A stretch of DNA of 37,051 bases from Candidatus Rokuibacteriota bacterium (GCA_003221455.1 QHRX01000008.1:1-37051); one strand, 5' to 3'. Shown: positions 1 to 37,051, counted from the first letter of the stretch. Notes: a model not told the origin generated them from the letters alone. Translations and numbers: made by a program.

Positions 1-1
1 C

Positions 2-235
2 GAGGCCGTGGCCGGCGAGACCCGCGCCCGCATCGAGGGAGTCGTCGCGGGCCTGCCGATCAAGCAGCGGCTCGCCTTCATAATGAGAAAGCTGCACGAC
101 CTCGACTATACGACCATCGGCGGCAGCCTCGACTGCTCGGAGGAGAGCGCCCGCGCCCATGTCTTCCAGGCGCTTCGGAAGATCCGCCGAGGTCTGGACG
201 GCCTCATCCTGGCCAAGACGGAGTCCCAGCCATGA
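2..235 (+). CDS. RNA polymerase sigma factor, C-terminal part (region 4), 5' truncated
   Basis: The reading frame is open to the left edge of the window, so only the C-terminal ~77 residues are present. They read as sigma-70 region 4 of an ECF-type factor: a helix with LPIKQRLAFIMRKLHDLDY followed by a helix-turn-helix containing SEESARAHVFQALRKIR, which in this family contacts the -35 element. The stop codon overlaps the start of the next gene as ATGA, so the two are very probably translationally coupled. The downstream protein begins with an anti-sigma zinc finger, which fits a sigma/anti-sigma pair. Region 2 and the true start lie outside the window, so the ECF subgroup cannot be assigned. 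Confidence 0.85.
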   Translation, partial: EAVAGETRARIEGVVAGLPIKQRLAFIMRKLHDLDYTTIGGSLDCSEESARAHVFQALRKIRRGLDGLILAKTESQP

Positions 236-1197
236 GTTCCCCGCATCCTGCCTGTCGTGAGATCGAATCGGACCTCCTCGCCGTGGCCTCGGGCGAGGCG
301 GCGCCGGCCGCGGCCGAGCGTGTGGAGGGACACGTGGTCGGCTGCGGCCCGTGCCGCGAGGAGCTCCGGCATTACCGCGCCATCGAGGGGTTCGTGGGCG
401 AGCTTCGGCGTGCCCCGCTGCCCGGGGACGACGCGGTGCTCGCCCGGGCCGAGCTCGAGTCGCGCCTGGCCGACCTGCGCCGCCGGCTCGTGAGCTTCGG
501 GGTTTTCTCTTCGCCCCTCGGTCCCATTCTGATCGCGCGCTCTGAGCTGGGAGTCTCACTCGTCAGGTACCTGGCGGGCAGGGGACCGGTAGCCTCCGAG
601 GTCCGCCGGCACCTCGGCAAGGAGGCGATCGAGGACCGCGCGGCGACGGACGCGCTCTACGCCGAGCTCGTCGACTACATCGAGGGCCGGCGCACCCGTC
701 TCGACTGGCCGCTCGATCTGCGTGGGGCTCGGAGCGACTTTCAGCGTCGCGTGCTCGACGCGACGGCCCAGCTCCCCTATGGCGCCGTCGCCTCCTATGC
801 GGGCATCGCCCGCCGGATCGGGGCGCCGACCGCCGCGCGTCCAGTGGCCCAGGCTCTGCGCTGGAACCCCCTGCCCATCGTGATTCCGTGCCACCGGGTG
901 ATCGGAAGCTCGGGTGCCCTGGTCGGGTACGCGGGCAGGAAGGTGGCCCTCAAGCAGCGGCTGCTCGCGATCGAGGGCGTGCGGGCCGTGCCCGCGCGCG
1001 GCGACTTCCGGGTGCCGCGCGAGGCCATGTACGCCCTTCACGTGGGCGAGTCGGAGTACTGCCTGCCGATCTGCGGCTCGCTGGCCTCCCGTCCGTTGTC
1101 GGAGCTCGTGCTCTTCGGGTCGCGCGAGCGGGCCGAGGCCGCCGGCTTCGCGCCGTGCACGAGCTGCCGTCCCGATCTGCATCCCCTCTCCGCCTAG
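232..1197 (+). CDS. Anti-sigma zinc finger - alkylguanine DNA methyltransferase - Ada-type Zn domain fusion
   Basis: This 321-residue protein has three recognisable parts. Residues 6-50 carry a ZAS/zf-HC2 anti-sigma signature with H34-x3-C38-x2-C41 (HVVGCGPC) and an earlier Cys8. Residues ~88-250 form an O6-alkylguanine-DNA alkyltransferase with the acceptor motif IPCHRV (Cys220) and the following GYAGRK wing. Residues ~266-315 match the Ada metal-binding domain: YCLPIC (C277-x3-C281) and PCTSC (C309-x2-C312), the four-Cys zinc site whose first Cys accepts methyl from phosphotriesters in E. coli Ada. Ada has its Zn domain at the N-terminus; here it is at the C-terminus and the AraC HTH is replaced by an anti-sigma module. 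Coupling to the upstream sigma gene (ATGA) suggests an alkylation-responsive anti-sigma factor. The domains are seen; the regulatory role is inferred. Confidence 0.88.
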   Translation: MSSPHPACREIESDLLAVASGEAAPAAAERVEGHVVGCGPCREELRHYRAIEGFVGELRRAPLPGDDAVLARAELESRLADLRRRLVSFGVFSSPLGPILIARSELGVSLVRYLAGRGPVASEVRRHLGKEAIEDRAATDALYAELVDYIEGRRTRLDWPLDLRGARSDFQRRVLDATAQLPYGAVASYAGIARRIGAPTAARPVAQALRWNPLPIVIPCHRVIGSSGALVGYAGRKVALKQRLLAIEGVRAVPARGDFRVPREAMYALHVGESEYCLPICGSLASRPLSELVLFGSRERAEAAGFAPCTSCRPDLHPLSA

Positions 1198-1237
1198 CTT
1201 GCTCGCTCCCCGTTTGGGGAGAGGACAGGGCGAGGGG
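1183..1237. repeat. REP-like nested inverted repeat over the end of the methyltransferase gene
   Basis: An inner hairpin CTCCCC-GTTT-GGGGAG (1206-1221) is nested in outer arms CCCCTC (1183-1188) and GAGGGG (1232-1237). The layout (CCCCTC...CTCCCC-loop-GGGGAG...AGGGCGAGGGG) resembles dispersed REP-like elements found between genes in many GC-rich genomes. It contains the last codons and stop of the preceding gene. There is no T-run, so it is not a typical intrinsic terminator. Confidence 0.45.
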
Positions 1238-1307
1238 AATAATCTCCCGCCGGCTTCACACCGCTCCCCCATCGGTGTTTTAGAGGGCAGATGGAGGTGA
1301 CAGGACG

Positions 1308-1562
1308 ATGGAGCTGACGATCCTGACCGACCTTGTGGTCCTCCGCCGCGTGCTCACGATCTCCGCGGCGGTCGTGCTACCCGCCCTCGCCTTCCACCGG
1401 GCCGGGGAGTGGCTGCGATCGCGTCGCCAGGCCTTCACCCGACCGCTCCCCGGCCCTGCCGGGGCGGCGGCCCGCGTCGGATCGCGAGAACGAACGGGCG
1501 CTCCGCATCAGTCAGGCCCGTTGGAAGCGACTTCTGTGAGCGAAAGGCGGGTGCGGCCATGA
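1308..1562 (+). CDS. Small hypothetical membrane protein
   Basis: This 84-residue ORF starts at ATG with a good Shine-Dalgarno (GGAGGTGA, about ten bases upstream). The first ~35 residues are hydrophobic (VVLRRVLTISAAVVLPALAF) and could form one membrane segment or a signal anchor; the rest is basic and proline/arginine rich. Its stop overlaps the next ATG as ATGA, which supports translation of both. I recognise no family. Part of the low-complexity tail could be decayed sequence, so moderate confidence only. Confidence 0.5.
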   Translation: MELTILTDLVVLRRVLTISAAVVLPALAFHRAGEWLRSRRQAFTRPLPGPAGAAARVGSRERTGAPHQSGPLEATSVSERRVRP

Positions 1563-1972
1563 ACCTGCAGGCTGAGATCGTAAGCGCGACAGTAACGGTC
1601 ACGGTTGTGTTCCTCGCCATCGGTAGCCTCCTGTGGCTCGGGCGACGGATCGAGGAGCGGCGGTCAGCGGGCATCGCCCGACAGATTGCGCTCACCGACG
1701 CCATCCATTTCAAGCTCGGCGCGGTGGCCGCGCCCGAGGTGCGGAAGGCCTGGCTGGGCGCCTGGACCATCTCCATGGCGGTACCGCTCGAGCGCGAAGG
1801 CACCGTCGGTGCCATCGTTCGCATCGCGCACGACCTCTTCTCGACCCTCGACCGCGTCGACGCGCCACGGATCCGGATCGTGCTCGCGCCCCAGGACCAG
1901 AGGCTGGCCCGGCCGGCCGCGCCGGCACCGGCGCGCCCGAAGCTCACCAGGGCCGGCGCGCAGCTCAGCTGA
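1559..1972 (+). CDS. Hypothetical membrane-anchored protein
   Basis: The track's longer ORF is trimmed to the ATG at 1559, which overlaps the stop of the previous ORF (ATGA), giving 137 residues. An N-terminal transmembrane helix (VTVTVVFLAIGSLLWLG, residues ~9-27) is followed by a soluble region with a plausible alpha/beta fold (WTISMAVPLEREGTVGAIVRI) and an Ala/Pro-rich tail. Single-span topology with the bulk in the cytoplasm is suggested by basic residues right after the helix (RRIEERR). No family recognised. It lies between two other small ORFs, possibly one transcript with them. Confidence 0.6.
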   Translation: MNLQAEIVSATVTVTVVFLAIGSLLWLGRRIEERRSAGIARQIALTDAIHFKLGAVAAPEVRKAWLGAWTISMAVPLEREGTVGAIVRIAHDLFSTLDRVDAPRIRIVLAPQDQRLARPAAPAPARPKLTRAGAQLS

Positions 1973-1986
1973 CGCGGAGATACGCC

Positions 1987-2193
1987 ATGAGCATGAACCT
2001 CTATATCGCCCAGAAGCTCACGGAGGCGCGCATGCGTGATCGGCGCGCCGCGAGCGCCAGGACCGTTCTGCCCGAGGCGGCCCGGGGATCCGGGCAGCGG
2101 TTGGCCAGGCTCTCATCCAGGCCGGCGAGGACTGCTGCGGGGGCACGCACGGCGTGCCCGGGGAGAAGACATGACGCTTTTGCGGGCGGGTGA
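1987..2193 (+). CDS. Small hypothetical protein
   Basis: A 68-residue ORF starting at ATG 14 bases after the preceding stop, with a GGAG-type site in the gap. The N-terminus MSMNLYIAQKLTEARMRDRR is a charged amphipathic helix with no signal peptide; the remainder is Arg/Ala rich. It overlaps the start proposed for the DUF2652 gene by 23 bases in another frame. The codon pattern is less convincing toward the 3' end. No family recognised. Confidence 0.4.
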   Translation: MSMNLYIAQKLTEARMRDRRAASARTVLPEAARGSGQRLARLSSRPARTAAGARTACPGRRHDAFAGG

Positions 2194-2938
2194 GGCAGAG
2201 CAAATGGGTAACACCACACGGGTGGCGCGGCTCAGCATTCAACCAGCGCCTCAAGTCGGTACCCCGCGCGAGCCCGCGTCGGGACCGGCCGGTCTGGGCA
2301 GGTTCATCGACCAGGGATTTCTGGTCCTGGCGGACATCTCGGGCTTTACCGCCTTTGTCACCGCGACTGAACTCGAGCACGGGCCACAGATCATCGCGAC
2401 GCTGTTGGAGAAGGTCATGGGGCAACTCTCGCCCCCCCTCGAAATCCAGGAAGTGGAGGGCGATGCGGTCTTTGCGCTCGGTCCGGACAGGACCCTTCAG
2501 CATCCCGGCAGCCTCCTCGACTCTTTCGGAAATGCCTTTGTCGCCTTTCGGGAGGGCCAACGCGAGACGTCGGAGCCCCCAACCTGTTCGTGCGGCGCGT
2601 GCGAGAGGATCTCCGCACTCAGTCTCAAGATCGTCGCCCACTACGGGAGCTTCCTCCGGCAGACGGTCGGCGGTCGGGCTCAAGCGGCCGGGCCCAACGT
2701 CATCCTCGCGCACCGCCTGCTGAAGAACCGCGTGGACCGGAGGGGTGGCTACCTGCTCCTCACCGACGCCGCCCGTCAACGAATGGGGGTCGACCCGACG
2801 GGGGCGGGCTGGCGGGCGCACACGGAGAGTTATGAGCACTTGGGGGACATCCCTCTCCTTGTCGGTGACGTAGAGTCCGTGTGGGTCGATACGGTGCCGT
2901 CATCAGAGACCGCGTCAGTCGGAGAGTCGACCCCCTAG
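2171..2938 (+). CDS. DUF2652 / adenylate-cyclase-like domain protein
   Basis: About 255 residues. The core begins FIDQGFLVLADISGFTAFV, the first strand and metal-binding Asp region typical of class III nucleotidyl cyclase folds, continues with EVEGDAVFAL, and ends with a segment containing GPNVILAHRLLKN, the pattern of DUF2652 proteins. These are cyclase-fold proteins whose catalytic activity is generally unproven. The start at 2171 was chosen because GGGGAGAAG lies just upstream; the track's start at 2036 lacks such support, and MGNTTR at 2204 is an alternative. The short run CSCGACERI may bind metal or be structural. It converges with the aldo/keto reductase and the two genes overlap by four bases tail to tail. 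Confidence 0.75.
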   Translation: MTLLRAGEAEQMGNTTRVARLSIQPAPQVGTPREPASGPAGLGRFIDQGFLVLADISGFTAFVTATELEHGPQIIATLLEKVMGQLSPPLEIQEVEGDAVFALGPDRTLQHPGSLLDSFGNAFVAFREGQRETSEPPTCSCGACERISALSLKIVAHYGSFLRQTVGGRAQAAGPNVILAHRLLKNRVDRRGGYLLLTDAARQRMGVDPTGAGWRAHTESYEHLGDIPLLVGDVESVWVDTVPSSETASVGESTP

Positions 2939-3903
2939 GCGTCGCGCCAGGCGCTCGCGCGGTCGAGGGCCGCGGTCGCCTCCTCGTCCAGGCGGAGGTC
3001 GATCCCGCCAACCAACTCCTTGAGCTGAGCCACGGACGTCGCGCTGGCGATCGGCGCCGTAATGCCGGGCCGGTGGGCGAGCCAGGAGAGCGCGACCTGG
3101 GCCGGCGTCGCGCCCACCGCCGCCGCCACTTTCTCGACTGCCTCGAGGATGGCGAAGCCGCGGTCGGTCATGTAGGTCTTCTGCACGCCGCTGGCTCGCG
3201 CCGTCACGGGCAGATCCCCGCCGCGGCGGTACTTGCCCGATAGGAAGCCGCTCCCGAGCGAGGAGTACGGGATGACCCCCACGCCCTGCTCGAGACACAG
3301 GGGCTCGAGCTCGCGCTCGTACTCGTCGCGGAAGACGAGGTTGTACTTCGGCTGGAGCGACTCGTAGCGCACGACGCCGCGGCTCTCGCTCTCCCCGAGG
3401 GCACGCGCCAGCCGCCACGCGTGGTAGTTCGAGGCGCCGATGTAGCGCACCTTGCCCTGGCGCACCAGGTCGTCGAAGGCGCGCAGCGTCTCCCCGAGCG
3501 GGGTGTCGCGATCGTCCCAGTGGGCCTGATAGAGATCGACGTAGTCGGTCTGGAGCCGGCGCAGCGAGGCCTCGACTCCCTCCACGATGTGCTGGCGGGA
3601 GAGGCCGGTATCGTTCGGGCCGGGCCCCATGGGCGCCATGACCTTGGTGGCGATGACTACGCCGTGACGGTTTCCGCGCCCCCGCGTCCACGTCCCCAGC
3701 ACGGTCTCCGACTCTCCACCCGCGTGGCCCGGTACCCAGCGGGAGTACACGTCGGCGGTGTCGATGAAGTTGCCGCCGGCCTCGATGTAGGCGTCGAGCA
3801 CGGCCTCCGACGTCTTCTGGTCCGTCGTCCACCCGAACGTGTTGCCGCCGAGACACAGGGCGGCGACTCGCAGCCCGGAGCGACCCAGCTTCCGCATCAG
3901 CAT
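2935..3903 (-). CDS. Aldo/keto reductase
   Basis: 322 residues, full length for the NADPH-dependent aldo/keto reductase superfamily. The beginning MRKLGRSGLRVAALCLGGNTFGW is the classic AKR opening. The catalytic tetrad is visible as Asp/Tyr in FIDTADVYSRW, Lys in IATKVM and His in LYQAHWDD. The cofactor end is present as IPYSSLGSGFLSGKY and PIASATSVAQLKE. It is cytosolic with no signal peptide. Substrate cannot be inferred; such enzymes reduce carbonyls of sugars and xenobiotics. Two possible ATGs are six bases apart; the first is used. It is divergent from the amidohydrolase gene across ~145 bases. Confidence 0.92.
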   Translation of the reverse strand: MLMRKLGRSGLRVAALCLGGNTFGWTTDQKTSEAVLDAYIEAGGNFIDTADVYSRWVPGHAGGESETVLGTWTRGRGNRHGVVIATKVMAPMGPGPNDTGLSRQHIVEGVEASLRRLQTDYVDLYQAHWDDRDTPLGETLRAFDDLVRQGKVRYIGASNYHAWRLARALGESESRGVVRYESLQPKYNLVFRDEYERELEPLCLEQGVGVIPYSSLGSGFLSGKYRRGGDLPVTARASGVQKTYMTDRGFAILEAVEKVAAAVGATPAQVALSWLAHRPGITAPIASATSVAQLKELVGGIDLRLDEEATAALDRASAWRDA

Positions 3904-3983
3904 GACGATTCCCCCTGGGCGCCGTCCGCGCCGGTCCTATGATAGGGACGGTCCTTCGCATCCTCAATGGGCGGATCTCAGGG

Positions 3984-3989
3984 TAGAAT
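3984..3989 (+). promoter_or_regulatory. Candidate -10 element upstream of amidohydrolase
   Basis: TAGAAT in the context GGGTAGAATCGGG matches the -10 consensus at five of six positions and lies 60 bases before the ATG at 4050. No good TTGACA is seen at the right distance. A second feature in the same divergent region is the palindrome CCTAT-G-ATAGG (3936-3946), containing TATGAT on the plus strand and TATCAT on the minus strand, which could serve the divergent aldo/keto reductase gene. Confidence 0.3.
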
Positions 3990-4049
3990 CGGGACGGTTC
4001 GCGCGCTGCCGAACACGGGTTCGTCCGCCCCCTCGGCGAGGAGTCGACC

Positions 4050-5519
4050 ATGACGGGTCAGAACCGCCACGCCTTCCAGATCCGCCCGGGCATGCGACGG
4101 GGGGTTCGCACGCTCGCACCGCTCCCGACGCAGCTCGTCTCCAACGAGGAGTTTCCGCCTCTCCCACAGACGGCCGCCCAGCGAGCGGTGGAGGACCGGA
4201 TCCTCGCGAGGGCGGGCCGTCTGGCGCCGAGGCTCGGGCTGAGCCGCCGTGACTTCCTGCGGCGGAGCGGCGGGATGGCGACGTCGCTCCTCGCCATGAA
4301 CGCGGTGTTCGGACGGTTCTTCGACGTACTCGAGGTCGAGGCGGCCGATCCGGCGGCGTTCCGGGAGCGTTCGGGCGCGCCCGTCTTCATCTTTGACGTG
4401 CAGCTCCACTATGTCGGCGCCGGCTATGACCCCGGCGATGCCGAGGCCGGCCGCAAGGGCGCGGTCTCGAAGCAGGGGTTACTCGGGCTGCGCAAGCGGG
4501 CGCGGCGGATGAACCCGGCGCTCGCGTCCGATCGCGGGACCCTGGCCGATCTCTCGTGGGAGAACTTCGTCAAGGAGGTGTTCCTCGACAGCGAGACGGC
4601 GATCGGGCTCATCTCGACACCGCCCGGACCGTATCCGCAGGAGGCGGTGGTGCCGCCGAAGGAGATGACCCACATCCGCGACGAGATCAACCGCATCACG
4701 CAGTCCCGCCGGATGCTCGCCCACGGCCTGGTCACCCCGCAGCTCGGGCGCGCCGATCTCGACTTCATGGACCTCCAGGCGGCCGCGCTCAAGGTCGATG
4801 CCTGGAAGGCGTATACCGGGGCCGCCCCCAAGGGCTTCGATCGCGGCTGGTTCGTCGACGACGAGAAGATCGCCTATCCCATGCTCGAGAAGGCCCGTGC
4901 GCTCGGCGTGCGGCGCTTCTGCGTTCACAAGGGACTGCCCCTCGGACCCGTTGCGGACTACAACCATCCACGCGACCTGATCAAGGCGGCCACCGATTTC
5001 CCGGACATCGACTTCCTCGTCTACCACGCCGGGTTGCTCGGCGTGTCGGCGGCCGGCCCGTCGGGGGACGTCCCCTGGACCACCGAGTTCTGCCAGGCGA
5101 AGCGGAAGGAGCCGGGCCTCCGGAACATCTACATGGAGCTGGGCTCCACCTTCGGGCAGCTCGTCACGACGAACCCTACCGCGTGCGCCCACCTGCTCGG
5201 CCAGGTCATCGACGCCTTCGGCGCCGACCACGTGCTGTGGGGGACGGACTCGATCTGGTACGGGACGCCGCAGTGGCAGATCGAGGCCTTCCGGCGCTTC
5301 GAGATTCCCGACGCGCTGGCGGAGAGATACGGGTACGGGCCGCTCACGCGCCCGGTGAAGGAGCAGATCTTCGGGCTGAACGCCGCGCGGGTCTTCGCCA
5401 TCGACGTGAACGCCCAACGGAACGATCTCCCCACGGACTACCTGAGCCGGATCAAGATGGCGTACCTCGAGGACGGCGCCGCCCCCAGCCACCGCTGGTA
5501 CGGATGGGTCGCGACCTGA
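4050..5519 (+). CDS. Amidohydrolase-family protein with internal twin-arginine motif
   Basis: 489 residues. A TIM-barrel amidohydrolase 2-type metallohydrolase is indicated by FIFDVQLHYVG (in place of the usual HxH strand), FLVYHAGLLG, and the late metal-site segment LWGTDSIWYG. A twin-arginine motif SRRDFL occurs at residues 65-70, followed by a hydrophobic stretch with GGMATSLLAMNAVFG, so Tat export or anchoring is plausible but the motif is preceded by ~60 residues. No later ATG would put the motif at the N-terminus. The usual first HxH is replaced by QLHY, so metal binding may differ from canonical members. The enolase-superfamily gene follows after 64 bases; the two may share a catabolic role. 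Substrate unknown. Confidence 0.85.
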   Translation: MTGQNRHAFQIRPGMRRGVRTLAPLPTQLVSNEEFPPLPQTAAQRAVEDRILARAGRLAPRLGLSRRDFLRRSGGMATSLLAMNAVFGRFFDVLEVEAADPAAFRERSGAPVFIFDVQLHYVGAGYDPGDAEAGRKGAVSKQGLLGLRKRARRMNPALASDRGTLADLSWENFVKEVFLDSETAIGLISTPPGPYPQEAVVPPKEMTHIRDEINRITQSRRMLAHGLVTPQLGRADLDFMDLQAAALKVDAWKAYTGAAPKGFDRGWFVDDEKIAYPMLEKARALGVRRFCVHKGLPLGPVADYNHPRDLIKAATDFPDIDFLVYHAGLLGVSAAGPSGDVPWTTEFCQAKRKEPGLRNIYMELGSTFGQLVTTNPTACAHLLGQVIDAFGADHVLWGTDSIWYGTPQWQIEAFRRFEIPDALAERYGYGPLTRPVKEQIFGLNAARVFAIDVNAQRNDLPTDYLSRIKMAYLEDGAAPSHRWYGWVAT

Positions 5520-5583
5520 CGCCACCGGAAGCGGGGGACGCCGACCACCTGACGCGGCCATCGGTTACGGAGACACTCGCGCC

Positions 5584-6750
5584 GTGAAGATCACGAGCGT
5601 CCAGGCGACCTGGGTCCACGTCCCGATCCCGTACGAGCGGCAGCACGTGAGCGACTTCGGTCGCATCGCCTCGTTCGACTCCGTCCTCGTAAAGGTCGAG
5701 ACGGACGACGGCCTCGTGGGCTGGGGCGAGGCGAAGGCCGGGGTCGGCAGCGCGGCATCGGGGTACGGTCTCGCCGCCATCATCAACCGCGACCTGGCGC
5801 CGCTCCTCGTCGCGCAGGACCCGCGCGACGTGAGCCGGCTCTGGGACGTCATGTACAACACGCCGCGCGAGGGTTTCGCGCTCGATCGCGGCCACGTGCT
5901 GCCCCAGCTCGGGCGGCGGGGCCTCTCGATCTCGGCGATCGCCGGCGTCGACATCGCGCTCTGGGACCTCCTCGGCAAATCGCTCGGCGCGCCCGTCTGG
6001 CGCCTGCTCGGCGGGCGCCGCGCCGAGCGCATGCCCGCGTACGCCTCGGGGGGCTGGGCCGACGAGGCCCGCATCGGCGAGCAGCTCCTCGGCTACGTGG
6101 CGCAGGGCGGGTTCCGCGCCGTCAAGATGCGCGTCGGCGTGATGGACGGCGAGCCGCATCGTTCCGCGGCGCGGGTGCGCGCCGCGCGCACGGCGCTCGG
6201 ACCCGACGTGAAGCTGATGGCCGACGCCCACGGCACGTGGACGGTGGCGGAGGCGAAGGCGTTCTGCCGGATGGTCGAGGACTGCGACCTCTACTGGCTC
6301 GAGGAGCCGGTGACGGCCGACGATAAGACCGGCCTCGCCGAGGTACGCCGCGCCTCCACAGTGCCGATCGCGACCGGCGAGAGCGAGTTCACCCGCCACG
6401 ACTTCCGCGAGATCGCCGAGCTGCGCGCCGCGGACGTGCTGCAGCCCGACCTCGCGATCGCGGGCGGCATCACGGAAGGTGTGCGGATCGGCGCGATCGC
6501 CTCCGCCTACAACTTGCGGCTCGCCCCGCACCTGTGGTCCGGCGCGCCCGCCTTCGCGGCCGGCGTCGCGCTCGCGGCGAGCCAGAGTGCGGGGTTCATC
6601 CTCGAGTATTCGCTCGGCGCGAACCCCCTGCTGCACGAGCTCATCCACGAGACATTCGCCGTGGTGGACGGCCAGCTCGAGGTCCCGGACCGGCCCGGCC
6701 TCGGGATCGTGGTCGACGAGGGTTTCGTGCGCCGCCACGCTCGCCAGTGA
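5584..6750 (+). CDS. Mandelate racemase/muconate lactonizing enzyme family protein
   Basis: 388 residues starting at GTG. It has the enolase-superfamily layout: an N-terminal capping domain (MKITSVQATWVHVPIPYE, GLVGWGEAK) and a barrel with catalytic Lys in VKMRVG, metal ligands in LMADAHG (Asp), YWLEEPV (Glu) and ATGESEF (Glu), and a late His in APHLWSG. Members abstract the alpha-proton of carboxylic acids and act as racemases, cycloisomerases or sugar-acid dehydratases. The specific reaction cannot be read from the sequence. It lies 64 bases after the amidohydrolase and converges with the amine oxidase. Confidence 0.92.
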   Translation: MKITSVQATWVHVPIPYERQHVSDFGRIASFDSVLVKVETDDGLVGWGEAKAGVGSAASGYGLAAIINRDLAPLLVAQDPRDVSRLWDVMYNTPREGFALDRGHVLPQLGRRGLSISAIAGVDIALWDLLGKSLGAPVWRLLGGRRAERMPAYASGGWADEARIGEQLLGYVAQGGFRAVKMRVGVMDGEPHRSAARVRAARTALGPDVKLMADAHGTWTVAEAKAFCRMVEDCDLYWLEEPVTADDKTGLAEVRRASTVPIATGESEFTRHDFREIAELRAADVLQPDLAIAGGITEGVRIGAIASAYNLRLAPHLWSGAPAFAAGVALAASQSAGFILEYSLGANPLLHELIHETFAVVDGQLEVPDRPGLGIVVDEGFVRRHARQ

Positions 6751-6756
6751 CTCGCC

Positions 6757-6781
6757 GCCCTTCCCCTGAAAACGGGAGGGC
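6757..6781. terminator. Hairpin between convergent genes
   Basis: GCCCTTCCCC-TGAAAA-CGGGAGGGC can fold into a stem with one bulged T between the convergent enolase-superfamily and amine oxidase genes. There is no U-run on either strand. The GGGAGGGCCGGGG...AGGG flank also resembles the REP-like element at 1183-1237, so it may be a repeat rather than a terminator. Confidence 0.3.
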
Positions 6782-6814
6782 CGGGGGGCAGGGTCTTCCG
6801 GGGCTCGCCCTCGA

Positions 6815-8743
6815 TCAGTGCGGCTTCGGCACGTCGAGGGCCGGGTTTTGCCCAAAGAATCCGTCGGGCTCGAGCGTGAAGCTTGCGCGATGCACCGGCA
6901 TGACCGGCCAGTCTTCCGGACGCGGAATGTGGGTCACCCCCAACGTGTACCAGAGAACGATGTCGCGGTTGTCGATCGACCGGTTCGCCTGGACCCATGT
7001 GGCGAGCCCTCGGGTGCGGGACGCCTGGTTGACGTAGGCGCCCGCCGCGTACATCTCCGCCGGGTCATAGGCGGTGACCCACACATGGGCCTGGATGAAC
7101 CCGGCCCGTTGGCCGACGATGGAGTCGGGGCTGGCGTAGGCCCGGACATTGTCGCCGGGGACCAGCGCGTATCCCGCTGGCTGGCCGAGCTCGGTCCGGG
7201 CCGCTGGATTAATGACCCTCCAGCGGCGGCTCGACAGCGGGTTGATCTGGCGGCGGGCACTCGCCTCGTGCCCGAGCGGCGTCTCCTTGACCGAGAATCC
7301 ACTCCCGGATGTCCCCGGCGCGGGGACGGTGTCGACCTCCACCACCCGATTTTTCGGGCCGTCGACGTCGACATCTAACCGAAAGTTGAACCAGTGCTGG
7401 TGTGGCACCGCCGCCAGGTGGGGCGCCACTAACGCAATCGACCGCCCCGGTCCAGCCGTTGCGACCCCTTTCGGGAGCACGATCCCGGTGAGGACCGCCT
7501 CCACCGTCAACGTCCCGTCCTGGCGGAAGATCCAGTTGAACCCGTACTCGTAGTTACCCTGGTTGCCGACCCACGTCAGCACCAGCTCGCGCGCTCGCCG
7601 ACTCTCGTTCACGCGCGGATAGTCGACGTGCTTCCACAGGAGCCCGCCGTCGCGCTCGTAGAGGGCGAGAGCGTTCGGGATCTCGTAGGGGACGCCCTTG
7701 TCGTCCGCGATCACGGCGCTGACAAATACGGCATTCGTCGGGACGTCCGTTCCCGGCTCGAGGCGAGTCGCCCACCGCCCCAAATCGATCTCTCCCTCGT
7801 CAAAGGCGTTTCGAAAGGCCCAGGCCGGGCTCGGGTCGGTGTACTGCACGAAGAGCTCGGACAGCGAGGCTCGGTAGAGAATCGGGCGAAGTCTTCCCCG
7901 GTCCTCGTACGCGACCGTGTAGAGCACCAGCCCCTCGCGCGGGTGCATCCCGAACCGAAATTGCCACTTCTGCCATCGGACCAGGGAGCCCGCGATCGTG
8001 AAGCTCGGGCCGTGCGGCTGGACGATCTCGAGGGACTGCGGCGGCTCTCGCTGGGGCGCGAGGGACGCCTCGTCAAGCTCCCGCGGCGTGGTCTCCAGCG
8101 GGACCACGCCCGAGTCGAGGAGGCGAATGACCCGCTTCGCCGTCAGATCGACGACGGCGATCACCCCTTCGATCGGCCGGGCATACGCGTTGTGAGACGA
8201 GGCCTTGTAGTAGGCCACCGCCTTGACGATCCGCCGGGTCCGCTCCTCCGGTGACAGCGCCTCGCCCGCCGGCCAGGGATCGACGTACACGTTGGTGAGG
8301 TCGCTGATCCCCCGTCGTCTCATGGCGGCTTGCCAGCGCGCGTCGTGCCGGACGATGTCTCCGGTCAGGGCGTACTCCTCCGTCAAGATCGCTGGCTGGA
8401 CCCCGGGGATCTCGGTCCAGGAGCGCACCTGCCGCCCTCCAAGGTCAATCGCGGCCTCGAAGGTCCTGTTCGCGGCGCGCTCGTAGACAACGACGAAGGC
8501 CTCGCGTCGGACGGGCAGGCCAGGGACGAAGCCGAGCACGTCCTGTTTCGCTGGTTCGCGGAGCGCGATGAGCGCGAGCCGGCTGCCGGCGTTCGTTCGA
8601 CCGCTGGCCGCGAGGATCTCGACGGCTGCCGCGAGCTCTTCCCGGGTGAGCGGATCCAGCGGGTGTGGCTGGACGGAAACGCCACCGGCGAGCGGACCTC
8701 CCCAAAGGACCAGCGCCGTGGACGCCAGCCACAGCGAACACAC
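6815..8743 (-). CDS. Copper-containing primary-amine oxidase
   Basis: 642 residues in the copper amine oxidase family, which oxidises primary amines to aldehydes with release of ammonia and H2O2. Visible hallmarks are the N-Y-E-Y motif (GNQGNYEYGFNW, residues ~397-400), whose tyrosine is converted to topaquinone; the catalytic-base Asp region AFRNAFDEGEIDLG; the two copper His in PHQHWFNF; and a late His in VMPVHRASF. The N-terminus is hydrophobic and looks like a signal peptide, placing it in the periplasm. The track start is GTG at 8743, which lacks a basic n-region; an in-frame ATT at 8773 preceded by GAGGTGAG would add ILRIGRRRWRV and give a better signal peptide. It is divergent from the regulator gene that heads the 9-19 kb block. 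Confidence 0.92.
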   Translation of the reverse strand: MCSLWLASTALVLWGGPLAGGVSVQPHPLDPLTREELAAAVEILAASGRTNAGSRLALIALREPAKQDVLGFVPGLPVRREAFVVVYERAANRTFEAAIDLGGRQVRSWTEIPGVQPAILTEEYALTGDIVRHDARWQAAMRRRGISDLTNVYVDPWPAGEALSPEERTRRIVKAVAYYKASSHNAYARPIEGVIAVVDLTAKRVIRLLDSGVVPLETTPRELDEASLAPQREPPQSLEIVQPHGPSFTIAGSLVRWQKWQFRFGMHPREGLVLYTVAYEDRGRLRPILYRASLSELFVQYTDPSPAWAFRNAFDEGEIDLGRWATRLEPGTDVPTNAVFVSAVIADDKGVPYEIPNALALYERDGGLLWKHVDYPRVNESRRARELVLTWVGNQGNYEYGFNWIFRQDGTLTVEAVLTGIVLPKGVATAGPGRSIALVAPHLAAVPHQHWFNFRLDVDVDGPKNRVVEVDTVPAPGTSGSGFSVKETPLGHEASARRQINPLSSRRWRVINPAARTELGQPAGYALVPGDNVRAYASPDSIVGQRAGFIQAHVWVTAYDPAEMYAAGAYVNQASRTRGLATWVQANRSIDNRDIVLWYTLGVTHIPRPEDWPVMPVHRASFTLEPDGFFGQNPALDVPKPH

Positions 8744-8773
8744 GCGCCAGCGCCGTCGTCCTATCCGAAGAAT

Positions 8774-9114
8774 GTCTTTCTCACCTCCCGGCGCGACCCC
8801 TCCCCAAGCCGACCGCTCTCAGCCAGGTCCGACGAACTTCGCCAAGGGGTCCGGGCTCCCCGGGGCCGGGCCGCGCCCGTGCCCATCACGGATCGCCGGT
8901 CGGCTGGCCGATCGCCCAGACGTCACGTGTCAGGACTTCCTGAAACTGTTCGCCGTGTCACCCCGCCGCAAGCGTTCCGCACTGAAGAGACGTTGTCAAA
9001 TGGTGCGGCCTCGGCGAGGCCGTTCTCGTGCTTCGAGGGACCGGCCCGAGCCATTGCCGGGTGCGACCGGTCGCCCGCGGCGGGGTTTTTGCGATTGACA
9101 ACCGACGTTCGCCA
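8774..9114. other. Divergent intergenic region (amine oxidase / regulator)
   Basis: About 340 bases with no supported gene; listed ORFs here are shadows. It holds a short palindrome GGCCTCGGCGAGGCC (9007-9021) without a T-run, and a perfect TTGACA at 9095-9100 on the plus strand with no convincing -10 partner. It presumably carries promoters for both flanking genes. Confidence 0.5.
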
Positions 9115-9960
9115 GTGGTACTCGTGCGCCCAAAACTTACAGAACAAGTGCAAGGTTTGATCGCGCCCTATCTCAACATCCACACGACGGCGAAGGCGGC
9201 GGGGGTCAGTCCCTCCGCGTTGCGCCTCTGGGAGCGTCGGGGCCTCGTCGTGCCCACGAAGACGGCAAGCGGGCATCGGCGCTACACCCAGGACGACGTG
9301 AGCCGGATCCGCGACATCCGCCGGCTCCGATCGCTCCAGGGGCTCAACCTGGCGGCGATCGCGGCCACTCTCGGCGTCAACGGAAGCGGCCCCGCCCGGG
9401 GCGGACTGCCGGAGGCCGTTCGCGAACTGGGACGGCGGCTCCAGGCCCTCCGGGCCCGCACCGGACTGACGCTGCGCCAGGCGAGCCGGAAGACCGGCCT
9501 CGCCCCCTCCTTCATCAACTCCATCGAGCACGGGGTGGGGCAGCCCTCGGTCGCGAGCCTCCAAAAGCTCGCACGGTGCTACGGGACCACGGTGTCGGCC
9601 CTGACCGCGCGCCGGACGGGCGCGGCGGGGAAGGTGATCCGCGCCGGCCGGTACCGCGTCCTCCCCATGCTCGGCGAAGGGATCAAGATCGAGCAGCTCG
9701 CCGAGGGCCGGGTGGCAATGGACTGCCAGCGCTTCACGCTCGCCCCCGGGGCCGGCAGCGAGGGCCAGTACGCGCACGAGGGCGAGGAGTTCATCCACGT
9801 CCTCTCCGGCCGGTTCGAGATCACGCTCGCCGGCCGCGAGCGATACCGGCTCGGTCCGGGCGACAGCATGTACTTCAAGAGCAGCGCCCTCCACGCGTGG
9901 CGCAACCCCGGCTCCGACCTGACGGCGCTCCTCTGGATCAACACGCCGCCGACGTTCTGA
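9115..9960 (+). CDS. Three-domain transcriptional regulator: MerR HTH - XRE HTH - cupin
   Basis: The protein contains a MerR-type winged helix (AKAAGVSPSALRLWERRGLV, then GHRRYTQDDV), an XRE/HTH_3 domain (GLTLRQASRKTGLAPSFINS, IEHGVGQPSVASLQKLA) and a C-terminal cupin_2 barrel (YAHEGEEFIHVLSGRFEITL, LGPGDSMYFKSSALHAW). XRE-cupin regulators usually sense a small metabolite through the cupin; the added MerR domain is unusual. The start is uncertain: the track uses GTG 9028, but homology to HTH domains begins around 9170, and GTG at 9115, 9124 or 9148 are all possible; none has a clear ribosome binding site. It heads the co-directional block of transport and biotin-dependent enzyme genes and is divergent from the amine oxidase, so it probably controls one or both. 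Confidence 0.85.
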   Translation: MVLVRPKLTEQVQGLIAPYLNIHTTAKAAGVSPSALRLWERRGLVVPTKTASGHRRYTQDDVSRIRDIRRLRSLQGLNLAAIAATLGVNGSGPARGGLPEAVRELGRRLQALRARTGLTLRQASRKTGLAPSFINSIEHGVGQPSVASLQKLARCYGTTVSALTARRTGAAGKVIRAGRYRVLPMLGEGIKIEQLAEGRVAMDCQRFTLAPGAGSEGQYAHEGEEFIHVLSGRFEITLAGRERYRLGPGDSMYFKSSALHAWRNPGSDLTALLWINTPPTF

Positions 9961-10124
9961 GGACGGACGCGCGGAGGACTCATGGGGCAAGAGCAGGCGA
10001 TGACGGTGAATTGGTCGACCGCGGGACTGCGGACGACCGCCCTCGGGGCGGATCGGCGAGCGGCCATCGGCGACCGGGCGACGCCCGCGATGACAACGAC
10101 GGGTCGATCACAAGGAGGAATCGT

Positions 10125-11213
10125 ATGAGGTCACGTCGGAACCTGGTTTCGTGCCTGGCCCTGGCGGGCATGCTCCTGGCCGCGGGCGCGCTCGTCGCCG
10201 CCCAGGAGAAGCAGTGGTGGCCGTTCCCGGTCGAGGACCGCGATCCGCCCTTCAATATGGAGGGCAAGAAGATCAAGAAGACGTACGTGCCGCTGCTCGA
10301 GAAGGCGGCCAAGAAGTGGAACGTCTGCGTCTCCTTCCCCCACATGAAGGACGCCTACTGGATCGCGGTCGACTACGGCGTGGTCGCCGAATCGCGCCGG
10401 CTCGGCGTCAAGATGCAGCTCGTGGAGGCGGGCGGCTACACGAATCTGGCCAAGCAGATCAGCCAGATCGAGGACTGCGTCGCCCAGGGGGCCGACGTGG
10501 TGGTGATCGGCGCCATCTCCGAGACCGGCCTCAACAAGCTCGTCGAGGAGACCGCGGCCAAGGGGATTCCGGTCATCGACGTGATCAACGGGATCAGCTC
10601 GCCGAAGCTCTCGGCCAAGTCCCTGGTCTCGTTCGGCGAGATGGGGGCCAAGGCGGGCGAGTATCTGGTGAAGATGCACCCGAAGGGCTCGAAGCCGGTC
10701 AAGGTCGCCTGGTTTCCCGGCCCTCCGGGCGCGGGATGGGTGGTCGCCGGTAACAAGGGCTTCGAAGAGGCGGCCGCCAAGGGCGCCATCCAGATCGTCA
10801 GCACGAAGTACGGCGACACCGGCAAGGAGATTCAGCTGAAGCTCGTCGAGGACGTGCTCCAGGCGTACCCCGACATCGACTACATCGTCGGCACCTCGCC
10901 CACGACGGAGGCGGCGGTGGAAGCGCTCCGGGACGCCGGCAAGGCGGACAAGGTCAGGGTCCTCGCCTACTACTTCACCCCGGGCGTGTATCAGGACATC
11001 AAGCGCGGCGCCGTGCTCGCCGCTCCCACCGACTCGGCGGTCATCCAGGGCCGGATCGCCATCGACCAGGCGGTCCGGATCCTGGAAAAGAAGCCCTACA
11101 CCAAGCACACCGGTCCCGAGATCTACGTGATCGACAAGTCCAACATCAACACCTTCCACTACGAGTCGTCCCTCGCCCCCGCCGACTTCAGGCCGACCTT
11201 CACCGTCGACTAG
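10125..11213 (+). CDS. TorT-like periplasmic substrate-binding protein of an ABC importer
   Basis: 362 residues from an ATG with a strong AGGAGG site. An N-terminal signal peptide ends near LVAAQEKQWW. The body is a type 1 periplasmic binding protein (RbsB/LacI fold) with stretches closely reminiscent of TorT, the TMAO-binding partner of the TorS sensor: SFPHMKDAYWIAVDYG, LVEAGGYTNLAKQISQIEDC, VAWFPGPPGAGW, KYGDTGKEIQLKLVEDVL and DYIVGTSPTTEAAVEALRDA. Here the next genes encode an RbsA-type ATPase and an RbsC-type permease, so it very likely delivers ligand to an importer. The ligand may be a TMAO-like or other small nitrogenous compound, but this is inference. The track ORF starting at 9576 is an over-extension. 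Confidence 0.9.
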   Translation: MRSRRNLVSCLALAGMLLAAGALVAAQEKQWWPFPVEDRDPPFNMEGKKIKKTYVPLLEKAAKKWNVCVSFPHMKDAYWIAVDYGVVAESRRLGVKMQLVEAGGYTNLAKQISQIEDCVAQGADVVVIGAISETGLNKLVEETAAKGIPVIDVINGISSPKLSAKSLVSFGEMGAKAGEYLVKMHPKGSKPVKVAWFPGPPGAGWVVAGNKGFEEAAAKGAIQIVSTKYGDTGKEIQLKLVEDVLQAYPDIDYIVGTSPTTEAAVEALRDAGKADKVRVLAYYFTPGVYQDIKRGAVLAAPTDSAVIQGRIAIDQAVRILEKKPYTKHTGPEIYVIDKSNINTFHYESSLAPADFRPTFTVD

Positions 11214-11224
11214 GAGCGCGCGCG

Positions 11225-12781
11225 GTGGCGTTGAGCGATACCCAGACGGGACGGGCCCCGGAGGTGACCTCCGGGGCCCCACCCGTCCTCCGCCTGCGCG
11301 GGGTGACGAAGTGGTTCCCCGGCGTGCAGGCGCTGCGCCGTGTGGACTTCGACCTCCGGCCCGGCGAGGTCCACGTCCTGTTTGGCGAGAACGGAGCCGG
11401 AAAATCGACCCTCATCAACATCGTGGCGGGCGCGCTCCGGCCGGACGCGGGAGAGGTCGAGCTCCGGGGGCGACCGGTCCAGTTCCGCTCCGTTCACGAC
11501 GCCCGCCTGCGGGGCATTAGCGCCGTCTTTCAGGAGTTCAGCCTGGTCCCGGGCCTCACCGTCGAGGAGAACCTCTTCCTCGGCGCCGAGCCGACGACCG
11601 GGGCCCTCATCAACAAGCCCGAGATGCGCCGGCGCGCCGAGGAGGCCCTGCGCCGCCTCGGATTCCCCATCCTGCCTCGGATGCGGGTGAACCGGCTGTC
11701 TCGGGCCGAGCAGCAGATGGTCGAGATCGCCAAGGCCTTCCGCACGAACCTCTCCATTCTCATCCTGGACGAGCCGACGGCGGCCCTGACCGATCGGGAG
11801 ACGGATCGGCTGTTCCAGCTGGTCCTGGACTCCAAGCGGCAGGGGGTCGGGATCATCTACATCACGCACCGCATGAACGAGCTCCACCGGATCGGTGATC
11901 GCGTGACCGTCCTCCGCGACGGCGGCCGCGTCGATACCCTTGCCGTGCGTGATGCCACGCCCGAGAAGCTCGTCGAGTTGATGACGGGCCGCAAGATCGA
12001 GGCGTTCTTTCCCCGCATCGACCACCGCCCGGGAGAGGAGCTGTTCGCGGTGGAGCACCTGACGGCGGGGACGCTCGTCCACGACGTCTCGCTCACCGTC
12101 CGGGCGGGCGAGATCGTCGGCCTGGCCGGACTCGTCGGATCCGGCAAGTCGGAGGTGGGGCGGGCGTGTTTCGGGCTCGAGCCGATCCGCGGGGGGACGG
12201 TCCGGCTACTGGGGCGGAGCGTGGGCAAGCCGACGCCGGGCGCGATGCTCGGGGCCGGCCTCGCGTACGTGCCGCCGGACCGGCGCACGGAAGGGCTCGT
12301 GATGGAGCGGAGCGTTCGGGAGAACATCGCGCTCTCGGCGCTGCCGAGCGCTCACTTCAGCGGCCGCGTCTTGCTCCGTCGGCGGAGCGAGCGGGCGATC
12401 TGTCTCCGGCTGGCCCAGCAGCTCCGGCTCGTGCCGACGGGCATCGAGCGCCCGGTCGCCCTCTTCTCGGGGGGCAACCAGCAGAAGGTGGTGCTGGCCA
12501 AGGGGCTGACCCGCAACCCGAGGGTGTTCGTCATGGACGAACCCACCACGGGGGTCGACGTCGCCGCGAAGACCGAGGTGTACACCTTCATGAAGGACCT
12601 CGTCGAGCGCGAGGGGGCGGGGATCCTCCTGATCTCCTCCGATCTCCCCGAGATCCTCCATCTCGCCCACCGCGCCTACGTGATGCACCGGGGGCGGCTC
12701 CGGGCCGAACTCGGACGGGCGGAGCTCACCGAGCAGGCCGTGCTCTCGCACTTCTTCGAGACGACGACCACCCATGGCTGA
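11225..12781 (+). CDS. RbsA-type ABC transporter ATP-binding protein (two ABC domains)
   Basis: 518 residues from GTG, eleven bases after the binding-protein stop. It has two fused ATPase domains as in RbsA/MglA/XylG. Domain 1 has Walker A GENGAGKSTL, signature LSRAEQQMVEIAKAF and Walker B ILILDEPTAALTD. Domain 2 has a degenerate Walker A GLVGSGKSEVG, signature FSGGNQQKVVLAKGL and Walker B VFVMDEPTTGVDV. This carbohydrate-uptake (CUT2) architecture is cytoplasmic and powers the membrane permease encoded next. The gene overlaps the permease start by eight bases. CUT2 systems usually move pentoses or related molecules; the TorT-like binding protein argues for a different ligand. Confidence 0.94.
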   Translation: MALSDTQTGRAPEVTSGAPPVLRLRGVTKWFPGVQALRRVDFDLRPGEVHVLFGENGAGKSTLINIVAGALRPDAGEVELRGRPVQFRSVHDARLRGISAVFQEFSLVPGLTVEENLFLGAEPTTGALINKPEMRRRAEEALRRLGFPILPRMRVNRLSRAEQQMVEIAKAFRTNLSILILDEPTAALTDRETDRLFQLVLDSKRQGVGIIYITHRMNELHRIGDRVTVLRDGGRVDTLAVRDATPEKLVELMTGRKIEAFFPRIDHRPGEELFAVEHLTAGTLVHDVSLTVRAGEIVGLAGLVGSGKSEVGRACFGLEPIRGGTVRLLGRSVGKPTPGAMLGAGLAYVPPDRRTEGLVMERSVRENIALSALPSAHFSGRVLLRRRSERAICLRLAQQLRLVPTGIERPVALFSGGNQQKVVLAKGLTRNPRVFVMDEPTTGVDVAAKTEVYTFMKDLVEREGAGILLISSDLPEILHLAHRAYVMHRGRLRAELGRAELTEQAVLSHFFETTTTHG

Positions 12782-13817
12782 TGCCGGGCTCGCGACCGTC
12801 GAGCGGCGCCCCCGGGTCGGGACGGCCCTCCTCCGGCTCCTGCGGCGGACCTTCGTTCACCTCGGGGTCCTGCCCCTCCTGCTGGTCATCCTCCTGGTGG
12901 GCTTCGGGACCTGGGAGCCGCGCTTCCTCTCGAGGCAGAACCTCTTCAACGTGGCGCGGCAGGCGACCTACCTGACCGTCGTCTCCATGGGGCAGATGAT
13001 CGCCCTCCTGACCGGGGGCTTCGACCTCTCGGTGGGCGTGATCCTCGCCATGACGAGCGTCGTCCTCGCCAAGGTGATGGCCTCCACGGTGGCGAGCGAC
13101 CCCACTGCCGTCGGCCTCGCCATCGGTCTCGGCATCCTGGCCGGGCTCGGCGCGGGCACGACCATGGGCATCGTCAACGGCATCGGCGTCGCCGTCCTCA
13201 ACGTCTCGCCCTTCATGATGACGCTCGCCATGGCCTCCATCGCCTTCGGCCTCGCCCTCTTCATGACGGGCGGCGTTCCCGTCTACGGGATGCCCAGCCA
13301 GTTCGGGGCGACCCTCGGCTTCGGCAAGCTCCTCGGGGTCCCGGTGCCGGTGTACGTGACGGCCGTGCTCGTCCTCGGCATGTACGTGCTCCTGAACTGG
13401 ACGCGCATGGGCCGGTACTTCTACGCGATCGGCGGTAATATCAAGGCCTCGATCCTGAGCGGCGTCTCGACCCGCTGGTACCTGTTCATGGCGTACGTGC
13501 TGGTCGGGTTCCTCGCGTCGGTCGGCGGGGTGATGCTGACGGCCCGGCTCGAGACCGGGGAGGCCAACATCGGCGCCGCCATGCCGCTCCGGTCGATCGC
13601 GGCCTGCGTGATCGGCGGCGTGAGCCTGCGCGGCGGGACCGGCCGTCTCGGGAGCGTGGTGCTGGCGGCGGTGTTCATCGAGTGGTTCGAGAACGGCATG
13701 AACCTCGTGCGGATCCAGTCGTACCTGCAGATGGTGGTGCTGGGCGTGCTCCTGATCTTCGCGGTCGTCATGGACGAGGTGCGGCACCGGTACGTCGCCG
13801 GGATGCGGGACGGGTAG
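12774..13817 (+). CDS. RbsC-type ABC transporter permease
   Basis: 347 residues, strongly hydrophobic, with about eight to ten membrane segments. It matches the BPD_transp_2/RbsC family: VSMGQMIALLTGGFDLSVG near the first third, NGIGVAVLNVSPFMMTL in the middle, and ASILSGVSTRWYLFMAYVL before the end. It starts at ATG overlapping the ATPase stop (ATGGCTGA), so the pair is translationally coupled. It forms the transmembrane channel of the importer with the TorT-like binding protein and the RbsA-type ATPase. Confidence 0.93.
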   Translation: MADAGLATVERRPRVGTALLRLLRRTFVHLGVLPLLLVILLVGFGTWEPRFLSRQNLFNVARQATYLTVVSMGQMIALLTGGFDLSVGVILAMTSVVLAKVMASTVASDPTAVGLAIGLGILAGLGAGTTMGIVNGIGVAVLNVSPFMMTLAMASIAFGLALFMTGGVPVYGMPSQFGATLGFGKLLGVPVPVYVTAVLVLGMYVLLNWTRMGRYFYAIGGNIKASILSGVSTRWYLFMAYVLVGFLASVGGVMLTARLETGEANIGAAMPLRSIAACVIGGVSLRGGTGRLGSVVLAAVFIEWFENGMNLVRIQSYLQMVVLGVLLIFAVVMDEVRHRYVAGMRDG

Positions 13818-13821
13818 GCCC

Positions 13822-14724
13822 GTGGCTGATCGCGTGGCGGTGATCGGTCTCGGCCGGATGGGCCTCCCGATCGCCCGCAATCTCCTCGGCGCCGGCTACG
13901 CCCTGACCGTCCACAATCGGACGCTGGCGCGGGCGGAGGAGCTCGTGCGCGAGGGCGCGACCTGGGCCGACTCGCCCGCCGCGGCCGCCCGCGAGTCGCG
14001 GATCGTGATCACGATGGTGGCGGACGACGCCGCCCTCGAGGCGGTGGCGTTCGGCGAGAGCGGCCTCGTGGCGGGGCTAGGGCGGGAGGCCGTCCACGTG
14101 GGGATGAGCACGGTCGAGCCTGCGACCTCGCGGCGCCTCGCCGACGCCCACCGCGGGACGGGGAGCCGCTACGTCGCGGCCCCCGTCTTCGGCCGGCCGG
14201 AGATGGCCACGCAGGCCAAGCTCTGGGTCGTCGCGGCCGGACCGAGCGCGGCCGTCGAGACGGCGCGGCCGGTCTTGCAGGCGCTCGGTCGCGGGCTCTC
14301 TGTCGTCGGGGAGGAGCCGAGCCGGGCGAACCTCCTGAAGCTCGCCGGCAACTTTCTGCTCGCGGCCATGGTGGAGGGCCTCGGCGAAGCGCTCACCCTC
14401 GTGGAGAAAGCCGGGATCGACCGCTTGGACGCCCTGCGGACGCTGAACGAGGCGCTCTTCGCGTCCCCGGTCTATCAGACGAACGGGGAGCGGATCTGCC
14501 GGGGCGCCTTCAGCCCGGCCGGCTTCCAGATGACGCTCGGGCTGAAGGACGTGCGCCTGGTCCTGAAGACGGCGGACCAGCTCGAGGTGCCGATGCCGCT
14601 CGCGGCCCTCGCCCACGGCCACTTGCTGGCGAGCGTGGCCCGAGGCCGCGGGCAGCTCGACTGGACGGCGATGGCGGAAGTCCTGCGGGAGGCGGCCGGG
14701 CTCAAACCGCTCGGGCCGGCGTAA
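13822..14724 (+). CDS. NAD(P)-dependent beta-hydroxyacid dehydrogenase (3-hydroxyisobutyrate dehydrogenase family)
   Basis: 300 residues starting at GTG four bases after the permease stop. The N-terminal Rossmann motif is VIGLGRMGLPIARNLL, the substrate-binding segment is around HVGMSTVEPATSRRLADAH, and the catalytic Lys lies in LLKLAGNFLLAAMVEGLGEAL. The family oxidises beta-hydroxyacids or reduces the corresponding semialdehydes (3-hydroxyisobutyrate, tartronate semialdehyde, GLYR1-like). Its tight spacing between transporter and carboxyltransferase genes says it belongs to the same pathway. Exact substrate unknown. Confidence 0.9.
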   Translation: MADRVAVIGLGRMGLPIARNLLGAGYALTVHNRTLARAEELVREGATWADSPAAAARESRIVITMVADDAALEAVAFGESGLVAGLGREAVHVGMSTVEPATSRRLADAHRGTGSRYVAAPVFGRPEMATQAKLWVVAAGPSAAVETARPVLQALGRGLSVVGEEPSRANLLKLAGNFLLAAMVEGLGEALTLVEKAGIDRLDALRTLNEALFASPVYQTNGERICRGAFSPAGFQMTLGLKDVRLVLKTADQLEVPMPLAALAHGHLLASVARGRGQLDWTAMAEVLREAAGLKPLGPA

Positions 14725-14733
14725 GGAGGCATC

Positions 14734-15720
14734 ATGCCCGGTTCGCATGAGGGGAATCGCGCGATCATCGACGTGCTCTCGGCGACGGCGGACCGCCCCG
14801 CCGTGACCTACCGCTACGCGGGAGATCGGTTCATTCTCGTCGAGTACGGCGAGATGGTGCTCGACCTGACGACGAACTTCCGGATCTTCGGCCTCAACGA
14901 CGCCCTCAAGAGAGCCGGCCTCGACGGCCTCATCGAGACGGTGCCGGCGCTCCGCAGCATGCTGCTCCACTACGACAGCCGGCGCCTGCCGACGCGCGAG
15001 CTCGTGGCGACCTTGAAGAAGCTCGAGGAAACGGTGCCCTCGGGGGAGAACCTGAACATCCCGAGCCGCCGGGTGGAGCTGCCGATCGCCTTCGGCGACC
15101 GCTGGACACGGGCGGACATCGAGCGCTACGTCAAGTACACGCGGCAGGACGCGCCCAACATCGTCGACGGGCACAACATCGAGTACATCGCCCGCTACAA
15201 CGGCCTCCGGAACGTCCAGGAGGTGGTCGACTACATCTGCGCGACCGAGTGGTGGAACGCCTGCATCGGCTTCTGGCCCGGCCTGCCCTTCATGTTTCCC
15301 CTGGACCCCCGCTACGCGATCGTGACGCCGAAGTACAATCCGACCCGTCCCTGGACCCCCGAGGGGGCCGTCGGGATCGGCGGCCCCTGCGTCGCCATCT
15401 ATCCGGTCGAGTCTCCGGGCGGATACCAGCTCTTCGGCCGGACGATCCCGGTCTTCGACCTCAAGCAGCGGAACCCGGCGTTCAAGGCCAACCCGATTCT
15501 GCTGAAGCCGGCCGACCGGATCCAGTGGGTCCCCGTCACCGACGAGCAACTCGAATCGACTCGCGAGCGGGTGCACGACGGCACCTACCGCTATACGATC
15601 GTCGGCTATGAGGCACTCAACGTGAAGTCGTACCTCGGGTTCCTCGAGGGGATCAAGGCCGAGGTCACGGCCTTCCAGCAGCGCCAGGCCGAGGCGGTGA
15701 AGCACGTGGCGATTCCGTAG
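14734..15720 (+). CDS. Carboxyltransferase subunit 1 (PxpB/AHS1 family, urea-carboxylase-like)
   Basis: 328 residues from ATG with GGAGG just upstream. It belongs to the AHS1 (allophanate hydrolase subunit 1/KipI/PxpB) family. Diagnostic segments include FWPGLPFMFPLDPR, KYNPTRPWTPEGAVGIGG, and YPVESPGGYQLFGRT. The WTPEGAVGIGG and PGGYQ wording is more like the carboxyltransferase domain of urea carboxylase than short bacterial PxpB, and the protein is longer than the ~220-residue PxpB. With the next gene it forms the split carboxyltransferase of a biotin-dependent enzyme, or a 5-oxoprolinase-type ATP-dependent lactamase. N-terminal ~60 residues are an extension of unclear role. Confidence 0.87.
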   Translation: MPGSHEGNRAIIDVLSATADRPAVTYRYAGDRFILVEYGEMVLDLTTNFRIFGLNDALKRAGLDGLIETVPALRSMLLHYDSRRLPTRELVATLKKLEETVPSGENLNIPSRRVELPIAFGDRWTRADIERYVKYTRQDAPNIVDGHNIEYIARYNGLRNVQEVVDYICATEWWNACIGFWPGLPFMFPLDPRYAIVTPKYNPTRPWTPEGAVGIGGPCVAIYPVESPGGYQLFGRTIPVFDLKQRNPAFKANPILLKPADRIQWVPVTDEQLESTRERVHDGTYRYTIVGYEALNVKSYLGFLEGIKAEVTAFQQRQAEAVKHVAIP

Positions 15721-15736
15721 GGAAGGAGCGCGGTCC

Positions 15737-16717
15737 ATGTTCGAGGTGCTCGAAGGCGGCATCCAGACGACCGTGCAGGATTACCCGGGCCGGGTGGGCT
15801 ACCTCGACCTCGGCACGTATCCGGCCGGGCCGATGGACCACTTCGCCTTCCGGATCGCGAATCTCCTCGTGGGCAATCCCCAGGGCGCCCCCGCGCTCGA
15901 AGTCACGGCGGGCGGGCTCAAGGCCCGCTTCCACGACTCGCGGGCGGTGGCGATCACCGGCGCCGACATGCAGCCGACGCTCAACGGCACGCCGGCGCCG
16001 CTCTGGGAGACCTTCGCCGTCGGCCCCAACGACCTGCTCGAGCTGAAGTTCGTCAAGGGCGCCGGGCTCCGGGCCTATGTCGCCGCGAGCGGCGCCTTCG
16101 ACGTCCCCGAGTACATGGGGAGCCGTGCCACCTTCACGGTCGGGGGGTTCGGGGGCTTCGAGGGCCGGGGGCTCAAGAAGGGCGACCGGGTCCGACTGAA
16201 GCCCGCCGGCGCTCCCGCCGGGCAGGTCGGGCGCCGGCTCCGGACCGATCGCCGGCCCCAGCACGGGACGCACTGGGAGATCGAGGCGATGCGCGGGCCC
16301 CAGGCGGACCCCGACTACATGACCGCGGCGGACATGGACTTCTTCTTCAGCCATGCGTGGAAGGTGGACCGAAACTCGAACCGGATGGGCGTGCGCCTCG
16401 AGTCGCACAAGTGGCAGTGGGCGCGGAAGAGCGGGGGCGTCGCGGGCGGGCATCCCTCCAACATCCTCGACAACGGCTACGCCGTGTGGACGGTCAACGT
16501 GTCCGGGGATCAGCCGATCATTCTCGTCGCGGACGGGCCGAGCCTCGGCGGGTTCATCTGTAACGCCACGCTCATCTACGCCTCCAGCTGGAAGGTCGGC
16601 CAGCTCATGCCCGGCCGCGACACGATTCGGTTCAAGGAGGTCACCATCGACGAGGCGACCGCACTGGCCGCCTCGATCGACGAGGCGATCGCCGAGCGGT
16701 CGATCGAGAGGAGGTAG
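15737..16717 (+). CDS. Biotin-dependent carboxyltransferase subunit 2 (PxpC/AHS2 family)
   Basis: 326 residues, AHS2 (KipA/PxpC) family. The opening FEVLEGGIQTTVQDYPGRVG and the segment LGTYPAGPMDHFAFRIANLL are hallmarks, followed by ALEVTAGG and AVAITGADM. A late stretch GGHPSNILDNGYAVWTVNV also fits the urea carboxylase/5-oxoprolinase group. In E. coli PxpBC with PxpA performs ATP-dependent cleavage of 5-oxoproline; in urea carboxylase the equivalent domains transfer the carboxyl group from biotin. Because a biotin carrier and a biotin carboxylase follow in the same run, the second model is attractive. It starts at ATG preceded by GGAAGGAG, 16 bases after its partner. Confidence 0.9.
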   Translation: MFEVLEGGIQTTVQDYPGRVGYLDLGTYPAGPMDHFAFRIANLLVGNPQGAPALEVTAGGLKARFHDSRAVAITGADMQPTLNGTPAPLWETFAVGPNDLLELKFVKGAGLRAYVAASGAFDVPEYMGSRATFTVGGFGGFEGRGLKKGDRVRLKPAGAPAGQVGRRLRTDRRPQHGTHWEIEAMRGPQADPDYMTAADMDFFFSHAWKVDRNSNRMGVRLESHKWQWARKSGGVAGGHPSNILDNGYAVWTVNVSGDQPIILVADGPSLGGFICNATLIYASSWKVGQLMPGRDTIRFKEVTIDEATALAASIDEAIAERSIERR

Positions 16718-16721
16718 CGTC

Positions 16722-17483
16722 ATGACGGCCAGGATCGACATCAACGCCGACATGGGCGAGAGCTACGGGCGCTGGACGCTCGGCCACGACGACGAGCTCA
16801 TGCCCTTCCTCAGCTCCGCCAACATCGCGTGCGGCTTCCATGGCGGCGATCCGCACGTGATGCGGCACTCCGTCCGCCTCGCGAAAAAGCACGGCGTCGC
16901 CGTAGGCGCCCACGTCTCGTTCCCCGATCTCATCGGCTTCGGTCGCCGGCGCATGCAGATCTCGCCGCAGGAGCTGAAGGACTACGTCGAGTACCAGGTC
17001 GGCGCCCTCCAGGCGTTCGCGGCGGCGGAGGGGGCGCGGGTCGAGCATGTCAAGCCCCACGGGGCGCTGTACGTGATGTGCACCGAGGACGAGGCGTACG
17101 CGCAGGCCGTCTCGGAAGCGGTGAGGGAGCTGGGCGAGGGCCTGATTCTCCTGCTGACCGGCGAGCGGGTGGCCGCCGCCGCGAGGCGGGCCGGCGTGCC
17201 CTTCGTGATGGAGGGGTACATCGACCTGGACTACGATGCGAAGGGCTCCCTCATTCTCGAGCGGGCCAAGAAGGCGCGGGATCCTGAGGACGTGGCCGCC
17301 CGCGCGGTCACGCTGGCCACCGAGGGCAAGGTGCCCGTCCGCGACGGCGGCTGGCTGCCGCTGGGCGCGCGGAGCGTCTGCGTGCACGGTGACGCCGATA
17401 ACGCACCGGCCATCGCGCGAACGGTCCGGGAGCGGCTCCTCAGGGCGGGTGTCGAGGTCGCGCCCTTGCGCGCTCTCCTCTAA
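16722..17483 (+). CDS. pxpA: 5-oxoprolinase subunit PxpA (LamB/YcsF family)
   Basis: 253 residues; the track ORF is trimmed to the ATG at 16722, which has GAGGAGG upstream inside the end of pxpC-like. Family hallmarks are INADMGESYGRW at the N-terminus, SANIACGFHGGDPHVM, and GAHVSFPDLIGFGRR, followed by VKPHGALY. LamB/YcsF proteins have a polysaccharide-deacetylase-like barrel and act with PxpB/PxpC to hydrolyse 5-oxoproline at the cost of ATP. Here the gene stands between the carboxyltransferase subunits and biotin genes, so it may hydrolyse a carboxylated lactam or amide. Confidence 0.93.
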   Translation: MTARIDINADMGESYGRWTLGHDDELMPFLSSANIACGFHGGDPHVMRHSVRLAKKHGVAVGAHVSFPDLIGFGRRRMQISPQELKDYVEYQVGALQAFAAAEGARVEHVKPHGALYVMCTEDEAYAQAVSEAVRELGEGLILLLTGERVAAAARRAGVPFVMEGYIDLDYDAKGSLILERAKKARDPEDVAARAVTLATEGKVPVRDGGWLPLGARSVCVHGDADNAPAIARTVRERLLRAGVEVAPLRALL

Positions 17484-17509
17484 TTCCTCACCACGGGGGG
17501 CGAACGGGT

Positions 17510-17737
17510 ATGGCGAACAGCGTCGATGTGGTGGCTCCGGTTCCCGGCCTCGTCGCGAACGTCGTGGCGAAGGTCGGAGCGACGGTGGCGGCAGGCGACC
17601 CGGTCGTGACGCTCCAGGCGATGAAGACCGAGATCGCCGTGGAGTCCGAGCACGCGGGCACGGTCGAAGCGGTCCTGGTGCGGGAGGGTCAGGAGGTCGA
17701 TCTGGGAGCCGTCCTGGCGCGGGTGCGCACCGCGTAG
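17510..17737 (+). CDS. Biotin carboxyl carrier protein (stand-alone biotinyl domain)
   Basis: 75 residues, a complete biotinyl/lipoyl attachment domain without the long linker of AccB. The biotinylation motif is AMKTE with the target Lys at residue 39, and the flanking strands VVAPVPGLVANVVAKVGATV and HAGTVEAVLVREGQEV form the usual barrel. AMKTE differs from the common AMKME at one position but keeps the target lysine. It lies nine bases before the biotin carboxylase gene and presumably shuttles carboxybiotin from that enzyme to the PxpB/PxpC-like subunits. Confidence 0.93.
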   Translation: MANSVDVVAPVPGLVANVVAKVGATVAAGDPVVTLQAMKTEIAVESEHAGTVEAVLVREGQEVDLGAVLARVRTA

Positions 17738-17746
17738 CGTCCGGGC

Positions 17747-19129
17747 ATGCCCTTCGACACGGTGCTGGTCGCCAACCGCGGCGAGATCGCCGCGCGGGTA
17801 CTCCGCGCCTGCCGCGAATCGGGCCTCCGCACCGTCGCCGTGTGCTCGGAGGCCGATCGCGACAGCCCCTATACGCGCCTGGCCGACGAGGTGCGTGAGA
17901 TCGGCCCCGCCAAGGTGGCCGAGAGCTACCTGAACCTCGACCGGATCCTGGAGGCGGCACGGGCCACGGGGGCGGGGGCCATCCACCCCGGCTACGGGTT
18001 CTTCGCCGAAAACAGCTCGCTGGTCCGGAAGATCGAAGAGGCCGGCCTGGCGTTCATCGGACCGTCGAGCGCCAGCATCGCGCTGATGGGCGACAAGCTG
18101 GCGGCCCGCCGCACGGCCACCGAGGCCGGGGTCCCCATGCTGCCGGGCACGGAGCGGGTCGACGGGGTCGAGGAGGCCCGCCGCCTCGCCACCGAGGTCG
18201 GCTTTCCGCTCGTCCTGAAGCCCGCGGGCGGCGGCGGCGGCATCGGGATGGCCATCGTGCGCGACGCGGCGGGCCTCGAGCGCGCATACGCGACCGCCTC
18301 GCGCCTCGGCCAGCTGACGTTCGGCAACCCGGCGGTGTACCTGGAAGCGCTCCTGCCCGAGGCCCGCCACGTCGAGGTCCAGCTCATCGCCGACGACCAT
18401 GGCCACTACGTCCACCTCGGCGAGCGGGAGTGCTCCCTCCAGCGACGATACCAGAAGCTGATCGAGGAAGCGCCCTCCCCCGCGGTCGACGACGCCCTCC
18501 GGCTGGAGATGGCCGCGGCGGCGCTCCGGCTGGCTCGCGCCATCGGCTACCGCAACGCGGGCACCGTCGAGTTCCTGCTCGGGCCCGACCGCCGCTTCTA
18601 CTTCCTCGAAATGAACACCCGCATCCAGGTCGAGCATCCCGTGACCGAGATGGTGACCGGGATCGATCTCGTGCGAGAGCAGATCCGCGTCGCGGGCGGG
18701 CTGCCGCTCAGCTTCGGGCAGGACGATGTGCGGCCACGCGGTCACGCGATCGAGTGCCGCGTCTACGCCGAGGATCCGGAGCGGAACTTCATGCCCTCGC
18801 CCGGCCAGGTCAAGGCGTTCCGTCCGCCGCTGGGCCCCGGCACCCGTCTGGACGGGAACGTCGAGGCGGGGATGCAGGTCTCGGTCCACTACGACCCGTT
18901 GCTGGCCAAGCTCATCGTCTGGGATCGCGACCGCCCGCAGGCCACCGCCCGGATGCGGCGAGCCCTCGCGGAGCTGGTGGTCGAGGGCGTCCGCACGACC
19001 CGCGATCTGCTGTCTCGGATCCTCGAGGCGCCGGAGTGGCGGGCGGGACGGCTCCACACGCGGCTGCTGGAGGAGGAGCTCCTGCCGCGGTTCAAGGCGG
19101 CCCCGCTCGGGTCTGGGTCCGCACAGTGA
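17747..19129 (+). CDS. accC: Biotin carboxylase
   Basis: 460 residues, full length for a biotin carboxylase subunit. It shows the N-terminal domain VLVANRGEIAARVLRACRE, HPGYGFFAEN, the ATP-grasp glycine loop KPAGGGGGIGM, HVEVQLIADDHG, GERECSLQRRYQKLIEEAPS, FLEMNTRIQVEHPVTEMVTG, and the C-terminal GHAIECRVYAEDPE. It catalyses ATP- and bicarbonate-dependent carboxylation of biotin on the carrier protein. The genomic partner is the AHS1/AHS2 pair rather than AccA/AccD, so it is probably part of a urea-carboxylase-like complex instead of acetyl-CoA carboxylase. It is the last gene of the block. Confidence 0.95.
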   Translation: MPFDTVLVANRGEIAARVLRACRESGLRTVAVCSEADRDSPYTRLADEVREIGPAKVAESYLNLDRILEAARATGAGAIHPGYGFFAENSSLVRKIEEAGLAFIGPSSASIALMGDKLAARRTATEAGVPMLPGTERVDGVEEARRLATEVGFPLVLKPAGGGGGIGMAIVRDAAGLERAYATASRLGQLTFGNPAVYLEALLPEARHVEVQLIADDHGHYVHLGERECSLQRRYQKLIEEAPSPAVDDALRLEMAAAALRLARAIGYRNAGTVEFLLGPDRRFYFLEMNTRIQVEHPVTEMVTGIDLVREQIRVAGGLPLSFGQDDVRPRGHAIECRVYAEDPERNFMPSPGQVKAFRPPLGPGTRLDGNVEAGMQVSVHYDPLLAKLIVWDRDRPQATARMRRALAELVVEGVRTTRDLLSRILEAPEWRAGRLHTRLLEEELLPRFKAAPLGSGSAQ

Positions 19130-20225
19130 GGGGACGAGCGTCGGTCCGCCGCCCCACAGCGTCGGAATGCGGTCGACCAACTCGTTAGGCTTCTGAACCG
19201 TTCACGAGTGGACCCTGCCGTGGAAGCGTGATCGCGTCTCGACATCGATACTCGCGGCCGCTCTGAAGGGACGCAGGCCGGAGGCGATCGTCCCGCCGGG
19301 CACGTCGGGCGCGCTGGCGAGGTGCGCCTAGACGCGGGGGGGAGACGAACGATTATCCGTCCCACCGCGCCGAGCTTTTCTCAGCTCGGCTTCGCGGCGC
19401 CGGCGCGCGAGACGCCGGAGTCGCCGAACAGCGCGATTGGTCTTGGAGTGCGTCGCCATGCAACCCCACCCCCTCGAAGAGGAAGGACGTCAATTGCGCT
19501 CCACAGTAGCATGGTTGAGGACCCGTGAGGCACGCGCCTCCCGGCATGCTTCTCCGTGATGAACGCGGCTGGCGCCGATAGGCGCGACCGGGCTCGGCAT
19601 TTGATCGGACGCCATGGCTGGTCGCTCAGCGCCCAGGCGCCCGACTCTCCCGTCGAGGAGCTCGCGGGGCAGGTCGTGCCGGCGTGCTCGGCCCCTGATA
19701 CCCTCCTCTTCCCCTCGCCTTCGTAGCAGGATCTCGATCTCCACCTGCGTCTGACCCGGCAGCCGCTCGGGTCGGCGCGGTTCCGCTATTTTTCGCGGTG
19801 AATTCACCCTAAAATACGGCGTCGAGACAGGTCCCGGATCGCCAAGCGCGGCGTCAGACAGGGTTGAGCGTGCTGCACTCTGGCCCGTGAGCAGCTGGGC
19901 CGGAGGATGGTATCTGAGGGTGCTACCGCGTGCCAGTCAGGGGTCGTGGTCAACGTGGCTCACACATTCGTTTCGTTACGGCTGGCCACGCCGAGCCATG
20001 CTCCTCTGGCGCACGCACCGCTGTCCGAACGGGGAACTATTCTATCGTTCGAGTGGGCGTCTGACTGTCAGACGGCGTTGGTCTGGAGGCAAAGCTGGGA
20101 GTACGCGAGGAAGGGATTGCCGATCATCGGTCTTCATGCTGACGGGCGTGTGTGTAGCTCGTGACGACCCAAGGTCGAAATAGAAGAGGGCGTGCGTCGC
20201 GCCCGTTCAGACGTCCTTACCGGAG
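19130..20225. other. Long intergenic region without a convincing gene
   Basis: About 1.1 kb after the biotin carboxylase. The listed ORFs here (e.g. 19322-19528, 19490-19807, 19887-20183) have no recognisable motifs, and overlapping ORFs of similar size occur in several frames. The composition is more mixed than in the neighbouring genes. It contains an AT-rich palindrome near 19.8 kb (listed separately). It could be decayed coding sequence, a regulatory RNA region or an old insertion point. Confidence 0.5.
19787..19816. promoter_or_regulatory. AT-flanked palindrome GGTGAATTCACC
   Basis: A perfect 12-base palindrome GGTGAATTCACC (19797-19808) sits between TATTTTT on the left and AAAATA on the right, which are complementary to each other. 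It could be an operator, or a terminator-like hairpin. It is a conspicuous AT-rich island in GC-rich DNA, with no adjacent gene to assign it to. Confidence 0.35.
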
Positions 20226-20990
20226 ATGATCCTGGTCGCGCTCGTGCTCAGCCTCCTCGTCGGGCTGTCGCTCGGACTCCTCGGTGGCGGCGGCTCGATC
20301 CTCACGGTGCCGATCCTCGTGTACGTGGCCGGCGTCCCGGCCGCGGCCGCCATCCCGATGTCGCTGGTTGTGGTGGGCCTCGTGAGCGTTCTTGGCGCCA
20401 TACTCTACGCGCGGGTCGGACTCGTGCGGGTCCGGGCGGCGCTCCTGTTCAGCGGCGCGGGGGTGCTGGGTGCGCTGCTCGGGGCTCGCCTGACGCGGCT
20501 CCTCCCCGAGCGCTGGCTGCTAACGCTGTTCGCGATCCTGATGCTCACCGTCGCCGCGTCGATGGCCCGGAAGCGGTCTGAGCCGGCCGGGGACCGCGAG
20601 TCCCGGCCCACCGTGATGCTCGGGGTCGGTTTCGGGGTCGGGCTGCTCACGGGGTTTCTCGGCATCGGGGGCGGCTTCGTGATCGTCCCCGCGCTGCTGT
20701 GGGCGGGCCGGCTGCCGATGAAGGTGGCGATCGGGACGTCCCTGACGGCGATCGCGTTCAGCAGCGCCGCCGGCCTGCTCGCTCACCTGGAGGAAGCGCC
20801 GATCGACTGGCGCCTCACCGCCGAGTTCGCGGGATGTGCGGGAGCCGGTATGGTCGTGGGTCAGCTGGGCGCGCGCCGGGTGTCGGCCGATCGCCTCCGC
20901 CAGGGCTTTGCCTTGCTGGTCGCCGTCGTCGGCGTCGTCATCTTGCTCCGGCAAGCCACCCTGCTCAGTGGCGCGGGCAACACGCCGTGA
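20226..20990 (+). CDS. Sulfite exporter TauE/SafE family membrane protein
   Basis: 254 residues, highly hydrophobic, with about eight membrane helices. The duplicated family motif is present: first copy LSLGLLGGGGSILTVPILVY and second copy GLLTGFLGIGGGFVIVPALL, each with the Gly-rich turn typical of TauE/SafE (COG0730). These permeases export sulfite, sulfoacetate or other organosulfur anions. It starts at ATG after CCGGAG. The next genes encode a thiosulfate-dehydrogenase-like cytochrome and a DsrE-like protein, so a role in sulfur compound traffic is supported by context. Confidence 0.92.
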   Translation: MILVALVLSLLVGLSLGLLGGGGSILTVPILVYVAGVPAAAAIPMSLVVVGLVSVLGAILYARVGLVRVRAALLFSGAGVLGALLGARLTRLLPERWLLTLFAILMLTVAASMARKRSEPAGDRESRPTVMLGVGFGVGLLTGFLGIGGGFVIVPALLWAGRLPMKVAIGTSLTAIAFSSAAGLLAHLEEAPIDWRLTAEFAGCAGAGMVVGQLGARRVSADRLRQGFALLVAVVGVVILLRQATLLSGAGNTP

Positions 20991-21125
20991 CGAGCATGCC
21001 CTTCCCGCGGGACTTGAATCGGGGATCGAGGCCCAGGCCCCCACGCCCAGCGGTGCCCGGGTCGTCGCGATGGCCTTGGCGGCTCGCGCGGCGACGCCCG
21101 ACGGCCGTGACCGGAGGATGAGGGG

Positions 21126-21977
21126 TTGAGCCGGCAAGGCGCCGTCGCCGCGATCCTCGCCCTCGGCCTCCTCGGCGGGGCGGTGACTGTCGGGGTCGGT
21201 CAACCGAGCACCGGGCAACCCGCCCTACCATCGAAGGATCGGCTTCCGGGCCCCGCGCCGGACGAGGTTCCGGACGGACCACTGGGAGCGTCGATCCGGT
21301 ACGGCGAGAGGATCCTCACGCAGACTCGGGTCTACGCGAAGGAGTACACGGGGAACGGGCTGAACTGCACGAGCTGCCATCTCGACAAGGGGCGGAAGGC
21401 CTATTCCTCGCCGTGGGTCGGGACCTGGGGCGTCTTCCCCGAATACCGGAGCCGGAACGCGAAGGTGAACCTCCTAGAGGACCGCGTCAACGATTGCTTC
21501 GAGCGCTCGATGAACGGCCGGCCCTTGCCGCGCGACGGCGAGGAGATGCGCGCGATCCTCGCCTATATCTGGTGGCTGTCCAGGGACCTGCCGGTCGGCG
21601 TGGAGCCCCCGGGGCGCGGATTCGTGAAGCTCGCGCCGGTCGGCCCGACGGTCAAGGGTCGTGGCGAGGCGGTGTACGTCGCGAAGTGCGCCGTCTGTCA
21701 CGGTCGCGATGGTCAGGGGCTCACGAGCCCGAGCGGGGACTACCTGTTCCCCCCGCTCTGGGGGCCACAATCGTTCAACATCGGTGCCGGTATGGCGCGC
21801 CGGAACACGGCGGCGGCCTTCGTCAAGGCGAACATGCCGTACGGACAGGACGGAACGCTCACCGATCAGGAGGCGTACGACGTCGCGGCGTACTTCACGG
21901 AACAGCCGCGACCCGACTTCCCGAGGAAGGACGAGGATTGGCCGAAAGGCGACAAGCCCCCGGACGCCCGTTACTAG
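21126..21977 (+). CDS. tsdA: Dihaem c-type cytochrome, thiosulfate dehydrogenase (TsdA)-like
   Basis: 283 residues. The start is TTG at 21126, supported by GGAGG eight bases upstream; an upstream ATG stops after three codons. A signal peptide (VAAILALGLLGGAVTVGVG) directs it to the periplasm. Two haem c motifs are present: CTSCH and CAVCH. The first domain has the TsdA pattern after the haem site: SPWVGTWGVFPEYRSR, then NDCFERSMNGRPLP. TsdA oxidises two thiosulfates to tetrathionate, or works in reverse. The second cytochrome domain is shorter and may be the electron outlet. Adjacent TauE/SafE and DsrE-like genes strengthen a sulfur role. Confidence 0.88.
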   Translation: MSRQGAVAAILALGLLGGAVTVGVGQPSTGQPALPSKDRLPGPAPDEVPDGPLGASIRYGERILTQTRVYAKEYTGNGLNCTSCHLDKGRKAYSSPWVGTWGVFPEYRSRNAKVNLLEDRVNDCFERSMNGRPLPRDGEEMRAILAYIWWLSRDLPVGVEPPGRGFVKLAPVGPTVKGRGEAVYVAKCAVCHGRDGQGLTSPSGDYLFPPLWGPQSFNIGAGMARRNTAAAFVKANMPYGQDGTLTDQEAYDVAAYFTEQPRPDFPRKDEDWPKGDKPPDARY

Positions 21978-22108
21978 AGCCCGCGCCTTCGGCCCTAGCG
22001 CCCCTGCGCTCCCCCGAAGCTCCCGTTCTCACCGCCATTCGAGGACCGCAGCAGCAGGATCCGGCTCGCGCGCGGAGACGCCGGGATCAGCCGAGGCCCG
22101 GGCGCCTG

Positions 22109-22137
22109 TTGACAGTCGCCGGCGTGTAGTCTAGAAG
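22109..22137 (+). promoter_or_regulatory. Candidate sigma-70 promoter for the DsrE-like gene
   Basis: TTGACA (22109-22114), a 17-base spacer, and TAGAAG (22132-22137; four of six matches to TATAAT). The predicted start of transcription is ~115 bases before the DsrE-like ATG, so the gene may be expressed separately from the cytochrome gene upstream. Confidence 0.45.
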
Positions 22138-22259
22138 ACTCGTTAGCGCCTTCGGGGGACGAAGGAGGGCGTCCGCCGATGCGCGCGTCCCGGTCGCTTT
22201 CCCACAGCACAGCAGTATCCATCCAAACCCCTGACGCGAGACATCTGGAGGAGGCCGAA

Positions 22260-22931
22260 ATGGACGACGACACGAGACTTCAGGGCAACCGCCGCGACTT
22301 CCTGGGTCTGGCGGCCACGGTTGCCGCCGCTGGCCTTGGCACCATGGTCCCCGGCACGACAGCTGTCGCTGCAGCGGACGGTCCGAACACTGACTTCACG
22401 CGCTGGCTCGACAGCATTTCCGGCAAGCACCGACAGCTCTACGACATGCCCGAGGCCAACCAGGGGATGGGGCTCGTGTGGTCGTGGGCGTTCTTCACGA
22501 CCGGTCCGGAAGCCTTCGGCGTACCCGAGAGCGATCTTGGCGTGGTGATGGTCCTGCGCCATGGCGCTCTTCCGCTGGCGCTCACCGATTCGGTCTGGGC
22601 CAAGTACAAGCTGGGTGAGGTGTTCAAGATCGAAGACCCGGACACCAAGGCGCCCGCTGTCCGCAACCCGTTCTACCTCAAGCCAGGCGCCCTCCCCGTG
22701 CCGGATGCTGCTCTCCAGAAGCTCATCGCACGGGGCGTCAAGGTGGGCGCGTGCAATCTGGCCATCACGTTTTACAGCGGCATGGTCGCTCAGAAGACGG
22801 GCATGAAGCACGAGGACGTGAAGAAGGACTGGACCGACGCCGTGCTGCCCGGGATCCAGGTCGTGCCCTCCGGCGTGGTCGCGTGTAACGGCGCGGTGTC
22901 ACGCGGCTGCGCGTATGTCTTCGCCGGGTGA
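22260..22931 (+). CDS. Tat-exported DsrE-family protein
   Basis: 223 residues from ATG with GGAGGAGG upstream; the track start at 22179 is an extension without support. The N-terminus has a twin-arginine signal, NRRDFLGLAATVAAAGLG, ending after AVAAAD. The mature part has the DsrE/DsrF-like fold: LGVVMVLRHGALPLALTDSVW, an intervening region with Cys in GVKVGACNLAITFYSG, and a C-terminal VACNGAVSRGCAYVFAG. Cytoplasmic DsrE proteins carry sulfur on a cysteine; this subgroup is periplasmic. With TsdA-like cytochrome and TauE/SafE it suggests periplasmic sulfur oxidation. Which Cys is functional cannot be decided here. Confidence 0.83.
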   Translation: MDDDTRLQGNRRDFLGLAATVAAAGLGTMVPGTTAVAAADGPNTDFTRWLDSISGKHRQLYDMPEANQGMGLVWSWAFFTTGPEAFGVPESDLGVVMVLRHGALPLALTDSVWAKYKLGEVFKIEDPDTKAPAVRNPFYLKPGALPVPDAALQKLIARGVKVGACNLAITFYSGMVAQKTGMKHEDVKKDWTDAVLPGIQVVPSGVVACNGAVSRGCAYVFAG

Positions 22932-23043
22932 TCCCGACTCGCCGACTCGGGGCGTTGGCGCACGGAGGTCCGCCGCAGGCATCTTCGACTGAAACAGGCG
23001 GTCGGTCGCGTTCGTGGGGACCCGCTCACTGTGCGTCAGCTGA

Positions 23044-24279
23044 CTACTCACGTAGTGCTCGGCATATCGTAGCGACGGCGGCGTCGTCCGAGCGCGGAAG
23101 CGCCAATGGGCTTGGCAGTGCGGGGGGCACGTATTTGATCCCAGTCCCGGTCACGATCAACACGATGCGCAGGTCCGACGACAAGTCCCGGCGGTCCTTC
23201 AGCACGCCGAGCGCGCTCACGGCGGCGGCGGCTTCTGGCGCGACCCACACACCCTCCAGTCGAGCCAACAGGCGCTGCGCATCGGCGATGGCCGCCTCGC
23301 TCACGGCGATCGCGCCGCCGCTCGTTGCGCGGAGGACCTCAAGGATCTGGCGGCCCGCAAACGGGGCCGGCACCCGCAGGCCGGCGGCAGACGTGACCGG
23401 ATGCTCCCAGGGCGTCGTCGTTGCCGCCTTCTCGAGCCACGCCCTCACCACCGGCGCGCAGCCCTCGGCCTGGACCGCGACGAAGCGCGGGAGCGGGCGC
23501 TGGAGCCAGCCCATCGCCCGAAGCTCCTCGTACGCCTTGGCGATCCCCAGGAGGCCGGTTCCGCCTCCCGTCGGGTAGATGAGCAGATCGGGCGTGGTCC
23601 ACTCGAGCTGCTCCGCCAGCTCGAGTCCGATCGTTTTCTTGCCTTCGAGACGATAGGGCTCTTTGAGGGTCGAGAGATCGAACCAGCCCAGCGCGGCGGC
23701 ACTCCCCGACACCACTTGACCGGCGGTGGCGATCGACCCCTCGATCGTGAACACGCGCGCGCCAGCGATCAGCGCCTCGGCGACCGCGGCGGCGGGGGTC
23801 TCCCGCGGCACGACGACAGCCGCGCGAAGTCCCGCGCGCGCCGCGTACACCGCCGCCGCACCGCCGGCGTTGCCCGCCGACGGGATCATGACCCCCCTCG
23901 TCCCCAGGCTCCGCGCGCGGGTGATCGCCATGCTGAGTCCGCGCGCCTTGAACGTGCCCGTGGGATTCTGACCCTCGTCCTTCGCCCAGAGATGGCGGAG
24001 GCCGAAGTGTGCGGCAAGGCGCGGAAGCGGGAGTAAGGGCGTCCCTCCCTCACCGAGCGTCACCGGCTCCTCGTCGGGGAGAAGCGGCAACAACTCGCGA
24101 AATCGGTACATCCCCGGCACGCGAGCGCTTAGCTGGTCTCTCCTGACATGCGCCGCCACCTGGCCGAGGTCGTAGCGGACGGCGAGCATCTGGCCGCACG
24201 TGCCGCAGACCGTCGCCACGCGGGTGGGATCGTGCGCGTGTCCGCACCGTGTGCACTCGATATGCGTGACGAACCTCAT
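23044..24279 (-). CDS. thrC: Threonine synthase-like PLP-dependent enzyme
   Basis: 411 residues when started at the ATG of MRFVTHIECTRCGH; the track's 479-residue version runs into the permease remnant upstream. A four-Cys zinc ribbon (CTRCG...CGTCG) opens the protein. The PLP fold follows: VTLGEGGTPLLPL, then KDEGQNPTGTFKARG with the Schiff-base Lys, IPSAGNAGGAAAVYAARAG, and the phosphate-binding YPTGGGTGLLG. This is the threonine synthase type that converts O-phosphohomoserine to threonine; related enzymes (2,3-diaminopropionate or cysteate synthases) share these motifs. It stands alone on the minus strand. Confidence 0.87.
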   Translation of the reverse strand: MRFVTHIECTRCGHAHDPTRVATVCGTCGQMLAVRYDLGQVAAHVRRDQLSARVPGMYRFRELLPLLPDEEPVTLGEGGTPLLPLPRLAAHFGLRHLWAKDEGQNPTGTFKARGLSMAITRARSLGTRGVMIPSAGNAGGAAAVYAARAGLRAAVVVPRETPAAAVAEALIAGARVFTIEGSIATAGQVVSGSAAALGWFDLSTLKEPYRLEGKKTIGLELAEQLEWTTPDLLIYPTGGGTGLLGIAKAYEELRAMGWLQRPLPRFVAVQAEGCAPVVRAWLEKAATTTPWEHPVTSAAGLRVPAPFAGRQILEVLRATSGGAIAVSEAAIADAQRLLARLEGVWVAPEAAAAVSALGVLKDRRDLSSDLRIVLIVTGTGIKYVPPALPSPLALPRSDDAAVATICRALRE

Positions 24280-24298
24280 CGCGGCGTCCCGGGCCCCG

Positions 24299-24480
24299 CT
24301 ACCCCTTGACGGCTCCAGACGACGAGGTGGCGCTGGACGAAGATGAGCGGGACCACCGGCGGAACCATCATGAGGGCGGCCGCGGCCATCATGCCCCCAG
24401 TCCACCTGCACGCCCTCGAAGAAGGGCATGCCGCCGACCGTGAGCGCATCGCCGTCACTCCTGTCCTTCGCCCAAAACCC
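24299..24480 (-). pseudogene. Remnant of a MalG-type carbohydrate ABC permease (C-terminus, frameshifted)
   Basis: Three frames on the minus strand read in succession like the end of a MalG-family permease: DALTVGGMPFFEGVQVDWG in one frame, then, after a run of G, MMAAAALMMVPPVVPLIFVQ in the next, and finally GAVKG followed by a stop in the third. GAVKG-stop is the usual C-terminus of this family. Two frameshifts and no upstream gene body make this a decayed fragment. It lies directly upstream of the threonine synthase start. Confidence 0.72.
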
Positions 24481-24483
24481 CAT

Positions 24484-25046
24484 TCAGCAGACAAGCTGTT
24501 GATCCTTCGGCTCTGAGCCGGTGACAATCGCCGTCCAATGATCGGCATGCTACTCCACCTGCTTCGACTCCTCCCGCTCCTCTGCGGCGGGTGAAGGCGA
24601 TGGCCACGGCCCCAAGCCCTCCTCGCCCACATGCTCTGCGGCACGACTCGTGGCGCCACGGGCGCCCGGACGAGGCCGGCGATCTTGTCCTGCTCGGGGC
24701 GCGGGATCGCCGCCGGTAAATCGCGCGCAGAGCGCCGAGGCGCCGCCGCTCGTCGAGGAGGCGCTCCGCGGCGGCTTCGGTTCCTACGCGCTCGGTCCTC
24801 GAAAAACAATTCTTGACAATTTTGACCGGGAATGTTTTTAAATGCGCCAAGAGGAGGCCGAGGGGTCAAACTGATCGGGCGTGAAGGGCCAGGTCCCATC
24901 GCCTCTCGGTCAGAGACCACACGATTCGACGGCGGTGCCACAGCTCTCGGTCACTCGGGTGTTCGTGGAAGGACGCAGCGGGACTCGGGGAAGCCTACCG
25001 AGCCTTTCTGAAACGCAACCGGATCCAAGACGGGTGGGGGAACATC
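24484..25046. other. Intergenic region upstream of the PD40 protein
   Basis: About 560 bases without a supported gene. It separates the decayed permease (minus) from the PD40 gene (plus). Its only clear signal is the AT-rich block at 24.80-24.84 kb with a promoter-like sequence. Confidence 0.5.
24813..24842 (+). promoter_or_regulatory. Candidate promoter in an AT-rich block
   Basis: TTGACA at 24813-24818 followed by a spacer of 17-18 bases and an AT-rich TTTTAAA segment as a weak -10. The flank contains direct repeats: ACAATT at 24807 and 24816 and TTGAC-N4-TTGAC. The block stands out against GC-rich surroundings and could drive the PD40 gene at 25047, giving a leader of roughly 200 bases. 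Confidence 0.4.
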
Positions 25047-26078
25047 ATGACGACGCTGTCGCGTAGGCAATTCATGCAGAGGTCGGGAACGTTCGTCGGA
25101 GCCGCGATGGCGACGTCGTGGGTGTCTTCTGCTCGCGCGGGAGCTGCCGAGCGGGAATTGATCCCCAAGAAGTTCCCGTTTCCTCCCAACGATCAATTTG
25201 GCAACTACGAGCCGACAATCACCGGGGATGGGAATACCATCTATTTTGCCCGCTTTGCGGCGGCCGGCGACAAACGGGTCAAGACGACGGATCTATTTGT
25301 CACCCATCGAATCCGTCAAAGCGGCGAGTGGCCCGGTTCGAACGGAGACTGGACGGTTCCTGAACGACTCCCCGATTGGGTGAATAGTGACGCGATGGAT
25401 CTGGAGCCGAGAATCTCCCCGGACGGGGGGACCCTGCACTTCATGAGCACGCGGACGGGCGGCCACGGGGCAACAGACATCTATGTCGCCCACAAGCAGC
25501 CGAACGGCGAATGGACGAAGGCCGAGAATCTTGGACCGAACGTGAATTCGCAGTACGTTGACCACTGCTTCATGCCGAGCGGCATACCCGGTCAGGAGAA
25601 TGTGTCGGTCTTCATCTCGATCAGGCCCCGAGAGCCGGGAGCCGCTCCCTCACCCGACGTGTACACGAGCACCCTGGAGCGGGGTGTATGGCAGCCCGCC
25701 AAGCGGCTCGACAGCAAGGTACTCGACTCGATAGGTTTCAAGTGCCGCATCAACGCGGTGGCAAAGGACGGGCTGGTGCTCGGCGTCGCCTCCGTCCACG
25801 ACTTCGGAAAATTCCACAAGATGGTATTCCTTCGCTACGACCCGTCGACCAACCGGTGGAAGGGACCCATCGTCGAAGCTCCGTTCAATCTCCCGAATGT
25901 GGATGGGGCGTGCCCGCAGTTCACGGCAGATGGTGACAAGATGATTTGGTCGTCCGGTCAGGACCGCGGTCCCGGGCCGATTTCGGGGTCGGACGGGAGC
26001 GGGTCGGTATACGATCTGTTTTGGTTGAAGACGAGCGACGTCGTCGCCTACTACCGGGCAAAGGCACGACTGACGTAG
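25047..26078 (+). CDS. Tat-exported PD40/WD40-like beta-propeller protein
   Basis: 343 residues. A twin-arginine signal (SRRQFMQRSGTFVGAAMATSW) is followed by a mature part containing TolB/PD40-type repeats: YEPTITGDGNTIYFARF, LEPRISPDGGTLHFMSTRTG, and CPQFTADGDKMIWSSG. Each carries the strand-turn-strand xSPDGxxLxF pattern. Such domains form beta-propellers that bind ligands or partner proteins in the periplasm. The function is not known. The following genes encode copper-linked proteins, but the gap and independent promoter make a shared role uncertain. Confidence 0.8.
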   Translation: MTTLSRRQFMQRSGTFVGAAMATSWVSSARAGAAERELIPKKFPFPPNDQFGNYEPTITGDGNTIYFARFAAAGDKRVKTTDLFVTHRIRQSGEWPGSNGDWTVPERLPDWVNSDAMDLEPRISPDGGTLHFMSTRTGGHGATDIYVAHKQPNGEWTKAENLGPNVNSQYVDHCFMPSGIPGQENVSVFISIRPREPGAAPSPDVYTSTLERGVWQPAKRLDSKVLDSIGFKCRINAVAKDGLVLGVASVHDFGKFHKMVFLRYDPSTNRWKGPIVEAPFNLPNVDGACPQFTADGDKMIWSSGQDRGPGPISGSDGSGSVYDLFWLKTSDVVAYYRAKARLT

Positions 26079-26136
26079 AAGGCAAGTCGGTCAGCCCGTA
26101 GGGGCGACAGCGCCGCTGCGCGAGTGCGGTCACGGA

Positions 26137-26550
26137 ATGGTGTGCCCGCTTCCCGAATACGCTCGCGCCCGGGTACCGCGACCCCGCTTCGTGAAGTCGA
26201 TTGCCCCGCTGGTGCTCGTCCTTGCCGTCTGCGCACTGACAGGCACCGCCGCCGGCCACGCGATGCTTCAGCGGACGGAGCCCCGCGTCGAGAGCAGGGT
26301 GAAGCGTTCTCCCGACGAGGTGAAGCTCTATTTCACCGAACCCCTCGAACCAGCCTACAGCTCGGTCCGTGTCGTGAACGATCGCGGAGGGCAGGTGGAT
26401 CGCGGGGACAGTCGTGTTGACCGCTCGAACCCGGTACTGCTCCGCGTGACACTCCCGGCGCTTCCTCCAGGAACGTACCGGGTGAGGTGGCGGGTGCTGT
26501 CGATCGACGCCGACGTGACCGAAGGCGGCTTCGCGTTCAGAGTCGAATGA
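26137..26550 (+). CDS. CopC-domain copper-resistance protein
   Basis: 137 residues. A signal peptide (VLVLAVCALTGTAAGHA) leads into a CopC domain whose mature N-terminus begins with the metal-binding His (GHAMLQRTEPR), and continues with DEVKLYFTEPLEPAYSSVRV and the C-terminal GTYRVRWRVLSIDADVTEGGFAF, including the conserved Asp/His-type positions (here DAD, no His). CopC binds Cu in the periplasm and works with CopD. The start could be ATG 26137 or GTG 26191, which would give a tighter signal peptide. Its stop overlaps the CopD fusion start (ATGA). Confidence 0.88.
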   Translation: MVCPLPEYARARVPRPRFVKSIAPLVLVLAVCALTGTAAGHAMLQRTEPRVESRVKRSPDEVKLYFTEPLEPAYSSVRVVNDRGGQVDRGDSRVDRSNPVLLRVTLPALPPGTYRVRWRVLSIDADVTEGGFAFRVE

Positions 26551-28526
26551 GGCTCTTCCTTCTCGCTGCGTCTTGGGTACACCTCGCCTCCTCCGTCCTC
26601 CTCACGGGGGCGTTCTTCATGCTCCTCCTGGCGGGCAACCCGAGCGAGCGGCCGACCGCGCGCCGGTGGGAGAGGACGATCGCCGTCTACTCGCGCCGCG
26701 TCCTCCTTGTCGCCCTCGGCTCCGGGATCGCCTGCCTGCTAGCGCGGACCGCAGTCTTCGAGGGCCGCCTCGAGGCGGCCCTCGAGCCTCGAGCGGTGTG
26801 GCGGGCTCTCCTCGATACGCGTCCCGGACTCATCTGGCTGGCGCGTCACGGTCTCCTCGTCGTGCTCGGGGCGTTTCTCCTCTTGCCAGCGGACGTCAGG
26901 GAGACCAGGAACTGGATCGCCGCCCGCGTCGAACCCCTCGTGCTCGGCATGCTCGCGCTCGCTCTCGTGAGCGGCTCGAGCCACGCGGCCGGTGTCGCCC
27001 CTCGCACGGTGCTGGCGGTGGCGGTTGACGTCGCCCATCTTCTTGGGTCCGGCATCTGGATCGGTGGGCTCGTCCCGCTCGCGCTTTTGCTGAGAGCGGC
27101 GAGCCGTGAAGCCGGTGCGGACTCACGGCTCTATGCAGAGCGCGCCGTCCTCCGGTTCTCCGGCGCCGCGCTCGCGACGATGATCGTCCTGATCACGTCG
27201 GGATCGATGAACGCGTTCGTGCAGGTCGGGAGCGTCGCGGGCCTCGCGGGGACGGCATACGGCCACCTGCTCTTGGCAAAGCTGTCGGTCCTCGTTCCGG
27301 TTCTCGTCCTGGCGGCGGTCAACCGCGTGCGCCTGCTTCCTGCGCTTTCCCGACCGACCACCACGGTCGGGTGTCCGGCGATGCGCAGCCTTGCCGCATT
27401 CGTCGGACTCGAAGCCATCCTGGCGCTCGTCCTGCTTGCCCTGGTCGCGGCGATGACGCTTACGACGCCCGCCCGCCATGAGCAACCAGTCTGGCCGTTG
27501 CCGTTCCGATTCTCCCTGGACGCCGCGCTCGAGGGGCCGGCCACGCGATGGCGGGCACTCCTGGGCAGCCAACTCGTCTTGCTCGGAACCGTTGCCGCGA
27601 TCGCATCCCTGTTCGTGCGCCGCCGGCGCGCCCCGGTGCTCGCCGGCGCGCTGGTCCTCATCGCCGTCGGCGCCGGCGGTGGCCTTGCACCGTTCGTGGT
27701 CGACGCCTATCCAACCACGTACCGGCGGCCGCCGGTGACCTATCACGCCGCCTCGATCGCACCCGGGATGCTCGTCTACCATGAGCACTGCGCCACCTGC
27801 CACGGCGCCACGGGGGCCGGTGACGGACCCTCGATGCAAGGCCGGCGGCCGCCGGCCGATCTTCGCTCCCCGCCCGTATCCCGCCGGCACGCGGGCGAGA
27901 TTTTCTGGCTGGTGACCCACGGCATCCCCGAGCGTGGCATGCCCGGCTTCGAGAACCGGCTCGGCGATGCCGAGCGCTGGGACGTGATCAACTTCATCAG
28001 GGCGCTCGGCGCTGCCGGTGACGCCGGCCGACTCGGACGGGTGGTGGAGCCTGAGCGCCCCTGGCTGGTCGCGCCCGACTTTGCCGTCTCGGTGGGCCCG
28101 TTAGCGCCGGGTGCGCTGCGCGACTACCGAGGGCGGCGGATCGTCCTGCTGGTGTTCTACACGCTACCGGGATCCCGCCCGCGCATGACCCAGCTCGCGC
28201 GGAGTTACGACCTCTTGTGGATCATGGGTGTGGAGGTCATCGCCGTGCCGACCGATGCCTCGTCCGAGGCGATCAGAGAGCTCGGCTCCTCACCGCCCGC
28301 CCTGTTCCCGGTGGTGACCGACGGGGCCCTCGATATCGTCCGGGCCTACCGTATGTTCGCGCCCGGGCCTCACGCAGAGCTCCTGATCGACCGTCAGGGC
28401 TATATCCGGGCGATCTGGAAAGGCGATACCGAAGCGATGCCCGAGGCCACGGTGCTCCTGGGCCAGGTCGAGCAGCTCAACGAAGAGAGGAACGTCGCCC
28501 CCTTCCCGGACGACCACATCCACTGA
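26547..28526 (+). CDS. CopD - cytochrome c - redoxin-like fusion protein
   Basis: 659 residues from the ATG overlapping the CopC stop. Residues 1 to ~390 are a polytopic CopD-type copper permease with WVHLASSVLLTGAFFMLLL, AVDVAHLLGSGIWIGGLVPL and further helices. At ~415 a c-type haem motif appears in HCATCHGATGAGDGP with a likely axial Met in GMPGFENRL. From ~509 a thioredoxin/AhpC-TSA-like domain follows (VAPDFAVSVG, IVLLVFYTLPGSRPRMTQL, AELLIDRQGYIRAIWKG). That domain has no cysteine at all, so the peroxidase or SCO-type thiol chemistry is lost. CopC-CopD coupling suggests copper uptake or sensing linked to periplasmic electron flow. The three modules in one chain are unusual. Confidence 0.88.
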   Translation: MRLFLLAASWVHLASSVLLTGAFFMLLLAGNPSERPTARRWERTIAVYSRRVLLVALGSGIACLLARTAVFEGRLEAALEPRAVWRALLDTRPGLIWLARHGLLVVLGAFLLLPADVRETRNWIAARVEPLVLGMLALALVSGSSHAAGVAPRTVLAVAVDVAHLLGSGIWIGGLVPLALLLRAASREAGADSRLYAERAVLRFSGAALATMIVLITSGSMNAFVQVGSVAGLAGTAYGHLLLAKLSVLVPVLVLAAVNRVRLLPALSRPTTTVGCPAMRSLAAFVGLEAILALVLLALVAAMTLTTPARHEQPVWPLPFRFSLDAALEGPATRWRALLGSQLVLLGTVAAIASLFVRRRRAPVLAGALVLIAVGAGGGLAPFVVDAYPTTYRRPPVTYHAASIAPGMLVYHEHCATCHGATGAGDGPSMQGRRPPADLRSPPVSRRHAGEIFWLVTHGIPERGMPGFENRLGDAERWDVINFIRALGAAGDAGRLGRVVEPERPWLVAPDFAVSVGPLAPGALRDYRGRRIVLLVFYTLPGSRPRMTQLARSYDLLWIMGVEVIAVPTDASSEAIRELGSSPPALFPVVTDGALDIVRAYRMFAPGPHAELLIDRQGYIRAIWKGDTEAMPEATVLLGQVEQLNEERNVAPFPDDHIH

Positions 28527-28548
28527 TGGAATCCGGAGCGCCTCCTTG

Positions 28549-28950
28549 ATGCCCGTGTGGCAGGTGGTCCTCCTCGTGAACCTCACGCTCGCCGTTGGCC
28601 TGGGCCTGGGCTACGCCGACTGGGGCCGGCGGGCGGACCGGCTCTATCAGGAACTCGAGGCCACCCGCGCGAGAGTGGAGCAGCTCGAGCGCGAGCGCGC
28701 GGCGTGCACCACCGGTGCCCGTGCCGGCGAGCAGCAGTGGGAGGCGCGCGGGATCGTACGGGCGATCTTCCCCCGGGCGGACCTGCTGGTGATCACGCAC
28801 GAGGAGATTCGGGGGTTCCTCCCGCCGAGGACCACCAGCTTCCGGGCGTCGCCGAAGCTTCGTCACGCGGTCCGGGTGGGCGACGCGATACGATTTTCGC
28901 TGCGGGGCGCGTTCCGGGACGCCACCATCGTGGCGATCGAGAGATGGTGA
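28549..28950 (+). CDS. Membrane-anchored CusF-like small barrel protein
   Basis: 133 residues from ATG, 22 bases after the CopD fusion. An N-terminal membrane helix (VVLLVNLTLAVGLGLGY) is followed by a short coiled coil (LYQELEATRARVEQLERER) and a C-terminal small barrel ARGIVRAIFPRADLLVITHE...RVGDAIRFSLRG...IVAIE. The barrel follows the pattern of CusF/copper-binding OB-like domains. The His (ITHEE) is retained but the MxM copper ligands are replaced (LPPRTTSF), so copper binding would need other residues. Position after CopC/CopD supports a copper-related role. This family assignment is by pattern, not by a search. Confidence 0.65.
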   Translation: MPVWQVVLLVNLTLAVGLGLGYADWGRRADRLYQELEATRARVEQLERERAACTTGARAGEQQWEARGIVRAIFPRADLLVITHEEIRGFLPPRTTSFRASPKLRHAVRVGDAIRFSLRGAFRDATIVAIERW

Positions 28951-29112
28951 ATGGATCTGGCCCGGCCGCGCGCAGGTCGAGGCCGCGGTAATACCGACAG
29001 GTCGTATCCCCGCCGCTCGATGTCCAAGGAGCTCCTTGATATGCCCGATCTGGCCGCCGTTGACACGCGCGCGAATCATCCCCTACCTTCTCCCTCATCT
29101 CTCGGGGCCCCA

Positions 29113-29205
29113 CCGGGGGTCTCCGAACGCGTCGTGATGACGGTGATCGGCCACACGACTCGTGCCGTCTTCGGTCGCTACCACACGGTCAGCCCCGCTG
29201 AAAGA
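29113..29205 (+). pseudogene. Tyrosine recombinase C-terminal fragment
   Basis: About 30 residues with GVSERVVMTVIGHTTRAVFGRYHTVSP, the end of a phage-type integrase: GH...R...RYH with the His and nucleophile Tyr positions. No N-terminal or core domain is present upstream, so it is a remnant. Confidence 0.65.
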
Positions 29206-29574
29206 ACTTCAGGTACTTACCTGAGATTTTGATCTGACCATCTGCCGCGCCATGTCTGTGATCAACGCCCTCAACGGCCGGCACGCCGGCCAACAACGCG
29301 CCGTAGGTCAAGGCCGCTGCGGAAATCATCACCGAGAAATTGAGAATGATGATGCCAGTCTGCGGCACGCCGTCCAACTCCAGGTGACCAGGAGGATGTC
29401 ATGAAACCAGGCAGTCCAGTTGATGCCTAGAACCTGTTCAACGCCGCCGAAATTGGTGAACCTTCACACACGCTCCACCAGGCGCAGTTGCCGGGGCTGG
29501 GAGCCGAGCGAGGATCACTCGTGCGCCTGCTCGGGCAATGATGTCGTGCCGTCTGCGGGCGGAGAGCGCGGCGA

Positions 29575-29855
29575 TCATGTCGTTCCTCTCGTGGGGTCAT
29601 CCGTTGGCGGAGCGCCCCACGCCAGGGCCGCCTCGATGACGCGGTCCAGGTGGTCGAAGTCGATCGGCTTCGTGACGTAGTCGAACGCTCCGCTTTTCAG
29701 GGTCTGCCGCGCCGCAGGAACGTCAGTGTTCGCTGTCACCATGATGACCGGGGCCAGCGTCCGGATCCGCCAGAGGAGCTCGAGGCCGTCCATGCCGGGC
29801 ATATGGAGATCCAGGAGCACCACGTCCGGGCGCGCGCGGGCGATGACCTGCGGCG
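29575..29855 (-). pseudogene. Truncated response regulator receiver domain
   Basis: The minus strand encodes the later two thirds of a CheY-like receiver: ARPDVVLLDLHMPGMDGLEL with the phosphoacceptor Asp, VIMVTANTDVPAARQTLKSG and the Lys region DYVTKPIDFDHLDRVI. The first strand and acidic pocket are missing: upstream of ~29855 the sequence turns into an integrase fragment on the opposite strand. No output domain follows before the stop. Confidence 0.72.
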
Positions 29856-30072
29856 CACGTTGGCGTCGGGGGCGGTCCAGCGAAGCGCCAGCCTGCGGGA
29901 AGTCAAGGAATCGCTGGGGCACAGCTCGCCGGCGATGGTGATCCGGTACGCGCACCTGAGCCCCGAGCATCTCCGGCGCGCGGTTGCCCGCCTGGATGGG
30001 GGGCGCTTGCCGACGCTGTTACCGCTTCGGCCTCAGCGCAAATCTCAACGCAAGAGCCTGCCGACCTCGTAG
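29847..30072 (+). pseudogene. Tyrosine recombinase/integrase C-terminal fragment
   Basis: The 3' part of the 29650-30072 ORF reads DDLRRTLASGAVQRSASLRE, VKESLGHSSPAMVIRYAHLS, EHLRRAVARLDG, the standard end of a tyrosine integrase (box II: HxLRHT-like, LGH, and Y in RYAHL). The first His of HDLR is Asp here and the upstream half of the ORF is antisense of the response regulator, so the gene is 5' truncated. Confidence 0.72.
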
Positions 30073-30099
30073 GGGTGCCCCAGAAGTCCTTGTCGTAGT

Positions 30100-30176
30100 T
30101 GGTACGCCCGGCAGGAATCGAACCTGCGACCTTCGGATTCGAAGTCCGACGCTCTATCCAACTGAGCTACGGGCGC
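30100..30176 (-). tRNA. tRNA-Arg (anticodon TCG)
   Basis: The minus strand reads GCGCCCGTAGCTCAGTTGG at the 5' end and folds as a full cloverleaf: acceptor GCGCCCG/CGGGCGT, D arm, anticodon stem TCGGA/TCCGA with loop CTTCGAA (anticodon TCG), T arm GCAGG-TTCGATT-CCTGC and an encoded CCA after the discriminator A. It is just 3' of tRNA-His on the same strand. Confidence 0.97.
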
Positions 30177-30187
30177 ATACACCATAA

Positions 30188-30265
30188 TGGGGTGAGCGAA
30201 GGGAATTGAACCCTCAACCCCTGGAGCCACAGTCCAGTGCTCTGACCAATTGAGCTACGCTCACC
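30188..30265 (-). tRNA. tRNA-His (anticodon GTG)
   Basis: Minus strand: G-1 followed by acceptor GTGAGCG/CGCTCAC, D arm with GCTCAATTGGTCAGAGC, anticodon stem CTGGA/TCCAG with loop CTGTGGC (anticodon GTG), T arm GAGGG-TTCAATT-CCCTT, discriminator C73 and encoded CCA. The G-1:C73 pair is the tRNA-His identity feature. Confidence 0.97.
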
Positions 30266-30305
30266 GCGTTCGTGCGCTGGAACCAGGACGGCCCGGGGCT
30301 TCATG

Positions 30306-31193
30306 CTACCGTAGCTTCCCCAGGGGCGCAATCACGTCCCGCATCGTCTCGAGCCCTTCGCGGGCCGAGCGAAGGGGCGTCGCCAGGACCCGGAGCGCCC
30401 GCTCCACCCTGAGACCGCCCCGCAGCGGGCGCGGCGCCCGCTGCCCGAGGCGCGCCGTCGGGACGGGCGCCAGCCAGCCGTCGTCGAGCCCGAACACCTC
30501 GGCCACGAGCCGCGCGAACGCGTACCGATCCAGCACGGACGTCCCCGCGACGTGATAGACGCCACGCGCGTCGTGTTCGACAAGTTCGACGCTCGCGGCC
30601 GCGAGGTCGCCGTTGAAGGTGGGGCTCGAGACCTGATCGGCCGGTACCGACATCCTCTCGCCCTCGCGGCAGTGCCGGATCACTTGGTACACGAAGTTCT
30701 TCTCCTGCCGCTCCGGCCCGTAGACGACCGTCGTCCGAAGGATCAGGCAACGCGGAAGCGCCTCTCGCACGGCCAGCTCGCCCTCCCATTTGGTGCGCCC
30801 GTAGACCGACAGGGGGTTTGCGCGGTCGTCCTCGCCGTAGGGCCCGGCGGTGCCGTCGAAGATGTACTCCGTGGAGTAAAATACGAAGCCCGCGCCGAGC
30901 CGCGCCGCCGCCTGCGCCGCCGCCCGCGGTCCGTCGCGGTTCAGCCGCGCGGCATCGTCGGGATGCGCCTCGCAGAAATCGACATGGGTGAGGGCGCCCG
31001 CGCAGAACACCCAGTCGGGGGCGGTCTCGCCCAGGAGCCGCTCCGTGGTCGGCGCATCCCCCAGGTCGAGGTGGACGGTCCCCGGCGCGGCCGTGCGCGC
31101 GTGTGTGCCGACGACGGCGTGGCCGCGGCGGCCCAGCTCGAGGCAGAGCGCGCCACCCACCTGTCCCGACGCGCCGATCACCAGAGCCCGCAT
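30306..31193 (-). CDS. RmlD-like NAD(P)-dependent sugar-nucleotide reductase/epimerase
   Basis: 295 residues, extended short-chain dehydrogenase family of the dTDP-4-dehydrorhamnose reductase type. The Rossmann motif is VIGASGQVGGALCLEL; CAGALTHVDFCEAHPDDAARL and YSTEYIFDGTAGPYGED follow, and the catalytic Tyr/Lys are in YGRTKWEGE. Related proteins include RmlD and the methionine adenosyltransferase regulatory subunit-like reductases, so the substrate is uncertain. It is cytosolic, 38 bases downstream of the secreted hypothetical gene on the same strand and just upstream of the two tRNAs. Confidence 0.88.
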   Translation of the reverse strand: MRALVIGASGQVGGALCLELGRRGHAVVGTHARTAAPGTVHLDLGDAPTTERLLGETAPDWVFCAGALTHVDFCEAHPDDAARLNRDGPRAAAQAAARLGAGFVFYSTEYIFDGTAGPYGEDDRANPLSVYGRTKWEGELAVREALPRCLILRTTVVYGPERQEKNFVYQVIRHCREGERMSVPADQVSSPTFNGDLAAASVELVEHDARGVYHVAGTSVLDRYAFARLVAEVFGLDDGWLAPVPTARLGQRAPRPLRGGLRVERALRVLATPLRSAREGLETMRDVIAPLGKLR

Positions 31194-31231
31194 GTCGAAA
31201 AACCCGTCGATCCGCGACGAGACGGGCCGTG

Positions 31232-31702
31232 CTACTCCGGCAGCGCGATCTCCGCCTGGCGGCGCGGAATCTCCCGCTCGATCCGGAGCCAGACGCTGAG
31301 GGGATCGAAGGACGCTCGGTTCTGGGCGGCGCAGGCCTGGAGCTTATCGACGAGCTGCCGGCCCTCGGCGACCCGCCGCCGGGGTGCCTTCGCCTCGTGC
31401 CGGAGTGTGTCGTCCCTGGCGGCCTTGGCATCGATCCACGCCTGCTCGAGGTGGGCCATCAGCAGAACGACGTCATTGACCCTCGCCTCCTCGAACTGAC
31501 TCCACTCCGCGTCGCTCGAGAAGCGGGGGCAGGGCTCGACGAGCACCGCGCCGAGCCGGCTCGCGACAGAGTCGACCGCCTGGAGGGGATGGTCGACGCG
31601 CACGCTCGCCTCGGCGACCGAGCGGATCGTGGGGCCGGCTGACGCCGCCGGCGCGACGGCGGCAAGGCACGCGAGGAGGACGCCGGTCGGGCCAGCTCGC
31701 AC
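31232..31702 (-). CDS. Secreted hypothetical protein
   Basis: 156 residues from GTG. The first ~22 residues are a signal peptide (GVLLACLAAVAPAASAGP). The mature part is helical and charged, with two Cys (EPCPRFSS and LQACAAQN) that could form a disulfide in the periplasm. No family recognised. There is no Shine-Dalgarno: the GTG begins six bases after a palindromic TATACT element shared with the divergent gene, which suggests a leaderless transcript. Confidence 0.65.
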   Translation of the reverse strand: MRAGPTGVLLACLAAVAPAASAGPTIRSVAEASVRVDHPLQAVDSVASRLGAVLVEPCPRFSSDAEWSQFEEARVNDVVLLMAHLEQAWIDAKAARDDTLRHEAKAPRRRVAEGRQLVDKLQACAAQNRASFDPLSVWLRIEREIPRRQAEIALPE

Positions 31703-31708
31703 GCGGCT

Positions 31709-31718
31709 AGTATATACT
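31709..31718. promoter_or_regulatory. Palindromic bidirectional -10 element AGTATATACT
   Basis: The perfect palindrome AGTATATACT holds TATACT (five of six matches to TATAAT) on both strands. On each side exactly six bases separate it from the first base of a GTG start codon (31702 minus, 31725 plus). A -10 element ends about six or seven bases before the transcription start, so both mRNAs would begin at or next to the start codon. Neither gene has a ribosome binding site, which fits leaderless translation. Confidence 0.6.
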
Positions 31719-31724
31719 CAGCCA

Positions 31725-32093
31725 GTGAAACGCCGGCGGATGGTCTGCCGGGCCGCCTGCCTCGCGGTCCTCGGCGCGCTCTGTCTCGTCGCGGGCGCGC
31801 ATGCGGCCGACTACTTCACGATCACCTACAACATCGATCGCAGCGGCCCGCGCCAGATCCGCCTCGACGGTCGCATCTTCAACAACACCTCCCTCGACGC
31901 GGTCAACGTCCGGCTCCGCGTCCAGGCGCTCAGCGCCGCGGGCGACGTCGTCGCCGAGCTGCCCGCGTACGTCGACCGGCTCATCCGGGCGCGGCACGAA
32001 GGCTACTGGGACGCCTCCGTGCCGCCCGATCCTCGCATCACGGGGTTCCGGATCGTCGTCGCCGGCTACCGCTTCCTGGTCCAGGGGCCGTAA
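31725..32093 (+). CDS. Secreted hypothetical protein (FxLyD-like)
   Basis: 122 residues from GTG; the track start at 31629 would run through the divergent promoter and gene and is rejected. A basic n-region (KRRRMVCR) and hydrophobic core (LAVLGALCLVAGAHA) make a signal peptide. The mature domain has a beta-rich pattern with LDGRIFNNTSLDAVNVRLRV and GDVVAELPAYVDRLI, similar to small periplasmic Ig-like FxLyD domains (asymmetric interpretation; no search possible). It converges tail to tail with the PfpI gene, five bases apart. Confidence 0.65.
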   Translation: MKRRRMVCRAACLAVLGALCLVAGAHAADYFTITYNIDRSGPRQIRLDGRIFNNTSLDAVNVRLRVQALSAAGDVVAELPAYVDRLIRARHEGYWDASVPPDPRITGFRIVVAGYRFLVQGP

Positions 32094-32098
32094 CCCGC

Positions 32099-32623
32099 CT
32101 ATGCCTTGGCGAGCGCGCGGATGATCTCCCGGCAGAACGCGGGCAGGTCGTCAGGCCGGCGCGACGTGATCAGGTTGCCGTCCACCACGACCTCTTCGTC
32201 GACCCAGTTGGTCCCCGCCGCGACCAGGTCGTCCTTGATCGAGAAGAACGACGTCGCACGCTTCCCCTTCAGGATGCCCGCCGACACGAGCATCCAGCCC
32301 GCATGGCAGATCGCCGCAACAACCTTCCCCTGCTGGTGGGCCTCACGGACGAGCTTCACCATCGCGGCGTGGCGCCGCATGACGTCGGGGGCGTAGCCAC
32401 CGGGCACGATCACGGCGTCGAACTCGACCGCGCTCACCGCCTCGGCCTGGACGTCGACGTTGACCGGATAGCCGTGCTTGGAGGTGTAGGACTTGGCCCC
32501 GCCGGCGCCGATGACCTTCACCTCTGCCCCTTCCTCCCGGAGCCGGTAGTACGGCACCCACAGCTCCATCTCCTGGTACATGTTCTCGGCGAGCACCGCG
32601 ATGCGCTTTCCTTGGAGCTTCAT
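32099..32623 (-). CDS. DJ-1/PfpI family protein (type 1 glutamine amidotransferase-like)
   Basis: 174 residues from ATG with AGGGAGGAGA upstream; the track's 363-residue version is an over-extension. The nucleophile Cys is in AAICHAGWMLVSAG with adjacent His, and the conserved acidic residue lies in VLAENMYQEMEL. YAPDVMRRH and a C-terminal VVVDGNLITSRRPDDLPAF are typical of the PfpI subgroup. These proteins are described as proteases or protein/nucleotide deglycases; the precise activity here is unknown. Cytosolic. Confidence 0.93.
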   Translation of the reverse strand: MKLQGKRIAVLAENMYQEMELWVPYYRLREEGAEVKVIGAGGAKSYTSKHGYPVNVDVQAEAVSAVEFDAVIVPGGYAPDVMRRHAAMVKLVREAHQQGKVVAAICHAGWMLVSAGILKGKRATSFFSIKDDLVAAGTNWVDEEVVVDGNLITSRRPDDLPAFCREIIRALAKA

Positions 32624-32709
32624 GTCTCCTCCCTTGCTGTGCCGGCGCCAGACTAGGGCCCCGGCGGTCCACGGTCGTTCGGCTCGGACTCCCCGGCGGC
32701 CCGGGTCGC

Positions 32710-32976
32710 CTACTGCTGTTGCTGCTCTAGCTGCCGCTCCTTGATGCCCTGCTCGATCGCCTTGATCCGGCCCTCGACCCGCCGGATTTCCACGCGCAGC
32801 CGGATGAGTCGGGTGAGCTCTTCGTCGCTCTGCGGCTCCTGTTTCACGAGCGTCGTAAGCTCCTGCCTGAGTGTAACGAGTCTCGCCCGCTCGGACTCCA
32901 GGAAGATCTCCGTCATGCTCTGGGCCTGCGCGGGGCCGACGAGCGCCAGGACAAGAAACAGCGCCCACAGTACCAT
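32710..32976 (-). CDS. Small secreted coiled-coil protein
   Basis: 88 residues starting at ATG with GGAGG six bases upstream. Signal peptide VLWALFLVLALVGPAQAQ; the mature ~65 residues are nearly all charged helix (SERARLVTLRQELTTLV...RIKAIEQGIKERQLEQQQQ), predicted to form a coiled coil and ending in a Gln run. No family recognised. The track start at 33177 is too long. Confidence 0.6.
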   Translation of the reverse strand: MVLWALFLVLALVGPAQAQSMTEIFLESERARLVTLRQELTTLVKQEPQSDEELTRLIRLRVEIRRVEGRIKAIEQGIKERQLEQQQQ

Positions 32977-33149
32977 CAAGATCCTCCATCGGCCTGACAC
33001 CCTTGCCGAGGCTCCCGCCCGTCCTCCGGAGCAGAGTCCCATTATCGGCGACCCCAGGCCCCCGTGTAAGCCCCCCGTTAAATCGCTTGCCGTCGATGCG
33101 ATAATCCCGACCAACGGGCCGGCGAGCCGGCTCGGACAGAGGAGGCCGC

Positions 33150-33431
33150 GTGGGCCAGCTGTTATTCGTCGTGTCACGGGAGGCGATCAAGCGCTACCAG
33201 GACTTCAAGCGCGCCTTTTCGGACCAGGAGTCGGTCGAGATCATTCTCGACCGCCGGGTCGGCCAGCGGCGGCGGTCCGCCGCAGGGCCCTCCGACCCTG
33301 GCAGTGACCGCCGGCACGCCGACCGCCGCGCGAGGCCCGACGTCGACTCGGATCTGAGCTCCCTCGGCTACTCCGTGGTGCGGCTGACCAAGCCCGCGCG
33401 GTTCGTCTCCAGCTCAAACACGAACCGGTAA
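33150..33431 (+). CDS. Small hypothetical protein with DRRxGQRRR motif
   Basis: 93 residues from GTG with GAGGAGG upstream. The first half (LLFVVSREAIKRYQDFKRAF, then SVEIILDRRVGQRRR) looks structured; the Arg/Asp-rich middle (SDRRHADRRARPD) is low complexity, and the end returns to LGYSVVRLTKPAR. This kind of DRRxGxRR protein recurs in GC-rich environmental genomes, but no function is known to me. It may be a small regulatory or nucleic acid-binding protein; the role is not inferable. Confidence 0.55.
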   Translation: MGQLLFVVSREAIKRYQDFKRAFSDQESVEIILDRRVGQRRRSAAGPSDPGSDRRHADRRARPDVDSDLSSLGYSVVRLTKPARFVSSSNTNR

Positions 33432-33941
33432 GCGCCCAGGCCTAAGGTCGAACACGGGGCGGCCCTTCACGATCCTACCCTTTCCGCGAAGTCCGTGCCT
33501 TTATGGCTCCGTTAGCCCCCGAGGATCCGACGGCGGCGGCCCCGCGATCTGCAGCGGGCTGGCCACTCTCCTGGCCGCGGCGGACCCGCTCGGCGTCGGC
33601 GAGCTGGCACTGACGAAGCCTAGGCTCGGCCGGCGCGGCCCCAAGCCCACGTTCGTCTACGCCGCCTCGAGCTCGCGACGCCAGGGGCGGGAGCGCTGGT
33701 CGGACTCAAGGCCGGCCAGGTGCGCCCGCCCACCGGGCCTGGGCGTCGTCAACCCACGGACGGGAGGGAGGGAGATCCTCGACCGAAGGGTCGCCCGCCC
33801 CGAGCCCCGACGGCGGCTTCGCGACGCTCTCAGATCGGGCCAGGAGCACGACGGACCCCGCGACGGCGAGGCTCGCCGTGCTGACGCCGGCGGCCCAGCA
33901 GCTCAGCCACGGGACCTAGAGAGGGGGCGGCGGCTCGTCCG
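33432..33941. other. Intergenic region, possibly decayed
   Basis: About 500 bases with no supported gene. A plus-strand stretch near 33.56-33.67 kb (LATLLAAADPLGVGELALTK...GRRGPKPTFVYAA) looks like a coding remnant but has no start or family that I can name. No promoter or hairpin stands out. Confidence 0.4.
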
Positions 33942-34538
33942 ATGCGCGGCGTCGAGCAGATCCCCTGGCTCTACGACGCGCTTGCGGCGCTGGCCGAGCG
34001 AGGCGAGATCGGCCGATGGCGGCGCTGGCTGACGGCGGGCGCGCAGGGCCGGACGCTCGACGTCGGCACCGGGACCGGCCGCAACCTGCCCCTGTTCCCG
34101 GCGGGCACGTTCGTCGTCGCCGTCGACCCCTCGCTCTCCGCGCTCCGGCGCGCCCGGCGCCGGGCGCCTGGAGCCGCGGTGACAGCCGCCAGTGTCGAGG
34201 CGCTCCCGTTTCGCGACGGCGTCTTCGACACGATCGTGAGCAGCCTCGCCTTCTGCAGTGTCCCCGACCCTGCCCGCGGCCTCGCCGAGGTGCGGCGCGT
34301 CCTGCGTCGGTCCGGCCACCTGCGGATGCTGGAGCACGTGCGCTCGGTCGTCCCCTGGCGGGCCCGGTGCCAGGACCTCATCCAGCCCGCCTGGACGCGC
34401 ATCATGGGCGGCTGCCATCCCAACCGGGAGACCGAGCGGGCGGTGGAGGCCGCAGGTTTCAGGATCGACGCCGCAGAGCGCAGAGCTCGCGGCGGCCTAC
34501 GCCGCTTCAGCGCGAGCGTTGCCGATTCTATGTCATAA
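33942..34538 (+). CDS. Class I SAM-dependent methyltransferase
   Basis: 198 residues. SAM-binding motif I is TLDVGTGTGRNLPLFP; the acidic motif II loop is VAVDPSLSALRRA; motif III region is VEALPFRDGVFDTIVSSLAFC, and the post-motif segment VPDPARGLAEVRRVLRRSGHLRMLEHV is typical of UbiE/Methyltransf_11 proteins. Substrate is unknown; small lipid-like or quinone substrates are common in this group. Cytosolic, upstream of the suf regulator but separated by ~90 bases. Confidence 0.88.
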   Translation: MRGVEQIPWLYDALAALAERGEIGRWRRWLTAGAQGRTLDVGTGTGRNLPLFPAGTFVVAVDPSLSALRRARRRAPGAAVTAASVEALPFRDGVFDTIVSSLAFCSVPDPARGLAEVRRVLRRSGHLRMLEHVRSVVPWRARCQDLIQPAWTRIMGGCHPNRETERAVEAAGFRIDAAERRARGGLRRFSASVADSMS

Positions 34539-34565
34539 CATGTCGATTTACCTTACTTCTGACAG

Positions 34566-34584
34566 GGCGACCAAAACGGTCGCC
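34566..34584. promoter_or_regulatory. Inverted repeat upstream of the Rrf2 regulator
   Basis: GGCGACC-AAAAC-GGTCGCC is a perfect 7+7 inverted repeat with a five-base loop, between the methyltransferase and Rrf2 genes. A possible -10 (TAAGCT, 34603-34608) follows 17 bases after TCGCCA, which overlaps the repeat, so it could be an operator for autoregulation. A terminator for the upstream gene is the alternative, but there is no T-run. Confidence 0.4.
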
Positions 34585-34631
34585 AATGGATCTGAAAAGG
34601 TGTAAGCTTTCGGGCGGGAGACAAGAAGGCG

Positions 34632-35066
34632 ATGCTCCGCTTTACGAAGCGTGTCGACTACGGACTGATGGCGATCCAGTACGTCGCCTTCCACGAGGGC
34701 GTGAGTCCGGTCGCCGTCAAGCAGATCGCGGAGGAGTTCAACATCCCGACCGAGCTCCTCGCCAAGATCCTCCAGCGTCTGGCGAAGCGGGGCCTGATCG
34801 TGAGCCAGAACGGCCCGAAGGGCGGCTACCGGCTCGCGCACCAGCCGGAGGAGATCACGGTCGGGCAGGTGGTGCGGGCGCTCGAGGGGCCGATCGCCAT
34901 CGTGAGCTGCTACAACGACGAGGGCGACTGCCCCCAGATGCCGCGCTGCACGCTCCGCCGGCCCGTCCAGAAGATCCAGGCGGCCATCGGCCAGCTGCTC
35001 GACACGATGAGCCTCGCCGAGCTGATGGGTGGGGACGTTCCGGAACTGCTTTCGGTGAAGGGATAG
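34632..35066 (+). CDS. Rrf2-family iron-sulfur transcriptional regulator (IscR/SufR-like)
   Basis: 144 residues. The N-terminal winged helix is FTKRVDYGLMAIQYVAFHEG followed by VAVKQIAEEFNIPTELLAKI and NGPKGGYRLA. The cluster-binding loop has three cysteines, C93-x6-C100-x5-C106 (SCYNDEGDCPQMPRC), as in IscR and other Rrf2 proteins that sense iron-sulfur status. It lies 19 bases before the SufA-like gene at the head of the suf operon, so it is very likely its repressor or activator. The inverted repeat just upstream could be its own site. Confidence 0.92.
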   Translation: MLRFTKRVDYGLMAIQYVAFHEGVSPVAVKQIAEEFNIPTELLAKILQRLAKRGLIVSQNGPKGGYRLAHQPEEITVGQVVRALEGPIAIVSCYNDEGDCPQMPRCTLRRPVQKIQAAIGQLLDTMSLAELMGGDVPELLSVKG

Positions 35067-35085
35067 GAGACGGGAGAGGAAAACC

Positions 35086-35415
35086 ATGGCGATCCAGCTT
35101 TCTGAAGAAGCGGTCAAGCACGTCAAGGAGCTCAAGCGAGCCCAGAACCTCCCCGAGGACGTTTTCCTCCGCATGGGCGTCAAGGGCGGCGGCTGCTCGG
35201 GCCTGTCATACCTGCTCGAGTTCGATAACGAGCTGCGCCCACAGGACAAGCAGTTCGAGATCGACGGGGTCAAGGTCGTGTGCGACGCCAAGAGCTACCT
35301 CTACCTGAACAGCACCACGCTCGACTACGTGAAGCAGGGCCTCCAGGCGGGGTTCGCGTTCGTCAATCCGAATGCGAAGTCCAGCTGCGGCTGCGGCTCG
35401 TCCTTCTCCGCATAG
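35086..35415 (+). CDS. Iron-sulfur assembly accessory protein (HesB/IscA/SufA family)
   Basis: 109 residues with the A-type carrier signature: GVKGGGCSGLSYLLEF (Cys37) and the C-terminal CGCGSSFS (Cys101, Cys103). A-type carriers accept and transfer 2Fe-2S or 4Fe-4S clusters to targets. IscA, SufA and ErpA cannot be separated by motif, but its place between an Rrf2 regulator and sufB suggests the SUF role. ATG with GGAGAGG-type site upstream; no signal peptide, cytosolic. Confidence 0.93.
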   Translation: MAIQLSEEAVKHVKELKRAQNLPEDVFLRMGVKGGGCSGLSYLLEFDNELRPQDKQFEIDGVKVVCDAKSYLYLNSTTLDYVKQGLQAGFAFVNPNAKSSCGCGSSFSA

Positions 35416-35445
35416 CATGCGACGCGCCTCTTTCGAGGAGTCACG

Positions 35446-36903
<1,458 letters not shown>

Positions 36904-36926
36904 GCGAGCAGAGCGAGGGAGACGAC

Positions 36927-37051
36927 ATGCTGAGCGTTCGGAACCTGCACGCCGGCGTCGACGGCCGCGAGATCCTGCGGGGCGTCGACCTCGAGGTGAA
37001 GGCCGGCGAAATCCACGCGGTGATGGGCCCGAACGGCTCGGGCAAGAGCAC
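36927..37051 (+). CDS. sufC: Fe-S cluster assembly ATPase SufC, truncated by window end
   Basis: Only the first ~41 residues are in the window: [20 protein letters not shown] followed by [18 protein letters not shown], the start of an ABC-type ATPase with Walker A. Its place directly after sufB and the GPNGSGKS sequence identify SufC. The remainder and any sufD/sufS lie beyond the window. Confidence 0.92.

Follow-up and report, generated by a model that had tools for sequence, protein, structure and literature searches.

An operon that sets urea-carboxylase-like carboxyltransferase (CT) subunits beside PxpA, a stand-alone biotin carrier, a biotin carboxylase (BC) and an ABC importer raises the question of which compound is taken up and what the enzymes do to it. 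The operon is found on contig C212 in the MAG (4.4 Mb) of a soil bacterium of Candidatus Rokuibacteriota, in a stretch of 37,051 nucleotides that was analysed as a whole (the window). On the evidence below, the operon is probably a lactam import-and-opening system.

Gene content and layout of the operon

Ten genes, all intact and all on the + strand, occupy positions 9115-19129. Every operon domain was confirmed with Pfam and NCBIfam, and the Pfam matches were above the curated cut-offs.

9115..9960, + strand, MerR + XRE HTH + cupin regulator (Pfam MerR_1, HTH_3, Cupin_2)
10125..11213, + strand, periplasmic binding protein, TorT-like (Peripla_BP_4/TorT; NF008185, 402 bits, cut-off 200)
11225..12781, + strand, ABC importer ATPase, sugar (CUT2) type (Pfam, NCBIfam)
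12774..13817, + strand, ABC importer permease (PF02653)
13822..14724, + strand, enzyme of the beta-hydroxyacid dehydrogenase family, 3-HIBADH-like (PF03446/PF14833, NAD_binding_2)
14734..15720, + strand, carboxyltransferase subdomains C/D (AHS1, CT_C_D; PF02682)
15737..16717, + strand, carboxyltransferase subdomains A/B (AHS2, CT_A_B; PF02626)
16722..17483, + strand, PxpA, LamB/YcsF hydrolase (PF03746, E=7e-91)
17510..17737, + strand, stand-alone biotin carrier of 75 aa (PF00364, Biotin_lipoyl, E=3e-16)
17747..19129, + strand, biotin carboxylase of ACC type in a dedicated clade (three Pfam BC domains; tree)

From the binding protein gene onward, the intergenic distances were -8 to 26 bp and Shine-Dalgarno-like sequences preceded most of the genes, whereas the regulator was separated from the binding protein gene by 164 bp. 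The gene list, single direction and short gaps given in the original prediction were therefore accurate. The start codon of the regulator is uncertain (GTG at 9115 or 9028), and its top NCBIfam match, PuuR, reached 67 bits, which is below the cut-off. An orthologue stands at the operon head in two MAG loci labelled 'Proteobacteria' and 'Deltaproteobacteria' (L056 and L062), and the regulator presumably senses a compound of the pathway.

The binding protein matched PDB entries 4yhs (E=6e-133) and TorT 3o1h. The TMAO-sensing TorT pairs with the kinase TorS, and TorT proteins less than 50% identical to that of the window were found beside a TorS two-component system or similar unnamed kinases; in contrast, the window protein and its relatives of 54-65% identity precede ABC importer genes. 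The dehydrogenase matched, in order, 4gbj and then 3doj, 3pdu and 3pef. The last two are Geobacter enzymes, and the dehydrogenase resembles the family to which they belong; as a tentative lead, it could act as a semialdehyde reductase.

PxpA keeps the conserved LamB/YcsF motifs in an alignment with 2dfa and 1v6t, the carrier has the biotinyl-lysine motif QAMKTE (Lys39 of 75), and the BC has its three Pfam domains above cut-off, the glycine-rich loop and EMNTRIQVEH. A BirA biotin ligase was found above cut-off in the same genome.

Descent of the carboxyltransferase pair and the biotin carboxylase

CT_C_D scored 279 bits against urea carboxylase (TIGR02712) and 82 bits against PxpB, and CT_A_B scored 368 bits against the same urea carboxylase model and 165 bits against PxpC, so that both halves fell under the PxpB and PxpC cut-offs (145.55 and 500). 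The best solved structures for the two halves were the Kluyveromyces lactis urea carboxylase and urea amidolyase, and identity to urea carboxylase was about 40%. In the CT_C_D and CT_A_B trees, the window proteins and their relatives formed one clade that was sister to the urea carboxylases and outside the PxpB and PxpC clades. Each of the two sister clades was monophyletic, and the window lineage did not lie inside the urea carboxylases; support for it was moderate in the CT_C_D tree (93/85) and 98 (SH-aLRT) in the CT_A_B tree. The phylogeny called for in the original prediction thus places the AHS1/AHS2 pair next to urea carboxylase and apart from PxpBC.

A motif distinguishes the two sister clades. 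The Asp of GLGDVxLGxP, which we take to be Asp1584, the residue of K. lactis KlUC that contacts urea, was present in 14 of the 14 urea carboxylases compared and in none of the 13 members of the window system. All 13 instead have the PxpB-like (GFxPGLP) sequence [IL]GF[WF]PGLPF at that position, while the adjoining KYNPxR stretch stays urea-carboxylase-like.

These results bear on the idea of a split urea or ureido carboxylase, in which urea, a substituted urea or a guanidine would be carboxylated and PxpA would replace allophanate hydrolase. The sister position and the identity of about 40% are in its favour, as is the location of an agmatine deiminase of Shinella next to a related PxpA set. 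However, the system does not have the Asp that all the compared urea carboxylases share, the importer is not of the Urt type that serves urea, and no allophanate hydrolase was matched above cut-off in any of the 10 carrier genomes; we consider this explanation quite improbable. The known urea carboxylase (TIGR02712; KlUC, PDB 3va7) has a CT homologous over its full length and shares the BC, carrier and CT domains with the window set, but it is one fused BC-CT-carrier chain instead of four separate genes, its BC comes from another lineage, and its partner is allophanate hydrolase instead of PxpA. PxpA was found near urea carboxylase in 0 of 67 loci within the fetched flanks.

A second explanation is a biotin-assisted variant of 5-oxoprolinase, in which N-carboxylation and PxpA would convert 5-oxoproline to glutamate. 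PxpA is by family a 5-oxoprolinase subunit, and the window set is like PxpABC in its PxpA with intact motifs, its split CT halves and its GFxPGLP motif. In the carrier genomes of Thermomicrobia, the CT_C_D protein of the system is the only one and nothing else resembles PxpB, so that 5-oxoproline is possible as the substrate there. On the other side, the window set carries its own BC and carrier, its CT lies far from PxpBC in the trees, and the GabT and SSADH genes (GABA transaminase and succinate-semialdehyde dehydrogenase) beside related loci indicate GABA, not glutamate. Canonical PxpB was found in seven carrier genomes, the window genome included, which has a whole PxpA-PxpB-PxpC set on contig C160; the operon is thereby ruled out as the only 5-oxoprolinase of this cell. 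The 5-oxoprolinase variant is therefore unlikely.

The BC has a different history from the CT pair. It grouped with the BCs of comparable loci in a dedicated clade, and it was not of the urea carboxylase type; the BC trees rule out urea carboxylase as its source. The term split urea carboxylase consequently holds for the two CT halves, which are sister to that enzyme in both trees, but not for the BC. In Thermomicrobia, the BC adjacent to the system formed a separate clade and the carrier was of the PRK07051 type, and the trees indicate that BC was recruited at least twice. That a single CT and PxpA core has been combined with BC and carrier genes from different lineages is an argument that these genes are functionally required.

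It is also conceivable that independent modules happen to be neighbours, namely the spare BC and carrier of an acyl-CoA carboxylase and a biotin-free PxpABC-like lactamase. The BC is indeed of ACC type, and in two Rokubacterial relatives (L052 and L054) the carrier was not directly followed by a BC, and the genomes yielded no dedicated BC. A partial BC at the end of contig C112 of one genome (G039) was considered as the missing partner and rejected, since its match to the window BC reached only 43 bits. However, no acyl-CoA CT was seen in the loci examined, and several CT lineages, in several phyla and gene orders, are accompanied by BC and carrier and also by biotin supply genes, which makes the independent modules very improbable.

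Recurrence of the gene set and its neighbours

A scan of 84,980 species for CT relatives gave twelve further genomes with a CT at 56-87% identity, from Rokubacteria, one 'Proteobacteria' MAG, one 'Deltaproteobacteria' MAG and Thermomicrobia; below that range, it gave only fused urea carboxylases. The closest operon-bearing relatives were MAGs of Candidatus Rokuibacteriota, and the arrangement was conserved in four other Rokubacterial MAGs. A copy on the T. roseum megaplasmid was found through a plasmid search. A group at 40% identity (L039-L047) was not accepted as the same system, as no BC or carrier was present within the stretches fetched. The core of CT pair and PxpA is thus shared by Rokubacteria, the two other MAGs and Thermomicrobia.

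The gene orders of these lineages bring in additional functions. In both non-Rokubacterial MAGs, the order was BioB (divergent), regulator, GabT, importer, CT pair, PxpA, carrier and BC, so that biotin synthesis and GABA genes adjoin the operon. In Thermomicrobia, it was BC (divergent), molybdenum hydroxylase, [importer], carrier, CT pair, PxpA and [BioY], BioY adjoining the system in T. roseum.

A plasmid search with the window binding protein as the query provided an independent route to the same combination. In the relatives that are 54-65% identical, the order PxpA-carrier-BC-CT-CT-TorT-ATPase-permease was found in 10 of the 10 proteobacterial plasmid loci examined, one of which (L211) was established with tblastn. 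These TorT-linked operons of Alpha- and Betaproteobacteria (Ruegeria, Azospirillum, Rhizobium, Sulfitobacter and Diaphorobacter) have the same functional parts as the window operon but differ in the third CT lineage to which their CTs belong, with GFV[AS]GLPF at the motif, in a PRK07051-type carrier, in a LysR regulator and in gene order. The arrangement of the operon is not chance, because other lineages conserve it and the plasmid search, which began from another protein, arrived at it as well.

Several of these loci carry genes that may act on the product or supply the enzymes. The Ruegeria and Aestuarium loci have an extra GabT and SSADH, the Rhizobium CIAT894 locus has an extra SSADH, a carbonic anhydrase and bioB, bioF and bioD, and a molybdenum hydroxylase adjoins the sets in Diaphorobacter and Sulfitobacter alexandrii. 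A more distant relative of the binding protein (42% identity, Pararhizobium) heads an importer beside hydantoinase B and a protein like caprolactamase alpha (CapA-like; 543 bits, below the 1000-bit cut-off). CapAB/HyuAB caprolactamases and hydantoinases likewise open lactams at the expense of ATP, but they are unrelated proteins and use no biotin.

The neighbours also leave some room for another cyclic amide, such as delta-valerolactam, caprolactam, a hydantoin or a hydroxylated lactam, with the GABA genes serving a general omega-amino-acid pathway. GabT-family enzymes accept 5-aminovalerate, which favours this alternative together with the CapA-like caprolactamase subunit beside the related importer. 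However, a C4 chain is the best fit to the neighbours in three loci, two of them with both GabT and SSADH and one with SSADH, and we give another cyclic amide a limited probability.

The combination of PxpA, CT pair, BC and carrier is already in databases with other CTs, uncharacterised, and the window operon is therefore a variant of an existing combination. Plasmid sets of Bradyrhizobium, Lactiplantibacillus, Klebsiella and Shinella also contain PxpA, two CT halves, BC and carrier, but their CTs scored low against the window CT and fell outside its clade, and the transporters of such biotin-linked PxpA clusters differ from that of the window (polar amino acid ABC, NRAMP). By gene content, the Pseudomonas aeruginosa cluster PA0492-PA0496 (PxpA, two CT halves, BC and carrier) is likened to the window set, and the domain identities of PA0492, PA0495 and PA0496 are assumed here. 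PA0493 and PA0494 are biotin subunits, the precise function of which is stated to be unknown (PMC6249292).

Proposed function and its meaning

Gene content, homology, phylogeny and linkage point to the following route. The TorT-like ABC transporter would import a small cyclic amide or an N-heterocyclic precursor. The BC, as expected from its family and motifs, would carboxylate biotin on the stand-alone carrier with ATP and bicarbonate, and the CT pair would pass the carboxyl group on to the nitrogen of the lactam and so activate the ring, by analogy with the conversion of urea to allophanate. PxpA may then hydrolyse the activated ring amide, in analogy with allophanate hydrolase, and the resulting carbamate would lose CO2 to give an omega-amino acid. 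The net reaction would be ATP-driven lactam hydrolysis in which bicarbonate is recycled. GabT and SSADH of the related loci could take the product on, and the molybdenum hydroxylase of several relatives could form the lactam from a cyclic imine. The substrate is probably a lactam of GABA: 2-pyrrolidinone, the leading candidate because of the GABA and SSADH neighbour genes, or a compound closely derived from it.

In favour of a lactam are the position of the CT pair, the replaced Asp, the dedicated BC clade, BirA, the absence of allophanate hydrolase matches above cut-off and the separate PxpABC, together with the biotin supply, GABA and molybdenum hydroxylase neighbours and the CapA-like neighbour of a related importer. 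Against it stand the two relatives without BC, the sole CT_C_D protein of Thermomicrobia, the several examined loci with no GABA genes nearby, and the window operon itself, which contains neither GabT nor molybdenum hydroxylase; a GabT (54% identical) is on another contig of this genome. The function put forward in the original prediction, a carboxylase/hydrolase for lactams or amides that depends on biotin and receives its substrate from the neighbouring importer, is strongly supported by the linkage conserved across phyla and by the biotin, carbonic anhydrase and GABA-catabolic genes of the relatives.

To our knowledge, no enzyme from this CT clade has been assayed, and no characterised biotin-dependent PxpA lactam hydrolase was found in the open-access literature searched. 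The special value of the window CT is that it is the sister of urea carboxylase and yet still linked to PxpA. We propose, as plausible rather than probable, that a biotin enzyme N-carboxylates the lactam and PxpA cuts the N-carboxylactam with bicarbonate as a recyclable activator, and that urea carboxylase may stem from a PxpA-linked lactam carboxylase, since the present set is its living sister. With PxpBC as the root of the tree, the ancestor of urea carboxylase could have been a PxpA-linked carboxylase.

Enzymes able to open lactams attract practical interest in connection with nylon monomers and with solvents such as pyrrolidones. If the proposal is true, it would explain the function of a widespread gene family that stands next to PxpA and has no annotation beyond 'biotin-dependent carboxyltransferase'; the same might hold for Pseudomonas PA0492-PA0496. 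It would also reveal a second energy-coupling chemistry for stable lactams, carboxylation instead of phosphorylation, and would provide a testable origin for urea carboxylase.

Genes flanking the operon and in its own genome

Several enzyme genes, among them one for a copper amine oxidase, lie upstream of the operon in the window.

2935-6750: aldo/keto reductase, amidohydrolase and mandelate-racemase-family enzyme
6815-8743 (-): copper amine oxidase (445 bits)

The oxidase gene is oriented divergently from the operon. Copper amine oxidases produce aminoaldehydes, which cyclise to imines, and these may be a source of the lactam. A further gene was found in the same genome on contig C105.

L162, 3404-4657: GABA transaminase-like gene

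Its product was 54% identical to the copy within the related operon of L062, a non-Rokubacterial MAG locus; the four other Rokubacterial MAGs with the operon held matches of only ~40%.

Other PxpA-containing sets

A second Rokubacterial lineage of paired carboxyltransferase halves (CT) with PxpA was observed (L039-L047; CT ~40% identical), and biotin carboxylase and biotin carrier were absent from the fetched stretches of these loci. They are adjoined by varied transporters, by an M24 peptidase-family protein in L039, and by a creatininase-family protein in L045.

L045, 4414-5280: creatininase-family protein

A related biotin/PxpA set is carried on a Shinella plasmid.

L197, 5926-12436: PxpA, fused CT and fused biotin carboxylase-carrier

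It is adjoined by agmatine deiminase and a polyamine-binding protein, and its substrate is perhaps different. Biotin-linked sets that include PxpA are also borne by Klebsiella and Lactiplantibacillus plasmids (L198 and L196), where a "putative hydro-lyase" and an NRAMP metal transporter accompany them.

TorT-type importers

A TorT-type importer was also found in Pararhizobium gei, and genes for an amidase and an aminotransferase lie in its vicinity.

L216, 8926-18546: importer of TorT type, adjoined by HyuA and HyuB genes that resemble those of caprolactamase

NCBIfam NF008185, named "TMAO reductase system protein TorT", also matches binding proteins that are components of ABC importers without a TorS partner; therefore, the name is probably misleading for these proteins.
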